A stretch of 64,000 nucleotides of DNA from Echinicola marina (GTDB lineage Bacteria; Bacteroidota; Bacteroidia; Cytophagales; Cyclobacteriaceae). Each line of letters opens with the position of its first letter. Positions within the stretch are counted from its first letter, which is position 1. This document shows positions 1 through 64,000 of the stretch, one piece after another. The position numbers were made by a program, and so were the translations under genes. Under the pieces are notes generated by a model. The model was not told the DNA's origin. It did not search any database and saw nothing but the letters and a program-made list of their open reading frames with translations. The stretch covers positions 2,291,501 to 2,355,500 of the forward strand of contig NZ_CP080025.1 in assembly GCF_020463795.1 (NCBI RefSeq), given 5' to 3'.

Positions 1-1
1 A

Positions 2-649
2 TTTTCAATGGAGGCGGAGAAACTGGCCGAGCCTATGAATTTTACCACTACCAAATGGCTGAAACAAATGGCAGCCCAAAGCAAAGCGGTGGTAACCGGC
101 AGTGTGATCGTTAAGGAAGGCAAGGAGTTTTTTAACCGACTACTTTGGGTTACCCCTGAAGGAGAAGTATTGCATTATGATAAGCGTCATCTGTTCAGAA
201 TGGCCAATGAGGATGATCATTACAGTATGGGAAAGGGTAATCAGGTCTTTGAGTTGAAAGGCTGGAAAATTCTGCCTCAAGTATGTTATGATTTGCGTTT
301 TCCGGTATGGTCCAGAAATATCTCCGATGGTGAGGGGAATATGGATTATGATATGGTGTTTTATATTGCTTCTTGGCCTGCAGCAAGGGAAAGTGCTTGG
401 GATATATTGTTAAAAGCCCGAGCCGTTGAAAACCTTTGTTATTCCATAGGTGTGAACAGGGTCGGTGAAGATGGAAATGGCATTACCTATTCGGGGCATT
501 CCGCAGCCTATGATTTCAAGGGCGGAACATTGGCCTTTTCGGAAAAGGTAGAAGAAGAATTGATCGTGGAGTTGGATGCAGAAAGACTTATGGAGTATAG
601 ACAAAAATTCCCTGCCTGGAAGGATGCCGATCATTTCAAAATGTTGTGA
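2..649 (+). CDS. Omega-amidase / nitrilase-family C-N hydrolase, 5' partial
   Basis: The reading frame is open to the left edge, and the residues before the first Met (F-S) match the family motif T-G-F-S-M, so the start lies outside the window. The family (YafV/Nit2-like omega-amidases) hydrolyses the omega-amide of alpha-ketoglutaramate or alpha-ketosuccinamate. Two of the three catalytic residues are visible: Lys in YDKRHLF (about residue 59 from the first visible Met) and Cys in QVCYDLRFP (about 93). The catalytic Glu would lie in the missing N-terminal part. The C-terminal part (AVENLCYSIGVNRVGEDGNG, then a GHS motif) is typical. About 40 residues are missing compared with the usual 255. 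The product is cytoplasmic. The next gene converges on it, and no terminator hairpin is obvious between them. Substrate is inferred from family only. Confidence 0.88.
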   Translation, partial: FSMEAEKLAEPMNFTTTKWLKQMAAQSKAVVTGSVIVKEGKEFFNRLLWVTPEGEVLHYDKRHLFRMANEDDHYSMGKGNQVFELKGWKILPQVCYDLRFPVWSRNISDGEGNMDYDMVFYIASWPAARESAWDILLKARAVENLCYSIGVNRVGEDGNGITYSGHSAAYDFKGGTLAFSEKVEEELIVELDAERLMEYRQKFPAWKDADHFKML

Positions 650-699
650 AATCAAATAGCAAGGGAAGATTTGATAAACTTATAACATCAATTATCTTT

Positions 700-2823
700 T
701 TATCTGACAATTAGTTTCTTCGTCATTCTTTTCCCTTTGTTACTTATAAAATCCAAGAGATAAAGTCCGCTTGGAAAGGAACTGAGGTCTATGGTTTGTA
801 GGGTGTTGGCTTTTAGGTTAAAACTTTCCATCAAAATTTGTCCCATGGAACTTATTAGCCTAGCTTCTCCTGCTTGACTAGCGATCAATTCAACAGGACC
901 GATTGTGGGGTTGGGATAGATTTTTAATAAAAGCTGTCCTTCTTCTGGAGGATTGGTGTTTGTAGAAATATCCTTTAATAAACGTAGTCCTCCTGCTCTA
1001 TTTCCCAATAATAAATCCACTTTATTCCCAAAAGTTTGGGGAATGGTGCTGATCCAAGTATTCCTGCTGAATCTTGTTTCCTGAATGCTGCCATCAGGTA
1101 TTTTTAGTAATTGTGTATTAAGAGCACTGTTAAGCTGGTTGAAGCCAGGTATGAAAGCCAATACCCCGCTCTGGTCAATGGCGTACAGGTCCAGTTGGCC
1201 ATTGTTATTACTGACCTTTACGATCAAATTCCTACTTGCAGGACTGTCAGCAAAACCCAAATAATTGCTATCCAACAATTCGAATTGGGGAGAGTTCTCA
1301 AATGTGACTTTGTAGCGCTGCAACTCTCCAGTTTGCTTGGCCAGCAACATATAATCCTCACCTTGGTGTTGGTAAAACTCAAAATGATCATTAGGACGAA
1401 GAGTAGTGTTGGGAATGCTGATTTCTTGTAGGTTTTGGACGTTTTGACTGTTTGAATAATATAGTTTTCTTACCAGAAGGAAGTCTTTTATTTCAGTGCC
1501 TGAAATAAAAAGGTGATTATCCTGCTCAGTGTTGGTATATTCCAAATACTGCAAATCATTCAATCCCAATTGCGATAAACCCAGATAATCGGTCTCAATT
1601 AATTTCAGGGTTTCATTTGACAAATCATAAAGGAAGGCTTGTCCTGTCGCCTCACCATTCTTGATCGTATTGGCAGTTAAGATAAGTGCTCCAGAGCTGG
1701 CATTTCCCCTAAAGAAAGGTCTGGTATTTTCTCCTAAATCCAACATGTCCTCCTGCAAAAAGGCTTTGCTGATGGGGGAAAGGTTTTGGTCCAATAAATA
1801 AAGGCTTTGAGAGAAATCAATTCCTGCTGTTAAGGTAGTCTCAGAACTGTTGGTGCTGACCAAAAGCTGATCATCCAAAATTTGGGGAATGTGGAATATG
1901 GGGAATTGAGGAAAGTTTCCTTTTCCGGGCAAATTGGTGCTGAAGCTATTGAAAATGGGATCAGTATTACTGCCTTCATTTTCCAAATAATAAAGCGTAT
2001 TGCATTCATCCTGCCCCATCATCATATCCACGATGCCATCTCCATTGAAATCTTTCAATAAAATGGAATGCCCGCCAGAATGCTCAATGGCGCTATTTTC
2101 ATCGCCAGGGATTTTTCTGGAAATTGGGTCGCCATCACAGGTTTGACCGAAGGCAAAACTACCACATCCACAAAACTCGAAATTCCCCCAGCGTATCTCT
2201 GGCGCAGCGAAGGCATCAATATCGCTGTTTCCTGTTCTTTCAATGCTGGTGTTTTTATAATATTCCAGATAATCTCCAGCAGCATAGTTGAAAATTACAA
2301 TGTCCAAATCCCCATCTCCATCCAAATCTTGGATAGCGGGAATATCAAGGTTGTTGGCTTGGAAATTGGAACCATTTTCGAGTTTCAAATAGGTTTCCGC
2401 TACTTCCCATTCAGGATTGGTTTTGCCGTCTGTTGTGATGTTTTTATATGCTTTGATGCCAAAGGCTGTGCTGGTAAACAGGTCTTTTTTTCCATCCCCG
2501 TCATAATCTGCCAAGACCATGAAGCCACTTATGTCCTTTGGAAAAAAATAAGGCATATAGGGAAGCTCTTTGTACTGTCCATTGGTGTTTTGGAATACCT
2601 TGATTGATCTGGAATTGATATCCCAAATGACCAGTTCCTCTTTCCCATCTCCATTGGTGTCCATGCTTTGAACCTGAGCGGCATTGATTCCTCCTGCAAA
2701 TGGCATGGGTAAAATTTCTCCATTTTGTTGGATGGATATTTCTGAAAATTGATAGGCCTTTTGGGCATAGCTGGAGTAGAACGAAAATATCAAAAAGAAG
2801 GGAAACAGGTATCTCATGTTCAC
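700..2823 (-). CDS. Secreted FG-GAP/VCBS repeat protein with type IX sorting domain
   Basis: This 707-aa protein has a Sec signal peptide (hydrophobic residues 5-17, then SSYAQ) and several calcium-loop repeats of FG-GAP/VCBS type: DTNGDGKEELVIWD near residue 55, DYDGDGKKDLF near 105, DLDGDGDLDIVIF near 165 and DFNGDGIVDMMMG near 258. These repeats form beta-propeller blades in integrin-like and extracellular proteins. The last 75 residues are a type IX secretion C-terminal domain (KIYPNPTIG, then SSMGQ, then LDLSSFPSGLYLL-type strands and a final KKLIVR), so export across the outer membrane is expected. The gene stands alone, convergent with the omega-amidase gene and divergent from murF. 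The ligand is unknown. The domain assignment is from visible motifs and is secure; no function beyond a surface role is claimed. Confidence 0.85.
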   Translation of the reverse strand: MNMRYLFPFFLIFSFYSSYAQKAYQFSEISIQQNGEILPMPFAGGINAAQVQSMDTNGDGKEELVIWDINSRSIKVFQNTNGQYKELPYMPYFFPKDISGFMVLADYDGDGKKDLFTSTAFGIKAYKNITTDGKTNPEWEVAETYLKLENGSNFQANNLDIPAIQDLDGDGDLDIVIFNYAAGDYLEYYKNTSIERTGNSDIDAFAAPEIRWGNFEFCGCGSFAFGQTCDGDPISRKIPGDENSAIEHSGGHSILLKDFNGDGIVDMMMGQDECNTLYYLENEGSNTDPIFNSFSTNLPGKGNFPQFPIFHIPQILDDQLLVSTNSSETTLTAGIDFSQSLYLLDQNLSPISKAFLQEDMLDLGENTRPFFRGNASSGALILTANTIKNGEATGQAFLYDLSNETLKLIETDYLGLSQLGLNDLQYLEYTNTEQDNHLFISGTEIKDFLLVRKLYYSNSQNVQNLQEISIPNTTLRPNDHFEFYQHQGEDYMLLAKQTGELQRYKVTFENSPQFELLDSNYLGFADSPASRNLIVKVSNNNGQLDLYAIDQSGVLAFIPGFNQLNSALNTQLLKIPDGSIQETRFSRNTWISTIPQTFGNKVDLLLGNRAGGLRLLKDISTNTNPPEEGQLLLKIYPNPTIGPVELIASQAGEARLISSMGQILMESFNLKANTLQTIDLSSFPSGLYLLDFISNKGKRMTKKLIVR

Positions 2824-2981
2824 AAAGATGAAGAAACTTTATTTTTCATTTAAAATTAAACGAACAATCTTGCCCAAAGATGTGAGGGAATCATTTATTT
2901 TGAAAGAAAGTTTAGCCGGTATGCTTTAAGACATTTCGGATGGAAACTTTTGAAGAAAAAATAAAAACTGCCAATTCATCT

Positions 2982-4277
2982 ATGTCAGCGATAACAGCAC
3001 TTTACCGAGCATATAATAAATCCACTGGAGTAAGTACAGATACCAGAAAGATAGAGGAAGGAAACCTGTTTTTTGCTTTAAAGGGGCCGAATTTTAATGC
3101 CAATAATTTGGCAGGTAAAGCATTGGAAGCAGGGGCTTCTGCGGTAGTAATTGATGAAAGACAATACAAGGTAGAAGGGGATGAGCGCTATTTTTTGGTG
3201 GATGATGTACTTCAGACGTTGCAACATCTAGCTCATTACCATAGAAAACAACTGGATATTCCATTTCTCGCCATCACAGGATCAAATGGTAAAACCACCA
3301 CCAAAGAATTGGTCAATGCGGTGTTGAGCAAAAAGTATAAAACCTATGCAACTGTAGGGAACTTGAACAATCATATAGGGGTGCCCTTGACTTTATTGGC
3401 CATGGATGAAAATACTGAGCTGGGAATAGTTGAAATGGGCGCCAATAAAATAGGAGATATTGCTGAACTCTGTGAGATAGCAGCGCCGACCCATGGTTTG
3501 ATTACCAATATAGGCCGTGCCCATCTGGAAGGGTTTGGGGGATTTGAGGGAGTTTTAAGAGCAAAGACGGAGCTTTACCAGTATTTGATCGGTCATCAAG
3601 GACAAATTTTTGTAAATAGTCAAAATCCTGTTTTGGCGAATATGATCAAAAGAATGGATCATCCAGTGACCTACCCGGCAAAAGGAGATCATTATCATTG
3701 TGAATTAGTAGAGGCCAATCCTTTTGTAAGATTCAAAACGGATGATGGAAATGAACACCTGACCAAAATGTTGGGAGCGTATAATTTTGAAAATATTGCT
3801 ACCGCTTTGACAGTGGGGACTTATTTCGGTGTAGAAGAGAAAACAGCTCTGGAGGCAGTTTGTGGATATACACCAGGCAATATGCGTTCCCAGTTGATAG
3901 AAAAGAGAAGCAACCTGATTGTGTTGGATGCCTATAATGCCAATCCCAGTAGTATGGAGCAGGCCATTAGGACTTTTGGAAAGATGAGCGGGAAGTCCCA
4001 TAAGATGGTGATTTTGGGCGATATGTATGAACTGGGAGAAAGTGCCGCCGAAGAACATCAAAAGCTAGGGGACTGGGTGAGTGAATATGATATTGAAAAG
4101 GTTTGTTTTACAGGAGAACTAGTGCAGCATGCTCTTACCAAAGCCCCTAGGGCACTTTATTTTCCAGATCCTTTTAGCTTGAGAAATTGGCTGGCAGATT
4201 CCCAACTGGAAGATCATTTGATCCTGATCAAGGGTAGTAGGGGCATGAGGTTGGAAGGTTTAGTGGACTTTATTTAA
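2982..4277 (+). CDS. murF: UDP-N-acetylmuramoyl-tripeptide--D-alanyl-D-alanine ligase MurF
   Basis: MurF adds D-Ala-D-Ala to UDP-MurNAc-tripeptide in the cytoplasm, the last soluble step of peptidoglycan precursor synthesis. Visible features are the N-terminal substrate domain (VSTDTRKIEEGNLFFALKG), the ATP-binding loop TGSNGKTTTKE, the N-N-H-I-G-V-P-L-T motif after it, the EMGANKIGDI segment, and the C-terminal domain with DAYNANPSSM and LGDMYELG. I place the start at the ATG at 2982 because Bacteroidota MurF proteins usually begin only a few residues before the STDTRK segment. An ATG at 2940 would add 14 residues, and neither start has a Shine-Dalgarno sequence. Length (431 aa) is normal. 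It is not in a mur cluster here; neighbours are unrelated. Confidence 0.93.
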   Translation: MSAITALYRAYNKSTGVSTDTRKIEEGNLFFALKGPNFNANNLAGKALEAGASAVVIDERQYKVEGDERYFLVDDVLQTLQHLAHYHRKQLDIPFLAITGSNGKTTTKELVNAVLSKKYKTYATVGNLNNHIGVPLTLLAMDENTELGIVEMGANKIGDIAELCEIAAPTHGLITNIGRAHLEGFGGFEGVLRAKTELYQYLIGHQGQIFVNSQNPVLANMIKRMDHPVTYPAKGDHYHCELVEANPFVRFKTDDGNEHLTKMLGAYNFENIATALTVGTYFGVEEKTALEAVCGYTPGNMRSQLIEKRSNLIVLDAYNANPSSMEQAIRTFGKMSGKSHKMVILGDMYELGESAAEEHQKLGDWVSEYDIEKVCFTGELVQHALTKAPRALYFPDPFSLRNWLADSQLEDHLILIKGSRGMRLEGLVDFI

Positions 4278-4469
4278 AGGAAGGTGTTTCCCATGCTAAT
4301 CAAAAGCTGAGTTTACTTCGCGAATTTCTGGAAGAAGCCTTTTGCTGTGGATAGGATTATAGAGGTGGTAGAAGTGGGTTTCGGAGAGTTTATTGTTGTA
4401 TTGCGATTATTTTTTATTGTTTTTCAATAAATTTAATTAGATTTGCTTTATAACTTCAAACTATTTTCA

Positions 4470-4958
4470 ATGACGGCTTTAAGTTCAAATCTAATAAAAA
4501 GAGGCCCGACCTTATTTTTAAAGGGAACGGTAATTCTCATAGGCATTGCAGCAACGGGTTTATGTGGCGCGCTCATATATCTTTTATTGGTATCTGACGA
4601 TATTGGCGCATTTAAGCCTGTAATTCTCGGGATGATTTTGACAGCCATCCCTTTTTTCTTGGGGCTCTTTCAGGCTTTTCAGCTGTTGAATTATATAGAC
4701 AGTAATATTGCTTTTTCAGATCTATCTGTGAAGGCACTGAAAAAAATAAAGATGTATTCTTTTATGATAAGTGGTTTCTATCTGATGGCTATGCCTTATA
4801 TATATTATATCGCAGAGAGAGATGATGCGCCAGGAGGGATTCTTATGGGAGTGATTTTGGTCATTGCGCCAGCTATTATAGCTGTTTTTGCAGCTACTTT
4901 ACAAGAGCTCCTCAAGAACGCGATTGAGCTTAAATCTGAAAATGATCTAACTGTATAA
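4470..4958 (+). CDS. DUF2975 family membrane protein
   Basis: The protein (162 aa from the ATG at 4470; a TTG at 4443 would add nine residues) has four hydrophobic segments (roughly residues 17-40, 50-72, 95-112 and 122-142) and the pattern of the DUF2975 family. The sequence between helices two and three (NYIDSNIAFSDLSVKALKKI) is the family's most recognisable part. It ends three bases before the start of a small XRE-type regulator, an arrangement found with this family in many Firmicutes and Bacteroidota, so the two are probably one transcript. The biochemical role is unknown. Membrane location is seen directly; a role in regulation or sensing is inferred only from the pairing. Confidence 0.8.
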   Translation: MTALSSNLIKRGPTLFLKGTVILIGIAATGLCGALIYLLLVSDDIGAFKPVILGMILTAIPFFLGLFQAFQLLNYIDSNIAFSDLSVKALKKIKMYSFMISGFYLMAMPYIYYIAERDDAPGGILMGVILVIAPAIIAVFAATLQELLKNAIELKSENDLTV

Positions 4959-4961
4959 GCT

Positions 4962-5174
4962 ATGGCAATAATTGTAAATTTAGATGTCGTAATGGCCAAG
5001 CGAAAAATATCTTTGAATGATTTGTCAGAGAAAGTGGGCGTCACCGTCTCTAATCTTTCCATACTTAAGACAGGAAAGGCCAAAGCCATTAGATTTAGTA
5101 CATTGGAAGCAGTATGTAAAGCTTTGGATTGCCAACCTTGTGATATTTTGGAATATGTGGAGGATAGTCAGTGA
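4962..5174 (+). CDS. Small XRE/Cro-type helix-turn-helix regulator
   Basis: The 70-aa protein is a single helix-turn-helix domain of the YozG-like Cro/CI group: VMAKRKISLNDLSEKVGVTV (helices 1-2), SNLSILKTGKAKAIRFSTLE (recognition helix region) and AVCKALDCQPCDILEY (helices 4-5). It starts three bases after the DUF2975 stop codon, so translational coupling is likely. Such proteins usually bind their own promoter region. No operator could be identified upstream of 4470. Confidence in the fold is high; the target genes are unknown. Confidence 0.85.
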   Translation: MAIIVNLDVVMAKRKISLNDLSEKVGVTVSNLSILKTGKAKAIRFSTLEAVCKALDCQPCDILEYVEDSQ

Positions 5175-5259
5175 TAAAAACGAAGTCTTTTCGGATGTTT
5201 GGGCAATATCAGGGATTGGATTTTATTCTATACAGGTTATAATTCTAAGGATTGTTGCT

Positions 5260-6447
5260 CTATTGTATTGCTATAAACTGAAATTTCTCCCCTTTTTGAT
5301 AGGAGTCCTCTCTTTGAGGCAAAAGCAAGAAGCCGTCAGTTTGGGCAAGGCTGAATAAATCACCAGAGCCATTATGGTTAAGAGGCAGCACTTTTCCGTT
5401 TGTTGGAGATAGGCGCACAGAGATGAATTTTGCTAGGTGAGGGCTGCCAGGTATTTCTTCTCCAAGCTCCTTGATTTCAAAGGCCCAAGCTTTTCCTAAT
5501 GAGGAATGAAGCCATTGCTTGAAATAAAACAAGTGGTTGACATAGGTGGAAACAGGGTTGCCCGGATAAGCAAATATTTTTGTGTTATAGTCCTTGTGAA
5601 CTCCAAACCAGAAAGGCTTTCCGGGCCTTTGTGCAATGCGGTGAAATAGTTTTTGTACACCCAATTCGTTCAGGATTTCCGGAATATGATCAAATTTTCC
5701 CTTGGAAACACCGCCACTCAGTAGTAAAATATCGAAGTCCCTGACCAATTGACCCAGTTTTATCCTTAAAGCGTCCTTGTCGTCAATGATATGGTGCATT
5801 TCTGCCGTGATACCTTCCTGCTTAAGTGATGCCCAAAGTGAGTATACATTGGATTTTCTGATTTGATGAGGGAGAGGGGGTTGGTCTACATCTACCAATT
5901 CATCCCCTGTTGAGATAATGGCCGCTGAAGGTAATTTGGCTACGTTTATCTTTGCCTTTCCTACAGTTGACAAAATACCCAGGTCTGCAACATTTATTTT
6001 CTTGCCCTTTTCGAGGACCTTCTCTCCTTTTTTGGAGTCGCTTGCTTGATAGTGGATAAAACGTTTGCTTACTTTTTCAATATGAACATGGGCTTTTCCA
6101 TCTTTGATTTCTATTTCCTCATAAGGGATAATGGTATCTGCATTAATGGGTAAGATGGCTCCTGTCATGACCTCCAAGCAATGGGATGTATCTGCTAGGG
6201 TCATTTGTGGAGCACCGGCCGCTTGTGTCCCTTGAATGGTATAATTGGTGGATAAAGGTTCATGGAGATCAGGTAAACTGATGGCGATGCCGTCCATCAT
6301 CACCCTGTCAAAAGGAGGCGCATCACGATCCGCGAAGATGTCTTCGGCTAAAAACCTCCCAACAGCTTCAGTCAAGAGAACCTCTTCGATTCCATAAGAT
6401 TGTTTTTGGCTAAGAACTAAGTCAAGGGCTTCCTGGATAGTGATCAT
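5260..6447 (-). CDS. moeA: Molybdopterin molybdenumtransferase MoeA
   Basis: MoeA inserts molybdate into adenylylated molybdopterin. The 395-aa protein shows the family's landmarks: APPFDRVMMDGIAI near residue 43, GAILPINADTIIPYEE near 120, ISTGDELV near 188, the MoCF-domain motif LLLSGGVSKGKFDHIPE near 250, AQRPGKPFWFG near 280 and AYPGNPVSTYV near 300. It is the last of the molybdenum-cofactor genes in the transcription direction and is separated from moeB by 295 bp carrying an inserted palindromic element (6542-6663). It may therefore be read through from the moa operon or have its own promoter; I see no convincing promoter box. No mog/moaB-like gene, which normally adenylylates molybdopterin before MoeA acts, is present in the window. 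Confidence 0.93.
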   Translation of the reverse strand: MITIQEALDLVLSQKQSYGIEEVLLTEAVGRFLAEDIFADRDAPPFDRVMMDGIAISLPDLHEPLSTNYTIQGTQAAGAPQMTLADTSHCLEVMTGAILPINADTIIPYEEIEIKDGKAHVHIEKVSKRFIHYQASDSKKGEKVLEKGKKINVADLGILSTVGKAKINVAKLPSAAIISTGDELVDVDQPPLPHQIRKSNVYSLWASLKQEGITAEMHHIIDDKDALRIKLGQLVRDFDILLLSGGVSKGKFDHIPEILNELGVQKLFHRIAQRPGKPFWFGVHKDYNTKIFAYPGNPVSTYVNHLFYFKQWLHSSLGKAWAFEIKELGEEIPGSPHLAKFISVRLSPTNGKVLPLNHNGSGDLFSLAQTDGFLLLPQREDSYQKGEKFQFIAIQ

Positions 6448-6534
6448 GATTAATATGAAATTCTTTCGAGTTTAATTTTTTCAGAAGGATATTAAATATC
6501 CTTAGTAATATAAAGCCTTAATTACAAATCAAGC

Positions 6535-6541
6535 CTAGCGT
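6535..6541. repeat. Left copy of 7-bp target-site duplication
   Basis: CTAGCGT directly borders the left inverted end of the small element and is repeated at 6664-6670 directly after its right end. The match is exact and seen in the sequence; interpretation as a target duplication follows from its position. Confidence 0.75.
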
Positions 6542-6663
6542 AGGCTGTCTTAAAATTTGTCATGCAGACGATAGGAAGCTTCTCTTCTATCAATTTAATT
6601 CTGCTAATAGAAATGCTTCGTTTGTAAGTATGACATGAACATCGATTTTTTTTAAGACAGCCT
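6542..6663. mobile_element. MITE-like element with 14-bp inverted ends and 7-bp target duplication
   Basis: The left end AGGCTGTCTTAAAA (6542-6555) is the exact reverse complement of the right end (6650-6663). The interior is also loosely palindromic: GTCATGC near 6559 faces GTATGAC near 6627, and GAAGC/GCTTC blocks face each other. The same heptamer, CTAGCGT, abuts both ends (6535-6541 and 6664-6670), as expected for a target-site duplication. No reading frame of useful size lies inside. It separates moeB from moeA. The transposase family that would mobilise it is not identified. Confidence 0.8.
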
Positions 6664-6742
6664 CTAGCGTAATCGTAATAAGAGGATAAATCCCGAGCAG
6701 TAAAATTTTTCTCCCAACTTGCCGCTTCTAACCTCTATCTTC

Positions 6743-7840
6743 TTACTTTACTCCTCCAACTTCTACCTTCGAACTTCTCACTGCATTCATCCCGCCCTGT
6801 ACATTGAAAATATTGGCTGTGGGGAAGAGTTCTTTTAGCATTAGAGCTGCCTGCTGGCTCCTTTTTCCTGATTGACAAATAATGATAAGTTCCTTTACCG
6901 ACCTGAGCTCTTCTGTTTTTTTATTTATTTCCTGAAGGGGGATATTGATAGCCTGTACCAAACGATCCTGGTCAAATTCTGCATTGCTGCGTACATCTAT
7001 CAATCGGAATGATGTTCCGGCATTTATTTTTTCTAATAAATCTTCAGGACTTAATTCATGATAATCCATACTGCTGGCACAAACATCCTGACGATAATCG
7101 TTTTTTAATTTATTAATGGCCTTGTTTTCAGCTTTGCAAGGCACGCCTATTTTCAAATGATTTTGTCCAAGTGTGTCCACGATCATTAGTTTTCCTGATA
7201 GTGGTTCACCGATTCCTGTGATCACCTTAATGGCCTCCAATGCCTGATAAGTGCCAATAAGTCCCGGTAAAATGCCCAAAACCCCATTTTCATCGCAGTT
7301 AGGTATGAGTTGATTGTGGCTAGACTCAGGGAAGAGGCAGCGGTAAGTAGGGCCATCTTGATAATTCAACACAGATACTTGTCCTTCAAAATCGTGAATG
7401 GCGCCATAAATAAATGGCCTGCCTAAAATCACACAGGCATCATTCACAAGGTATCGGGTGCCGAAATTGTCAGATGCATCCAGGACCACATCATAATCAG
7501 CGATGGTGTCCAATGCATTTCCAGGATCAATATATTTTGCAATATTAATGAGTTTGGTTTCAGGATTTTGTTCCTGTAGCCAGGAAATAAGGGTGTCGGT
7601 TTTGGCTTTTCCTATGTCCTTTGGACGAAAAAGGGTTTGTCGGGCAAGATTGCTTTCTTCGATAAGGTCTTGATCCACGATGCCAATAGTGCCTACGCCC
7701 ACACCATTGAGGTACTGGGCTGCAGGTGTGCCCAATCCACCAGCACCGATGATCAGGACTTTTGACTTGGCCAGTTTATCTTGGGCTTCTTTGCCGAAAC
7801 CTTTGAGCTTAATATGTTTTTGATACCTTGAACTAGGCAT
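6743..7840 (-). CDS. moeB: MoeB/ThiF-type adenylyltransferase with C-terminal rhodanese domain
   Basis: The protein activates the C-terminal glycine of MoaD by adenylylation, and the rhodanese domain may supply sulfur. The nucleotide-binding motif IIGAGGLGTPAAQYL lies near residue 30 and the acidic/arginine active-site strip (DQDLIEESNLARQTLF) near 57. The ThiF domain ends around residue 245. The rhodanese domain (about 260-360) carries the active-site Cys in IICQSGKRSQ. Two of the four zinc-binding cysteines of E. coli MoeB are not in the usual C-x2-C pairs here: TYRC replaces CYRC, and a lone VPC stands in place of the second pair. Zinc binding may therefore be reduced or absent. The gene starts five bases after mobA and ends the compact moa operon. 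Confidence 0.88.
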   Translation of the reverse strand: MPSSRYQKHIKLKGFGKEAQDKLAKSKVLIIGAGGLGTPAAQYLNGVGVGTIGIVDQDLIEESNLARQTLFRPKDIGKAKTDTLISWLQEQNPETKLINIAKYIDPGNALDTIADYDVVLDASDNFGTRYLVNDACVILGRPFIYGAIHDFEGQVSVLNYQDGPTYRCLFPESSHNQLIPNCDENGVLGILPGLIGTYQALEAIKVITGIGEPLSGKLMIVDTLGQNHLKIGVPCKAENKAINKLKNDYRQDVCASSMDYHELSPEDLLEKINAGTSFRLIDVRSNAEFDQDRLVQAINIPLQEINKKTEELRSVKELIIICQSGKRSQQAALMLKELFPTANIFNVQGGMNAVRSSKVEVGGVK

Positions 7841-7845
7841 AGGGA

Positions 7846-8439
7846 TTATTGGTCTATTCTGGATTTGGCCAATTCATAGTCTTCTGGATAGTTGGCATTG
7901 AATAGTTCCAGGTCCTTTTCTGGATAGATCAATGCGGTATCACTATTGATTAGGAATTTTCTTGGACAGCTTTTTCCTGATTCCAAGATGAATTTTTCAG
8001 CTTCTTTCAGCCCCTTTGGTTCCCAAATACCTATCAATGGTTCTGGGAGCTGAGATTCATGTGTAGCATAGACCGTGGCCATTTTTTTGGGTTGACGTTG
8101 TTTGATCAAGGATCGTAGTGTACTTTCATGTATGTGGGGCAGGTCTACGGCAACTACCAGCCAGGCTTTGTCAGGATAAGCATGGTGGGCAGAGAGAATG
8201 CCATTAAGAGGGCCTTTGTAGTGGTTTTCGTCAAGTATATAGCTTAACCCCGATTGGGTAATGTTTTCTTGGTCGGCTCTGCAGCTTATATAGGTTTTTG
8301 GACACAATTCTCTTAAAGTATGGTACAAGTAGGTCCGGTGGTTAGTGCGGTAATATTGCAATTCGCCTTTGTCATGGCCCATTCGGCTGCTTTTTCCTCC
8401 TGCCAATACCAGTCCGTAGAGATTATCTGTTGAAATCAT
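7846..8439 (-). CDS. mobA: Molybdenum cofactor guanylyltransferase MobA
   Basis: MobA attaches GMP to molybdopterin, making the bis-MGD form needed by DMSO-reductase-family enzymes such as the NasC protein encoded in this window. The nucleotide-binding signature LVLAGGKSSRMGHDKGELQY opens the protein (residues 11-30), followed by the family pattern GPLNGILSAHHAYP near 80 and VAVDLPHI near 98. Length is 197 aa, normal. It overlaps moaC by 17 bp and is five bases from moeB, so it is firmly inside the operon. Confidence 0.9.
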   Translation of the reverse strand: MISTDNLYGLVLAGGKSSRMGHDKGELQYYRTNHRTYLYHTLRELCPKTYISCRADQENITQSGLSYILDENHYKGPLNGILSAHHAYPDKAWLVVAVDLPHIHESTLRSLIKQRQPKKMATVYATHESQLPEPLIGIWEPKGLKEAEKFILESGKSCPRKFLINSDTALIYPEKDLELFNANYPEDYELAKSRIDQ

Positions 8440-8905
8440 TTTTTCCTCCTTGTTTTGCCATTAATTTGGTTTCACTGATGATAATATCATGGCTGAGGGC
8501 CTTGCACATATCATATATGGTCAAAGCTGCCATGCTGGCTGCTGTCAAGGCTTCCATTTCCACACCTGTCTTGCCTTCGCACTTTACACTTGCTTGGATG
8601 GTCAGCTGATTCTCTTCAGGAGTAATGTCTATATGGATTTTACTCAATGCCAAAGGGTGACAGAGAGGAATCAGGTCGGAAGTTTTCTTGGCTGCCATGG
8701 TGCCCGCAATGATGGCGGTTTGGATAATGCTACCCTTTTTGCCCAAGAAATTATCAGCACTTAAACTATTGAATACATTTTCTGGGAATTTAACGCTGGA
8801 CTGGGCAGTGGCAGTGCGTTGGGTAATGTTTTTGTCAGATACATCTACCATTTTTGCATTGCCTTCTTTGTCCACATGGGACAATTGGGTATTCTTATTT
8901 TTCAT
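8423..8905 (-). CDS. moaC: Cyclic pyranopterin monophosphate synthase MoaC
   Basis: MoaC converts the MoaA product 3',8-cyclo-GTP to cyclic pyranopterin monophosphate in the first stage of cofactor synthesis. The diagnostic motifs are LIPLCHPLALSKI near residue 80 and CEGKTGVEMEALTAASMAAL near 108, which include the catalytic Lys and the Glu/Asp cluster. The N-terminus (LSHVDKEGNAKMVDVSDK) is also typical. The 160-aa length is usual. The start codon overlaps the end of moaA by four bases and the end overlaps mobA, a tightly coupled arrangement. Confidence 0.95.
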   Translation of the reverse strand: MKNKNTQLSHVDKEGNAKMVDVSDKNITQRTATAQSSVKFPENVFNSLSADNFLGKKGSIIQTAIIAGTMAAKKTSDLIPLCHPLALSKIHIDITPEENQLTIQASVKCEGKTGVEMEALTAASMAALTIYDMCKALSHDIIISETKLMAKQGGKNDFNR

Positions 8906-9885
8906 CCTCCGATTAGTGTCATGGATTTTTTGGTGACGGACTGTTTTTCGGCTTCAAATCCATCCTTATGACGAGTTTGCAAAGCAGTGTATATGCTAAA
9001 TTTCAATCCGCTTACATTTATATAATTTCTCAACAGTGATTTGAGATCAATGGTTTCTGTTGCGTAAAGACAAGTTTGCATTTCTCCCTTTGCCGAAACC
9101 CGCACACGGTTACATGTGCCGCAAAATGTTCTGGAATAACTGGGGATAATACCGAATGAGCCCTTTGCCCCCTTGATCTTGTAGTTGAGTGAGGTGGAAC
9201 TAGGTGCTGCAGGTAATTTCTCTACTTCACCAAAATGTTTTTTGATATGTTCTATAATGGCAATATAGTCCCATTTGAGTACATTTTTGCCTTTGGATTG
9301 GCCATTGAAGGGCATTTCTTCCAAGAATCTTACTGTGATAGGATGTTCCTGGACAAAATTGATAAAAGGTATGATATCCGCTGTGTTTTTGCCGTTCATG
9401 ACCACACAGTTCAGCTTGATATTGAAACCTTGTTCTACCATCATTAAGATATTGGCCATGACGGTATCATATTGGTCACGCCTGGTGATATGGTTAAACC
9501 GGTCTTTGTCCAAACTGTCAAAACTTACATTGATGGTGGTGATGCCTAGCGCTTTTAGTTGGGTGATATGAGGGCCTATCAGTGTGGCATTGGTCGTGAT
9601 GGATATTTCATCTAGTCCTTGTAATTGGCTTATTCTTTCTAAAAAATCCATTAGTCCCTTACGGACAAATGGTTCACCACCTGTAATCCTGATTTTGTTT
9701 ATGCCCATATCCACAAAAGCTTCGGCCATGATGAACATCTCCTCCCAGCTGAGCAACTCATGCTTGTGGGCAAACTGGACTCCTTCCTCGGGCATACAAT
9801 ATTGACACCGCAGATTACAGTTATCTGTGACAGATAGTCTCAGGTAATTTATTTTTCTTCCGTGATTGTCAATTATAGATGGCAT
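8902..9885 (-). CDS. moaA: GTP 3',8-cyclase MoaA (radical SAM)
   Basis: MoaA uses S-adenosylmethionine and two iron-sulfur clusters to turn GTP into 3',8-cyclo-7,8-dihydro-GTP. The radical-SAM cluster motif is C23-x3-C27-x2-C30, followed by the SAM-binding ITGGEPFVRKGL. The second cluster motif is FCGTCNRVRVSAKGEMQTC (C-x2-C-x13-C) near residue 255. The C-terminus ends in Gly-Gly, the flexible tail needed for activity in this family. Length is 327 aa. It lies between moaE and moaC in the operon. Confidence 0.96.
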   Translation of the reverse strand: MPSIIDNHGRKINYLRLSVTDNCNLRCQYCMPEEGVQFAHKHELLSWEEMFIMAEAFVDMGINKIRITGGEPFVRKGLMDFLERISQLQGLDEISITTNATLIGPHITQLKALGITTINVSFDSLDKDRFNHITRRDQYDTVMANILMMVEQGFNIKLNCVVMNGKNTADIIPFINFVQEHPITVRFLEEMPFNGQSKGKNVLKWDYIAIIEHIKKHFGEVEKLPAAPSSTSLNYKIKGAKGSFGIIPSYSRTFCGTCNRVRVSAKGEMQTCLYATETIDLKSLLRNYINVSGLKFSIYTALQTRHKDGFEAEKQSVTKKSMTLIGG

Positions 9886-9894
9886 AAAATTCTT

Positions 9895-10311
9895 TTATGG
9901 ATGGGCATTTATCCAAGTACTGTGATCTCGGTAAGTTTCTTTTTTCCAAATGGGGACCACTTCTTTCAAGCGATCAATTAGGTGCCTTGAGGCCTGAAAT
10001 GAGGCATCTCGATGAACTGAGGAGGTCCCTATAAAAACGACTGGATCAGTGATTTCTTTTTCGCCTATAGCATGAATAATTACAATTTTATTCAAAGGCC
10101 ATTTTTTTGCGGCGTCTTCAGCTAGCTCTTCCATCTTTAATATGGCCATCTTTTCATAGGCTTCAAAGAAGAGGTGATTGACTTCCTTACTGTTGTTGAG
10201 ATCCCTTACCGTCCCAATGAAAGTGCAGATTCCTCCACTTTTGGGGTCTACTAGCATTTGGTAAGCCTCTGCAATATTGATTTCAGATGTAATGGCGATA
10301 TGACTTTCCAT
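9895..10311 (-). CDS. moaE: Molybdopterin synthase catalytic subunit MoaE
   Basis: MoaE with thiocarboxylated MoaD adds the dithiolene sulfurs to cyclic pyranopterin monophosphate. Family motifs are GGICTFIGTVRDLNNSKEV near residue 30, LFFEAYEKMA near 48, IIHAIGEKEITDPVVFIGTS near 78, and the catalytic lysine segment VPIWKKETY near 120. The 138-aa length is normal. It is 11 bases after moaD and nine before moaA, so the two synthase subunits are translated together. Confidence 0.94.
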   Translation of the reverse strand: MESHIAITSEINIAEAYQMLVDPKSGGICTFIGTVRDLNNSKEVNHLFFEAYEKMAILKMEELAEDAAKKWPLNKIVIIHAIGEKEITDPVVFIGTSSVHRDASFQASRHLIDRLKEVVPIWKKETYRDHSTWINAHP

Positions 10312-10322
10312 GGTGTATTTCT

Positions 10323-10562
10323 TTATCCACCACTTACTGGTGGAATCAGGGCAACTTCATCGTGCTTATTGATTACAGTTTCTTCACTTGCGTAGAATAG
10401 ATTGACCGATATGGCGAGAGAAGGAAGGTTGATCAAATCTGGATATTTTTGATAAAGCAGGTCCTTGAAATCCTTTACTTTGACAAAGGTTTCTTCCATC
10501 GGGAAATCTATCATGGCTGCCCCTGTAATGTCCTTGGCAACTCCAAATGCATGTACTTTCAT
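10323..10562 (-). CDS. moaD: Molybdopterin synthase sulfur-carrier subunit MoaD
   Basis: A ubiquitin-like ThiS/MoaD protein of about 79 aa ending in Gly-Gly (ALIPPVSGG), the residue pair that MoeB adenylylates and that carries the thiocarboxylate. I start it at the ATG at 10562 (MKVHAFGVAKDITG), the position that fits the beta-grasp fold; the frame is open further upstream with an ATG at 10622 and a TTG at 10631. It is the first gene of the moaD-moaE-moaA-moaC-mobA-moeB series. A 16-bp TACGTA-type box lies 91-106 bp upstream of this start. Confidence 0.88.
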   Translation of the reverse strand: MKVHAFGVAKDITGAAMIDFPMEETFVKVKDFKDLLYQKYPDLINLPSLAISVNLFYASEETVINKHDEVALIPPVSGG

Positions 10563-10652
10563 AACGATTTTAATTACTTCAAGTGAATGGTGTTCAGTTC
10601 TTTGTGTAAGGTTACTGATCATTTTTAGCAAGGTACTAAATAATTTGATAAA

Positions 10653-10668
10653 TACGTAAAAATACGTA
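10653..10668. promoter_or_regulatory. Putative NarL-type operator (TACGTA-N4-TACGTA) before the moa operon
   Basis: The sequence TACGTAAAAATACGTA occurs here and is repeated exactly at 18394-18409. It can be read as two inverted heptamers, TACGTAA and TACGTAT, separated by 2 bp, the same 7-2-7 geometry as E. coli NarL sites (TACYYMT-N2-AKRRGTA). No clean TAnnTTTG box follows on the minus strand. Binding by the neighbouring response regulator is an inference. Confidence 0.6.
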
Positions 10669-10762
10669 CAAAATTAAGTGGGTTTAGGGCCTGGCTATTG
10701 AAGTGGGGATAAGGTAATAAGAATAGTAGGAACAATCAATAGTTCCTGTTACGAAGGGTGAT

Positions 10763-11443
10763 TTAAGCACTCTCTATATGTTGTTTCAATCCAGGCTCTT
10801 CTTCTAGCTTTTTCAATAATTCAACGACATTGCTCACTTTTAGCTTTTTCATGATATTAAACCGGTGGGTTTCTATGGTCCTGATGCTTTTGCCCAGCTG
10901 TTCAGCAATTTCTTTGTTCCCTATCCCGTCGGAAATCATTTTCAAGATTTGCTTTTCCCGCTTGGTAATCTCATAAGTGTTGGTAGGAGCAATGTTTTTG
11001 GTGACTTTTCTGTCCTTTACGTTGAGATAACTTTTGACCAGTACCTGGCTGATATCTCCACTGAAATATTGGCCGCCTTGGAAAATGGTACGAATGGCTT
11101 TCATGAACTCATCTTTGCTGGTGTCTTTTAGCAAATAACCAGAAGCTCCACATTCAATGGATTGAAGGATATAATCTTCATCATCATGCATGGATAGTAT
11201 CAGCACCTTGGTCGGGTCTTTAAGCTGATTTAGCTTTTTGGTGGCATCAAGACCGTTCATTACGGGCATCCTGATGTCTATGATCAGCAAGTCTGGATTG
11301 ACTTTTTCTACTAATTGAATGGCCTCTTCTCCATTGGCTGCTTCTCCGATCACTTCCACTTCCCCTTCGTTTTCCAGTAGGTTCCTTATACCGCTCCTGA
11401 CTACAACATGGTCATCTGCCAAAACTACTTTTATTTTTTCCAT
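10763..11443 (-). CDS. NarL/LuxR-type response regulator
   Basis: The receiver domain (residues 1-120) has the acidic pair DD at 10-11, the phospho-accepting Asp56 in LLIIDIRMP, Ser in LILSMHDD and Lys in YLLKDTSK. The output domain (about 150-215) is a LuxR/NarL helix-turn-helix: ITKREKQILKMISDGIGNKE, then IAEQLGKSIRTIETHRFNIM. It is read with the histidine kinase 19 bp upstream. The pair sits between the molybdenum-cofactor operon and nirBD, so nitrate/nitrite control of these genes is likely, although NarL-family regulators serve many signals. Name narL is not assigned because orthology cannot be tested here. Confidence 0.9.
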   Translation of the reverse strand: MEKIKVVLADDHVVVRSGIRNLLENEGEVEVIGEAANGEEAIQLVEKVNPDLLIIDIRMPVMNGLDATKKLNQLKDPTKVLILSMHDDEDYILQSIECGASGYLLKDTSKDEFMKAIRTIFQGGQYFSGDISQVLVKSYLNVKDRKVTKNIAPTNTYEITKREKQILKMISDGIGNKEIAEQLGKSIRTIETHRFNIMKKLKVSNVVELLKKLEEEPGLKQHIESA

Positions 11444-11462
11444 CCTCTCTTAATTTTTCATA

Positions 11463-13265
11463 TTAATCCAAAGGTATATTGATGCTTATTTTTGTTCCTT
11501 TTCCCTTTTCGGAAAAGATCGTACACTGTCCATTGATAAAGTTAGCTCTTTCTCGGATATTGAACAGCCCGTGCCCAGAAGCAGAGAAATGCCCTTTTTC
11601 TTCTAATTTTCTCATGTCAAAGCCCTTGCCATCGTCACTGATCTCCAAATTTAAATACTGGGAATTGTGCGAAAGGGTGATTTTGACTTCTTTGGCTTCG
11701 GAATATTTTATGGCATTGTTTACTGCTTCTTGGCAGATCCTGTAAAGGTTGTTTTCTACTTTTCCTTCCAAGCGGGTAAGAAACCCCGTTTGGTTTTCAA
11801 AAGATACCTGAAGGTCTGAAAGTTTAGATATTTCCCTGCAGAATTTATTCAGCACCGGTACAATACCATAGTCTGAAAGTGCACTTGGGGTAAGGTTAAA
11901 GGAAATCCTTCTTACTTCTTTAATGACGTTTTTCAGGAGATCCTTGCTTGTTTTTAACTTATTTCTTTCGATGTCGGTGTTTACCGAGTGGATTCCCTCT
12001 AGGTTAAATTTCATGGCGGACAGCAATTGACCAATACCATCATGCATATCTCTTGAGATACGCTTTCGTTCTTCTTCTTGTCCTTCCAGGATCAAGGCTG
12101 ACCGGAATTGTTGCTCCTTGACTTTCTTTTCGATTCTTTCCCTGTTGATTTCCTGTGAAATGGCCTCTGCTTCTTTCTTTTCTGTTTCATCAGTGGCAAT
12201 GATCATCAGGGTTTCCAGCTCTCCGCTATCACCCATAGTAGGGGTAATGTTTACCTTAAGCCAAACGAAATCCCCCATTTCATTGATGACCTTGATTTCT
12301 CCGGACCAGGTCTTTCCGTAAGGCATCATCTCTTGGATTTTTTCAAGGTAGGCACCTTCATAGCCCTGTTCTTGTAGCCACTTGAAGAGGTTTTGAGGAG
12401 TGTTGTCCTCAAACTCCATCAACTTAGAGAATTTATCAGAAAAGTAGGTGAAATCACCGTTGGCTTTGCATTTGGCAAAAATGGTAAAATCCTCCACATC
12501 CACATCCACCTCCAAAAGATCTTGGTAGGCTTGTTCCAAGGAACTGTAAAGCGAGCTGAGCTCCAAAGTCATTTTTTTGGATTTTTGCTCTGATTGAAGG
12601 AGTTGTCTGAAAGTCTTTTTGATGGTTTTTGCGGAAGGAATGAAAATAAAGAAAATTTCAAACATGATTACACCCAGGGAGATCACCAAAAGAAATATTT
12701 CTATACCCTGAAGGTTGGTGACTTTTGTTTTGGCTTCGTCATCATATTGAAAGACAATCATGTCCATGCCTTTCAAAAATGCCGATTCATGCTTGATGAT
12801 TTGATCAATGTCTTCTTTTATACTGTCGGTCGGGGCCTGTATGTTTTCGTTGAGTTTATGGATGATGTTTTCTGCGGCTCTGACAATGGCAAGGTGGTCT
12901 TGTTCTATATTTTGGAATAAAAACTGGACAGTTTTACTGTTTCGGCTAATAATGTCCAAATTGCCATCACCGTTTTTTAATCCAAGATGGGTGTCTCTCC
13001 AATCGCTTAAGGCCAAACTGAATTCCTGCAAATATTTGTTTCTTTGGGAAGACTGTGTGGAATCCCCTAAAAGTAAGGCGCATTTACTGATTTTTTGGCT
13101 GAGCATTCTTTGCCTTCCGGAAAGGTTGATTACCCGTGAATCATTTTTTTGCTCACTGATAAATTTTTGAACCAGGATTTGGCTGAGAATGATGCTGGTA
13201 GCAATGGCACAAAGGGCTATTAAGTAATAGCGGACCAGCTTTTCGTATTTTGGTTTTTCAGACAA
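11463..13265 (-). CDS. NarX-like sensor histidine kinase with PilJ/NIT-type sensor, PAS and HisKA_3 domains
   Basis: Two transmembrane helices (about residues 12-34 and 188-210) bracket an extracytoplasmic four-helix region. This begins with VINLSGRQRMLSQKISK (45-61), the counterpart of the nitrate-binding P-box of NarX and NarQ. A coiled linker and a PAS domain (about 255-365, with a following TDETEKKEAE junction) come next. The dimerisation domain has the phospho-acceptor His408 in ISRDMHDGIGQLLS, typical of the HisKA_3 subgroup that partners NarL-type regulators, and is followed by an HATPase domain (N box NNAIKY, G boxes DDGKGFD and GHGLFNIRERA). It is co-transcribed with the response regulator. 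Upstream, at 13307-13322, lies a weaker TACGTA-type box. Nitrate or nitrite as ligand is inferred from the P-box and gene context. Confidence 0.88.
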   Translation of the reverse strand: MSEKPKYEKLVRYYLIALCAIATSIILSQILVQKFISEQKNDSRVINLSGRQRMLSQKISKCALLLGDSTQSSQRNKYLQEFSLALSDWRDTHLGLKNGDGNLDIISRNSKTVQFLFQNIEQDHLAIVRAAENIIHKLNENIQAPTDSIKEDIDQIIKHESAFLKGMDMIVFQYDDEAKTKVTNLQGIEIFLLVISLGVIMFEIFFIFIPSAKTIKKTFRQLLQSEQKSKKMTLELSSLYSSLEQAYQDLLEVDVDVEDFTIFAKCKANGDFTYFSDKFSKLMEFEDNTPQNLFKWLQEQGYEGAYLEKIQEMMPYGKTWSGEIKVINEMGDFVWLKVNITPTMGDSGELETLMIIATDETEKKEAEAISQEINRERIEKKVKEQQFRSALILEGQEEERKRISRDMHDGIGQLLSAMKFNLEGIHSVNTDIERNKLKTSKDLLKNVIKEVRRISFNLTPSALSDYGIVPVLNKFCREISKLSDLQVSFENQTGFLTRLEGKVENNLYRICQEAVNNAIKYSEAKEVKITLSHNSQYLNLEISDDGKGFDMRKLEEKGHFSASGHGLFNIRERANFINGQCTIFSEKGKGTKISINIPLD

Positions 13266-13306
13266 GGGTAATGGTTGATATTTATTTTTTTATCCAATAT
13301 TAAAAT

Positions 13307-13322
13307 TACGTAATAACACTTA
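13307..13322. promoter_or_regulatory. Degenerate TACGTA-N4 box before the sensor kinase gene
   Basis: TACGTAATAACACTTA resembles the 16-bp box before moaD and cobA: the first half is exact, the second half has two changes. It lies 42-57 bp upstream of the kinase start. On the minus strand a near-consensus -7 element (TAATATTG) begins four bases after the TACGTA half. This would fit autoregulation, but the match is partial. Confidence 0.4.
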
Positions 13323-13338
13323 AAAAACTAAGGATTAA

Positions 13339-15213
13339 TTATTTTCTTTCTTTTTGGTTAATAAGTAGAATTCCTGATAGGCTATTGATTTCAACCTCTT
13401 TGTCTTGTTTTCGAGTATATCTAATGTGGTGTAGTTCGAGTTTGTACCTTTCGTCTTGGCTCTTGATCATCAGGTGGTTTGGTGAGATGTTGGTGTCTTC
13501 CTCACTTGCTGATAGTACTTGATTTTCTTCTATGAGGGAAGCGATCGACAACTTGACCTGGTCCTGGCCGTTTTGAATCCGCACTCCTTTTCTGTTTTTG
13601 GTAAAAGATAAGTCAAATTGCTTTCCACCCGCATATATTGTTATGCTATCCTGTTGGTTTAAGTGAAATTGGCTGAGGTAATCATATCCGCTTACTTGGG
13701 TGCTGTGTCTGTCCAATTTTGCCCTGATAATATAATCTTTTTGATACGGTTTATTGGATAGGTCGAGCCCCATTGTTTCTAGATAAAGTCTTGATTGGTC
13801 AATGCTCCTGTTTCCTTTAGGATCATTTTTGATTGCCAGCATGATTTGATGAAGGTCTTGGCTGAACCAAGGATCGATTTTATCAAGGCCGTGATGCTCG
13901 GAAAGATATCTTATAATTGATTTGACTTCTTCTTTTTGAGTGGAATCCAAGGATAAATTGAGGTTCTGATTTTCCAGTGCCTCTAATTCAGGCAAACGGT
14001 TCGTTTTCCAAAGAATTTCTTGTCTTAACTTTTGGTCTTTGAGGGAATTGGATTCTGATAGGATGGATTTTAATCTATTGAACTGACTGTTTTCACTTAC
14101 AGAGAAGATACCCCAAGGACCAAATGAGGCTAATAATAACAGCAGGGTAAGTGATGAAGGGATGATTTTGATATTTTGGAAACCTAGAATGAAGTAAAAA
14201 CAGGTGAAAGTGAGCCATATTCCCAGCAAAACTATCAAATAGCGGTTGATGGTAATGCCATATTCACTTATCCTGATCCCGATGGCCAGAAAGAGAACAA
14301 GTACCAGTGGTAATAACAAATAATAGTAAAACCTCGAGAAAGTACTTATCCATGCTTCATCCTTATCATTTCTGTAAGGATAAAGTAATAGCAGGGCCAG
14401 TATTCCCAAAGAGGAAACCGAAATAATCAGATAGCTGACAATTCCTTCTGGCCAGTTCCAGTTGATGATGATCTTGATACAATATCCATAAAGGATCAGT
14501 AAATAAAGCGTCAACAAGGGCAGGAGAATAAATTGACTGAAAATTCTTAGTCCTCTAGGGAAAGTGTTTTCCAATTCTATTTCTTTGAAGTCTTCTGGGA
14601 TGCCCGAAATGAAGAACCAAGTATTGAAAATACCTATGATAAAAATGAAAATCTGAAGAAAGATTTCATCCTCAAATTCGATTTCAAAAAGTAAGTGGAT
14701 GGCCATCAAGGCCAGAATGATGCCTACAAAAATGATCAGGGAAAACAGTAGACCAATGGTCGTACGGATAAATAATGTTTTATTGTAATTCCAAAAGTCC
14801 AAAGTCTGCTTGCTTTTGCTATAAGGCATAAATGAAACCAAGAGATGGGAGCATAGACAGAAAATGGCAAAACGGTAATAGGGCAAAGCAGTATTTTGAC
14901 TGCTGCGTCCATCAGGAAGTGTATAGTATATGCCGACCAATATCGCGAGGCCTATAAACTCTAGAACCTTTTTTTGCTTTTTCGAAAGTTTTTTTTTCTC
15001 TGCAAAGATGATGATGCCAAAAAATAAGGAAATACCTAATGCCGCGACCAACATTCCATTGATAAATGGAAAAAGATTTGTGGAGGAAGAAGCGAATTCT
15101 ACACAATAGTTAGCAAAGGAAACTGCCAATATTGCTGCGATCATGACCCAAGGAAACCGGTTGAAGGATTGTTGGGCCTGATCACGCAGGTATCTTACGG
15201 ATAGTAGTTTCAT
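13339..15213 (-). CDS. DUF4153 family polytopic membrane protein
   Basis: The first 400 residues contain about ten to eleven hydrophobic helices (for example near residues 24-42, 50-68, 85-98, 112-128, 150-175, 185-203). The loop FWNYNKTLFIRTTIGLLFSL after the fourth helix and the acidic LFEIEFEDEIFLQI segment are typical of DUF4153 proteins. The C-terminal 220 residues are soluble and mixed in charge. The family has no assigned function. The gene lies between the nirBD terminator and the kinase operon on the same strand, 73 bp from the kinase gene. Whether it belongs to nitrate metabolism cannot be decided from the sequence. Confidence 0.75.
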   Translation of the reverse strand: MKLLSVRYLRDQAQQSFNRFPWVMIAAILAVSFANYCVEFASSSTNLFPFINGMLVAALGISLFFGIIIFAEKKKLSKKQKKVLEFIGLAILVGIYYTLPDGRSSQNTALPYYRFAIFCLCSHLLVSFMPYSKSKQTLDFWNYNKTLFIRTTIGLLFSLIIFVGIILALMAIHLLFEIEFEDEIFLQIFIFIIGIFNTWFFISGIPEDFKEIELENTFPRGLRIFSQFILLPLLTLYLLILYGYCIKIIINWNWPEGIVSYLIISVSSLGILALLLLYPYRNDKDEAWISTFSRFYYYLLLPLVLVLFLAIGIRISEYGITINRYLIVLLGIWLTFTCFYFILGFQNIKIIPSSLTLLLLLASFGPWGIFSVSENSQFNRLKSILSESNSLKDQKLRQEILWKTNRLPELEALENQNLNLSLDSTQKEEVKSIIRYLSEHHGLDKIDPWFSQDLHQIMLAIKNDPKGNRSIDQSRLYLETMGLDLSNKPYQKDYIIRAKLDRHSTQVSGYDYLSQFHLNQQDSITIYAGGKQFDLSFTKNRKGVRIQNGQDQVKLSIASLIEENQVLSASEEDTNISPNHLMIKSQDERYKLELHHIRYTRKQDKEVEINSLSGILLINQKERK

Positions 15214-15265
15214 AGTTCGAATATGCCAGAGGCTTTGAACTATAATTTACATTAAAAAAATGAAA

Positions 15266-15293
15266 AAGCAGGGTTTAAAATCAAACCCTGCTT
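15266..15293 (-). terminator. Terminator downstream of nirD
   Basis: An 11-bp perfect stem (AAGCAGGGTTT at 15266-15276 against 15283-15293) with a six-base loop is followed on the minus strand by TTTTTCATTTTTTT. It lies 89 bp after the nirD stop in the direction of transcription and should end the nirBD message before the DUF4153 gene. Confidence 0.85.
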
Positions 15294-15381
15294 AGTTACG
15301 AAAAATAGGTCTACTACTAATTGATTATCTGCCAATCTGCCTTTAGGATTTGGTAGACAAACCTATGCTTTCATTTCCCTT

Positions 15382-15759
15382 TTACTCTTCAAAGCCGACA
15401 AATACATGTCCATCCTCGATTTTGATCGGATAGGTGGCAATATCACAGGTGTCACCATTAAGGTTTTTGCCTGATTTCAGGGAGAAAGTTTTTTTATGAA
15501 AAGGACAAGCGACTTTCGGTTCTCCTTCAAATGAGCCAATCATGCCTCTGGATAAGATCATCTGCATTTTATGAGGACAAAGATTTTGGCATGCATACCA
15601 TTCGTTTCTTCTGGTGAAATTAAAAATGGCAATTTGAAGATCTCCATATTTGATGCAGGCTCCTCCATCTTCGGGAAAGCGGTCCACGGGAGCTGCTTTG
15701 AACCAATGTTTGACTTTAGAGGTGTCGGCTGTTTTGTATTTTTCCAATTCTGAAATCAT
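15382..15759 (-). CDS. nirD: Nitrite reductase small subunit NirD (Rieske-type)
   Basis: NirD is the small Rieske-like partner of NAD(P)H nitrite reductase. Unlike many proteobacterial NirD proteins, this one keeps all four Rieske ligands: C61-P-H63 in NLCPHKMQ and C85-P-F-H88 in VACPFHKKTF, so a 2Fe-2S cluster is probably bound. The pattern FEGEPKVACPFH, then FSLKSGKNLNGD, is typical. It follows nirB by 46 bp on the same strand and ends before a strong terminator. Length 125 aa is slightly longer than average because of the N-terminal 18 residues. Confidence 0.9.
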   Translation of the reverse strand: MISELEKYKTADTSKVKHWFKAAPVDRFPEDGGACIKYGDLQIAIFNFTRRNEWYACQNLCPHKMQMILSRGMIGSFEGEPKVACPFHKKTFSLKSGKNLNGDTCDIATYPIKIEDGHVFVGFEE

Positions 15760-15805
15760 GATGTCTTTGTTTAGTGTTAAGGTATCAAAGGGCTATTTGA
15801 TGGGG

Positions 15806-18298
15806 TTACCATGGGGATGGGATTTTTTGACCCCTCATATCCTGAAACTGGAGGTTTGGATCTTCTTCATCAGCATTCAGGAAATGTTTGAATTTGGCTC
15901 TTAACTCAGGGTTATTGACCACTTCTTTCCATTCACACGCATAAGTGTCGATCATAAACTGCATTTCTCTTTCTAACTCTTCTCCGATTCCCAAGCTGTC
16001 ATTGACCACTACATCTCGGACATATTCCATTCCTCCTTCCAGTTTATTCAGCCAAGTGGCGGTTCTCGTCAATGGTTCAGCGGTCCGGATATAGAACATC
16101 AAGAACCTATCAATGAATTTCAGGCAAGTTTCCGTATCCACATCATTGATCAATAGTTGCGCGTGTTGGGGTTTTGACCCTCCATTACCACAGATATAAA
16201 GGTTCCATCCTTTTTCAGTGGCAATGATGCCAAAGTCCTTGCTTTGTGCTTCTGCACATTCCCTGATACAGCCAGATACAGCTCCCTTAAGTTTATGCGG
16301 GGAGCGAAGTCCACGGTATCTTTCTTCCACTTGGATGGCAAATGAAACGGAATCTTGTACACCATATCGGCACCAGGTACTCCCTACACAGCTTTTTACT
16401 GTCCTTAGGGATTTGCCATATGCGTGACCGCTTTCAAAACCAGCGTTGATCAATTCTTCCCAAATGTCGGGCAACTGGTCCACCCTTGCTCCGAAAAGAT
16501 CGATTCTTTGGCCGCCAGTGATTTTGGTATAAAGGCCATATTTTTTCCCGACTTCTCCAATTACAATAAGTTTTTCTGGAGTGATTTCCCCTCCCGGGAT
16601 TCTAGGCACCACTGAGTAGGTTCCGCCTCTTTGGATATTGGCCAGAAATCGGTCGTTGGTGTCCTGGATAGTGTCCTGCTTGGTGATCAGGTCATTCCAA
16701 GTGCTTGCCAAAATAGAGGCTACTGCTGGTTTACAAACTTCACAGCCATCACCTTGACCAAATTGATCAAGTAGCTCATTATAGGTTTTGATCTTTTTGA
16801 TTTTGACCAGGTCAAGCAGCTCCTGTCTGGAGTAATCGAAATGTTCGCAAAGGACATTTTTTACAGCTTTGCCCATGGCCTTGAGCTGATGCTTTAATAG
16901 GTCGTTCACCATAGGCATACAGCCTCCGCAGCCAGTGCCAGCTTTAGTACAGGATTTGATTTCGTCTATTTTGGTGATGCCATCATTTTCTATAAGGCTA
17001 CAAATGCTTCCTTTGGAGACGTTCTCACATGAGCAGATTTGGGCTTCATCAGGAAGACTTTCTACTCCCGCGCCTACAGCTTCCTTTCCTCCTCTTGCTC
17101 CCAATATTAAGTCTTCTGGTTCAGGAGGCAAAGGCATTTTGTTTTGGCACATCTGCAATAGCATATTATAAGCAGAGGCCTCTCCTACCAAAATACCGCC
17201 CAGAAGTCGCTTTCCATCCATGGAAACATTGATGCGTTTATAGATGCCACTGTTTTTGTTTTCATAAATAATCGGCTTGGAGGGCTCAAATTCCCCAAAA
17301 GGATCTCCAAAACTTCCCACATCCACACCGATCAGTTTGAGCTTGGTGGACATGTCAAAGCCCATAAAAGGCCTAACCTCTTCATTGACCAGCTGGTTGA
17401 CTACTTGGCTGGCCATTTCATATCCTGGGGCTACCAAGCCATAAATCATGTTCTTATATGAGGCTACTTCTCCGATGGCAAAAATATTTTCATCCTCGGT
17501 TTGTAAAAACTCATTGACAATTACACCACCGCGGGGAGCAGTGGCTAGTCCACAGTCTTTGGCAAGTTCATCTCTTGGTTTGATCCCGGCTGAAATAATC
17601 AGCATTTCTACAGGTAGCTCGCTGTCATCAGCAAACTTCATGGATTCCAGCTTGCCATTGCCTTTGATTTTTTTTGTGTTTTTATTGAGATGGATTTGGA
17701 TGCCTAGCTCTTCTAGCTTTGATTGAAGTGTCGCTGAGCCGGCCTCATCAAGTTGTCTTGGCATTAGCCTAGGAGCAAATTCTATTACATGGGCCTTAAG
17801 TCCCATATCAATTACAGCTTTAGCTGCCTCCAAACCTAATAATCCACCACCTATAACCGCAGCTGTTTTTACCTTTTTGGAATAATTGATTATCGCATCC
17901 AGATCTTCCAAGGTACGGTAAACAAAAACGCCTTTTTTGTCCACGCCATCAATAGGAGGAACAAATGCGCCTGAGCCTGTAGCCAATATCAGTTTGTCAT
18001 AGGAATAATCGTGTCCCGAATGGGAAATGATTTTTTTCTGATCCCGATCGATTTTTACGATCATTTCATTGGTATGCAAAGTGATATCGTTTTCTTCATA
18101 CCATGATCTAGGTGCCATGATCAAGTCGTCAGCCGTGGATCCAGAGAAATATTCACTTAGATGGACCCTGTCATAGGCTGGCCATGGTTCTTCTCCAAAT
18201 ACGGTGATTTCAAAATCCTTTGCGGTTTCCTGTGCACAAAGTTTTTCACAAAACTTATAGCCGACCATTCCATTTCCGATTACTGCTATCTTTGTCAT
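15806..18298 (-). CDS. nirB: NAD(P)H nitrite reductase large subunit NirB
   Basis: NirB carries out the six-electron reduction of nitrite to ammonium in the cytoplasm. Domains in order are: FAD/NAD(P) pyridine-nucleotide oxidoreductase (1-300, IAVIGNGMVGYKF at 4-16 and AAVIGGGLLGLEAAK near 147); NirB C-terminal FAD part (300-400); a BFD-type 2Fe-2S domain with C422, C424, C457, C460; a second short BFD-like segment (CEVC near 519-522); and siroheme nitrite reductase half domains with the 4Fe-4S/siroheme ligands C637-x5-C643 and C677-x3-C681. At 830 aa it is full length. It is divergent from cobA, which makes the siroheme precursor, and precedes nirD. A 16-bp TACGTA-type box lies 96 bp upstream. 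Confidence 0.96.
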   Translation of the reverse strand: MTKIAVIGNGMVGYKFCEKLCAQETAKDFEITVFGEEPWPAYDRVHLSEYFSGSTADDLIMAPRSWYEENDITLHTNEMIVKIDRDQKKIISHSGHDYSYDKLILATGSGAFVPPIDGVDKKGVFVYRTLEDLDAIINYSKKVKTAAVIGGGLLGLEAAKAVIDMGLKAHVIEFAPRLMPRQLDEAGSATLQSKLEELGIQIHLNKNTKKIKGNGKLESMKFADDSELPVEMLIISAGIKPRDELAKDCGLATAPRGGVIVNEFLQTEDENIFAIGEVASYKNMIYGLVAPGYEMASQVVNQLVNEEVRPFMGFDMSTKLKLIGVDVGSFGDPFGEFEPSKPIIYENKNSGIYKRINVSMDGKRLLGGILVGEASAYNMLLQMCQNKMPLPPEPEDLILGARGGKEAVGAGVESLPDEAQICSCENVSKGSICSLIENDGITKIDEIKSCTKAGTGCGGCMPMVNDLLKHQLKAMGKAVKNVLCEHFDYSRQELLDLVKIKKIKTYNELLDQFGQGDGCEVCKPAVASILASTWNDLITKQDTIQDTNDRFLANIQRGGTYSVVPRIPGGEITPEKLIVIGEVGKKYGLYTKITGGQRIDLFGARVDQLPDIWEELINAGFESGHAYGKSLRTVKSCVGSTWCRYGVQDSVSFAIQVEERYRGLRSPHKLKGAVSGCIRECAEAQSKDFGIIATEKGWNLYICGNGGSKPQHAQLLINDVDTETCLKFIDRFLMFYIRTAEPLTRTATWLNKLEGGMEYVRDVVVNDSLGIGEELEREMQFMIDTYACEWKEVVNNPELRAKFKHFLNADEEDPNLQFQDMRGQKIPSPW

Positions 18299-18393
18299 AC
18301 GTTTGTTGGTTTATAGGTTAGGCTGTTTTTCTAAGTAATTTGACTGACTATTAGATTGATTACAGCGGCTAAGTTATAAATTAAATTTAATAA

Positions 18394-18409
18394 TACGTAA
18401 AAATACGTA
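18394..18409. promoter_or_regulatory. Putative NarL-type operator between nirB and cobA
   Basis: TACGTAAAAATACGTA here is identical to the box before moaD. It lies 45-60 bp before cobA and 96-111 bp before nirB. A weaker third half-site (TACTTA) follows at 18416. On the minus strand TAAATTTA begins four bases after the box, and on the plus strand an exact TAAATTTG lies 10 bases after it. The box thus occupies the -33 region of both presumed promoters, suggesting an activator site; this is inference. Confidence 0.62.
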
Positions 18410-18419
18410 TAAAAATACT

Positions 18420-18427
18420 TAAATTTG
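18420..18427 (+). promoter_or_regulatory. Bacteroidota -7 box of the cobA promoter
   Basis: TAAATTTG matches the TAnnTTTG consensus of the Bacteroidota primary sigma factor exactly and would give a transcript start near 18434, about 20 bases before the cobA ATG. A TTG at the -33 position is not present; the TACGTA box stands there instead. Confidence 0.55.
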
Positions 18428-18453
18428 TTTTAGTAACTAAGTAGAAAACAAGT

Positions 18454-19221
18454 ATGGACAACATAAATAAGAAACTATCGATAGTGGGAGCAGGTCCAGG
18501 AGATCCTGACTTGATTACCTTAAAAGCCATTAAAGTGCTCAAAAGTGCCGATGTGGTATTGTATGATGCGCTTGCTAATGAGGATTTATTGGCTTACGTA
18601 CCTGAGACGGCCATTAAGGTTTTTGTGGGGAAAAGGGCCGGTATGCATTCAAGACAACAACAAGAGATCAATAGGATGATTGTTGATTATGCGCAGACCT
18701 GTGGGCATGTGGTAAGGTTAAAAGGAGGAGATCCCTATGTGTTTGGTCGTGGACACGAGGAATTGGAGTATGCCGCCCAATTTGGTATTCCTACTGAGTA
18801 CGTACCAGGAATAAGTAGTGCGATGTCTGTGCCTGGACTGTCAGGGATACCTTTGACCAAGAGAGGAGTGAATGAGAGCTTTTGGGTAGTGACGGGAACT
18901 TTGAAAGATCACTCAACAGCTCAGGATTTAAAATATGCTGCGCAATCATCTGCAACCGTGATTATATTGATGGGAGTAAAAAAACTGCCTGAAATCGTTC
19001 AATTATTTAAGCAATTTCGGGGCGGAAATGAGGCTGTCGCTATGATTCAAAATGGCAGTAGACCTGATGAAAGGTTTATTTCCGCTGATCTTGAAAATAT
19101 TCTTAGTATTCAGGAAAAAGAGCAGCTGATGGCACCCTCGATCATTGTGATTGGTCAGGTAGTTAAAGAAAGAGGTAGGCAGTTGGGTAGCTATTTGGAG
19201 GGAAAAGTGTTGGTCCAATAG
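18454..19221 (+). CDS. cobA: Uroporphyrinogen-III C-methyltransferase (SUMT)
   Basis: The enzyme methylates uroporphyrinogen III at C-2 and C-7 to precorrin-2, the branch point to siroheme. Motifs: LSIVGAGPGDPDLITLKA at residues 8-25, VLYDALANEDLL near 36, VRLKGGDPYVFGRGHEE near 88, and VPGISSAMSVPGLSGIPLTKRG near 115. Length (255 aa) is that of a stand-alone SUMT, not of the trifunctional CysG. The dehydrogenase/ferrochelatase needed to finish siroheme is not encoded in this window. Divergent transcription from nirB, the siroheme enzyme, with a shared intergenic box strongly suggests a supply role for nitrite reductase. Confidence 0.94.
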   Translation: MDNINKKLSIVGAGPGDPDLITLKAIKVLKSADVVLYDALANEDLLAYVPETAIKVFVGKRAGMHSRQQQEINRMIVDYAQTCGHVVRLKGGDPYVFGRGHEELEYAAQFGIPTEYVPGISSAMSVPGLSGIPLTKRGVNESFWVVTGTLKDHSTAQDLKYAAQSSATVIILMGVKKLPEIVQLFKQFRGGNEAVAMIQNGSRPDERFISADLENILSIQEKEQLMAPSIIVIGQVVKERGRQLGSYLEGKVLVQ

Positions 19222-19444
19222 TAGTGGTTGAGAGATGTTAGATCCGAGAGATGTTTCAGCTGAATTGTGCTTTGATCTACGGTTTTTAGGAATTTAGGAT
19301 GGGGACTTTGCTTGCTTGGCCAACATATTTAGTAAATGTGACTTAATACCACTCCTTTATCCAGCATTTGGTCATTCGTTCTTATTTATTTTCCTTCTAA
19401 GCGGAAATCCTCCTAAATTGATTTTTCAATTGAATTTTCGAATT

Positions 19445-20041
19445 ATGACTGCGAATAAATTTGATAAGACCATCGAGGAGATAGATGCGATCAATGCGGA
19501 AGATCCTCATAAGGAATTGGTTAACGGTAAAGAAGTGTCCAAGGAGCTGGTTTATGGACACAGAATGTCAGGGATGTTATTGGATTTTTGCCCTGAAGCT
19601 TCAGAAACCTTGCGCTTGGCTGCCAGATGCCAACATATAAAGAGATGGGCCATCCCGAGAGAAGATTTTTCTATGGACAGAAAGGGGTATTTGATGTGGA
19701 GAACCAAACTGAAAAAGTATCATGGTGAATTGGCTGGTTCCATTATGAAGAAGCATGGCTATGAGGAGGGTGAAATCCAGAAGGTGGATGATCTGCTTAA
19801 TAAAAGAAGACTAAAAACAGACCCCGAGGTTCAGGCTTTGGAAGATGTGGTATGTTTGGTGTTTCTGAAGTATTATTTTGATGATTTTATTGTTAAACAT
19901 CAAGATGAGGAAGGGAAGCTGGTGGATATTGTTCAGAAGACATGGAAAAAAATGTCAGAAAAGGGGCATGATGCTGCTTTGGCCATGAGCCATTCCGATG
20001 CTGCTTTGACCATTGTAAAGAAAGCACTTGCAGCTACTTAG
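19445..20041 (+). CDS. DUF4202 family protein
   Basis: The 198-aa protein (ATG at 19445) matches the DUF4202 pattern: FDKTIEEIDAINAEDPHKE at the start, ELVYGHRMSGMLLDFCPEAS near residue 35, LRLAARCQHIKRWAIPRE near 57, and LEDVVCLVFLKYYFDDF near 135. The spaced His/Arg/Asp residues recall HD-type hydrolases, but no HD pair is clear and no activity is known. It lies 223 bp after cobA on the same strand and ends in a good terminator, so it may belong to the same transcript. Members of the family often sit near nitrite reductase or nitrogen genes, which agrees with the context here. Confidence 0.78.
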   Translation: MTANKFDKTIEEIDAINAEDPHKELVNGKEVSKELVYGHRMSGMLLDFCPEASETLRLAARCQHIKRWAIPREDFSMDRKGYLMWRTKLKKYHGELAGSIMKKHGYEEGEIQKVDDLLNKRRLKTDPEVQALEDVVCLVFLKYYFDDFIVKHQDEEGKLVDIVQKTWKKMSEKGHDAALAMSHSDAALTIVKKALAAT

Positions 20042-20089
20042 TGAATTTACGGGTAGTTTAATTGAAAAATTATTTTATTGAGTGATATG

Positions 20090-20126
20090 GGCTTTCTTTA
20101 GTTTTTACTGAGGAAGGCCTTTTTTT
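20090..20126 (+). terminator. Terminator after the DUF4202 gene
   Basis: GGCTTTCTTTAG (20090-20101) can pair with CTGAGGAAGGCC (20108-20119), allowing several G-U pairs, and a run of seven T follows at 20120-20126. It lies 48 bp after the stop codon. Confidence 0.75.
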
Positions 20127-20555
20127 ACACTTGGAATACTGCTAGTCCTACCGAATCCTAGATGCTTTTTTTATAGCGTTTAGGAATTTTAGAAAAGGCA
20201 ATTTTGTGATGAGTTTACTAAATGGGTAATTGCAGAATCCTGACTATTTTTTAGCTGAAATCCATTAGTTAAATTCTTAAGGCTTTTATTAGCTGTCCAA
20301 TATTTTTTTGTTTGATCTTCAAGATTAACTCCTTATTGCAATCGATTGATAGAGGTAGTCTGATATTATTTTAACAGGTTCATAACGTATATTGTCCGTT
20401 TGTGCTAAAAAGGTTGGTGATTTAAATGTGAATAGGTAATATTATAAGCTAAGTGTTTGTGTAAGTGGTGGTTTTTGAAATATTATTGTTTTTGTAAGGT
20501 GCTTTTAGGTAGGTGTTTTTCGGAAAAAATAATAATGAGACTGATCAAATACAAT
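20127..20555. other. Intergenic region without recognised gene
   Basis: About 430 bp between the terminator and the palindrome before the DUF1592 gene. It is AT-rich, has no reading frame of useful length on either strand and no recognised RNA structure. It probably contains the upstream part of the DUF1592 promoter, but no unambiguous TAnnTTTG box with a paired TTG was found. Confidence 0.5.
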
Positions 20556-20580
20556 GAATGATTTTATCGTAAAATCATTC
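20556..20580. promoter_or_regulatory. 25-bp perfect palindrome upstream of the DUF1592 gene
   Basis: GAATGATTTTA (20556-20566) and TAAAATCATTC (20570-20580) are exact inverted repeats around TCG. The palindrome ends 35 bp before the start codon. Its size and symmetry fit an operator for a dimeric regulator; an mRNA hairpin in the leader is the alternative. Confidence 0.5.
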
Positions 20581-20615
20581 GTCCATTATAAAATATTAGT
20601 TTAGTAAAGCGACTG

Positions 20616-23600
20616 ATGGAGAAGACCATTAAAAATTTGAATGCAAGAAAAATAACTTTAGGAGCAGGAATTCTTTCCGTGTTGCTTCTTGCGTTTGTAT
20701 TTATTCCGTTTGGAGAAGAGGGAGCGCATTGGACCCTATTGTTTTTAGGTAAGTTGCACCCGTTATTGGTGCACTTACCTATTGGTGTATTAATTGCACT
20801 TTTCGTTTTGGAATTGGCTCAATACTTTTCGCCATCACTGGGCTTGAAGTCAGCTTGTACTTTACTGCTTTGGTTGGCCGTAATCACCTCCATTCCCACT
20901 GTAATTGTGGGAGCATTGTTAGCAGGGAGTGGAGGCTATGGCAGTGATGTGATGGTTTGGCATAAATGGTTGGGCTTGGGTACGGCCTTGATAAGTACTT
21001 GGCTATTGGCATTGCGCTATGATATTGATGAGAAAGGGAAACCACTTTCGTCCTATAGGTTTTTATTATTGGTAAATATATTGTTCTTAAGTGCAACTGG
21101 CCACTATGGAGGTTCTTTGACTCATGGCTCTAATTACCTGACTGAAGATTTACCGGAAGAGGTAAGGGTTTTTCTGGGAGACGACCCATTTGCTTTGGAC
21201 GGTTTGGTGGCTATGGAAAGTAACGAGGTAGATGAGACTTTGTCAAAATATGCTTTTGATAAGGATATCGCACCAATTACTAAGAATTATTGTGTAAGCT
21301 GTCATAATGAAGATGAGAAAAAGGGCGGGCTTCGTTTGGATGATATTGATCCTGATATGATAAAGGGGCATGATGCTGAAACTTGGAGAGCCATGCTGAA
21401 TATGGTGAATAGTGGCGAGATGCCTCCGGAGGATGAAGATCAGCTGACAGATGAAGAGAGAAGGGTATTGGTAGATTGGATTACAGCATCTATTCACCAA
21501 GCGGTAGCACAGAAAAAATCTGAACAACAGCCAGTGATCAGAAGATTGACCAAAGATCAGTACAGCAATACCTTATCAGAGTTATTATATGTACCGGTTA
21601 AATTTGGTCAAGTGCTTCCTGATGATGCTAAGTCAGAAATGGGATTCAGTAATAATGGACAGGTGCTTCAGGTTTCTCCTTTGCATATAGAATATTATAA
21701 GCAAATTGCCAGAAATGCACTCGATAAGGCCATTGTCCCAGAAGAGAAACCGGAAAGTACCCATTATAGGATCAAATTTGGCAAGGGGATAGGAAAGGGG
21801 AAAACTGCTGGAATGATAGGAGGCTATCAAAGTGCACCCATAAATTCCGATGATTTTATTGTAGAGATTCTAGATGAAAAGGGGCAACCCAAAATAGGAA
21901 AAGATAGTGCGAGTAAGGCTGAGCTGGATCGCATCAAGAAGGATATTGGCGTAGGCATGAGGGGTTCACATGCTGATCGCTATCAAGTAGTAGATGAAGG
22001 GATCATCCTTTATTCAGCATTACCACACAAAGAGGTTACTCCTAAATCTTGGCAAGGGCCATCCCCCAATTTGAAGTTGTTGTTTAGAAAGCATTTTCCT
22101 GAGCAGGGTAATTTTGAGTTGAGGGTAAAAGCTTCCCGTGGATATCAGTGGGAGATACAGAAGGAGGGATTGATAAGTTTAAGAAATGATCAGCCCGCTG
22201 AAAATCTTCCTGGAGCCATTGTTCTAGAAGCCTCGAAAGCCTTGAAGTCAGAAAACCTGATAAAGAAAGGGAATTTTTATAGACCTAAAGAACTTACCAA
22301 TCCTAGCTGGGCCTATTATGAGTTTGAAGCTCCAAAAGATGGATATTACCAAATTGATTTTGAACACCCTTATGTAGGAGCTGATGGGATGCCTTCCTTG
22401 GAAATGAGATTGGACAAGTTTAAGTTGGAAGAGCGTTTCCACTTTATGGATGATAAAAAAGACCTTGCAAAAATGTATACGCCATTGACCATGGCGTATC
22501 TGAAAGCTGGAAAGCATAAATTCACCATTGGAGGGAAATTCTTTACAGGCTTTAGTAAAGTAACCATAAGTCCATTCCCTGAAGACCATCCAGTAACTAT
22601 ACAGTTGAAATCAGAAGCTGATAAAAGTCGTCAAAAATATGAAAATGATGTGCCAGTGATCAGAACCTTTGCAGGTTCTAGGACTGATGATGGGATGGAT
22701 TATAAAACTTTTGATGATTTCAAGACGGTAAGCTCCAAGGTGGGTGATTTTGAGCACCTGACTTTCAAGGGAAGATTGGAGAATCTACCAATCCCAATGA
22801 TCGATACAGTGGAGACAGAGATACTGGCCAATATCATGATTTTGGGATTGTGGAATGATTATTTGGTCAAGGACAATGAAGATTCGGGGCCTCCATTATT
22901 GATCAATGAATTGGAATTTGAGGCTCCATATTACCCAGTTTGGCCTCCTAAGAGCCATACGGAGATCTTTTTCCCTTCTTCCAAGGAGGATGACAAAGAG
23001 GCTTACACGAAAGAGGTTGTTAAGAAATTTATGGAGCGAGCTTACCGTAAACCTATCGAGGATTCGGAATTGGAGCCATATATGGAATTCTGGAAAGGCA
23101 TCAAGGATGATTATCCACGCTATGAGGAAGGTGTTAAGGAGGTTTTGGTAGCTGTCCTTTGTTCTCCAAATTTCATTTACCTAGCAGAACCAGAAAAAGA
23201 AACAGAAGAGGAAGAGAAGGAATTCTTCTTGGCATCCAGATTGGCCTATTTCTTATGGGATTCTGCACCCGATGAAGAGTTATTGGAACTGGCAGAAGAC
23301 GAAGATCTTCATAAAGAGCGATATTTGAAAAAACAGGTTGCCAGGATGGTTAAGGATGATCGGATTTGGAATATGGTGAGGTCATTCAGTAATGAGTGGC
23401 TAAGGGTGGACCGTCATGAAGCCATGAGCACCAATGTGAATCAATATGCCGATTATACCCGCTTTGTAAAAAGGGATATGGCTGAAGAAACTTATCATTT
23501 TATGCACTATGTCTTAGAGCAAGACCTGAGCATTATGAATATGATAGAGTCCGATTTTGCCATGCTCAATCAAAATCTAGCTGAGTTTTATGGCATTGAG

Positions 23601-24227
23601 GATGTAAAAGGAAGTCATTTTAGACCAGTTGCGATTACGCCGGATATGCATCGTGGAGGATTGTTGTCTCAAGGTGCCTTCCTAAGTGGACACTCAGACG
23701 GAACCCAGGCGCATGCGATTAAAAGGGCGGTATGGCTCAAAACCAAGATTCTTGGAGACAGGCCTCCGGCCCCGCCACCAAATGTCCCAGAGCTTGATCC
23801 TGAAACACCAGGATTTGATGAATTGACACTAAAGGAGCAATTGTTTGTTCATAGGGATAAGGCGGCCTGCATGGATTGTCATAAAAAGATAGATCCTTAC
23901 GGGATCGTATTTGAAAACTATAATGCAGTGGGAAGGTTCCAGACTGTGGCTATGGATAAACCAATCGACACGGAGGCAGAACTTCCTAGTGGAGAGCAGG
24001 TTGATGGAATTGATGAAATAAAGTCGTATATTTTAAATATGAAAAAGGATGATTTTACCAGATCCTTGGTAAAACATTTGTTTTCATATGCAATGGGAAG
24101 AGATGTGACTTTTGTTGATGAAAGGGAAATTGAATCTATTGTGAAAGAAGTAAGGTCGGATGATTATCGATTCCAATCTGTAATTGAAAACATCGTTTTG
24201 AGTCCTTCTTTTAGAGGGGGAAATTAA
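20616..24227 (+). CDS. DUF1592-family (PSCyt) protein with N-terminal membrane domain and two CxxCH motifs
   Basis: The 1203-aa protein starts with a membrane domain of five to six helices resembling DUF2231 (residues 15-165, with KLHPLLVHLPIGVLIALF). A cytochrome-c-like segment of planctomycete type follows, with the heme motif C226-V-S-C229-H. Next come the DUF1587/DUF1592/DUF1595/DUF1588/DUF1585 blocks: RRLTKDQYSNTLSELLY near 310, a carbohydrate-binding-like region near 530-650, ERAYRKPIEDSELEPY near 810, LASRLAYFLWDSAPDEELL near 870, GGLLSQGAFLSGHSDGTQ near 1015 and a second CMDCHKKIDPYG near 1090. Such proteins are thought to be envelope c-type cytochromes of unknown reaction. It is followed 114 bp later by a DUF1552 gene, its usual partner. 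Confidence 0.88.
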   Translation: MEKTIKNLNARKITLGAGILSVLLLAFVFIPFGEEGAHWTLLFLGKLHPLLVHLPIGVLIALFVLELAQYFSPSLGLKSACTLLLWLAVITSIPTVIVGALLAGSGGYGSDVMVWHKWLGLGTALISTWLLALRYDIDEKGKPLSSYRFLLLVNILFLSATGHYGGSLTHGSNYLTEDLPEEVRVFLGDDPFALDGLVAMESNEVDETLSKYAFDKDIAPITKNYCVSCHNEDEKKGGLRLDDIDPDMIKGHDAETWRAMLNMVNSGEMPPEDEDQLTDEERRVLVDWITASIHQAVAQKKSEQQPVIRRLTKDQYSNTLSELLYVPVKFGQVLPDDAKSEMGFSNNGQVLQVSPLHIEYYKQIARNALDKAIVPEEKPESTHYRIKFGKGIGKGKTAGMIGGYQSAPINSDDFIVEILDEKGQPKIGKDSASKAELDRIKKDIGVGMRGSHADRYQVVDEGIILYSALPHKEVTPKSWQGPSPNLKLLFRKHFPEQGNFELRVKASRGYQWEIQKEGLISLRNDQPAENLPGAIVLEASKALKSENLIKKGNFYRPKELTNPSWAYYEFEAPKDGYYQIDFEHPYVGADGMPSLEMRLDKFKLEERFHFMDDKKDLAKMYTPLTMAYLKAGKHKFTIGGKFFTGFSKVTISPFPEDHPVTIQLKSEADKSRQKYENDVPVIRTFAGSRTDDGMDYKTFDDFKTVSSKVGDFEHLTFKGRLENLPIPMIDTVETEILANIMILGLWNDYLVKDNEDSGPPLLINELEFEAPYYPVWPPKSHTEIFFPSSKEDDKEAYTKEVVKKFMERAYRKPIEDSELEPYMEFWKGIKDDYPRYEEGVKEVLVAVLCSPNFIYLAEPEKETEEEEKEFFLASRLAYFLWDSAPDEELLELAEDEDLHKERYLKKQVARMVKDDRIWNMVRSFSNEWLRVDRHEAMSTNVNQYADYTRFVKRDMAEETYHFMHYVLEQDLSIMNMIESDFAMLNQNLAEFYGIEDVKGSHFRPVAITPDMHRGGLLSQGAFLSGHSDGTQAHAIKRAVWLKTKILGDRPPAPPPNVPELDPETPGFDELTLKEQLFVHRDKAACMDCHKKIDPYGIVFENYNAVGRFQTVAMDKPIDTEAELPSGEQVDGIDEIKSYILNMKKDDFTRSLVKHLFSYAMGRDVTFVDEREIESIVKEVRSDDYRFQSVIENIVLSPSFRGGN

Positions 24228-24341
24228 GGAAGATTTGTAAGTTAATTGATATATAAAACCGGGCTTAGGTTTATTCTTTATGATAATACAAATAGGCTTC
24301 GGTACATTGGAAAATGAATTAATGAGAAAGACAAAATAATC

Positions 24342-25694
24342 ATGGGAAAGAAATCTTGGCATTTAGATCGAAGGACATTTTTGAAAGGCTTAGGAGTGAG
24401 CTGCATGCTGCCTTATATGGAGGCCATGAGTACACCTTTGGCTAAAGTTGGTTCTATGAGTGAGGCTCCAAAAAGGCTTTGCTTCGTTTATTTTCCCAAT
24501 GGTGTAGGGCTTCCCCCACAAAACAATTATCACCATGAACATTGGAACTGGTTTCCTTTGGGTGAAGGCAAGGATTATCGATTTACCAAGACACTTTCTC
24601 CACTGGAGCGACATAGAAAGGAGATTTCAATTTTAGGGGGGCTTAGCCATCCTAAAAGCCGTAGGCTGCTAGGGCACTTGGCAGGGGATACCTGGCTTAC
24701 AGGTGGTGATCTTAGAGGTAGTGAATACAAAAATAATATTTCGGTGGATCAGTTGGCAGCCCAACATCTAGCCAAACATACTAGGTTCCCTTCTTTGGCC
24801 TTATCTACAGACGGAGGGGTAGGCTATAAATCCAGGGTGTCTACGCTTTCTTTTGACCCCAATGGAAGACCTATTCCTTCAGAACACAGGCACAGGGAGA
24901 TCTTTGAAAGATATTTTGCTCCGGGAGGAGGGGAAACCACTCAGGCCAGAAGAAAAAGTTTGCAGCAAGAGCAAAAAATTGTTGACTTGGTGCTAGCCGA
25001 TAGTAAGCACCTTCAAAGGAGATTGGGTAAGCATGATCAATTGAAGTTGGATGAATATATGACTTCATTGAATCAAGTAGAAGAGCAGATCAAGCGTAAT
25101 GAAAAATGGCTGAATGTTCCTATGAAAGAATTTAATGCCGATCATATCAATTTGAACCCCAATGCCACAGTAGATCCTGAGAGCTATATCCGCTCTTCTT
25201 TTGACCTAATGGTTTTGGGTATGCAGACTGATATCACTAGGGTAATGACTTATATGATGGCCCGTGAAGATGGAATGGGATTCGGAGAGAACTTCCCTAA
25301 GCTGGCATTAGGATTTAAAAATGGACACCACGCCATTAGCCATGACCAATCCAAAAATCACTGGGTAGAATGGGGAAGTTATGACCAATGGTTGGCCAAG
25401 CAATTCTCTTATTTCTTGGACAGGATGAAGAACACTGAGGACGAATATGGTCCATTGATCCATAATACTTTAGTTCTTTATGGTTCTGCTTGTAGTAGTA
25501 CCCATGATGCAGTTAATTATCCATTGGTATTGGCGGGAGGAAAAAATATGGGAGTAAATCACGGTACCTATACCAAATTCGATGAACACAGTCCGATGTC
25601 TAATCTGTTTGTCAGTATGTTACATACCATGGGTATTCCGGTGGAAAACTTCTCTGACAGTACAGGGAAATTGGAAACAGATATTTTGGGATAA
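24342..25694 (+). CDS. DUF1552 family protein with twin-arginine signal
   Basis: The N-terminus HLDRRTFLKGLGVSCMLPYM fits a Tat signal. The body shows DUF1552 signatures: PKRLCFVYFPNGVG near residue 44, FTKTLSPLERHRKEISILGGLSHP near 86, GDTWLTGG near 118 and SVDQLAAQHLAKHTRFPSLALS near 135. The late segment with NTLVLYGSACSSTHDAVNYP resembles sulfatase/DUF1501-like alkaline-phosphatase folds. DUF1552 genes nearly always follow DUF1592 genes, as here, which suggests that the two proteins act together in the periplasm. Tat export would fit a protein folded with a cofactor. The reaction is unknown. Confidence 0.86.
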   Translation: MGKKSWHLDRRTFLKGLGVSCMLPYMEAMSTPLAKVGSMSEAPKRLCFVYFPNGVGLPPQNNYHHEHWNWFPLGEGKDYRFTKTLSPLERHRKEISILGGLSHPKSRRLLGHLAGDTWLTGGDLRGSEYKNNISVDQLAAQHLAKHTRFPSLALSTDGGVGYKSRVSTLSFDPNGRPIPSEHRHREIFERYFAPGGGETTQARRKSLQQEQKIVDLVLADSKHLQRRLGKHDQLKLDEYMTSLNQVEEQIKRNEKWLNVPMKEFNADHINLNPNATVDPESYIRSSFDLMVLGMQTDITRVMTYMMAREDGMGFGENFPKLALGFKNGHHAISHDQSKNHWVEWGSYDQWLAKQFSYFLDRMKNTEDEYGPLIHNTLVLYGSACSSTHDAVNYPLVLAGGKNMGVNHGTYTKFDEHSPMSNLFVSMLHTMGIPVENFSDSTGKLETDILG

Positions 25695-25713
25695 AGATGA
25701 TAATTCTCAATAA

Positions 25714-25743
25714 AAAAGCCATCCGTTCATGCGGATGGCTTTT
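25714..25743. terminator. Bidirectional terminator between DUF1552 and katG
   Basis: A 12-bp perfect stem, AAAAGCCATCCG (25714-25725) against CGGATGGCTTTT (25732-25743), with loop TTCATG. The stem is flanked by A and T tracts on both sides, so it can serve both convergent genes. Confidence 0.9.
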
Positions 25744-25789
25744 ACATTTTATGCGGCTGATTTAATTTTTACTTTTCTTTAATTGCTAT

Positions 25790-28156
<2,367 letters not shown>

Positions 28157-28166
28157 TTATGGATCT

Positions 28167-28181
28167 ATAGATAAAATCTAT
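28167..28181. promoter_or_regulatory. OxyR-type half box upstream of katG
   Basis: ATAGATAAAATCTAT fits the OxyR motif ATAGnTnnnAnCTAT at every specified position. It lies 95-109 bp upstream of the katG start. Only one such dyad is clear; OxyR sites usually contain two. The rest of the 339-bp gap between katG and the SelW-like gene shows no reading frame. Confidence 0.55.
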
Positions 28182-28411
28182 TATGTTTCGTCTGTGAATT
28201 GTATTTAAAGTGTTTATTGTCAATAATTTGACTGATTCGGGTGGTTGGGGAGGAGGTTTTGGATTTATATAGTTTATTGGAAAAATTCATGGACCAATTG
28301 GTAGCTGTAGAAAATAGAAACAGGTCTAGCGGGTAAGCAAAGGTTTGGGCGATGGGTTAGTTTTGGGAGAAACTATATAATAAGAGCAATAATGAAATGG
28401 GATCTTCATGA

Positions 28412-28699
28412 TTATTTTCCATCCTTCTTTTTGTCAGCATGTCCAAGGTGTTTTTCGGGAGCTATCTCATCGCGGACAACTTGTTTCACTTCGGTTATTT
28501 CAGGAAAACGTCCTTTTTCCTTTCTTGACCAGACCAATTTGCCGTTGGCCCATACTTCAAAAATACCACCAGTTCCAGGTGTTAAAATCAAATGTTTGAT
28601 TTCTCCATCAAATGTGCTCAATAATTCTTGCCCCATCCAAGTGGCCCTTAACATCCATCTGCATTGGGTACAATATTTAATTTCTACGCTATTATCCAT
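28412..28699 (-). CDS. SelT/SelW/SelH-family (Rdx) thioredoxin-like protein
   Basis: A 95-aa protein with the redox motif C-T-Q-C (residues 10-13) directly after the first strand (VEIKYCTQCRWMLRA), as in Rdx-family proteins where the second Cys may be selenocysteine. Later parts (TFDGEIKHLILTPGTGGIFE, then VWANGKLVWSRKEKGRFPEI) match the family. The C-terminus is a charged tail rich in His and Lys. The substrate is unknown. It stands next to katG on the same strand; a shared redox role is possible but only inferred. Confidence 0.88.
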   Translation of the reverse strand: MDNSVEIKYCTQCRWMLRATWMGQELLSTFDGEIKHLILTPGTGGIFEVWANGKLVWSRKEKGRFPEITEVKQVVRDEIAPEKHLGHADKKKDGK

Positions 28700-29211
28700 G
28701 GCTTCGTTATTGTTTATATAAAGTTAAGGAGCATAATTGGCTTTTTACAAGTCCCAATATTTTATCTAAATGGAAGTCTGCAATTTTTTGGTACTGGTTA
28801 AGTATTTTGGGATTAAGCCGAAAAGCTGGGGGAAAACAGTCTATTTTAGCTTTGATATGGCTATTTATAACCACAGATGGATAAAGATGAACACGGATAT
28901 GCTTATTTATAATATATCTGCGTTCATCCTTTTACGCAATTGGCTGTCTAGGCAGGTTGATTAATTCAACTACGCTTAATCTGACAAGGGAAGACAAAAT
29001 TTAAGTTTGAAATTATCCCCCCCAGAAATATTGCTTGATCCGTATTTTGTTTGAAATCAATCTTATTGAACTGCTATTTGTGTGTAATGATTTTGCGATA
29101 TTATAGGATTTTTACAGAATATTTTGTAAATAATATGTTATGAATAGGGTGTTTCTATATCGTAATGACCTGTTCGGTAGAAGTCTAGTACTAACCAAAA
29201 CCCAAGTAACC
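28700..29211. other. Intergenic region with fragments of dispersed repeats
   Basis: About 510 bp. At 28869-28901 the sequence reads like the widespread intergenic unit ACACAGATGAACACAGAT in degenerate form. At 28944-28956 CTGTCTAGGCAGG is a short near-palindrome similar in wording to the one at 31316-31338. Short open frames here overlap these repeats and are not credible genes. Confidence 0.45.
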
Positions 29212-29475
29212 ATGATCAATGAACCCAATATTCTTCGTTTTCAAGTTGCACCTGTTTTAGGCAACTATAAGTGGATAGGTAGTTTTGTAAGGGTGATGAG
29301 GGGAATCGCTATAGTCATTTTTTTGATTCCATTTGTGCTAAGGATATTTGTTGATATTTCTTTGGAGATGTATTTTCTGATGTTTTTTGGCTGTTGGGTC
29401 ACTTCGATATTCTTAATGCTTGTGGCGGAAATGCTTGCAGTCTGGACGGAGCCGGGTTATTTTGACTTAGAGTGA
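29212..29475 (+). CDS. Small two-helix membrane protein, unknown
   Basis: I choose the ATG at 29212 (MINEPNILRFQVAPVLGNY, 87 aa); an ATG at 29140 in the same frame would add 24 residues that look unlike a protein N-terminus. Two hydrophobic stretches are seen (about residues 28-45 and 50-70) with a short loop, and the C-terminus (WTEPGYFDLE) is acidic. I do not recognise the family. It is a monocistronic gene on the plus strand between a repeat-bearing gap and the GIN lipoprotein gene. Confidence 0.5.
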   Translation: MINEPNILRFQVAPVLGNYKWIGSFVRVMRGIAIVIFLIPFVLRIFVDISLEMYFLMFFGCWVTSIFLMLVAEMLAVWTEPGYFDLE

Positions 29476-29669
29476 TGTAAAATGATTTTTGAGCGTCAGT
29501 AAATTCCTAACAGCTATAGGGGATAAGCCTACATTAGGTGTCTTTCTGGTACAGATGGAAAAATGAAAATAGAAGTTACCCAATTAAGCTATTCACAGGA
29601 TTGTGAATTCATGGCCTAAAGTGAGCTTCTTTTCATTGGTGGATTTCATTTCTTTATAATCAATGTACT

Positions 29670-30332
29670 ATGAAAATGAATATTATTTATCTGCTGCTTT
29701 TGACATTGGTCTCCTTTTCCTGTGAAAATGATCACTTGTGTATCAAAGGAGATGGACGTGTAAGGACTTATGAGCTGGATTTGGGGGCTTTTGATCAGGT
29801 GTCTCTTGTTGGGCCCATTGATCTTGTAATTATCCAAGATGAGCAAGCTTCTTTAAAGGTAATGGCAGAAGCTCAATTGATGGATGTGTTGGACTATAGG
29901 CTAAGCCAAAATGAACTTAGGATTGGTTTAGAGGGAAATGTTAGGTGTTTGGAGACTAATAAGGGAATCGTAGTGGTGGCTACATTGCCTAATATTCGAA
30001 AAGTAAATTCCGATGGATTGAGCACGGTAAGGAGTGAGGGAAGTCTTGATTTGGAGGAATTAGTAATAAACTCCTATGGGGAATTTCATTTGGAACTTTC
30101 TGGTGAGATAGATAGGCAGGTGTTATATGGAGAAGGAAACGTAGAAGTAAACAATTTTGGATTGTTGACAAATGAAACGGTCATTGAAATTGCTGGGCGT
30201 GGAGACTACGAGGTCTTTTGCACCGAAGAATTGTCCATTGATGTCGAGGGAGCTGCGAGGGTGGATTATAAAGGAAATCCAATGATCAGCCAACATGTGG
30301 AAGGATTACTGGATTTGAATGATGCCAATTAG
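29670..30332 (+). CDS. GIN-domain (DUF2807) lipoprotein
   Basis: The 220-aa protein has a lipoprotein signal (MKMNIIYLLLLTLVSFSC, lipidated Cys18). It continues into a right-handed beta-helix-like DUF2807 domain: GDGRVRTYELDLGAFDQVSL, then GPIDLVIIQDEQASLKVMAEA near residue 50, LRIGLEGNVRCLETNKGIVV near 90 and DGLSTVRSEGSLDLEELVIN near 113. The domain is common in Bacteroidota and its role is unknown (proposed adhesin head). The promoter was not identified. Neighbours are unrelated in function. Confidence 0.85.
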   Translation: MKMNIIYLLLLTLVSFSCENDHLCIKGDGRVRTYELDLGAFDQVSLVGPIDLVIIQDEQASLKVMAEAQLMDVLDYRLSQNELRIGLEGNVRCLETNKGIVVVATLPNIRKVNSDGLSTVRSEGSLDLEELVINSYGEFHLELSGEIDRQVLYGEGNVEVNNFGLLTNETVIEIAGRGDYEVFCTEELSIDVEGAARVDYKGNPMISQHVEGLLDLNDAN

Positions 30333-30512
30333 GAATAGATAAATTAGTTCTAATCTAATAGTCATAACACCTTGATCCTTTGTATATGGAGCAGTGAGTT
30401 TTTTGTGTAAATAGAGTAGGTTTAATGATTAGTTTGAAAAATATAGCTTTGTTCTTTATGTAAAGCACTTGTTTTGGGTAATATTTTCATTGGACTTATT
30501 ATATTTGATTTT

Positions 30513-31172
30513 ATGAAAATACTTGTAATTGATATCGGAGGGTCAAATATTAAAATTTTAGCCACAGGCCAAGAGGAAAGAATAAAAATTCCCTCAGGAA
30601 GTGATTTTTCACCTGAAGAAATGATCCCTCTGGTAAAGGAGCAAGCTTCTCATTGGGAGTATGATGTGGTATCCATGGGCTTTCCGGGGATCGTCAAAAA
30701 CAATAATATTTTAACAGAACCAATAAATCTTGGCCATGGCTGGGAAACTTATGATTTTGAAGGCGCCTTTGGCCGTCCCATAAAAATCATCAATGATGCG
30801 GCCATGCAGGCTTTGGGGAGTTATGAAGGTAAGAAGATGCTTTTTATGGGCTTAGGGACAGGCCTTGGGACTGCCATGGTAGTGAACAATACAATTATAC
30901 CGATGGAAGCGGCTCATTTACCTTATAGAAAAAAAACCTTTGAAGCATACTTGGGCAAGTCCTATTTCTATAAAAATGGGATAAAGAAATGGGAGAAGCA
31001 TGTGAACAGATGCGTTGAGCATTTTTTCAGGGCTTTCCAACCGGATGAGATTGTACTGGGTGGAGGGAATTCAAAACACCTTTCCAAGGTTCCCGAAGGA
31101 TGTCGTTTAGGCACCAATAAAAATGCCTTCAAAGGTGGTTTTAGATTATGGGAAGAAGATATCAAGTTTTAA
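30513..31172 (+). CDS. ROK-family sugar kinase, polyphosphate-glucokinase-like
   Basis: I start at the ATG at 30513 (MKILVIDIGGSNIKIL), which gives the phosphate-1 loop in the usual place; an upstream TTG at 30474 is unlikely. The 219-aa protein has the ROK/actin-fold motifs DIGGSNIKI (phosphate 1), MGFPGIV, NDAAMQALG (catalytic Asp in IINDAA), GLGTGLGTAMVVNN (phosphate 2) and EIVLGGGNSKHL (adenosine). It is shorter than most ROK kinases and lacks their zinc-binding C-x-C motif, as do short polyphosphate glucokinases. Glucose phosphorylation is plausible, but donor and substrate are not proved by the sequence. Confidence 0.8.
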   Translation: MKILVIDIGGSNIKILATGQEERIKIPSGSDFSPEEMIPLVKEQASHWEYDVVSMGFPGIVKNNNILTEPINLGHGWETYDFEGAFGRPIKIINDAAMQALGSYEGKKMLFMGLGTGLGTAMVVNNTIIPMEAAHLPYRKKTFEAYLGKSYFYKNGIKKWEKHVNRCVEHFFRAFQPDEIVLGGGNSKHLSKVPEGCRLGTNKNAFKGGFRLWEEDIKF

Positions 31173-31315
31173 TAGCCGTATAATCATTGTGATAATTTTG
31201 GCTGGCCGTTAGTCCATTGGACAAAAAGTCATCCGGAGTGCAGTGATACAGTCTCAATTACTTTATAAGGATTTGTTTGCTTGTGGAAAGCAGGCTAAAA
31301 GCGATGCATATCGAA

Positions 31316-31338
31316 CCTGCCCGCCTGCGGCAGACAGG
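31316..31338. repeat. Short GC-rich near-palindrome
   Basis: CCTGCCCGCCTG directly followed by CGGCAGACAGG is an imperfect palindrome of 23 bp, much richer in GC than its surroundings, in the 251-bp gap between two convergent genes. Sequences of this wording are scattered between genes in many Bacteroidota. It may be a repeat unit or part of a weak terminator. Confidence 0.4.
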
Positions 31339-31423
31339 TATGAAATGACCTGTACATTTGAAATAGCCCGTTTTTTGTTCTGCAGATTTTCAAAGATATG
31401 CTGTGGGTGAAAATCACAAAAGT

Positions 31424-31819
31424 TCAATTGCAATTATTGTAATCTTCTTCAGATTTAGGATTGGGGAAACTGTCACTTTCATCCTCGTCCGGTCTTTTAT
31501 GTAGGCATTGGAAATCCTTCTCTATTAAAATCAAATTTTGATGTTCATCGCCCTCATTTTGCATATGCCGCATAGTGACTTCCTCAGAGCCAGCCCAATT
31601 ATCTGAAAGAGTTTTGGGTACATAAACTTTGAGTTCATTCCCAAAGAAATGGGCGGAGATAGCTGGTGTCTTTTCGTCGGGGATGAGACTATAGGCTATG
31701 GCCAAATTATTATTGCCAAGATATAGGTTTTCAGTGACCGAATTTCCTTTGCCTATTTCCTTAACTTCAGTTTGGCTAAGGCGAAGTCTGATAGAGTTAT
31801 TGTTGATCCTTAGTTTCAT
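31424..31819 (-). CDS. Conserved small acidic protein of the nitrate cluster (DUF7009-like)
   Basis: The 131-aa protein begins MKLRINNNSIRLRLSQTEVKE and has a short beta-rich pattern, then an acidic tail with Cys near residue 104 and a final NNCN. I believe it matches the recently named DUF7009 family, but this is recollection rather than a search. It starts 11 bp after the rubredoxin-fusion gene and is probably the last gene of narK-nasC-rubredoxin-this gene. Function is unknown; a role with nitrate reductase or its electron donor is suggested only by position. Confidence 0.6.
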   Translation of the reverse strand: MKLRINNNSIRLRLSQTEVKEIGKGNSVTENLYLGNNNLAIAYSLIPDEKTPAISAHFFGNELKVYVPKTLSDNWAGSEEVTMRHMQNEGDEHQNLILIEKDFQCLHKRPDEDESDSFPNPKSEEDYNNCN

Positions 31820-31830
31820 GATCCATTAAA

Positions 31831-33261
31831 TTATTTTGTGATCAATTTAAAAGCAGATTTTGGACTTTCACAAACGGAACAGCAATAATTTGTTGGTAAT
31901 TTCATAAACGAAGTTCCCGGCAATATATCCGAATCCGGATCTCCGTATTTCTCATCATAAATGGTCATGCAGTTGGAGCATTGGTATTTTTTATGGTGCT
32001 TTTGCTCTGAATTAAGATCGCTGTCACTGTTGTCCTGATTTTTTCTTTCCTCCAGCTGGTCATAATATTTGTAACTCAGTTCTATAAGCAACGGGGGAAT
32101 AGTATCTATTGGGACATTTTTGGCATAGAAATAATACTCAGAGAGGTTGGGGTTAAAATCTTTTGAATATAAGATGTTAAATGTATCCGGGTCATTAGGG
32201 TTTTCCTTGCTAGCCTTTTCTATGGCAACAGAGGTGAAAAGGGCCATATGCTTGGTTTTTATCGAAAAACTCAAGCCATAAGTGCTGATGTCTTGTTTGT
32301 CCAGGGCGCGCACCAGGTAATTTTTAATATTGAGTGCTTCCTCATCGAGTACAGGAAGGTGCCAGTGGAGTTCGAGCGAACTGTGCCTAATATTGATACC
32401 AAATTTACCGAGCAGTTTTTCCCAGCTTAGGCGGTCTTTTTCAGCAATACCTTTGACAATAATGGACTTCCAAGGCGTGATACAAATTTTTCCAATATTG
32501 GTCTCCATACAAAGCTCGCATAGGGCCTTAAGGAAGTTGATGGTGAATTTGTTGTTTCTCCAGTACAGCCCCAGCCAATATTTTCCACCTACAATCCTGT
32601 TCATGCCTTCATAATAAGGGGAATTGGATTCAGGATAGTCTAGTTCCTGTTCTATAGGATTGGTGTTTGGGGTAGTTTGCGAAATAGCTTTTTGGAAGAT
32701 TTCGTTATATTTTAAATGGCTTTCTACAGGGTTTATTCCTTCAATGGCCTTTGCCACTTTGGCCAAGTCATAGCCATAAATTAAAACAGGGGCACACCAT
32801 GGTTTTGGATCAATTTCTGAAAATCTCAGGTATAGAAACCAATAGTTGTCAATAGAGGATGCTACAAAATTGATATTGCCAGTGAAAAGTGGCACTAAAC
32901 TCTGAACCGGATCTGTGATATTGATTTTGAGCCTGGGCTGATAATCAAATGTGTCCAGAATATAGTGATAGGTATGCGATGCCAGCCAATGCGTCGTAGG
33001 CATCACATCCAAGGCTGTATAAGAAGTTACGATATTATGATATTCTTCACCATCTGTGTCGTAAGCCGTATTGATCGCATTAAAAGTGTCTTCCAGACTT
33101 TGCAGGTTTTTATCCTTGACAGGAAATAGGATGTCCTGACGAGAGCCTAAATGAATGTATTTGGTTCCAAGTTCATAAGCTGTGTTGATGGTTTTAAGGA
33201 AATCACCTGGAGAGATGATGCCACCTTTTACAAATACCCTTACTAAATCCGCTTTTTGCAT
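31831..33261 (-). CDS. Rubredoxin-domain protein with siroheme-reductase-like body
   Basis: The last 50 residues are a rubredoxin domain with two C-x2-C knuckles (YQCSNCMTIYDEKYGDPDSD and, near the end, CSVC), GDPDSDILPGTSF and PTNYCCSVCESPKSAF, which bind one iron. The first 400 residues look like nitrite/sulfite reductase ferredoxin-like half domains: residues 30-60 (YIHLGSRQDILFPVKDKNL) and 250-275 (ICITPWKSIIVKGI, like CobG/NirA T-P-W-R-S). The C-x5-C and C-x3-C cluster ligands are missing, so siroheme catalysis is unlikely. It follows nasC by 175 bp, so electron transfer to nitrate reductase is the natural guess. The rubredoxin part is certain; the reading of the body is inference. Confidence 0.78.
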   Translation of the reverse strand: MQKADLVRVFVKGGIISPGDFLKTINTAYELGTKYIHLGSRQDILFPVKDKNLQSLEDTFNAINTAYDTDGEEYHNIVTSYTALDVMPTTHWLASHTYHYILDTFDYQPRLKINITDPVQSLVPLFTGNINFVASSIDNYWFLYLRFSEIDPKPWCAPVLIYGYDLAKVAKAIEGINPVESHLKYNEIFQKAISQTTPNTNPIEQELDYPESNSPYYEGMNRIVGGKYWLGLYWRNNKFTINFLKALCELCMETNIGKICITPWKSIIVKGIAEKDRLSWEKLLGKFGINIRHSSLELHWHLPVLDEEALNIKNYLVRALDKQDISTYGLSFSIKTKHMALFTSVAIEKASKENPNDPDTFNILYSKDFNPNLSEYYFYAKNVPIDTIPPLLIELSYKYYDQLEERKNQDNSDSDLNSEQKHHKKYQCSNCMTIYDEKYGDPDSDILPGTSFMKLPTNYCCSVCESPKSAFKLITK

Positions 33262-33436
33262 CTTTTTTATAGCTTTTGCTGTGGTAAAGTTATGGTTTTA
33301 TTGTGAAGGATGCTGGTTTGTTTTATCCTAATAGTGTTGGAGTGATTCAGGTCGAAAATGTATTTGCTTCCCGGTATTAAACTTAACGGTTTGATTTTCA
33401 AAGGGCCGATAGTCAAGCTCAAGGGACAGGAATACA

Positions 33437-36400
33437 TTATACTTTGACCAGTGCGGGCAATTCTTTTTCCAGTATGCTTTTGACTTCTGGCTTGCAGCTG
33501 CCACAGCCCAGTCCGGCGCCCGTTTGTTGGCAGAGTTGTCTGAATTCATGGCAACCTGATTGTATCGCCTTACTGATATTGCCTGTGCCTACATTACCGC
33601 ATGAACAAACCATTTCCCCAATCAATTCTTCCTTAGTGGATTTTCCTCTAAGTAATTCTTGTCGTTTTTTGGACAGCTCCGTTTTTTCTTCAATCAGGCT
33701 CTTAAATTCTGCAAATTCTGATTTATCCCCCATTAAGATAGCTCCCACCAAACGGTCTTGATAAACGATACATTTTTTATAGTAAGTCTGTGCCGTGTCA
33801 ATCAATAAGATTTCTTCATAGCCCTCTGCATTGGCAGGAATTTCTGGTATGCCGATGGAACAAAGGTCTAGGTCAGCAAATTTTAAAATGTTCATTGGAA
33901 CAGAACCCTTATAGATGCTCAGCAAGTCCCCTGTGATAAACCTGGCTGCTATATCAGCTTGCATTTCTGCTGCAGCAGTGATGCCATTTAGTTTGCCCTG
34001 ATGCTCGGCGATTTCTCCCATGGCAAAAATGGATGGATCACTGGTCTGGAGATAATCGTTTACTTTTATACCTCTTCCACAATCCAGTCCTGATGATTTG
34101 GCCAGTTCCATATTGGGACGGGTACCGATGGCATAGACCACTGCATTACAATGGATGGTTTTTCCACTTTTCAGACTTACAGTAACACTTTTTTCAGCCT
34201 CATTACTGTCGAGATGGGATACTTGGTTGTTCATATAGAGCTGTACGCCCATTTCTTCAATTTTTTCGCGAAGAAGAGAGCTGGCCATAGGGTCTAGTTG
34301 GCGTTCCATCAGCCTTGACCCCAGCTGAACGATGGTAACATCTATGTTGATTTCTCGCAAGGCTGCAGCTAATTCAAGTCCCAATAAGCCTCCACCTGCA
34401 ATTAGGACATGTCCTTGATAGTTCAGGTAGGATTTGAGTTGATCGGCATTTTGCCGGCTTCTCATCGTGAAAATGCCGGGCAAATGCATAGGGACATCGG
34501 CAGGAACAAATGCTCGACTTCCAGTGGCCAGAATTAAGGTGTCATAATGATGGACCAAGCCCTTTTCATCGGTGACTGTTTTATTCGAACGGTCAATGGA
34601 TTCAATCCCATTTTCAATATAAAGTTTGATATTTAACTTGTTCATTTCCTCATCGGATTTGAACTTTAGCAAGTCTTCCCATGCTTTATGCCTGTTGACA
34701 TAATCTGGCAAAAGTACCCGGTTATAAAAGGGGTATTTTTCTTTGGAGAACACATGGATCTCATCGTTTTGATTAAACTCCCTGTAACTATTGATAAAAC
34801 GGTAAGCAGCAGCTCCTGCACCTACTATCAGCAGTTTTTGTTTTGGTTTGACATATTTAGCTACCTGCACAGCCGAATATTTAAAATCAGGCTGCTTGGA
34901 TACTGGGTCTATTCCGTTTCCCGTAAGGTTATTGGTTCTGGAGAAATCATTTTTCAGGATTTTCCCCCAGTGCATTGGAAGAAATACCACACCTTTTTTG
35001 ATCTTTTCACTTACCTGTGCATGGACCCTTACTTCTCCTCGTTTTCCTGAAATGAGGACGGTTTCGCCATCTTTGATTCCCCTGCTTCGGGCATCCTCTG
35101 GGTGGATTTCCAAAAAGGGTGTAGGGATATGCTTGTTAAGTTTAGAAACCTTACCTGTTCTGGTCATGGTATGCCATTGGTCCCTGATCCTGCCAGTGGT
35201 AAGGATCAATGGAAAATCCTTATTTGGTTTTTCAGTATCATTTTTAGGTCCATTGGCCAGTATTTGGGCCCGGCCATTGGGAGTGAAGAATTTTTTGTCA
35301 GTAAACAATCTGGCCGTTCCGCCTTCCTCTTTGTTTTTGAAGGGCCATTGTACCGTGCCTTTGCTTTTCAGGTATTCATAATCCAAAGCTGAAATATCAA
35401 TATTGGTGCCCTTGGTCAATTGGCAATATTCCGCATACACCGCTCCCATATCTTGAAAATCAAATCCTTCGAAATTCATTTTCTGGGCAAATCGGATCAA
35501 TATTTCAGCATCAGGAAGGGCTTCGCCAGGAGCCTCGTTGAATTTGTTGAGGTAGCTAATCCTTCTCTCTGAGTTGGTCATGGTGCCCTCTTTTTCTCCC
35601 CAGCCTGCTGCTGGGAGAACTAGGTCAGCATAGGGGATAGCTTCAGCCTTGCTGGAGATATCTTGAACTACTACGAATTTGGCTTTTTTCATGGCCGCCT
35701 CTACCTGAGTGGCATTGGGCATGCTGACCAATGGGTTGGTGCAAATTACCCATAGGGCTTTTATCGAACCATCTTCTATGCCTTCAAAGATTTGCGTGGC
35801 CGTTTTGCCGGGCTTGTCAGGAAGACTGTCTACGTTCCAGAATTTAGCGACTTCCTCTCGGTGCTCTGGATTGAGCAGGTTTCGGTGGGAGGCCAATAGT
35901 GTGGCCATGCCCCCAACTTCCCTTCCGCCCATAGCATTGGGTTGGCCAGTAAGGCTAAATGGTCCTGATCCTGGCTTTCCTATATGGCCTGTAATAAGGT
36001 TGAGATCTATTAAGGCAAGGTTTTTATTGACTCCTTCGGCACTTTGGTTAAGGCCCATTGCCCATAGTGAAAGAAAGCCTTTGGCATTGCCAATATAGGA
36101 GGCCGCGAGCTTTATATCATTTACTTTAACATCACAGATCTCTGCCGCTTCTTCCAAGCTGGTTTGCATCACCAATTCTTTATAGGCTTCAAAACCATCA
36201 GTGTGCTGTTGTACAAAGTCCAGGTCAATGTCTCCTTGTTCTATTATACAGCGTCCTATGGCCAAGTATAAGCTTTCATCCGTACCAGGTCTTATTTGAA
36301 GATGTAGGTCTGCCAAGGAGCAGCTCTGGGTTACTCTTGGATCAACGACAATTATTTTGGTGTCAGGGTTTTCTTCCTTGTGCTTTTCTACTCTTCTCCA

Positions 36401-36958
36401 GAGAATAGGGTGGCACCAAGCAGGGTTGGCGCCAGCCACAAGGAAACAGTCTGCTAATTCGATGTCGTCATAGGAGATCGGTACACTGTCTTCGCCCAAG
36501 GTTTTTATATAACCCATCACGGCCGAACTCATGCATAGCCGCGAATTGGTGTCTATATTATTGGTCTGTAGGTAAGCTTTGGTCAGTTTATTGACCAGGT
36601 AATATTCTTCTGTAAGGCACTGTCCGGAAACATAAAAAGCTACCGAATCTGGCCCATGTTTTTTTATGATAGATTTAAATACGGCGGCAGCCCTGTTAAG
36701 TGCAGTGTCCCAATCCACCTTTTCCAAGGGATGTGATTTTCCCCAGCGCATTTGAGGATAGAGTAGCCGGTCTGACTTATCCTCTACCACATAATGCAGG
36801 TTCATGCCTTTTGAGCAGAGCATGCCCCGGTTCACTGGATGCTCGGGATCACCTTCAACGGTTACGCGGCCTTTTTTGTCTTTGTTGACGATTATTCCGC
36901 AACCTACTCCACAGTAGGAACAAGTGCTTTTATAACTTTCAGCTTTTGTCGTTGACAT
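33437..36958 (-). CDS. nasC: Assimilatory nitrate reductase: Mo-bisPGD catalytic domain fused to NAD(P)H/FAD and BFD modules
   Basis: The enzyme reduces nitrate to nitrite in the cytoplasm. The N-terminal 4Fe-4S motif is C13-x2-C16-x3-C20-x27-C48. The molybdopterin oxidoreductase domains follow to about residue 570, and the dinucleotide-binding domain lies at about 600-700 (LTTGRIRDQWHTMTRTGKV, VFLPMHWGK). A complete NirB-like FAD/NAD(P) module follows (about 715-1085: LLIVGAGAAAYRFINSY, ATGSRAFVP, IAGGGLLGLELAAAL). The end is a BFD-type 2Fe-2S domain (MVCSCGNVGTGNISKAI and CQQTGAGLGCGSCKP). At 1173 aa this joins subunits that are separate genes (NasC and NasB) in Bacillus or Klebsiella, so one chain may take electrons straight from NAD(P)H. 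narK lies 18 bp upstream. Confidence 0.93.
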   Translation of the reverse strand: MSTTKAESYKSTCSYCGVGCGIIVNKDKKGRVTVEGDPEHPVNRGMLCSKGMNLHYVVEDKSDRLLYPQMRWGKSHPLEKVDWDTALNRAAAVFKSIIKKHGPDSVAFYVSGQCLTEEYYLVNKLTKAYLQTNNIDTNSRLCMSSAVMGYIKTLGEDSVPISYDDIELADCFLVAGANPAWCHPILWRRVEKHKEENPDTKIIVVDPRVTQSCSLADLHLQIRPGTDESLYLAIGRCIIEQGDIDLDFVQQHTDGFEAYKELVMQTSLEEAAEICDVKVNDIKLAASYIGNAKGFLSLWAMGLNQSAEGVNKNLALIDLNLITGHIGKPGSGPFSLTGQPNAMGGREVGGMATLLASHRNLLNPEHREEVAKFWNVDSLPDKPGKTATQIFEGIEDGSIKALWVICTNPLVSMPNATQVEAAMKKAKFVVVQDISSKAEAIPYADLVLPAAGWGEKEGTMTNSERRISYLNKFNEAPGEALPDAEILIRFAQKMNFEGFDFQDMGAVYAEYCQLTKGTNIDISALDYEYLKSKGTVQWPFKNKEEGGTARLFTDKKFFTPNGRAQILANGPKNDTEKPNKDFPLILTTGRIRDQWHTMTRTGKVSKLNKHIPTPFLEIHPEDARSRGIKDGETVLISGKRGEVRVHAQVSEKIKKGVVFLPMHWGKILKNDFSRTNNLTGNGIDPVSKQPDFKYSAVQVAKYVKPKQKLLIVGAGAAAYRFINSYREFNQNDEIHVFSKEKYPFYNRVLLPDYVNRHKAWEDLLKFKSDEEMNKLNIKLYIENGIESIDRSNKTVTDEKGLVHHYDTLILATGSRAFVPADVPMHLPGIFTMRSRQNADQLKSYLNYQGHVLIAGGGLLGLELAAALREINIDVTIVQLGSRLMERQLDPMASSLLREKIEEMGVQLYMNNQVSHLDSNEAEKSVTVSLKSGKTIHCNAVVYAIGTRPNMELAKSSGLDCGRGIKVNDYLQTSDPSIFAMGEIAEHQGKLNGITAAAEMQADIAARFITGDLLSIYKGSVPMNILKFADLDLCSIGIPEIPANAEGYEEILLIDTAQTYYKKCIVYQDRLVGAILMGDKSEFAEFKSLIEEKTELSKKRQELLRGKSTKEELIGEMVCSCGNVGTGNISKAIQSGCHEFRQLCQQTGAGLGCGSCKPEVKSILEKELPALVKV

Positions 36959-36976
36959 TGCTCTGGGGGTTAATGC

Positions 36977-38332
36977 TTAGCTATTTGCGTATTCAGGTTG
37001 TAATTGTTTCTCCTCTAGAGATTTTTCTAATTCATACTGGGCTACTTTTTCATCCTCAGCAGAGAACCTAACCAATAATGTGCTGGCACTGATCGCTGCC
37101 ACAGCTATGCCCAATACAGTCAAGGCCTGTCCATAGGAAATGCCTTCCATTTTGAAGAGAAAGCCAGCCATTACGGCGCCAGCATTACCTCCAGCACCTA
37201 CTATGCCTGAAATGGTGCCTATGGCCTTTTTATTGATAAATGGTACCACGGAGAAAGTGGCGCCTTCGGCCATTTGTACAAAGAGGCTGAATAGGATCAT
37301 GGTGCCTATGGCCAATGGAAGAATGGTCATTTGTGCGAAGAGGATCAAGGCAAGTCCTTCTATCAAAAGCACTACGCCCAACAGCCCTACACGTCCCTTC
37401 AATCCCCATTTGATTCCTGCTTTGTCCCCAAACATCCCGCCTACAGAACGGGCAAATAGATTCATCAGGCCAAATAAGCCAGCAATCAATCCGGCGGTTT
37501 TTATGTCCAATTGAAAATAGTCGTGGTAGTAAATGGCGGCAATATTGTTGATCGTTAATTCTATACCAAAGCAAGCGCCATAAATTAGGAATAAGGCCCA
37601 TACCCTGTGGTCAGTAATAGCTGCTTTAAAGGCGCCTTTGCCATCAGCTTTTTTGTTCTTTTTATAGTCCAAATCAGCTTTGCTTAAGTCAGCAATGTTT
37701 CCTTCTGGAAAATCTGTGGTCCATTTGTAATAAGCTATACCGCATAAGATCATGGCAATTCCTGGTACGATCATAGCGTATCTCCATGCTTGCTCATCTA
37801 AAAATCCAAGCGATACAAACAAAGCGAAAATCATCGGCATTACCATCTGGGTAACTCCACCACCCATATTTCCCCAGCCAGCTGATGTGGCATTGGCCGT
37901 GCCCACTACATTTGGGGCAAACATTACGGATGTATGGTACTGAGTGATCACAAATGAAGACCCGATGATCCCAATGGCCAATCTGAACAATAGAAAGGAT
38001 TCATAGCTATTGCTCAAGCCTATCAGCATGACAGGAATAGACCCGAGTGTCAATAGATAGGTATAAGTGATCCGAGGGCCTATTTTATCCACTAACCATC
38101 CTATGAGTAAGCGGGCAATGACGGTAATAGCTACAGAAGCTATGATGATGTTTCCAATCTGGGCCTTGCTAAGGTCCAATTCCTCCCTGACGATTGCCAT
38201 CAGGGGGGCAATGCCAAACCAACCAAAAAAACATAGGAAGAAGGCAAACCAAGAAAGGTGAAAGGCCCGCATCTGTGGGGTTTTAAAATCCAACAACTTG
38301 ATGGAGGTGGCTTTTGTGGCTACTTTTTTCAT
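36977..38332 (-). CDS. narK: NarK-type nitrate/nitrite transporter (MFS)
   Basis: The 451-aa protein has twelve predicted helices of the major facilitator superfamily. Nitrate/nitrite-porter features include RAFHLSWFAFFLCFFGWFG in helix 1, the substrate Arg in ARLLIGWLVDKIGPR, the signature SAGWGNMGGGVTQMVMPM in helix 5 and a second Gly-rich signature (GIVGAGGNAGAVMAGFLF) in helix 11. It is the first gene of the nitrate reductase operon, followed 18 bp later by nasC. The upstream region is long (690 bp) and carries several TACGTA boxes. Nitrate uptake is expected; nitrite export is also possible in this family. Confidence 0.93.
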   Translation of the reverse strand: MKKVATKATSIKLLDFKTPQMRAFHLSWFAFFLCFFGWFGIAPLMAIVREELDLSKAQIGNIIIASVAITVIARLLIGWLVDKIGPRITYTYLLTLGSIPVMLIGLSNSYESFLLFRLAIGIIGSSFVITQYHTSVMFAPNVVGTANATSAGWGNMGGGVTQMVMPMIFALFVSLGFLDEQAWRYAMIVPGIAMILCGIAYYKWTTDFPEGNIADLSKADLDYKKNKKADGKGAFKAAITDHRVWALFLIYGACFGIELTINNIAAIYYHDYFQLDIKTAGLIAGLFGLMNLFARSVGGMFGDKAGIKWGLKGRVGLLGVVLLIEGLALILFAQMTILPLAIGTMILFSLFVQMAEGATFSVVPFINKKAIGTISGIVGAGGNAGAVMAGFLFKMEGISYGQALTVLGIAVAAISASTLLVRFSAEDEKVAQYELEKSLEEKQLQPEYANS

Positions 38333-38427
38333 GTCAATAATGCGTTAATGGTTAAATCTTTTTTTTGTTAGACCTTAAGGATAGTTCCTAAACTTAAAAG
38401 AGAATTTACTTTACTATTCCGGCTGAC

Positions 38428-38445
38428 AGCCTTGATAAAAAGGCT
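38428..38445. other. Hairpin in the narK leader region
   Basis: AGCCTT (38428-38433) and AAGGCT (38440-38445) form a 6-bp stem with a six-base loop; GGC and GGCC segments outside could extend it imperfectly. If narK is transcribed from near the 38566 box, this lies in a leader of roughly 230 nt. Function is open. Confidence 0.3.
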
Positions 38446-38565
38446 TGGCCGTTTCTTCCAGTTGAAAATTCATCTAGTTGAAAGGCCCCAACCTTTTCCC
38501 GTATAACCGATCTGTCAATCACATGCTACTGGACCAATTATTTTCTGCTAGTAGTTATTTTAAAT

Positions 38566-38581
38566 TACGTACTTATACTTG
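38566..38581. promoter_or_regulatory. Degenerate TACGTA-N4 box upstream of narK
   Basis: TACGTACTTATACTTG has an exact first half and a changed second half (TACTTG) with the same 4-bp spacing as the boxes before moaD and cobA. It lies 234 bp upstream of narK. The sequence TATACTTG inside it is also one base from a plus-strand TAnnTTTG box. Confidence 0.35.
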
Positions 38582-38651
38582 CAGGTAAAATATGGTATGG
38601 CCAGGATTATTTTAGGTTTATAGCTGATGACTATGAGCTATTATACTGTTC

Positions 38652-38702
38652 AAAGAGGATCCTAATACTTTCATTCCTTTTACTGAATATTGGATCCTCT
38701 TT
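38652..38702 (+). terminator. Orphan terminator-like hairpin between narK and the DUF2461 gene
   Basis: AAAGAGGATCC (38652-38662) and GGATCCTCTTT (38692-38702) form an 11-bp perfect stem with a 29-base loop, followed on the plus strand by TATTG. No plus-strand gene ends here, so it either terminates a short non-coding transcript or is a structure in a long narK leader read from the other strand. Confidence 0.4.
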
Positions 38703-38774
38703 TATTGAGCAGCTTGTGGTTTTCTTTGAATTACTGAAAACTACTGATGCTAAGGTAAGTTATTATTTTTAAAA

Positions 38775-38823
38775 TAAGTAAAAATACGTAATTAATTTTA
38801 CGTAAAATTTATATTTCTACGTA
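38775..38823. promoter_or_regulatory. Cluster of three TACGTA boxes upstream of narK and the DUF2461 gene
   Basis: TACGTA occurs at 38785-38790, 38799-38804 and 38818-38823. The first belongs to TAAGTAAAAATACGTA (38775-38790), one base different from the 16-bp box at moaD and cobA. The middle one is the core of a 14-bp palindrome (ATTTTACGTAAAAT). The cluster lies 440 bp upstream of narK and 200 bp before the DUF2461 gene. Confidence 0.5.
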
Positions 38824-39022
38824 GTTTGATCGATGAAAGGGCTTGGACAAGACCTGTTTTTTGTTCCTATGATGTATTTAAGCAATAATAGGGGTATTAT
38901 TAATACATGATCATGATGGGAATTTGGAAGGGCATGTTTGATTGGGAAACAAATTATATCAATGGGCTCAAAATAAACTTTAACTTTAAAGACTGGTTTT
39001 GTAAAGATCAAGCATAATTAAG

Positions 39023-39703
39023 ATGAAAAAGGATACACTGAAGTTTTTGGAACAATTGGCTGCTAATAATAGCAAAGAATGGATGGATGCGAACAGAAAT
39101 TGGTATTTGGAAGTAAAGGAGGGGTTCTTAGCTACTGTAGGAGAATTATTAGCAGAGCTAAGTAAAATGGATCCGCGCTTCGCCATCCTAAAACCAAAGG
39201 AATGTATTTTTAGACAAAACAGGGATATTCGGTTCAGTGCCAACAAAGAACCCTATAAGAATAATATGGGAGCATATTTTTCTCCAGGGGGTAAAAAATC
39301 ATCACTCCCAGGGTACTATTTGCACCTACAACCTGGAGAGTGTTTTTTGGCAGGAGGGATTTGGATGCCCGCTTCGGATGTCCTGAAGAAGATCCGGCAA
39401 GAAATAGATTATTCGGGGGCAGAATTAAAGGAGATCATTGAAGCGAAGTCTTTTAAAGATGCATTTGGGGGGATAGAAGGGGAAAAGCTCAAGACATCTC
39501 CTAGGGATTACCCTTCTGAGCATCCATATATTGACTTTTTGAGGATGAAGAGTTTTATAGTCACCAAAGCGTTGACAGATAGCGAGGTCTTATCTAAGGG
39601 CTTAGTGGCTATATGTATTGATGCTTATGGGAAAATGGATAGGTTCAATGAATTTCTTTCCAGGGCAGTGGATGAAAGTGATGGAGGAGAAGGGATACTG
39701 TAG
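39023..39703 (+). CDS. DUF2461 family protein (TIGR02453)
   Basis: The 226-aa protein matches the DUF2461 family over its length: LKFLEQLAANNSKEWMDANR at the start, FAILKPKECIFRQNRDIRFS near residue 60, NKEPYKNNMGAYFSPGGKKS near 77 and YYLHLQPGECFLAGGIWMP near 103. The family is widespread and its activity unknown. The gene is divergent from narK across a 690-bp region containing TACGTA boxes, but nothing ties it to nitrate metabolism otherwise. Confidence 0.85.
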   Translation: MKKDTLKFLEQLAANNSKEWMDANRNWYLEVKEGFLATVGELLAELSKMDPRFAILKPKECIFRQNRDIRFSANKEPYKNNMGAYFSPGGKKSSLPGYYLHLQPGECFLAGGIWMPASDVLKKIRQEIDYSGAELKEIIEAKSFKDAFGGIEGEKLKTSPRDYPSEHPYIDFLRMKSFIVTKALTDSEVLSKGLVAICIDAYGKMDRFNEFLSRAVDESDGGEGIL

Positions 39704-39830
39704 TTTGGCGGGCATGGTCCGTATAGTCTGTTTTTTATTTTTTGAAGAGCGCTAATTTTTAAAAAATATCATTCGATATAAGGGGTTTTTGAGCGTCTGA
39801 GCTAATATTTTTTTCTTTATTAAAAATAAA

Positions 39831-39900
39831 TCTAAATAAGTATTGCAAGATAGCTTATGGTGATATATTTTTGCATTCAATTAGATTAAGTCTAAATAAG
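39831..39900. promoter_or_regulatory. Iron-type promoter: paired decamers, palindrome and -33/-7 boxes
   Basis: A TTG at 39843-39845 and an exact TAnnTTTG box (TATTTTTG, 39866-39873), separated by 20 bp, form a good Bacteroidota promoter. Just downstream is the palindrome TTAGATTAAGTCTAA (39881-39895), which would cover the transcript start. The decamer TCTAAATAAG occurs at 39831-39840 and again, exactly 60 bp on, at 39891-39900. Position and the genes behind it suggest a Fur- or DtxR-type repressor site. Confidence 0.6.
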
Positions 39901-39991
39901 ACAGAGGGTTTTAGGCTTATTTCTGATTTTTTAGAATAAGAGGAGGGATGAATTTTCAATTGAAATCCAACTAAACAATAATACAGATAGT

Positions 39992-42427
39992 ATGGGGAAG
40001 TCTTTACATAGAACAGGTATACAATTTTGCATAGGAATTTTGCTGATTTTCTGTGGGCTTACTGCTTTCTGTCAAGATGTTGATGCAGCAACAGTAAAGG
40101 GGAGGATATTTGATTCAAAGTCTCAACCTGTTCCTGGTGCCATTATAAGGGTAAAAGACAGTCCTTTGACCGCCATATCATCCTTGGATGGAAGTTATCA
40201 GATTCTTAATGTGCCTGAGGGGAGTTTTGAGTTTCAACTTTCGTGCATGGGCTACGAGGCCCATTCAAAGATAGTATTGGTGAACAGTGGGGATGCTGTT
40301 CTTCAGCTGGATTTTTCTTTGGCAGAGTCGACCACTGAACTTGATGGGGTGATCGTGGAGGGGCAGTCTGTCAAAAGTGAAATAGAAACCAAGGGCTTTG
40401 CGGTAGAGGTAGTGGAAACCGAAAAGGCTGCCTTGCAATCTGTACAAACCAACGATCTGCTCAATAGAACAGCAGGGGTCCGTGTACGACAGAATGGAGG
40501 CCTAGGCTCACGGGTGGATTATAACCTTAATGGGATGACAGGCGGTTCTGTCCGCATATTTATAGATGGTCTGCCGATCTCTACCTATGGACCTTCGTTT
40601 AGCTTGAATAGTATTCCTCCAGCTCTAATTGATCGCATAGAGATTTATAAGGGAGTGATACCTGCCCACCTTGCGGATGATGCACTGGGCGGTGCCATCA
40701 ATGTGATCTTGAAAAAAGGAGTGGCCAATAACCTATCAGCTTCCGTTTCTTACGGCTCTTTCAATACTTTTCAAAATAACCTGAATGCAGTTTACCGAGA
40801 TGAAAACTCTGGATTTACTGCAAAAATCTCTGCCTTTCACAACTACTCTGACAATGACTATGAGGTTTGGGGGAAATTTGTCAGGAATATTTTGCCCAAT
40901 GGAAGATATGATTATGTGCGCGCCAAAAGGTTTAATGATAGCTATAGGTCTGTGGGAGGAAAAATCGACCTTGGTTTTTCTAATGTGAGTTGGGCAGATC
41001 AGTTTTTTGTTAGTTATACTGGCTCAGATGATTATAATGAAATCCAGCATGGTGCCTACATGTCTATTCCTTACAAAGGTCGCTTTACTACATCGCAATC
41101 AAATGTCTTTGGGCTGAACTACTCCAAAGAGGATCTACTTACCAAAGGCCTTGACCTTAATTTCAATGGTTCTTTTTCCAAGAGATCAGAAGTGGTGACA
41201 GATACCGTAAAGTGGAATTATAATTGGTTTGGTGAAAGAAGCCTAGGGAAATATGGTGAACCTATTTTACGACCAGAAGGTGCCCAGCAGGGAGTTCCTA
41301 CTATCAATCACATCGATAGAAATATAAGCACTTTCCGTGCGAGTGCCAACTATGATGTCAATGAACATCATAAGCTGATCCTGTCCCAATCCTATTTCAA
41401 TATCGATAGGTATGAGCAGGATATGATGCGAAGTGCCGTGGAACGGGAGTTTATCGGTACCAGAGATCTCCAAAAGTACATCACTTCACTGGGCTATGAA
41501 TTCAATCTGATGCAATCCCGGCTAAAAGGAAACCTTTTTGGCAAATATTATGTGCAGGGGATCAATAAGATGGATCCGGCACTGGAAGATGGCGTACGTG
41601 TTGAGGACCGAGTTTCCAGTAAAAGAAATACCAAAGGCTATGGTATGGCTTATTCATTCAGGCTTACCAAGAAACTGCTAATACTGACCTCTGCTGAAAA
41701 GGCGGTAAGGATGCCTTCTGAAGGGGAAATCTTTGGAAGCCCCAGTGAAAATATAGTGGAAAATCTTAGTATCAGGCCTGAAATAAGCAATAATTTCAAC
41801 CTTGGTTTCAAATTAGGAAGCTTTGAGCGTAACGAACATGAGTTTTCCTTTTCAGGAACGGGTTTTATCAGGGATACTAGGGATAAAATTACTCGTGAGA
41901 TCAATGATAGGATCAATGATGCCGTACAGACAGCTCCCTTTGTAAACCTAGGAAAGACCAAGGCAATAGGTTTTGAGGGACAGGTCAACTATTCCTATAA
42001 AAAGGCCCTGTTGGCCACCCTGAATTTCTCCAAGTTCAATTCTGTATATAATACAAAATATGATGCTAATGGTAATGTGTTTGATCATTATAATCAGCAG
42101 ATTCCCAATGATCCTTTCTTTACGGTAAATAGTTCGCTTGAATATACTGTCAGGGACATCTTCCAAAGTGGGTCCGCATTGAGACTATCGCATTATTTTA
42201 GTTTTGTGGAGAGGTTTTACACCACGTGGTTGGAAATAGAGGATTTCAGAACTCCTCGACAATATGTCCATGATTTTGGGGCTACCTATATCCTCCCAAA
42301 TCAAAGACTTTCTATCAGTGCAGACTGTAGAAATATATTTGATAAGCAGGTTTATGACAATTTTGCAGTGCAAAAGCCAGGCCGTGCTTTCTATCTTAAA
42401 ATCAATTATTCAATCAATAATTTCTAA
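39992..42427 (+). CDS. TonB-dependent receptor with carboxypeptidase-regulatory-like N-terminus (probable iron uptake)
   Basis: The 811-aa outer-membrane protein has a Sec signal (hydrophobic 11-27, cut near AFCQD). A CarboxypepD_reg-like domain follows at about 33-115 (VKGRIFDSKSQPVPGAIIRV). The plug domain follows at about 130-245 (LLNRTAGVRVRQNGGLGSRV, IFIDGLPIS, IEIYKGVIPAHLADDALGG). The rest is a 22-strand barrel ending in YLKINYSINNF, with aromatic final residue. Its operon partners (DUF4374 and PepSY proteins) and its promoter palindrome point to siderophore or heme-type iron uptake rather than sugars. It is not a SusC-type receptor, because it lacks the STN domain and a SusD partner. 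Confidence 0.88.
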   Translation: MGKSLHRTGIQFCIGILLIFCGLTAFCQDVDAATVKGRIFDSKSQPVPGAIIRVKDSPLTAISSLDGSYQILNVPEGSFEFQLSCMGYEAHSKIVLVNSGDAVLQLDFSLAESTTELDGVIVEGQSVKSEIETKGFAVEVVETEKAALQSVQTNDLLNRTAGVRVRQNGGLGSRVDYNLNGMTGGSVRIFIDGLPISTYGPSFSLNSIPPALIDRIEIYKGVIPAHLADDALGGAINVILKKGVANNLSASVSYGSFNTFQNNLNAVYRDENSGFTAKISAFHNYSDNDYEVWGKFVRNILPNGRYDYVRAKRFNDSYRSVGGKIDLGFSNVSWADQFFVSYTGSDDYNEIQHGAYMSIPYKGRFTTSQSNVFGLNYSKEDLLTKGLDLNFNGSFSKRSEVVTDTVKWNYNWFGERSLGKYGEPILRPEGAQQGVPTINHIDRNISTFRASANYDVNEHHKLILSQSYFNIDRYEQDMMRSAVEREFIGTRDLQKYITSLGYEFNLMQSRLKGNLFGKYYVQGINKMDPALEDGVRVEDRVSSKRNTKGYGMAYSFRLTKKLLILTSAEKAVRMPSEGEIFGSPSENIVENLSIRPEISNNFNLGFKLGSFERNEHEFSFSGTGFIRDTRDKITREINDRINDAVQTAPFVNLGKTKAIGFEGQVNYSYKKALLATLNFSKFNSVYNTKYDANGNVFDHYNQQIPNDPFFTVNSSLEYTVRDIFQSGSALRLSHYFSFVERFYTTWLEIEDFRTPRQYVHDFGATYILPNQRLSISADCRNIFDKQVYDNFAVQKPGRAFYLKINYSINNF

Positions 42428-42457
42428 TAAATTTTTAACCAATTATATAACGATAAA

Positions 42458-43789
42458 ATGTTTAATTATAACAGTTTAAGATCAAGAATTCTTCAATTTG
42501 GACTTGCGGCGACTGTAGTTTCCATGGCCAGCTGTAATAATGAAGAAGATATAACTCCAGATAGTGGATTGGAAGCAGATCGTTGGGTCACTATAGCAGG
42601 AGCAGTTATGGGAGAAAATCCTGGTGATGGAAATGGTGGTACCAAGATTTTTGCGGTAAGCTATGAGGATGCCATTAACTCAGAAAAGGAAATTAATGTG
42701 TTTGATAATGGTACTCCGGTAAAATCGAATCGTACAGCCAGATTACAGGTATCTGAAGATGGAGGTACCATGTTTAATATAGCTTATGGTGGTGAAAATG
42801 GAGGGGAGTATTCTAGGTTTAAAGTAGCCGGAGGTAGCAGTTATATAGAGGAAGATGTACCGGTAAATATCTCTCAATATGTAGGAACAGGTCCAAGATG
42901 GAGTAAATTGTTCAATGGTGACAAAAACGGTATTGCCGTAAATGTAGCTGATATTGCTGCAAATAACGCAACCGATGAAACTGTTCCATATGAATACTAC
43001 AGAGGAACAGCTACTGTGTTGGACCTGAACTTACAGGAAAATTATATAGAGGACTATAAGGTGTATGAGTTGCCATTGACTGCAGAGGAAGAGTTGGCTG
43101 GACACTGTATTTTTAGACTGGATGCACCAGTGCTGAACCAAGCTGGTGATAAATTATTGATCGGTACATGGATGCGTAAATATGACCCTGCTACTGGTGA
43201 AAGGGAAGGCGACTGGGAGCGATTGGGGACAAAGACTGTAGTAGTGGATTACCCCTCTTTGGAAAACCCTAGAATCATTACCTCTACCCAAGCCAATGGT
43301 GACTGCTCCGGTTATAGAAGTAATGTGAACCACCTTGCAGAAGACGGCTATATTTATCAGGCGACAAATAGGGATACCAATGGTTCTCATATTCTAAGAA
43401 TTACCCCAGATAATGAATATGACAATTCTTTCTCTATAAGCCTTGATGAGGCCCTTGGTCTGACAGACGTTTATGTGGATGCTTGGAAATATGTGAATAA
43501 GGGAATCGGATATGCCGTGATTCGCCATGGTGAAGACAACCAGGGACATTTGGTTCGAATAGATCTAAACCAACAATCTGCCGCATTGGTAGACGGTATT
43601 CCAAATGATCCCGATGTGAGGTTCAATCAATACCAAGGTTTTCTGGTAAGTGGAGATGATTTATTGGTAGCCGTAGCTCCTTTGGGTAAAGATGGTAATG
43701 TTTATGTGCTTCACAGCCAGACTGGGGAAGTATCTGTAGGTGCTAAATTGATCAATAAACCAGGAAATCACTTTATAGGCGTATTTTAG
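42458..43789 (+). CDS. DUF4374 lipoprotein of the iron-type operon
   Basis: The 443-aa protein has a lipoprotein signal (Cys26 in VSMASCNNEED) and a body of repeated short beta segments typical of the DUF4374 family, which is thought to fold as a propeller: RWVTIAGAVMGENPGDGNGG, then TKIFAVSYEDA near residue 60 and LIGTWMRKYDPATGEREGDW near 235. It begins 30 bp after the receptor gene. DUF4374 genes usually stand between a TonB receptor and a PepSY protein, as here. Surface binding of the same ligand is likely but not shown. Confidence 0.85.
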   Translation: MFNYNSLRSRILQFGLAATVVSMASCNNEEDITPDSGLEADRWVTIAGAVMGENPGDGNGGTKIFAVSYEDAINSEKEINVFDNGTPVKSNRTARLQVSEDGGTMFNIAYGGENGGEYSRFKVAGGSSYIEEDVPVNISQYVGTGPRWSKLFNGDKNGIAVNVADIAANNATDETVPYEYYRGTATVLDLNLQENYIEDYKVYELPLTAEEELAGHCIFRLDAPVLNQAGDKLLIGTWMRKYDPATGEREGDWERLGTKTVVVDYPSLENPRIITSTQANGDCSGYRSNVNHLAEDGYIYQATNRDTNGSHILRITPDNEYDNSFSISLDEALGLTDVYVDAWKYVNKGIGYAVIRHGEDNQGHLVRIDLNQQSAALVDGIPNDPDVRFNQYQGFLVSGDDLLVAVAPLGKDGNVYVLHSQTGEVSVGAKLINKPGNHFIGVF

Positions 43790-43813
43790 AAATAAGCTTA
43801 GTGCATTGATATT

Positions 43814-43845
43814 GCCCCTGTACCATCTAAGGTTGGTACAGGGGC
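43814..43845. terminator. Hairpin between the DUF4374 and PepSY genes
   Basis: GCCCCTGTACCA (43814-43825) pairs perfectly with TGGTACAGGGGC (43834-43845); loop of eight bases. No T tract follows (CTTATGG), so it is a weak terminator at best and may stabilise or attenuate the message before the third gene. Confidence 0.6.
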
Positions 43846-43984
43846 CTTATGGATTTAGAGGTAAGTTGAAAATGGCTGTAGTTTTTTCGTGATCCAAGAT
43901 GTTTATTTTGCTTAGAATGAGCCTTTCGGAAGTGCCGGTAGTATTATTCTAATCCAGACGCTAACGATTATAAAATTGAAGAAG

Positions 43985-45250
43985 ATGAAGACAAAAAAGA
44001 AAAAGACCAATTGGCAAAAGGTCAGGAAGTTTTTTAATGATGTCCACCTTTGGGTAGGCCTAGCAGGAGCTTTGGTGCTCATCCCTATTTGTTTGTCAGG
44101 AACCATTTATGTCTATAATACAGAACTGCAGGAGATGTTCAGCTCTCATCTTCATTGGATCGATAAGGAAGATGGACAAAATAAGTTAGCAGTGGAAGAC
44201 TTGATTCGAAGTCTATCCAGTAAGGTGGATGGAAATATTACCAATGTGTCGATTCCTTATTCAGATGAGAGAACCTATCAATTTTCCGTTAAGGAAGAAG
44301 GAAGCCGGAGCCGATTTGGTACGACGTATTATATGAATCCGTATAATGGGGAAATTGTAGGGAATTCAGAGGAGAAAAATGCGATAGCCGGCTTTATGCG
44401 GGACATGTTCAGTCTGCACAGATGGTTATTATTGGATAAAATAGAAGAACCAATTTTCGAAGGACTGGAAAATAGAAAGTTGGGAAGTTATATTTCAGGA
44501 ACAGCCACTATATTGTTTACAATTGGATTGATTACTGGGATAGTGATTTGGTTTCCTCAAAAGTTGAAGAGTTGGAAGCAGGGATTAAAATTGAAGTTGA
44601 ATGGTAGCTGGAAACGCGCCAATCATGATCTGCACAATACATTGGCTTTTTATTCTTTTTTATTTTTATTGATCATGGGCTTGACAGGTCCGCAATGGTC
44701 TTTTCCATGGTACCGTACAGCCTTACAAAAAACACTGGGGACCTACCAGGCCTCAGGCCAGAGAGGTGGACATGGTGGGCCACCTCAAGCCATGAAGGGA
44801 AATGATGCTGAAGAACATCAGGCAGAAATACCTTCTTTTTTGGCTTTTGAAGAGTATATCAAAGTCGTGGACGAAAATTTGCCCTACGATGGAGAATACA
44901 GGATCAGCATTCCTCAAGATGCCAATAGTAAGCTAGAAATCTCGAAAAATAAAGTGGGATTTTTTGCCCCCGCGGCAGGGGACAAGGTGAGTTTGGATAT
45001 TAAAACCGCAGGGGTCAATGATATTCAGATTTTTTCAGATCAACCGTTTAATCAAAGAATAGCCAGGTCCATAAAGGCACTACATATTGGTTCTGTGTAT
45101 GGTGGATTTAGCAAATTGCTTTATTTTATTGCTTGCTTGATTGCTACTAGTTTACCAATTACTGGAACATTGATTTGGATCAATAAGATGAAGAAAAAGC
45201 CTGCCAGAAAAAAGAGGATTGAAAAGAGGGAGGTAAGTGTGGCATCTTAG
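43985..45250 (+). CDS. PepSY-associated transmembrane protein (FegB/PiuB-like)
   Basis: The first ATG (43985) gives 421 aa starting MKTKKKKTNWQ; a TTG nine bases earlier is possible. Four transmembrane helices are seen (about residues 20-42, 165-190, 215-235, 370-393) with PepSY-type periplasmic segments between them. The helix-1 region FNDVHLWVGLAGALVLIPIC, the histidine pairs in MFSLHRWLL and in RANHDLHNTLAFYS, and ALHIGSVYGGFSKLLYFIA near 365 are typical of proteins proposed to reduce ferric-siderophore in the inner membrane. It completes the iron-type operon. Confidence 0.85.
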   Translation: MKTKKKKTNWQKVRKFFNDVHLWVGLAGALVLIPICLSGTIYVYNTELQEMFSSHLHWIDKEDGQNKLAVEDLIRSLSSKVDGNITNVSIPYSDERTYQFSVKEEGSRSRFGTTYYMNPYNGEIVGNSEEKNAIAGFMRDMFSLHRWLLLDKIEEPIFEGLENRKLGSYISGTATILFTIGLITGIVIWFPQKLKSWKQGLKLKLNGSWKRANHDLHNTLAFYSFLFLLIMGLTGPQWSFPWYRTALQKTLGTYQASGQRGGHGGPPQAMKGNDAEEHQAEIPSFLAFEEYIKVVDENLPYDGEYRISIPQDANSKLEISKNKVGFFAPAAGDKVSLDIKTAGVNDIQIFSDQPFNQRIARSIKALHIGSVYGGFSKLLYFIACLIATSLPITGTLIWINKMKKKPARKKRIEKREVSVAS

Positions 45251-45293
45251 ATGACACATTTGAAAGTATAGAGTAGAATCAAGACAATTGGGG

Positions 45294-45340
45294 ACACAAA
45301 AACACCAATTACCATTATAGGTTGATTGGTGTTTTTGTGT
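45294..45340. terminator. Bidirectional terminator between PepSY and HAD genes
   Basis: A 16-bp perfect stem (ACACAAAAACACCAAT at 45294-45309 against 45325-45340) with a 15-base loop lies between two convergent genes and is followed by TTTT on the plus strand. Confidence 0.85.
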
Positions 45341-45352
45341 TTTTGGGAAGCT

Positions 45353-46177
45353 TTACAAGCAATATTTTTCAATCATCATGGCTACTCCATCCTCTGTGTT
45401 TTTGGCGGTAATTTCATTGGCTACAGCTTTGACTTCTTCTCTGGCATTGCCTACCGCTACTCCATGGCCAACAGCTTTTAGCATTTCTATATCATTATAG
45501 TTGTCACCAAAGGCCATTACTTCTGACATCTTGATGTCATATTTCTCATTGAGCAAAAGGGCTAAGGCACTGGCTTTTGAAATAGCTTTAGGGGCAATTT
45601 CAATATAGGTGTCTTTGGAGCGGTACAGGTGTAAATCTCCATTTTTTTCATTTTCCAGGATACTGAAAATAGAGTCTATTTGCTCGACAGGTCCCATACA
45701 CATGACTTTATGCGCCCCCGCCTGCTTGTCCTTCCAATGACTTTTGACTTCTTCCCAGCCCTTGATTACTGGATTTACCTTAGTGCTGGTAATTTCCCTT
45801 TGGGTCCAAAAATCATCCTGAGGAACATACCATTCGTCCTCATGGTAAAGACTGATGTGAATGTCCGTTCCCTTGGCCAAGGAAGCGATATGCTCCACAA
45901 TATCAAGAGATATCTTTACGGAGTCCAACAGCTCGAAATTTTCTTCTTTTCCATTAAAATGAATAATATAGCCCCCATTATAGCAGATCATGGGGTTTTG
46001 GAGCCTGCCAAGGTCGGCCTGTAAATGTCGCATGGCACTGGGCATTCTGGAAGAAGCCAGAATGACGGGAAAATCTTCAGGTAGTTGTTTGATGGCAGCA
46101 ATGGTACGCTCAGAAATTTCCCTGTTTTTATTGAGAAAAGTGCCGTCTATATCTGTGCAAAGGGCTTTAATGTTCAT
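45353..46177 (-). CDS. Cof-type HAD-IIB hydrolase
   Basis: The 274-aa protein has all four HAD motifs: CTDIDGTFLNKNREIS (motif I, nucleophile Asp8), ILASSRMPSAM (motif II), a Lys near 200 in IAPKAISKASAL (motif III) and VMAFGDNYNDIEMLKAVGHG (motif IV), with the C2B cap between II and III. Members dephosphorylate sugar phosphates or flavin precursors in the cytoplasm; the substrate cannot be read from sequence. It begins one base before the stop region of the small membrane-protein gene upstream, so the two are probably co-transcribed. Confidence 0.9.
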   Translation of the reverse strand: MNIKALCTDIDGTFLNKNREISERTIAAIKQLPEDFPVILASSRMPSAMRHLQADLGRLQNPMICYNGGYIIHFNGKEENFELLDSVKISLDIVEHIASLAKGTDIHISLYHEDEWYVPQDDFWTQREITSTKVNPVIKGWEEVKSHWKDKQAGAHKVMCMGPVEQIDSIFSILENEKNGDLHLYRSKDTYIEIAPKAISKASALALLLNEKYDIKMSEVMAFGDNYNDIEMLKAVGHGVAVGNAREEVKAVANEITAKNTEDGVAMMIEKYCL

Positions 46178-46441
46178 TTAGCTGTATTGTGGAAATAGTA
46201 AAGGAAATGTACTTAGGCCAATAATGCCTACGAACAAAATTACAAAAGCTATTCCGATTGCCCATAAAATTAATGCTGCTTTGGCATAATTGGCTTTGCT
46301 AATAGGCGTGCTTTTATCAAATGCCCATACAAGAAGCATGATAAAACCTAAAAAAGGAATGCCTGAAATTATAAGGGTAATGATCCAATCACCAGTGGAA
46401 ACTGGGATTTGAGGTCTTTGGTGATAGTTATATTGCTGCAT
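46178..46441 (-). CDS. Small two-helix membrane protein
   Basis: 87 aa with a polar N-terminus rich in Gln and Tyr (MQQYNYHQRPQIPVSTGDW) and two long hydrophobic helices (about residues 20-43 and 55-80) joined by KSTPISKANYAKA. It is directly adjacent to the HAD gene (stop and start touch). I cannot name the family with certainty. The start is well placed because an in-frame stop lies close upstream. Confidence 0.6.
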   Translation of the reverse strand: MQQYNYHQRPQIPVSTGDWIITLIISGIPFLGFIMLLVWAFDKSTPISKANYAKAALILWAIGIAFVILFVGIIGLSTFPLLFPQYS

Positions 46442-46578
46442 ATTATTTATCAGATAATTTGGTATGAAGAATTTTCGATGATAGTAAATTAAAAGTGAGG
46501 TGTTGCCCTTTGAGATGAGGCGTAATTAGAAAAGTCCCCTATTAATTGCATTTTACTTTTGATTAACCAATTACTTAT

Positions 46579-46986
46579 TTATTCCTCTGAAAGGCTAGCT
46601 ACTTCAAATAGATAGCTGCTTTGGTAGAGGGTTTGAGGCGGAATCTCTTCGGAAGTCTTGATGATAAAGATTTCTATTTCTTTATAGTCTTGGCTTTCTG
46701 TTGCTTCAATATATGCTTTGGCACATTTTCGGGCAATATTGGCTTCATTTTCGTATAACTCCGGTAATTTCCCATTATAAAGTCTCAATTCAATTTTACT
46801 TTGCTGCTCACTAAGGTTTTTTTGGAAATTGGCTTCAATTCGGTTAAAATGCCCAATGGCCATTACCTCACCTTGTCCCTTGAACATACTGGAATTGGCG
46901 ATTAGCTCAATGAGTGCTTCGGGATTGCAACTGCAGCCAGAAAGGAAGTAGGCCAGGAATAAAATTAAAAAGCTGAACTTATTCAT
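46579..46986 (-). CDS. Small lipoprotein, unknown
   Basis: 135 aa with a lipoprotein signal (MNKFSFLILFLAYFLSGC, lipidated Cys18). The mature part has the layout of a small alpha/beta domain with strands at KIELRLYNGKLPEL and EIEIFIIKTSEEI. No family recognised. It lies on the minus strand, 137 bp upstream of the small membrane-protein gene, and is divergent from the FUSC genes. Confidence 0.65.
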   Translation of the reverse strand: MNKFSFLILFLAYFLSGCSCNPEALIELIANSSMFKGQGEVMAIGHFNRIEANFQKNLSEQQSKIELRLYNGKLPELYENEANIARKCAKAYIEATESQDYKEIEIFIIKTSEEIPPQTLYQSSYLFEVASLSEE

Positions 46987-47111
46987 ATTAAAAACTGATG
47001 GTGTTGTTCAAGGTAAAAATAGCAGTATTTTTAGACTATTAAAATAATTCAGCTCATTAGGTGAATCGCCTATAATTGGGGATATTTAAATTTTGGAATC
47101 AAAATTCAGGA

Positions 47112-49256
47112 ATGGCAATTCTTAGACCTGTAGAATTAAAAAGTTTTTTGTTTGGTCAGTACTTTGCTGACGGGGTGAAGATGACCTTGGGCGTGTTACT
47201 TCCTGCTTTGGTCTTTTCCCTGATGGGTGATTTTAGAACCGGTCTTTCCATTTCCCTGGGGGCTTTTTTTGTGAGCCTTTCTGATAGTACAGGGCCTGAA
47301 GAGCATAGAAGAACTGGGATGCTGGCCAGTTGTGGCTTCGTTTTTTTGGCAGCCTTGATCACAGGAATTCTAAATGTCAATGTGTATTTATTGGCGATAG
47401 AGATCTTGGTCTTTTGCTTCTTTTTTGCCATGTTTTCGGTCTATGGGCTTAGGGCTTCATCTGTTGGGTCGGGTGCTTTATTGGCCATGGCCATTTCCAT
47501 AGATTCTCAAAAGACAGAGGCAGCTTTTTGGCTTTATGCACTATTGGTTCTTGCCGGAGGGGTTTGGTATATGGTCTTGAGCCTGTCTATCATGCAGATC
47601 AGGCCTTATCGCGTGGCTCAGCAAGCCTTAGGTGAATGTGTTTTGCAGTTAGCCAGTTATCTGAAATTAAAGGCCAATTTCTATGATACCAAAGTGGATG
47701 TTTCCAAGAATTATCAGGATTTGGCCAAATCCCAAGTGTTGGTTCATGAGCATCAGGAAAGTGTGAGGCAGATGCTTTATAATACCAGGATTAAGGTGGG
47801 GGATTCCATCAAGTCAGGTCAGCTGTTGATTGTGATCTTTGTGGATACCTTGGATATTTTTGAGCAAATGATGTCTTCCCATTACGAGTACAAAAGTTTA
47901 AGAGAAATTTATGGGAAGTATGGGGTTTTGAAGGAAATCGGACTGGGAATACAGCTGATAAGTGATCAGCTCTCGGACTTGGGCTATGCGCTGATCAATA
48001 ATGAAAAGCCCATAAAGAAGTCTTCCAAAACAGTCATCCTTGCCAGGCTAAAGGACCAAATTGAAGATTTGGAAAGGCAAGGCGTAAAATGCCTGATGCT
48101 GCGCAAGATCCAGGCCAACCTCAGGTCTATCAGCAGAAGGGTGGATGATATCTTTAATTATTTTTATAAGGAAGAGCTGACTTTTATTTCCCAGACCAGA
48201 GAGGAAAACCTTTCCAAGTTTGTAGGGCACCAAAATTTCTCTTTAAAATTGATCCGGGATAATCTTACTTTTGAATCCACTGTTTTCAGGCATGCTTTGA
48301 GGCTGTCTGTGACCTGTTTGGTTGGCTTTTTGATCTCTCTACAGCTGTCCTTGGGCCATCATAGTTATTGGGTGGTATTGACCATCTTGGTGATTTTAAG
48401 ACCGGGTTTTAGTTTGACCAAAAGAAGAAATGCCCAAAGGATAATAGGGACTTTGATAGGTGGTGTTTCTGGTGTTATGATTTTGTATTTGGTGCAGGAC
48501 CATACGGCGCGCTTTGTGATTTTGGTGATATTGATGGTGCTGGCCTATTCTTTTTTGAGGATCAAATATGTACTTAGTGTGGTCTTTATGACACCATTTA
48601 TATTTATTGTATATGGTTTTTTGTATCCAGATGCCAATATTCTTATCGCCCGTGAGAGGATCATTGATACCGTTGTTGGTTCAGGTCTAGCTTATTTGGC
48701 CAGTAATTTCTTTTTCCCCAGTTGGGAATATGGTGGATTCAGACATTTGATGAAAGAGGTGGTCAAGGCGGAATTGGAATACCTGGCCCAGGTGATTAAG
48801 CGCTTAGATGCGGATAGATTTGATGAGCTCGCCTACAGGTTGGCCAGAAAAAGAATGTACCTGCAGTCAGCAAACTTGTCCGCTGCATTTCAGCGGATGC
48901 TGGATGAACCAAAAAGTAAGCAGAAAAAGAAAGCATCCTTACACCAATTTGTTGTGCTCAGCCATATTTTGTCCTCCTATTTTTCTACGCTTTCTACCAG
49001 TTTGATTAGGTCAGATATGACACTTTCCTCCCACGATCAGGTTGTTTTGATCAAAAGAGCAAGGAATTACCTGTTACGGTGTTTGGAGCATTTTGGCGAA
49101 CAGGTTTATAAAGTGGATTTTTCCGTTTTAGATCGTTCGGATACCTTGCTTGTTTCAAGGGCTGAAGCTGAAGATGAGCTGTTGACAGAACAGTTGAAGC
49201 TGATCAAAAAGACCTGCAAGGATATTGAGCGACTAAGTAGGGATTTGGGGGATTAA
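47112..49256 (+). CDS. FUSC-family inner-membrane protein, first copy
   Basis: I start at the ATG at 47112 (MAILRPVELKSFLFGQYFAD, 714 aa); an upstream TTG at 47076 is unlikely. The YccS-like layout is clear: five to six N-terminal helices (about residues 20-165), a cytoplasmic helical domain (170-385), a second helix group (390-510, including LSVTCLVGFLISLQLSLGHH and SYWVVLTILVILRPGFSLTK) and a C-terminal cytoplasmic region. The motif YWVVLTILVILRPGFSLTKRR is characteristic of the FUSC domain. The family is related to aromatic-acid exporters of the AaeB type; substrate unknown. A close paralog follows 117 bp later. Confidence 0.87.
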   Translation: MAILRPVELKSFLFGQYFADGVKMTLGVLLPALVFSLMGDFRTGLSISLGAFFVSLSDSTGPEEHRRTGMLASCGFVFLAALITGILNVNVYLLAIEILVFCFFFAMFSVYGLRASSVGSGALLAMAISIDSQKTEAAFWLYALLVLAGGVWYMVLSLSIMQIRPYRVAQQALGECVLQLASYLKLKANFYDTKVDVSKNYQDLAKSQVLVHEHQESVRQMLYNTRIKVGDSIKSGQLLIVIFVDTLDIFEQMMSSHYEYKSLREIYGKYGVLKEIGLGIQLISDQLSDLGYALINNEKPIKKSSKTVILARLKDQIEDLERQGVKCLMLRKIQANLRSISRRVDDIFNYFYKEELTFISQTREENLSKFVGHQNFSLKLIRDNLTFESTVFRHALRLSVTCLVGFLISLQLSLGHHSYWVVLTILVILRPGFSLTKRRNAQRIIGTLIGGVSGVMILYLVQDHTARFVILVILMVLAYSFLRIKYVLSVVFMTPFIFIVYGFLYPDANILIARERIIDTVVGSGLAYLASNFFFPSWEYGGFRHLMKEVVKAELEYLAQVIKRLDADRFDELAYRLARKRMYLQSANLSAAFQRMLDEPKSKQKKKASLHQFVVLSHILSSYFSTLSTSLIRSDMTLSSHDQVVLIKRARNYLLRCLEHFGEQVYKVDFSVLDRSDTLLVSRAEAEDELLTEQLKLIKKTCKDIERLSRDLGD

Positions 49257-49373
49257 CAGATTGTGTTTCAGGTACCTGTTTTTATTGGTGTAGAGTTCAT
49301 TGAAAAATACGTTTTTGTTTTTGGGTGCTTCCATGAAAAATCTGGATATTTATTGAGGGTATAAACTGAAAAC

Positions 49374-51506
49374 ATTCTGAAAGCAGGAATCTTAAAAAGC
49401 ATATTTCGTGGTCAATATTTCACAGATGGTGTAAGGGTCGCTCTGGGAATGATGTTGCCTTTCTTGGTCTTTTATCTGCAAGGGAATTATGTGTTGGGGG
49501 TTTATATGGCATTGGGAGCCCTTATAGTAAGTTTGGCAGACACCACAGGACCAAGGGCCTATAGGAGAAATGGAATGTTGGCCAGCTGTGTCAGTATCTT
49601 TCTCAGTGCTTTGGTGACCGTTTCTTTGAATACAAATGTATATCTGCAGGCCATTCAAGTCCCTGTATTTTGCTTTTTGTTTTCTATGATAACAGTCTAT
49701 GGGGCCAGGGCTTCGGCTGTTGGCTTGGCGGGTTTACTGGTTATGGCCATATCCATGGGGGCCATCAGTACTGGAGCCAGCAGTCTTAAGTTTGCTTTTT
49801 TTATATTGATAGGAGGGGTGTGGTATACTTTGTTCAGCCTCTTTATCTCCCAGGTAAGGCTATTTAGACTTGCGCAGCAGGCTTTGGGAGAATGTGTGCT
49901 GCGAATTTCCAAGTATTTAATTGTCAGGTCGAGGTATTATTTCCCCAGTGAAAATTTAGAGCAGAACAATAGCCAATTGGCCAAATTGCAGGTTTCGGTG
50001 ATCGAGCATCAGGAGACGGTCAGGGAGATTTTGTTTAAGTCAAGGGTAAAGATGGAGGAATCCATTAAGCCCGAACAATTGCTGATAGTCATATTTGTAG
50101 ATATCCTTGATATTTTTGACCAAATGATTTCTTCCCATTATGAATATGAGCAACTCAGGAAGGATTATGGACGCTATGGGATCTTGGAAATGTTTGGGAA
50201 GGTGATCAGAATGGTGGCGGATGATCTGTCCCTACTGGGCTATGCCCTGATCGCTAATGAAAAACCTAAAAAAAATGAAACCCGACAGGCTGCATTGGAG
50301 GGATTGAAAGCGGAAATAGATAGTTTGGGAGCGAAGGGAGTGAAAACATTGGTGTTGAACAGGATTTTTGCCAATCTGCGTGCAATCAGCAATAGGGTAG
50401 AGGATATTCAGAATTACTTTTATGAAGAGCAGTTTACCTTTATCCCCCAGACTTGGGAGGAAAGCCTGTCCAGGTTTGTGGGGAAGCAAAGCTTTTCTTT
50501 GAAATTGATCAGGGACAATTTAAGTCTTGAATCTCCTGTTTTTAGATATGCGCTGAGGTTAGCAGCGGCAGCTTTTGTGGGCTTCCTCCTATCACAAGTT
50601 TCTTTTTTGGGAAAGAACAGTTACTGGGTGGTTTTAGGGATTTTGTTGATCATGCGGCCAAATTTCAGTCTGACGAAAAAACGCAGTTTGAATCAGATTG
50701 TGGGGACACTTGTGGGTGGTATATCAGGCATTTTGATTTTATATTTTGTGGAGGATTACACGCTGAGGATGCTTATTCTGGTACTCTTGATTATCCTCGC
50801 CAATGCCTTTATTCGCATTCGATATTTTTGGAGCGTGGTGTTTATGACACCATTTATATTTATTGTTTTTGGTTTTTTATATCCGGGCAATGATTTGCAG
50901 GTTGCTAGGGAGAGGGTTGTGGATATATTATTGGCCTCAGGAATCTCTTTTGTGTTTATCAAATACTTTTTGCCCACATGGGAATATGGGGGGATGAAAT
51001 CCTTGTTAAAAGACAGTTTGAAAGCGGATTTAGTTTATTTGTCACAGATTATCAGTAGCGTTCAGCCAGAAGCCTTCAATGAGCTGGACTATCGTCTTGC
51101 GCGAAAAAGGATGTTTATGCAAACGGCAAAACTTTCTGCCGCTTTTCAAAGGATGTTGGATGAGCCAAAGCGGCAACAAAAGAATAATGAATTGATGCTC
51201 AAATTAGTGGTGCTCAACAATACTTTGTCTTCTTATTTTTCTTCACTGTCCCATAGTCTGATTGAGGCTAAACAGGAGCTTACTTCTTCCTCCCAGTTTG
51301 TTTTGGTCAAAAGGTCCAGAAACTATTTATTGAGGAGCTTAACACATTTGGGTGAAAGTGGTTTTGAAGTGGATTTTGGGGTATTGGACAATGCCGAAGA
51401 ATTGCTTAGTTCTGGTGGAGTAGTGGAAGATCAGCTATTGACAGAGCAGTTGACTTTGATCAAAAAGACCTGTAAGGACATTGAAAGGCTAAGTAGGTCA
51501 CTGTAA
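49374..51506 (+). CDS. FUSC-family inner-membrane protein, second copy; start codon unclear
   Basis: The protein is similar to the preceding FUSC protein along its whole length (for example DGVRVALGMMLPFLVFYLQG, SYWVVLGILLIMRPNFSLTK, LTEQLTLIKKTCKDIERLSR). The similarity begins at ILKSIFRGQYFTDGV, upstream of the first in-frame ATG at 49449. The only in-frame codons between the stop at 49362 and that point are non-ATG: ATT at 49374 and CTG at 49377 are the best candidates. If 49449 is used, the first residues before helix one are lost. Possible explanations are a rare start codon, loss of the original ATG, or a sequencing error. About 685 to 710 aa. It is co-oriented with the first copy. Confidence 0.82.
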   Translation: MLKAGILKSIFRGQYFTDGVRVALGMMLPFLVFYLQGNYVLGVYMALGALIVSLADTTGPRAYRRNGMLASCVSIFLSALVTVSLNTNVYLQAIQVPVFCFLFSMITVYGARASAVGLAGLLVMAISMGAISTGASSLKFAFFILIGGVWYTLFSLFISQVRLFRLAQQALGECVLRISKYLIVRSRYYFPSENLEQNNSQLAKLQVSVIEHQETVREILFKSRVKMEESIKPEQLLIVIFVDILDIFDQMISSHYEYEQLRKDYGRYGILEMFGKVIRMVADDLSLLGYALIANEKPKKNETRQAALEGLKAEIDSLGAKGVKTLVLNRIFANLRAISNRVEDIQNYFYEEQFTFIPQTWEESLSRFVGKQSFSLKLIRDNLSLESPVFRYALRLAAAAFVGFLLSQVSFLGKNSYWVVLGILLIMRPNFSLTKKRSLNQIVGTLVGGISGILILYFVEDYTLRMLILVLLIILANAFIRIRYFWSVVFMTPFIFIVFGFLYPGNDLQVARERVVDILLASGISFVFIKYFLPTWEYGGMKSLLKDSLKADLVYLSQIISSVQPEAFNELDYRLARKRMFMQTAKLSAAFQRMLDEPKRQQKNNELMLKLVVLNNTLSSYFSSLSHSLIEAKQELTSSSQFVLVKRSRNYLLRSLTHLGESGFEVDFGVLDNAEELLSSGGVVEDQLLTEQLTLIKKTCKDIERLSRSL

Positions 51507-51646
51507 TTGCTTGAATTGTAGCCGAATAAAGTTTTGTAAAATTCGAACTGGATAGAGTATCCTAGTGTAATTTAATTTTTTTTCCTTATTGAAGGGGGGT
51601 AAAATCAGAAATGGTAGTCTTTAATATTAGAACAACCATTTCTTTT

Positions 51647-52672
51647 ATGAACCTTAACAATGTCTCGGACGGGATAATTTTTAAAGTGCTTGCTGGGGAA
51701 GCAAGCAGGGAGGAGCTTGACGTTTTTGAAACTTGGCTTAATGAATCTCCTGATAATGAGGAGAAATTGCAGTTATATAAGGAGTTTTGGCAGCGCAAAA
51801 AAGGAATTAATCGCAAGACGAAGGAACTTGTTTGGAGAAAAGTAGTTGGTGCCATCGGGGAAGTGGAACATGAAGAGAGGAAATTAAAAAAGGTCAATTG
51901 GTCATTCGTGAATATGTTGAAAATTGTTGCCACACTTACTCTTATATTATGTCTTTCGATAGTACTTTTTAAGTATTTGGAAGAAGAGGCGGTGGTTTTT
52001 GAGGATGAAGCAGCCATTAGTTATATAGAAAAGGTAACGCCTAATGGTCAGAAATTGAGTTTAGTGCTTCCAGATGGTACTAAGGTGAAGTTGAATGCCA
52101 ATAGTAAACTCAGGCTACCAAAGGATTTTGAACCAGATAAGAGGGAGGTGTATTTGGAAGGAGAGGCATTTTTTGATGTAAAAAGAGATACACTTAGACC
52201 GTTTTTGATTCATAGTGAGGCGGTGACCACCAAGGTTTTAGGGACATCTTTCAATATCAGGACCAATCCTGAGGAAGCCACCATTTCTATAGCTGTATTG
52301 ACTGGCAAGGTGGAAGTGAATGAGGCTATTGAAAACAAAAAATTGATGTTGGTTCCTTCAGAAATGGCCGTTTTTGATAAGAACAATAAAGGTTTGATAA
52401 AACAATCCTTTGATGAACATATGGTTTTGGGGTGGAAAGATGGTGAAATATGGTTTGAGGACAGCTCTTTTGCTGAGGTGATCAAGCGACTTTCTGCTTG
52501 GTATGGGGTATTCTTTAAGGTCAATAGCAAAATCAAAATAAGTGATAGGTATACAGGGGGCTTTGACAAGCAAAGCCTAGATAATGTCCTGGATGGGATC
52601 TCTTATACCTTTCAATTTGACTATAGGATTCAAGGGGACACCGTTCACATCAATAAGATGCATAAAAAATAA
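51647..52672 (+). CDS. FecR-family anti-sigma factor (with DUF4974)
   Basis: The 341-aa protein (ATG at 51647, MNLNNVSDGIIFKVLAGEAS; an in-frame ATG at 51611 is also open) has an N-terminal cytoplasmic anti-sigma region, one transmembrane helix (about residues 90-108 from the chosen start), and a periplasmic FecR domain (TPNGQKLSLVLPDGTKVKLN, then LPKDFEPDKREVYLEGEAFF and TSFNIRTNPEEATISIAVL). It ends in a DUF4974 domain like a TonB-receptor STN partner. The gene directly precedes the STN-containing SusC, so it should relay substrate binding. Its sigma factor is not next to it as usual; the nearest is at 58489. Confidence 0.9.
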   Translation: MNLNNVSDGIIFKVLAGEASREELDVFETWLNESPDNEEKLQLYKEFWQRKKGINRKTKELVWRKVVGAIGEVEHEERKLKKVNWSFVNMLKIVATLTLILCLSIVLFKYLEEEAVVFEDEAAISYIEKVTPNGQKLSLVLPDGTKVKLNANSKLRLPKDFEPDKREVYLEGEAFFDVKRDTLRPFLIHSEAVTTKVLGTSFNIRTNPEEATISIAVLTGKVEVNEAIENKKLMLVPSEMAVFDKNNKGLIKQSFDEHMVLGWKDGEIWFEDSSFAEVIKRLSAWYGVFFKVNSKIKISDRYTGGFDKQSLDNVLDGISYTFQFDYRIQGDTVHINKMHKK

Positions 52673-52726
52673 TATAAGCTCAAAAAAGAAACTCAACAGT
52701 GTACAACGACAGCAGCTAAAAAAATC

Positions 52727-52810
52727 ATGCTCTTTTACCTAAGCCAAGTTTTGGTCGAGGAGGCTTCGGCAAAAGAGCGATTGTCCTTAGAAATTGAAAA
52801 TTATCACTAA
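52727..52810 (+). CDS. Possible 27-codon leader ORF inside a structured FecR-SusC spacer
   Basis: Starting at the ATG at 52727 the frame reads MLFYLSQVLVEEASAKERLS and ends at 52810, 15 bp before susC. The same DNA can fold: GCTCTTTT (52729-52736) against AAAAGAGC (52771-52778), inside it AAGCC (52741-52745) against GGCTT (52762-52766). A short ORF of this size arises easily by chance, so coding is uncertain; the fold is seen directly. Confidence 0.25.
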   Translation: MLFYLSQVLVEEASAKERLSLEIENYH

Positions 52811-52824
52811 AAACATGTAAAAAT

Positions 52825-55800
52825 ATGAAATATAAACTTTTACCCAAAGTTTTGCTTATGGCAAGGTATACTCTATATGGGTTAGTGTTACAAACCTTCT
52901 TTTGTAGCTTCTTGCTGGCAAAAAGTGGATATTCTCAAAAGAGCATCGATGAGATATTTGTATCATTGGAATTAAAGCAAGCCAATGTTGGAGAAATATT
53001 TGAAAAGATTGAAAGTCAGACAGACTTTATATTTGCGTTTAAGCCAGATGACCTCAATAAAAACAGAAGATTTGATATCAAGTACAGTAATGAGCCCTTG
53101 GGCGAGGTCTTAAGAGACCTCTCTCAAAACTCTGAACTTGCATTCAAAAGGATCAATCATGTGATCAATGTACGGAAGTCTTCAGAAGAGGAGGTTGATG
53201 TAAAAGAAGAATATTTGGAAGTGACCATCAGCGGTAGAGTGGTAGATGAAAGTGGGGAACCATTGCCCGGTGCTACTGTGTCAATAGAAGGTACTACAAT
53301 AGGTACCATAACAGATATTGATGGCTACTATAGTTTAGAGGTGCCCGAGGGGGGAACTTTGGTTTTCTCTTTCACAGGGTTTAAGCCCCAGAAAATTACT
53401 GTGGGTAACCAAACGGAGATCAATGTGACCTTGACTTCAGATATATTATTGGAACAAGTGGTGGTCACCGCATTGGGCATAGAAAAAAGTAAAAGAGATC
53501 TAGGCTATTCCGTTACAGAAGTAAAAGGAGATAAATTGGCCAAATCCTTTGAGGTCAATCCTGTAAATGCCCTGCAAGGACGTGTTGCTGGGGTTCAAAT
53601 TGATCAGGGAAGTGGAGGAGCTTTTGGTTCTTCCAAAATTTTGATCAGGGGTAACTCTACATTGAGTAGTAATAACCAGCCTATTTTTGTGATCGATGGT
53701 GTTATCATCGACAATGATGTATTTGGAGGAACTGGCCGTGACTTTGGTAATGCATTGAAGAACCTCAACATGGAAGACTTTGAAAGTGTATCCGTGCTTA
53801 AGGGATCCGCAGCAGCTGCATTATATGGCTCAAGGGCGATCAATGGGGTGATTCTGATCACCTCCAAAAAAGGTAGCAAAAGAAAGGGCATAGGCGTATC
53901 GGTGTCTCAAAATGCCCAAATATTTCAGCCTTTTTCTGGGCCAGAATTCCAAAATGTATTTGGTGGGGGATCAGTAGGGGCTTTCTTTACTGATAGGAGA
54001 GATCCAAACTATCAAGCAGATGAGGCTTGGAGAACCAAGGTGTTTCCAACAGATCCTGTAACAGGACAGCCTTATATTGACCATCAGATCAACCGGGAAT
54101 TGGAAAATTGGGGCCCAAGAATGGAAGGGCAAGAGGTGATCAACTATGATGGTACACCTACAAAATATCTTCCTCAGCCAGATAACTTCATGGATGCGTT
54201 CAGAAATGGCTGGGCTTCAAATACCAATGTGGCTTTGGACGGAGGCACGGATAGATCTTCCTTTAGACTGTCCTATACAAGAAGTCAGGGAGAAGGTATT
54301 GTTCAAAACAATGACTATTTGAAGAATGGCTTTGATTTCAGGGCTACCCATGAATTGACAGATTATATAGATGTTGATGCTAGTGTTAACTATACCACAT
54401 TTGAAGGAAAGAATCCGCCTAGATTAGGAGGCTTGGATGCTTTTGGTTCTTATAACTTTGGTAAACTATATAGCTGGATGCTTCCAAGAAATTATGATAC
54501 TGAATATTGGATGAGAGAAGAGAAATACACCAGTGTTCTTGGAGGAGCTCCCAATCCAAACAACCCTGATGAACCCAACAAGGCTCCTGAATCAAGGTTT
54601 TGGTATTCCTTATTTAACAATAATTATCTGCAGGATGAGCAAACTGTAAGAGGTAGGATTGCCATGACTGGCAAGGTTACAGATTGGATGAAGGTAAGGT
54701 TAGAAGGTAATTTGAATAATTACTATACCAAGAATGAAACGAAAGAGTTGGGCCAAAATGTGGGTTTTACCGGCGGAAAATATGGTTTGAGCCACACTGC
54801 CAAGAAAAGTAGCTTCCTGAAAGGAATGGTGATGATGAATAAAATCATCAATGATAACTATGATATCAGCGGTTATATAGGGGCGGAATCACAGCGTACA
54901 GAGACTACTTTCAACAGTGCTGAAACCGTAGGCGGATTACTGTATCCTGGAAATTTCTTCTTGGAGAATTCTGTAGAACCACAGCTGTCAAGGGGCGGAG
55001 TTTCTTACAAAAGAACTATTAATTCTGTTTATGCAAGTGTTGATCAGGCCTACAAGGATCAATTGTTCCTTTATTTGTCTTGGAGAGGGGATTGGTCATC
55101 GGCTTTGACTTATTCGGATGGTACTGGAAATAATTTCTTCCACTATCCTGCTGCCAGTGCATCATGGGTGCTGTCAGAAACAGTGGCTATGCCTTCTTGG
55201 ATCAGCTTTGCAAAATTGAGAGGTAATATTGCCGCATTGGGAAAAGATACCAATCCATTTACTTTAAATCCTGGGTTCTCTTTTAATGGCTTTACCTTTA
55301 TCAATGGTAACCAGATTCCAACTTCCACTTTCAGTGATAGCAGAGTGCTTCAGCCCAATATTAAGCCTGAAAGGAAAATTGCAAAGGAAATTGGTATCGA
55401 GCTTTCTTTGTTCCAAGAAAAGCTAGGAGTGGATTTCACTTTCTATCAGGATAACACCAAAAATCAGATTTTGCCAATTTCCTCTCCAGTTGAATCAGGG
55501 GTGAGCGCCATTTTGGTAAATGCCGGAAATATCCAGAACCGAGGTATTGAACTTACTTTGACCGCAACACCAGTAAGGACAGAGGATTTCCAATGGGAAT
55601 CTACCTTGACTTTCTCTAGAAACAGAAACTTGATTAAGGAACTGTACGATGGTAGAGAGGAATATAACCTAGGTGCTAATATCGGAGAAGTGAGTACATG
55701 GGCGGTTGTAGGCAAATCTTATGGTACCTTAAGGTCTTCTATTCAGGCAGAAGTTTTCCAAGCAAAGGATGAAAGCGGTAACCCTATTGATCATCCCAAT

Positions 55801-56541
55801 AATGGTTTGCCACAGTTTGCATGGAGATCTGATGCCCGGGCAGCATTCCCTGCAAGAAGTAATAGGATCCAGGATGTTGGGGATATCAATGCGGATTTTA
55901 GATCTGGTTGGAGCAATAATTTCCAATATAAAAACTTCAATTTGGGATTCTTGGTGGATGCAAAGGTAGGAGGGGACTTTGTGATGCTTTCTTACAGATA
56001 TGGTACCCATACAGGGGTATTGCCTAATACTTTGCCTGGACGAGATGCTGAATATGGTGGGATTACTTGGACAAGTGAATATGATGGAGAGACCTACGAT
56101 GATGGAATGATTCCTCACGGCGTATTTGCTCAAGGACAAATGATTACACAGCCTGATGGTAGCCAAGCAGATGTTGGTGGTATGACTTATGAAGAAGCAT
56201 ATGAAGCAGGTTTGGTAGAACCAACCCATACACCACAATTCTTCTATCGATATGGTTCTTCTTCAACGGGCGTATCTGATTATTGGATTTTTGAGAGTAC
56301 CTGGGTGTCATTGAGGGAAGTGTCTTTGGGCTATAATTTCCCAAAAAGCTTTACAGATAAGCTAGGTATAGGAGGGATGAATTTTTCCGTGATCGGTCGT
56401 GATTTATTTTATATCTATAATTCACTGCCTTATAATTTTAATCCTGCGTCCAATAACTCCAATAATACGGCTTTCTCGGGAGAACAAGGGTTCTTGCCGA
56501 TGACTCGCTCTGTAGGGGCTACGTTAAGGTTTCAATTTTAA
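52825..56541 (+). CDS. SusC/RagA-family TonB-linked receptor with STN domain
   Basis: The 1238-aa outer-membrane protein has an N-terminal signal (long, with hydrophobic LVLQTFFCSFLLAKSGYSQ). An STN domain follows at about 45-115 (FVSLELKQANVGEIFEKIES), which usually contacts a FecR protein, and then a CarboxypepD_reg_2 domain at about 130-205 (VTISGRVVDESGEPLPGATV). The plug (RVAGVQIDQGSGGAFGSSKI, FVIDGVIIDNDVFGGTGRD) and a large barrel ending in GATLRFQF complete it. With the SusD-like lipoprotein next to it, it forms an uptake complex, typically for glycans or peptides. No glycan-degrading enzymes are encoded nearby, except possibly the oxidoreductase at 59235. Confidence 0.93.
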   Translation: MKYKLLPKVLLMARYTLYGLVLQTFFCSFLLAKSGYSQKSIDEIFVSLELKQANVGEIFEKIESQTDFIFAFKPDDLNKNRRFDIKYSNEPLGEVLRDLSQNSELAFKRINHVINVRKSSEEEVDVKEEYLEVTISGRVVDESGEPLPGATVSIEGTTIGTITDIDGYYSLEVPEGGTLVFSFTGFKPQKITVGNQTEINVTLTSDILLEQVVVTALGIEKSKRDLGYSVTEVKGDKLAKSFEVNPVNALQGRVAGVQIDQGSGGAFGSSKILIRGNSTLSSNNQPIFVIDGVIIDNDVFGGTGRDFGNALKNLNMEDFESVSVLKGSAAAALYGSRAINGVILITSKKGSKRKGIGVSVSQNAQIFQPFSGPEFQNVFGGGSVGAFFTDRRDPNYQADEAWRTKVFPTDPVTGQPYIDHQINRELENWGPRMEGQEVINYDGTPTKYLPQPDNFMDAFRNGWASNTNVALDGGTDRSSFRLSYTRSQGEGIVQNNDYLKNGFDFRATHELTDYIDVDASVNYTTFEGKNPPRLGGLDAFGSYNFGKLYSWMLPRNYDTEYWMREEKYTSVLGGAPNPNNPDEPNKAPESRFWYSLFNNNYLQDEQTVRGRIAMTGKVTDWMKVRLEGNLNNYYTKNETKELGQNVGFTGGKYGLSHTAKKSSFLKGMVMMNKIINDNYDISGYIGAESQRTETTFNSAETVGGLLYPGNFFLENSVEPQLSRGGVSYKRTINSVYASVDQAYKDQLFLYLSWRGDWSSALTYSDGTGNNFFHYPAASASWVLSETVAMPSWISFAKLRGNIAALGKDTNPFTLNPGFSFNGFTFINGNQIPTSTFSDSRVLQPNIKPERKIAKEIGIELSLFQEKLGVDFTFYQDNTKNQILPISSPVESGVSAILVNAGNIQNRGIELTLTATPVRTEDFQWESTLTFSRNRNLIKELYDGREEYNLGANIGEVSTWAVVGKSYGTLRSSIQAEVFQAKDESGNPIDHPNNGLPQFAWRSDARAAFPARSNRIQDVGDINADFRSGWSNNFQYKNFNLGFLVDAKVGGDFVMLSYRYGTHTGVLPNTLPGRDAEYGGITWTSEYDGETYDDGMIPHGVFAQGQMITQPDGSQADVGGMTYEEAYEAGLVEPTHTPQFFYRYGSSSTGVSDYWIFESTWVSLREVSLGYNFPKSFTDKLGIGGMNFSVIGRDLFYIYNSLPYNFNPASNNSNNTAFSGEQGFLPMTRSVGATLRFQF

Positions 56542-56567
56542 TCATGGCAACTCAAAAATCTAGCATT

Positions 56568-58235
56568 ATGAAATTATTCAAAAAATATATATATGTTGTC
56601 CTAGCAATTGCTTCATTCAGTTGCACCAAGGACTTTGCCGAAATCAATACCGATCCGAGTATTGTGTCAGAGCCAGATCTAAAATATTTGCTGACCTATT
56701 CTGAGGACAAGTTGATGACCTATCAAGGAACGGAGTGGGTATGGGAGAACATGGAGCATTTGTTGAGGTATACCCAGCATGTGTCAGCAAGTCCCTATGA
56801 GTTGACTAATAATGTGAATACAAGGTACAATGCATTTTATGCAGATATTTTGCCCAATTTGATTGAAATCAGAAAGCAGATTGATGCTATGAATGACCCA
56901 GCGGCATATCAAAACATGAAAATGGTGACTTATGCTCTTGAGGTGCTTCATGGAATAAAAGTTACCGATTTGAATGGATCTATCCCTTATTCAGAGGCGG
57001 GCCAAGGTCGGTATGAGGTTAAGTTTGATCCCAAGTATGATAGTCAGGAGTTTCTCTTTGATACCTGGTTGGAGAGACTGGATGAAGTGATCAATACCCT
57101 CAGTTCTAATGATGGCGATAGTCAGGAATCTTACGGATCTGCAGATATTTATTATCAAAGTGATTGGACCAAATGGGTGAAATTGGCCAATAGTTTAAAA
57201 TTAAGAATCGCGGTGCGATTGGAGAACCAAAACCCAACAAGGACGGCTGAAATATTTCAAGAAGTAATGAACCATAGTATCGGGCCGATCGATAGCAATG
57301 ATGACCAAATGGTATTTACTCACGACAATTATTCTCCTTTTGGTAGAGGTGGTGATATCTTGTACAGAAGTACCCGATTTGGGACAATGTCAATCATTGA
57401 TTTCTTAAAGAAGACCAATGATCCTCGATTATCCATATACTTTTCTCCCAATGATTTGGTAGGGAATTACAAGGAAGTGTTGGAAGAAAACAATGTGGAT
57501 TTACCAGAATTCATCGATCCCAATGATCCTCTGATCCAGTTCCAAGGAGGTCCTGCAGATTGGACAGTGGCACCTGAGATTGCAAATTATTTTAGTAATC
57601 CACTGGTAGTGGGCACGGAGCGTTTTTCCCTTATGTCTGTAGCCAATCAAAAATTCTTTTCTCCTAAGATGGACAACAGCAATGGGATTTGGAAAGATGT
57701 CGTTGTTTCCCATGCTGAGACCTGTTTTTATATTGCCGAGTTAATTGCAAAGGGCTATGGAAATGGGGCTGGAACCGCTGAGGATTGGTATAATCAAGGC
57801 ATCAGGGCTTCCATCCAAACGATGAATGATATTGCTTTAAGCGCCATGTCAACAACAGCCTTTGATGGGGATGGTTTAGCTGAAATAGATGCCTTTCTTT
57901 CAAGACCAGAGGTGATGTTGAATGGTTCCAATGACCTAGAGAAGATTTATATTCAACAATACCTGAATTTTCTAAGGCAGCCTAATGAAGGATTCGTGTT
58001 TTGCAGAAGGACTGGTTATCCAAGACTCGACTCCGATTATTATGCAAGAGAGGAATTTAACGAGATCGTACCAAGGAGATTTTGGTTGAGAGATCCAGGT
58101 GAAGTGAATAGGGCCAATTGGCAATCAGCATTGGATGAGCAGGGATTCACTCCTCTTAGCCAAGATGTAGCAGATTTGAATGCTGAAAAAGTATGGTATG
58201 ATAAAACTGCTCCGGCTTTTGGCATGGGAGAATAA
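56568..58235 (+). CDS. SusD/RagB-family lipoprotein
   Basis: The lipoprotein signal MKLFKKYIYVVLAIASFSC supports the ATG at 56568 (the frame also has an ATG at 56544, two bases after the SusC stop). The mature part follows the SusD-like_2 pattern: KDFAEINTDPSIVSEPDLKYLL, then EVLHGIKVTDLNGSIPYSEA near residue 130, and a late segment with YLNFLRQPNEGFVFCRRTGYP. SusD caps the SusC barrel at the cell surface and binds the substrate. It is tightly coupled to the susC gene and ends before a good terminator. Confidence 0.9.
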   Translation: MKLFKKYIYVVLAIASFSCTKDFAEINTDPSIVSEPDLKYLLTYSEDKLMTYQGTEWVWENMEHLLRYTQHVSASPYELTNNVNTRYNAFYADILPNLIEIRKQIDAMNDPAAYQNMKMVTYALEVLHGIKVTDLNGSIPYSEAGQGRYEVKFDPKYDSQEFLFDTWLERLDEVINTLSSNDGDSQESYGSADIYYQSDWTKWVKLANSLKLRIAVRLENQNPTRTAEIFQEVMNHSIGPIDSNDDQMVFTHDNYSPFGRGGDILYRSTRFGTMSIIDFLKKTNDPRLSIYFSPNDLVGNYKEVLEENNVDLPEFIDPNDPLIQFQGGPADWTVAPEIANYFSNPLVVGTERFSLMSVANQKFFSPKMDNSNGIWKDVVVSHAETCFYIAELIAKGYGNGAGTAEDWYNQGIRASIQTMNDIALSAMSTTAFDGDGLAEIDAFLSRPEVMLNGSNDLEKIYIQQYLNFLRQPNEGFVFCRRTGYPRLDSDYYAREEFNEIVPRRFWLRDPGEVNRANWQSALDEQGFTPLSQDVADLNAEKVWYDKTAPAFGMGE

Positions 58236-58272
58236 TTGACTCATCATAGGCGCAATGCCTATGGTATTTAGG

Positions 58273-58311
58273 TCCCCAGATCATAATAAACTTGTGATCT
58301 GGGGATTTTTG
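58273..58311 (+). terminator. Terminator after susD
   Basis: TCCCCAGATCA (58273-58283) pairs with TGATCTGGGGA (58295-58305), loop of 11 bases, followed by TTTTTG. It ends the FecR-SusC-SusD transcript and separates it from the sigma-factor gene. Confidence 0.88.
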
Positions 58312-58349
58312 TTTATGGGTTATTCATGACAAACTAAAATCACTAAATA

Positions 58350-58377
58350 ATAGTATGTTGACGATTTTACATACTAT
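58350..58377. repeat. Inverted repeat in the sigma-factor upstream region
   Basis: ATAGTATGT (58350-58358) and ACATACTAT (58369-58377) are exact inverted repeats, 10 bp apart, 112 bp before the sigma-factor gene. Could be an operator; no T tract, so a terminator is less likely. Confidence 0.4.
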
Positions 58378-58488
58378 GTTTTCCATGTTTTATAAAATGT
58401 TTTGTTATTGGTTGTGTATAGTTGCTATTCTTTCGGTTTCTGGTTAAATTATGTTGATTTGTATTGTATTTAGCCAGTTTAAAATGAT

Positions 58489-59106
58489 ATGAAAAAGCAA
58501 TCACTCCAATTTTTTGAATATGAAGATTTGACCACTTTCAGAAGCTTTTTTGAGAAGTATTTTGACAGAATGTTTACTTTTTCACTTTATTATCTAAAAA
58601 GCAATCAAGTGGCCGAGGAAGTGGTTTCTGATGTTTTTATTAACCTGTGGAAGAGAAGACATGATCTTGGAGAAATTGAAAATATTGAAGCCTACCTGTA
58701 TAAAGCCGTTAAAAATAAATCACTTAGTGCCATTCAGAAAAAATCTAGGGTGCCCGTGTTTATGGATTTGGACAATCTTAATGTTTTGGATAAAGCAGTA
58801 GATCATTTTCATCCAGAATCCAGCTATTTTCTAAATGAATTATATGAACGGTTGGATCGGGCCGTAGATACACTGCCCTCTCAATGTAAAATAGTGTTTA
58901 AACTCGTGCGGGAAGATGGTTTGAAGTACAGAGAGGTTGCTGAGATTTTGGAAGTATCCGAAAAGGCCATAGAAAAACAAATGGCCAGGGCCCACAAAAA
59001 ACTCAAACCATTTTTTGATGATTATTTGAACGATAATACCCATAAGAAGATGGCCAAAATCATAGGTGGAGGGGCTGCATTATGGGTGCTTTTTATGCTA
59101 GTATAG
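58489..59106 (+). CDS. ECF RNA polymerase sigma factor (Bacteroidota type)
   Basis: The 205-aa protein has sigma region 2 (FRSFFEKYFDRMFTFSLYYL, then AEEVVSDVFINLWKRR) and region 4 (TLPSQCKIVFKLVREDGLKY, REVAEILEVSEKAIEKQMAR). It ends in a hydrophobic segment (about residues 190-205, GGGAALWVLFMLV), common in this Bacteroidota sigma group. It should be held inactive by a FecR anti-sigma factor. The FecR in this window lies 5.8 kb upstream, on the far side of the SusC/SusD genes, in an order unlike the usual sigma-FecR-SusC-SusD series. Pairing of the two is inferred from proximity. Confidence 0.88.
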   Translation: MKKQSLQFFEYEDLTTFRSFFEKYFDRMFTFSLYYLKSNQVAEEVVSDVFINLWKRRHDLGEIENIEAYLYKAVKNKSLSAIQKKSRVPVFMDLDNLNVLDKAVDHFHPESSYFLNELYERLDRAVDTLPSQCKIVFKLVREDGLKYREVAEILEVSEKAIEKQMARAHKKLKPFFDDYLNDNTHKKMAKIIGGGAALWVLFMLV

Positions 59107-59234
59107 TTTATATTCATTTTTTGAACAGGCTTTACAACCATTGATCATCTAAATAATCCTACGATAGTCCCCTTTCTTTTGGCTTATTGGGGAAAGTAGG
59201 AAATTATAAGATGAAATAACAAACCAAGATAACT

Positions 59235-60341
59235 ATGAAATTATATGTTACAGTAATCGGACTGTTTCTGATATTGATGAACTTTTTTCCCCAAGGGATA
59301 ATGGCACAAGAGAAGACACAGTTTGCGATGGTGGGGCTTTCACATGGTCACAGTCCCTGGTTTTTTGAATGGGGGAAGCAGGAAGGAATGGAGTTGGTAG
59401 GTGTCTATGAGCCAGATGCAGCATTGGCCAATCGTTTCAAGGAGCGGTATGATTTGGATGAATCATTGATTTATGATGATCTGGATAAAATGTTGGAGGA
59501 GAAAAAGCCTGAGGGAATACTGGTTTTTGGGCCTATTTTTTATCATTTGGAGGCAGTGGAAGCAGCTGCTCCCCGCGGCATCCATGTGATGGTAGAAAAG
59601 CCCTTGGCCACGAATTTGAAAGATGCCAAAAGAATGGCCGCTTTGGCAAGGGAAAATAATATCCATTTACTGACCAATTATGAGACTTCTTGGTACCCAA
59701 GCACTGAAAAAACGTATAGGCTTTTTGAGCAAGATCATGGTCAACTTGGGGAGATTCATAAAATGGTCTTTCATCATGGCCATCAAGGGCCCAAGGAAAT
59801 TGGGGTTGGTCCAGAGTTTTTAGCTTGGCTTACCGATCCAAAATTGAATGGAGGAGGGGCTTTGGTTGACTTTGGCTGTTATGGTGCCAATATCATGACC
59901 TATTTGAGGCACGGAGAAAGGCCAATATCCGTGAGGGCCGTAACCAAAAACTATAAGCCAGAGATTTATGATAAGGTAGATGATGAAGCCACTATAATTG
60001 TAGATTATAAGGATGCACAAGGAATTATACAGGCTTCTTGGAACTGGCCTTTCAATAGGAAGGACATGGAGGTTTATGGACAATCAGGATATGTGATTAC
60101 AAAGGATGATGAGCATATGCGTTGGCGGTTTGCAGGTCAAAAAGAAGTAGGATCAGAAGTGAAAGCGGAGGAACTTGACTTGATCAGTAACCCATTTGTT
60201 TATTTTGATAATGTGATCAAAGGGAATTTTGAGCCTGCTCCATACAGTTTGTATAGTCTAGAGAATAACCTAATGGTGGTGGAGATATTAGATGCGGCCA
60301 AGGAATCAGCAACGACTGGGAAAACCGTGAGATTAAAATAA
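59235..60341 (+). CDS. Secreted Gfo/Idh/MocA-family oxidoreductase
   Basis: The 368-aa protein has a Sec signal peptide (hydrophobic residues 5-20, cut near GIMAQEK), which places it in the periplasm. The NAD(P)-binding fold follows (FAMVGLSHGHSPWFF, replacing the more usual GxGxxG), with the family's EKP motif in GIHVMVEKPLATNLKDAKRM near residue 120. The C-terminal alpha/beta domain has GGGALVDFGCYGANIMTYL near 205, where Asp and Tyr/His would act in catalysis. Exported members are frequent in Bacteroidota and act on sugars. The genes around it encode SusC/SusD pairs, so processing of an imported glycan derivative is possible but unproved. Confidence 0.85.
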   Translation: MKLYVTVIGLFLILMNFFPQGIMAQEKTQFAMVGLSHGHSPWFFEWGKQEGMELVGVYEPDAALANRFKERYDLDESLIYDDLDKMLEEKKPEGILVFGPIFYHLEAVEAAAPRGIHVMVEKPLATNLKDAKRMAALARENNIHLLTNYETSWYPSTEKTYRLFEQDHGQLGEIHKMVFHHGHQGPKEIGVGPEFLAWLTDPKLNGGGALVDFGCYGANIMTYLRHGERPISVRAVTKNYKPEIYDKVDDEATIIVDYKDAQGIIQASWNWPFNRKDMEVYGQSGYVITKDDEHMRWRFAGQKEVGSEVKAEELDLISNPFVYFDNVIKGNFEPAPYSLYSLENNLMVVEILDAAKESATTGKTVRLK

Positions 60342-60391
60342 ATTGGCTTCAATTTTTACTGTGAGGATTCCTACATATAATTAAATCTGAT

Positions 60392-60531
60392 TATCCGCAA
60401 TGATGCCAGTAACCTTAAATCCTTTGCTTAAGTGGTCGGGAGTTTGAAGACTGAAGACCGAAGCAGTTGATATTTTAACTAAAACCAACATTTCGATTCG
60501 CTTTTAACCTTTACTGGTGCAATTGCGGATA
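60392..60531. repeat. 140-bp palindromic intergenic element
   Basis: The ends are inverted copies: TATCCGCAAT (60392-60401) against ATTGCGGATA (60522-60531), then CCAGTAA against TTACTGG a few bases inside. The inner parts match less well (CCTTAAA against TTTTAACC). No reading frame. It resembles a REP-type or MITE-type dispersed element; other copies cannot be checked from this window. Confidence 0.5.
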
Positions 60532-60543
60532 TACATTTAATTA

Positions 60544-60582
60544 AAAATGGCGCTTGTCATTTATACTGTCAAGCGCCATTTT
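60544..60582. terminator. Bidirectional terminator between two palindromic elements
   Basis: AAAATGGCGCTTG (60544-60556) pairs perfectly over 13 bp with CAAGCGCCATTTT (60570-60582), with A and T tracts at both ends. It serves the oxidoreductase gene on the plus strand and the SusD gene on the minus strand. Confidence 0.85.
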
Positions 60583-60609
60583 ATTCAATTGATGATTAAA
60601 ACAGGTTTT

Positions 60610-60779
60610 AACCCGAAATATGCATTAGCTTATCTATTACGGACCGAAAATGCTTTAAAATCAGACGCTTTGCTGCTGTTTTCGACTTCACCATAGCGGT
60701 GCTATGCCTCAGTCTCCAAATAGCCTGATTTTCTTGCATTTTCAGTCCTCACTACGATTGCTAATGCATAATCCGGGTT
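60610..60779. repeat. 170-bp palindromic element abutting the SusD stop codon
   Basis: The ends AACCCGAAATATGCATTAGC (60610-60629) and the reverse complement of 60760-60779 agree at most positions (shared blocks AACCCG, TATGCATTAGC). Further inside, GGAC-GAAAATGC and AAAATCAG blocks face matching inverted copies. The centre is a short hairpin CATAGC-GGT-GCTATG (60692-60706). It is probably a dispersed palindromic repeat of this lineage; its right end touches the stop codon of the SusD gene. Confidence 0.7.
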
Positions 60780-62218
60780 TAATTATTTCTGTCCCACCAC
60801 ACTTTGACATTGATTTCATCTCCTCCCATTCGGTTTACAGCTTCTTGGTAATTTTGGAAATTACTGTTCGCTTCATCGATAGGGTAGTAAAACCTGGAAG
60901 GCATTTCGCCATCATTTAGCATGGATGCAGAAGTAGGGAGACTAGGAAGCCCTGTCCTTCGCCGCTCAAACCAAGCTTGATAGTCTGTAAAGAATAAGTC
61001 ATAGTATTTTTGAAGTAAAATACGTTCTAAGCTGCCGTCATAGGCTGCAAGTGGATTGTCGAAATATCCTTCTGGAACTTCCTGGCTCCACATTTCTATG
61101 GCTGCCCTAACCCCATTTTCATAGTGTTCTTGAGCATTGGCCGTATAGCCCCTCTGGGCCATTTCGGCTTTTATAAATTCTACCTCCGCATAGCTCAATA
61201 TAGGGATTATAAGCGGAGCCTCTGCCAAGCTTCTTTTCACTCCTGAGGCGGTTGCGATGCTGTCTGGTAAGGGATTTTCTACAAAATCTGTTGGCTGTCC
61301 GATATAGCCATAGTCTTCACTTTCCAATCCCCTGGCCGTACTGGCAAATACTCCTATTCGCGGGTCTTCAAAATTTTTCAAGTTATCGATAAAAAATTCC
61401 GTGTAATACCTGAATACCCCAAAGTCCTGCGGTCTGTCCCAAGGAGAAAGAGTAGGTGCCACACCGTTCAAATGCAGCACTGCAGCTTCCTCACCTGAAG
61501 TAAATACCGGATAAGTTTCAGGATTGTTGATCATTGCCGTGATTTTGTCAAAGGCACCCATTTCAGGACGGTTAGAGATCCTAAGCAATAATCGCAGATG
61601 AAGAGAGTTGGTGAATTTTTGCCACTTCTGTACATCATTTTGGTAGAGGATATCACTAACATATGACATTCCCTGATCTAGGTCGTAGATGCTGTTGGCA
61701 TATTCCAGGTCAGCCAATAGCTGGGTATAGATTTCTTGCTGAGAGGAAAAATCAGGATACCACACTTCTTCTTCTGCCTGAAGGGCGTTGGCCATGGGAA
61801 CATCTCCAAAGCAGTCCGTAAGCACGGAGTAGGCATAGGCTTTAAGGGTCAGGGCAATGGCTTCATAATTGGGCAGTCCATCGCGTACCGCTGCAGCTTC
61901 CATTTCAGCAATATTACTCAGATTGGTGTAATAATTATTCCATGTGGAAGCACCGATGTTTTGATCAAAATCATAGAAAAATGGCGAATTATTGAAATCA
62001 TCCGTTTGCAGGAACATTTGCATCAATGGCGCGGTGACACTGCGCATTTGCTTGACATTTTGACTGGCCAAGCTATAAAGTACCGGATTTAATGTACTTC
62101 CTGCTGTGATTTTACTCAGGTTGTTAGGATCTGTATTGGTCTCTTCAAAGTCTTTTGAACATGCGCCTGCCCATATACAAAGGGAAGCAAGAAACAGGGT
62201 ATATATGTGTTTTTTCAT
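60779..62218 (-). CDS. SusD/RagB-family lipoprotein, second pair
   Basis: The 479-aa protein has a lipoprotein signal (MKKHIYTLFLASLCIWAGAC, Cys20) and the SusD-like_2 pattern: KDFEETNTDPNNLSKITAGS, then VLTDCFGDVPMANALQAEEE near residue 135, and a late AWFERRRTGLPSLPTSASML near 420. It lies directly downstream of the SusC gene on the same strand. A different substrate from that of the first pair is likely because the two SusD proteins share only family features. No regulator belongs to this pair within the window. Confidence 0.9.
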   Translation of the reverse strand: MKKHIYTLFLASLCIWAGACSKDFEETNTDPNNLSKITAGSTLNPVLYSLASQNVKQMRSVTAPLMQMFLQTDDFNNSPFFYDFDQNIGASTWNNYYTNLSNIAEMEAAAVRDGLPNYEAIALTLKAYAYSVLTDCFGDVPMANALQAEEEVWYPDFSSQQEIYTQLLADLEYANSIYDLDQGMSYVSDILYQNDVQKWQKFTNSLHLRLLLRISNRPEMGAFDKITAMINNPETYPVFTSGEEAAVLHLNGVAPTLSPWDRPQDFGVFRYYTEFFIDNLKNFEDPRIGVFASTARGLESEDYGYIGQPTDFVENPLPDSIATASGVKRSLAEAPLIIPILSYAEVEFIKAEMAQRGYTANAQEHYENGVRAAIEMWSQEVPEGYFDNPLAAYDGSLERILLQKYYDLFFTDYQAWFERRRTGLPSLPTSASMLNDGEMPSRFYYPIDEANSNFQNYQEAVNRMGGDEINVKVWWDRNN

Positions 62219-62239
62219 GACGGTAGTTTTATAGGTTGA

Positions 62240-64000
62240 TTAAAATCCGATGACGATGTTTACGCCATATTCATTGGGGACAGGCATTTGGCCCACTTCT
62301 ACCCGGGGTGCATATTGGTGCCTCCTGCAAATCCGGCCACTTCTGGATCATAAATGGGGAAATCCGAGAGGACCGCCAGGTTTCTTCCGTAAACTGAAAG
62401 TCGCATTTCATTCAGTGGCGTCCTGGATAGGAACTTCTCCGTGAAATCATAGGAAAGGGTTACTTCCCTCAGTTTGATAAAAGAAGCATCAAAGGAATTG
62501 GCTTCTGTATTGGCCAATGGATACATCAGGTTATAGTAATTGGCTATAGAGATGGCCTTGGTGTTTGGGGAATATGTGCCATCACCATTGTCCACTACAC
62601 CTTTGCCGACAAGTTCACCCTCTTCTCTTCCTACTAGGGTGTGTTTTAATTTGCCTTGTTGGGTAAGTTTGTGATGGGTGTGTGAGTAAATGGTGCCTCC
62701 GTATTTGGCATCTATTACTGCATTGATACGGAAATTTTTATATTGGAAGGAATTGATAAAACCTGCCACCCACTTGGGTTGGGTATCACCGATATAAATG
62801 ATGTCATCAGTCATTTCCGGGGAGCCATTCTCATCGAAAATAATCTCTCCTTGTGGACTTCTTTTGTAACCTCTACCATAAAGTGCAGCAGGAGATCCCC
62901 CTTCTACCGCGACAAGTCTTGCACTTGAAGAACTTAACATTTCGAACCTGCCGCCTTCCGCGTTTTCATGAAGGGACATTACAGTGCCTTTATTTTTGGC
63001 CCAAGTTAGGGTGGTGTTCCATTTGAAGTTTTTGTTTTTTACCGGAGTACCATTGAGCATGATCTCTAAGCCACGGTTGCGTACTTCACCGGCATTGATG
63101 GTAACGCTTCGGTAACCAGATGAATAAGGGAGCGGGGCATTGAATATTTGGTTTTTACTGTTGTTTTGATAAACAGCTACATCCAATTTTAACCTACTCT
63201 GGAACATTCTGAAGTCGATTCCCAATTCCTTACTGGTGGTGATTTCTGGTTTAAAATCTGTATTATACAAAGAGGTGGGAGCTAAGGCCGAGCCAGGGAA
63301 ATCAGAGCGTCGATAGTACTTGTCAGTGCTGTATCGGTTGCCGTATTTTCCAGCCCCGCCTACCTGGGCAATAGAAGCCCTTAGTTTGGCAAAGGTAATG
63401 CTTCTTGGCATTTCGAAAATTTCATTCAGGATAATCCCTGAACTTGCCGACGGGAAGAAATAAGACTGGTTGTGTTTTGGTAAGATACTGTTCCAGTCAT
63501 TTCGTCCAGTAAGGTCCAGGAATACCTTGTCCTGCCAGCCCAAGGTCACCATGCCGTACAAGCTGTTGACCTTATTATAGCCATCAAATTTACTTGTAAA
63601 AAGTTGCGAGCCATTTACCAAATTATATTCTCCGGGGATCTCTAGCCCTTCAGCCCAGGAATCTTGACGGAGGTAACGATAGTCCATCCTATTGCCTCCA
63701 AAATTGGCAGTGACTTCCCAATTATCAAAAGTGTCGGAATAGCTGAGCAAAAAGTCTGTGTTCACCTCTTGCTTGAACACATTGGTTTTGCGGTAATATC
63801 CACGTGCATATCGGTTGATGTCATATGGCCTTTCCTGATCCATGTTTTTGTCATACATGTTCAGGGCACCACGAAGCATTAATTTGACTTTGGGGTGCAG
63901 TTCGACATCCATTTTGAAGTTTCCGGTAATGGCATATTGGTCCAGGCTGTTTTGGATCTCATAGACCATGGCATAAGGATTATCAATATAACTGCTGTAA
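62240..64000 (-). pseudogene. SusC/RagA-family receptor, 5' partial, frameshifted near its 3' end
   Basis: The frame is open through the right edge, so the N-terminal part (signal, plug) lies outside. The visible 566 residues are the SusC barrel (for example GMVTLGWQDKVFLDLTGRND, then TGRNDWNSILPKHNQSYFFP, and ITFAKLRASIAQVGGAGKYG). The frame stops at 62299 after GGTNMHPG. In another frame the sequence continues VEVGQMPVPNEYGVNIVIGF to a stop at 62240-62242, which is the canonical SusC C-terminus. Restoring one base between 62310 and 62311 (G on the minus strand) would give N-M-A-P-R-V-E-V. Either the gene is newly inactivated or this is a one-base sequencing error. Loss of the last strand and its aromatic end residue should block outer-membrane insertion. 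Confidence 0.85.

Follow-up and report, generated by a model that had tools for sequence, protein, structure and literature searches.

What is the role of a 16-bp box that recurs, letter for letter, before two operons connected with nitrate assimilation in Echinicola marina? Within the window (the whole stretch of DNA analysed, 64,000 nt), TACGTAAAAATACGTA is found exactly at 10653-10668 and 18394-18409, and both copies are intergenic, which confirms the first-pass annotation on this point. From comparisons of sequence, the box is probably (at roughly 0.8) the operator of a nitrate-assimilation regulon under a NarX/NarL-like two-component system. The genes and sites concerned are as follows.

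5260..6447, minus strand: moeA, on the same strand as the moa/mob/moeB genes and possibly on the same transcript
6743..10631, minus strand: moeB, mobA, moaC, moaA, moaE and moaD, molybdopterin cofactor synthesis; proposed regulated operon
10653..10668, no strand: exact box TACGTAAAAATACGTA between the end of the response regulator and moaD, upstream of the minus-strand moa/mob/moe genes; candidate operator of moaD-moaE-moaA-moaC-mobA-moeB
10763..11443, minus strand: NarL-family response regulator, receiver plus GerE/LuxR HTH (Pfam); proposed binder
11463..13265, minus strand: sensor histidine kinase, PilJ + PAS + HisKA_3 + HATPase (Pfam), found with nirBD in relatives; proposed nitrate sensor
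13307..13322, no strand: weak box TACGTAATAACACTTA, 2 mismatches, upstream of the kinase/response-regulator genes
15382..18298, minus strand: nirD and nirB, assimilatory nitrite reductase; proposed regulated operon
18394..18409, no strand: exact box TACGTAAAAATACGTA between divergent nirB (minus) and cobA (plus)
18416..18427, plus strand: half-site TACTTA fused to a -7-like element, TAAATTTG (element 18420-18427), on the cobA side; read from sequence
18454..20041, plus strand: cobA (uroporphyrinogen-III methyltransferase, siroheme) and a DUF4202 gene
31831..38332, minus strand: narK, nasC-type nitrate reductase and a rubredoxin/NIR_SIR protein
38775..38804, no strand: array upstream of narK, TAAGTAAAAATACGTA at 38775-38790 overlapping a weaker box that runs to 38804, ~440 bp before narK

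The box in the Echinicola marina genome

At up to 3 mismatches the window holds five sites, while dinucleotide shuffles average 0.25 and none of 100 reached five. Across the 5.69-Mb genome, TACGTA-N4-TACGTA occurs exactly three times and its backward-read control not at all. One of these sites precedes moaD-moeB, the second separates nirBD from cobA, and the third stands upstream of an FNR-like gene, the first of a porin-nrt operon that encodes a nitrate-type ABC transporter; variants of the box stand upstream of narK and of the porin gene, and the narK array has a matching sequence in a same-genus genome (G047, C12:1053565). When one mismatch was allowed, the genome gave 6 sites per strand against 12 for the control, so that loose counts in a single genome show nothing by themselves, and the case for the box is built on the exact sites, their gene context and their conservation. 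The degenerate form TAMGTA-N4-TACKTA was found 9 times against 4 for the control in G000, where five of the nine are nitrate or cofactor sites and the other four are about at control level, and 8 times against 2 in G047.

The exact box recurs at the same moaD position in G047 (locus L062) and in L170 and L173, which with the window makes four Echinicola-type loci from 4 genomes. Upstream of moaA or moaE in five Flavobacteria loci (L193, L199, L203, L224 and L246) no box was present at up to 2 mismatches, although these genes may themselves sit within operons. The FNR-like gene of G007 is separated by a box from a divergent gene that adjoins moa genes. The earlier placement of the box immediately ahead of the moa genes was thus borne out in Echinicola loci only and does not extend to those Flavobacteria loci. 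Upstream of the kinase gene, weak or better sites occur in several relatives (at up to 1 mismatch in 7 cases, among the best 80 of at least 564 kinase matches), and the weak box at 13307-13322 may possibly serve autoregulation of the kinase/response-regulator genes.

Conservation of the box in kinase-bearing loci

The 80 loci, from Cytophagales and Flavobacteria, were picked by a linked PilJ-type kinase as the best 80 of at least 564 matches, and the related species among them are non-independent samples. Genes in the fetched loci were called mechanically as longest ORFs and named by best blastp; because start calls are uncertain, 'intergenic' labels near gene starts may be off in a few cases. 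The longest frame of the FNR-like gene even covers its own box.

Exact boxes in these best 80 loci were intergenic in 76 cases and coding in 2, and 23 palindromes of the same composition each gave 0-2 exact sites in total. At up to one mismatch, 170 intergenic boxes compared with 7 coding (controls 0-3 and 0-12, respectively), and for 168 of the 170 the next gene downstream was a nitrate or cofactor gene, a class that lies downstream of 50.1% of intergenic bases. Within the same 80 loci, 59 of 73 nirB upstream regions carried a TACGTA-type box at up to one mismatch (14 did not), and the strict degenerate form was present in 66 of 74. Similarly, in 21 kinase-bearing genomes of the family the exact box occurred 28 times and the backward control 6 times, and 27 of the 28 sites precede nitrate or cofactor genes, with ~425-aa neighbours counted as porins (two Pfam-tested). 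In the nitrate loci, then, the box is neither equally frequent inside genes nor placed before unrelated genes, and it is kept across Cytophagales and Flavobacteria, so that none of the observations named in advance as refuting the proposal was made. Confinement between genes, placement ahead of nir, nar/nas and nrt genes, and conservation together support a 16-bp, NarL-like operator of nitrate assimilation as the likely identity of the box.

The box travels with a kinase-regulator gene pair

At up to one mismatch to TAMGTA-N4-TACKTA, nirB promoters carry the box in 36 of 37 kinase-bearing genomes and in 0 of 13 kinase-less ones (Fisher p 4e-11, uncorrected for relatedness). The sole kinase-bearing genome without such a nirB box is G236, whose kinase match spans positions 151-605 only. 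In a family set of 60 genomes, the nirB box was present in 21/21 kinase-bearing members. The box therefore travels with the NarX/NarL-like kinase-regulator gene pair. Counting against the pair as reader of the box, many Flavobacteria loci have no regulator beside the kinase.

The protein encoded at 10763-11443 scores above cut-off for PF00072 and PF00196, as a NarL/FixJ response regulator does, and its best match among solved structures is NarL (1a04, E 1.8e-36); it falls below the NCBIfam cut-offs for NarL (151 bits vs 250) and for its best model, MctR (191 vs 300). Likewise, the kinase at 11463-13265 is above cut-off for PF13675, PF07730 and PF02518 (PilJ-type sensor region, HisKA_3 and HATPase_c) and below the NCBIfam cut-offs for NarX (75.9 vs 578), NarQ (73.7 vs 553) and its best model, MctS (135 vs 700). 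NarX and NarQ have PilJ-type sensors, and we take the kinase to resemble NarX in its P-box; the 60 best of its 125 profile matches to solved structures include PilJ and neither NarX nor NarQ. The recognition helix of the regulator, RTIETHRFNIMKKL, hardly varies across 21 orthologues (the set from which helix conservation was taken, as the helix pattern did not read 22 of 49 adjacent regulators), and the operator core is likewise almost invariant. The aligned helix residues are K-V-H-V-K in NarL and E-T-H-R-F here.

Could the FNR-like CRP-family regulator be the binder instead, with the two-component system a bystander? The third exact site stands before its own gene, 14 bp upstream in Echinicola marina and G047 (18-20 bp in G043 and G007), and a palindrome with an N4 centre would also suit CRP/FNR proteins. 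Close FNR orthologues (>60% identity), however, occur in only 6 of the 60 family genomes, all of them kinase-bearing, against the 21 of 21 with a nirB box, and the FNR-type words given in the accessible part of PMC1274295, TTGAC-N4-GTCAA and GTAAC-N4-GTTAC, differ from the box. As the site does not follow the gene, we rejected the FNR-like protein as binder on distribution and regard this explanation as very improbable; the FNR-like gene looks like a target.

Half-sites are phased and often reach the -7 element

The E. coli NarL heptamer is TACYYMT. Aligned sites gave the 16-bp consensus TAMGTA-N4-TACKTA, with TACGTA pairs peaking at N4 (75 pairs); the inverted repeat has the 7-2-7 frame of NarL operators, a symmetry partly built in, as sites were selected on a 16-bp frame and taken in either direction, and TACGTA is by itself palindromic. 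The wording is not that of the E. coli heptamer, given as TACCCCT in the accessible part of PMC4549865. Of the layout first proposed, TACGTAA-N2-ATACGTA, the 7-2-7 frame with non-E. coli letters stands, but the consensus is wider and is accompanied by phased extra half-sites.

In many promoters the half-site nearest the gene is fused to the -7 element, as TACKTAnnTTTG. Such fusion accounts for 85 of the 271 TAnnTTTG elements that precede nitrate genes (best 80 loci), and TACT and TACG are absent from the 12 commonest 4-mers (listed counts 3-5) preceding such elements of other genes (n=175). The fused form is represented by 81 distinct promoter sequences from the best 80 loci, in which half-sites fall at -10 (44), -20 and -22 (10 each), -33 (16), -43 (17) and -53 (14), and 67 of the 81 have additional half-sites at -18 or beyond. 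TTG at -26 to -20 before the -7 element was as frequent in fused promoters (12/81) as in others (27/165), and so loss of the -33 element is not claimed. Among pairs of boxes (up to one mismatch, within 80 bp, best 80 loci), 18 of 27 are spaced at 10 bp, a single pair at 32 and no pair at 33. An arrangement of full boxes at 33-bp distance was considered as the typical nitrate promoter and rejected, half-sites at -33 and -43 occurring together in 10 of the 81 fused promoters.

A half-site so often fused to the -7 element raises the alternative that the same regulator is a repressor, covering that element until nitrate relieves repression; repression is also compatible with a box that covers the -33/-7 spacer, and in E. 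coli NarL sites near the frdA start go with repression (accessible part of PMC4549865). The further half-sites at -18 or beyond in 67 of 81 promoters argue against this, as do the expectation that nitrate genes are induced by nitrate and, according to the accessible part of PMC7419079, activation of the E. coli ogt promoter by NarL from sites at -44.5 and -77.5. We consider repression unlikely.

The same word occurs outside nitrate loci

In 39 kinase-less genomes of the family, 23 exact boxes were found against 15 for the control, and kinase-less genomes across the phylum hold up to 15 exact boxes in one genome, some of them beside other kinase/response-regulator pairs. The word alone thus does not define this regulon, and other response-regulator systems appear to use it; the proposal of a nitrate operator holds within the kinase loci, but the word is not exclusive to nitrate. 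Exact sites in kinase-less genomes, together with the overlap of half-site and -7 element, might suggest a structural, sigma-factor or nucleoid element of AT-rich Bacteroidota promoters lacking a nitrate-specific reader. Such an element is scarcely credible given its absence from 13/13 kinase-less nirB promoters, the 168 of 170 sites before nitrate/cofactor genes and the lack of enrichment of the 23 other palindromes of equal composition (both in the best 80 loci).

Perfect TAAGTA-N4-TACTTA sites stand upstream of citrate synthase in 2/21 cases and of aconitase in 2/16, all in the two same-genus genomes, with a third aconitase site (L322/G012) at 1 mismatch; extension of the regulon to TCA cycle genes is unproven.

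Proposed mechanism

For an operator read by the two-component system, the membrane kinase 11463-13265 would sense nitrate or nitrite and phosphorylate the NarL-family regulator 10763-11443. A regulator dimer would sit on the inverted repeat TAMGTA-N4-TACKTA, one half-site per protomer, and further protomers on half-sites repeated every ~10-11 bp, a repeat that would set the array along one promoter face, often up to the -7 element. We infer binding by this regulator, nitrate as the signal and activation rather than repression; the targets would most likely be nirBD, cobA, narK-nasC and fnr-porin-nrt, plus moa/mob/moe in Echinicola. More tentatively, and with the odds rather against it, the Bacteroidota NarL-family regulator may line up its protomers along the promoter in a helically phased row, the last half-site being part of the sigma-A -7 element, and activate from there, and further response regulators of the phylum, among them a system before defence-type genes, would have taken over the same operator grammar. 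We know of no NarL protein with a phased row whose last half-site lies in the -7 element.

Comparison with known systems

No report of a Bacteroidota nitrate operator or of this motif was found among the open-licence PubMed Central titles and abstracts listed, and the accessible part of PMC9723704 mentions neither nitrate nor TACGTA. The box and its regulator offer a concrete, testable candidate pair for nitrate assimilation in many Cytophagales and Flavobacteria, through which the nitrate regulon would become readable from sequence and poorly known neighbours (DUF4202, DUF7009, Alginate_exp porin) would be linked to nitrate use.

The 16-bp inverted repeat with TAC...GTA ends resembles the E. 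coli NarL operator (compare the engineered narG site TACCCCTAAAGGGGTA in the accessible part of PMC4549865). Further likenesses to E. coli NarX/NarL are a two-component system with its NarL-family regulator beside nitrate genes, and single half-sites beside full sites. By contrast, the half-site here is TAMGTAW rather than a TACCCCT-like heptamer and frequently merges with the -7 element, neither the regulator nor the kinase reaches the NCBIfam cut-offs for NarL, NarX and NarQ, the recognition-helix residues differ, and the targets are assimilatory. NreC sites have 6-4-6 spacing. Staphylococcal NreB/NreC, likewise a two-component system connected with nitrate, has a regulator that binds a palindromic site at nitrate/nitrite genes, but the accessible part of PMC8139620 describes a GC-rich NreC palindrome and an oxygen-sensing NreB. 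With FNR/HcpR-type operators the box shares a short palindrome with an N4 centre at nitrogen-oxide genes; it differs from them in its letters (accessible part of PMC1274295) and in not following the FNR-like gene.

Exact and degenerate boxes in the Echinicola marina genome

Comparison of sequences across the phylum indicates that the palindrome TACGTA-N4-TACGTA (hereafter, the box) is a predicted NarL-type operator, with new half-site letters, of assimilatory nitrate genes in Cytophagales and Flavobacteria; no description of it was found in the open-licence literature searched. The first-pass annotation had pointed to an identical 16-bp box at two intergenic places, and both copies were recovered exactly, together with related sites in the window:

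10653-10668, exact box TACGTAAAAATACGTA, between moaD and the end of the response-regulator gene, ahead of moaD-moaE-moaA-moaC-mobA-moeB (minus strand)
18394-18409, exact box TACGTAAAAATACGTA, between the divergent nirB and cobA
18416-18427, half-site fused to a promoter element, TACTTAAATTTG, cobA side
38775, degenerate box, ~440 bp before narK

Across the 5.69 Mb genome, the box occurred three times and the backward-read control word not at all. The third copy precedes an FNR-like gene by 14 bp. Next on the same strand is a nitrate-type ABC transporter operon, whose genes encode an Alginate_exp porin, an NMT1_2 substrate-binding protein, a permease and two ATPases. The porin in this genome is also preceded by a degenerate box. 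Counting against the box, at ≤1 mismatch it was rarer than its control (6 versus 12 sites). Within the 440-bp stretch separating narK from its box, an inverted repeat, AAAGAGGATCC...GGATCCTCTTTT (38652-38703), resembles a terminator or leader structure.

Association of the box with a PilJ-type sensor kinase

The sensor histidine kinase encoded in the window (11463-13265, minus strand; best named match Echinicola salinicaeni, 93%) was followed through 60 genomes of the family, representing 59 genera. Full-length or split orthologues (best E below 1e-70) were present in 21 of 60; a hit of some kind at 1e-20 was seen in 52, chiefly with the kinase core, and left out of this count. NirB was found in 23 genomes, 21 of them the kinase-bearing ones. 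The kinase-bearing genomes had 28 exact boxes (control, 6); the 39 others had 23 (control, 15). Gene maps placed 27 of the 28 before nitrate or cofactor genes, a tally that takes several ~425-aa neighbours as porins (Pfam-tested among them: L112, L073), and the remaining one within a gene (L083). Near the 23 boxes in genomes lacking the kinase, comparison with the nitrate set by blastp turned up only kinase and response-regulator relatives and, ~2.8 kb away, one generic ABC ATPase.

A single phylum scan with the kinase alignment yielded at least 564 matches, of which the best 80 loci (Echinicola, Cyclobacterium, Algoriphagus, Fulvivirga, Flammeovirga, Salegentibacter, Maribacter, Arenibacter and Winogradskyella among others) were analysed. 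Far from being equally frequent inside genes, exact boxes in these 80 were intergenic in 76 cases versus 2 coding, where coding sequence makes up 85% of the DNA; 23 other palindromic hexamers of equal composition gave 0–2 exact sites each in total. At ≤1 mismatch, 170 intergenic and 7 coding boxes were found (controls, 0–3 and 0–12, respectively). The first-pass annotation had proposed testing whether sites concentrate before nitrate genes, and they did: for 168 of the 170 intergenic sites the next gene downstream was a nitrate or cofactor gene, versus 50.1% expected from intergenic bases. Counting both genes of a divergent pair, sites preceded nirB (75), cobA (49), narK (43), nasC (15), porins (14), nrtA (12), unknown genes (12), the kinase (7), the regulator (4), moaD (2), FNR (2), DUF4202 (2) and TonB (1).

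Among nirB promoters drawn from the 60 family and 395 phylum genomes, the consensus TAMGTA-N4-TACKTA was present at ≤1 mismatch in 36/37 from kinase-bearing versus 0/13 from kinase-less genomes (p 4e-11, a value that ignores relatedness), or 24/25 versus 0/12 when counted by hand per genus; two genomes with a kinase-core match only (G248, G307) were scored as kinase-less. The kinase match of the sole exception, G236, spans positions 151-605 only. In two kinase-less genomes from the family of E. marina, a different, palindrome-like repeat replaces the box upstream of nirB (GGGTTAAAAATTAACC, GGGTAAAAAAATAACC; L160/L166 in G030, L162/L167 in G016) and is perhaps the operator of another regulator.

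Conservation was wide for the nirB box but narrow for the moa box, since the exact box before moaD was found only in Echinicola-type loci (the window, L062, L170 and L173) and no box preceded moaA or moaE, as called, in five Flavobacteria loci with moa genes. These four loci also carry a DUF4153 gene (window 13339-15213) between nirD and the kinase, an arrangement seen in no other locus mapped in the phylum survey (best 80 of at least 564 matches). Nitrate clusters of the phylum survey repeatedly contain genes for DUF4202 (19316-20041) and DUF7009 (31424-31819) proteins; these have no known function, and their recurrence suggests that they act in nitrate assimilation.

Architecture of box-containing promoters

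Aligned boxes, from which the consensus was derived, have A/T-rich spacers and flanks. Spacing between TACGTA words peaked at N4 (75), with minor classes at N7 (17), N14-17, N24-27 and N36-37, to which related species contribute in part. A fusion of the proximal half-site with the -7 element, TACKTAnnTTTG, marked 81 distinct promoter sequences; it was not seen at moaD or nirB in the window. Relative to the fused half-site, additional half-sites lay at -10 (44), -20 and -22 (10 each), -33 (16), -43 (17) and -53 (14), and 67/81 had one at -18 or beyond. With TAnnTTTG at -12 to -5, as placed in an excerpt of PMC9723704, a full box with a fused right half would cover ~-26 to -11, and 10/81 had another full box at ~-59 to -44. 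Loss of the -33 element from fused promoters was tested for, with a negative result.

The regulator may repress from the box, as the proximal half-site overlaps the -7 element. Activation is the preferred prediction, because a nitrate response is expected of these genes, half-sites reach upstream, and in E. coli the ogt promoter is activated by NarL from sites at -44.5 and -77.5 (PMC7419079, excerpt).

Occurrence of the box outside the predicted nitrate regulon

Exact boxes occurred in 93/395 phylum genomes, a large share of which gave no NirB match at 1e-200. In G035 (L094) and G057 (L105) they adjoin other kinase/response-regulator pairs, whose regulators have the recognition helix RTVEKHRSNI. 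Tandem exact pairs 32-33 bp apart were found five times in G143 and seven times in G347 (control, 0), two genomes of one genus without a NirB match at 1e-200. At three pairs the first downstream gene resembles anti-phage defence (GajA, a ThsB-like TIR, an MkoC-like AAA), at another an AriA/PtuA-like ATPase is second, and one more shows a weak AbiN match; other pairs are followed by secreted, TonB-type or unknown genes, and two by a different kinase/response-regulator operon. Two-component control of these defence-type genes is possible. Because exact boxes adjoin defence-type genes and other kinase/response-regulator pairs, the word appears to be an operator of NarL type in this phylum, one of whose users is the nitrate regulon; the first-pass proposal of a nitrate regulon operator is supported for the nitrate and cofactor genes of kinase loci, but not as an exclusive role. 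Separately, TAAGTA-N4-TACTTA lies upstream of citrate synthase and aconitase (L285/L281, L282/L278), perfect only in Echinicola.

The candidate regulator and comparison with NarL

The adjacent response regulator (10763-11443, minus strand) is a NarL-family protein with receiver and GerE domains, and among solved structures NarL is the closest to it (E 1.8e-36). NarL STVKVHVKHM aligns with RTIETHRFNI, in which the two lysines are replaced by Glu and Phe; we take K188, V189 and K192 of NarL to be base contacts. The segment is almost invariant across the 21 orthologues; a helix that departs from NarL yet hardly varies would suit a half-site that does the same while the 16-bp frame is kept. The FNR-like protein makes an unlikely binder, with close orthologues in just 6/60 family genomes. 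The kinase profile matched PilJ structures, and neither NarX nor NarQ was among the best 60 of 125 matches.

The NarL-like layout noted at first pass stands as regards the frame and the new half-site letters, TAMGTA, with binding by the regulator a prediction. An engineered E. coli NarL site reads TACCCCTAAAGGGGTA (PMC4549865, excerpt). The box has the 16-bp frame of the E. coli NarL operator in common, but differs from it in the letters of the half-site.
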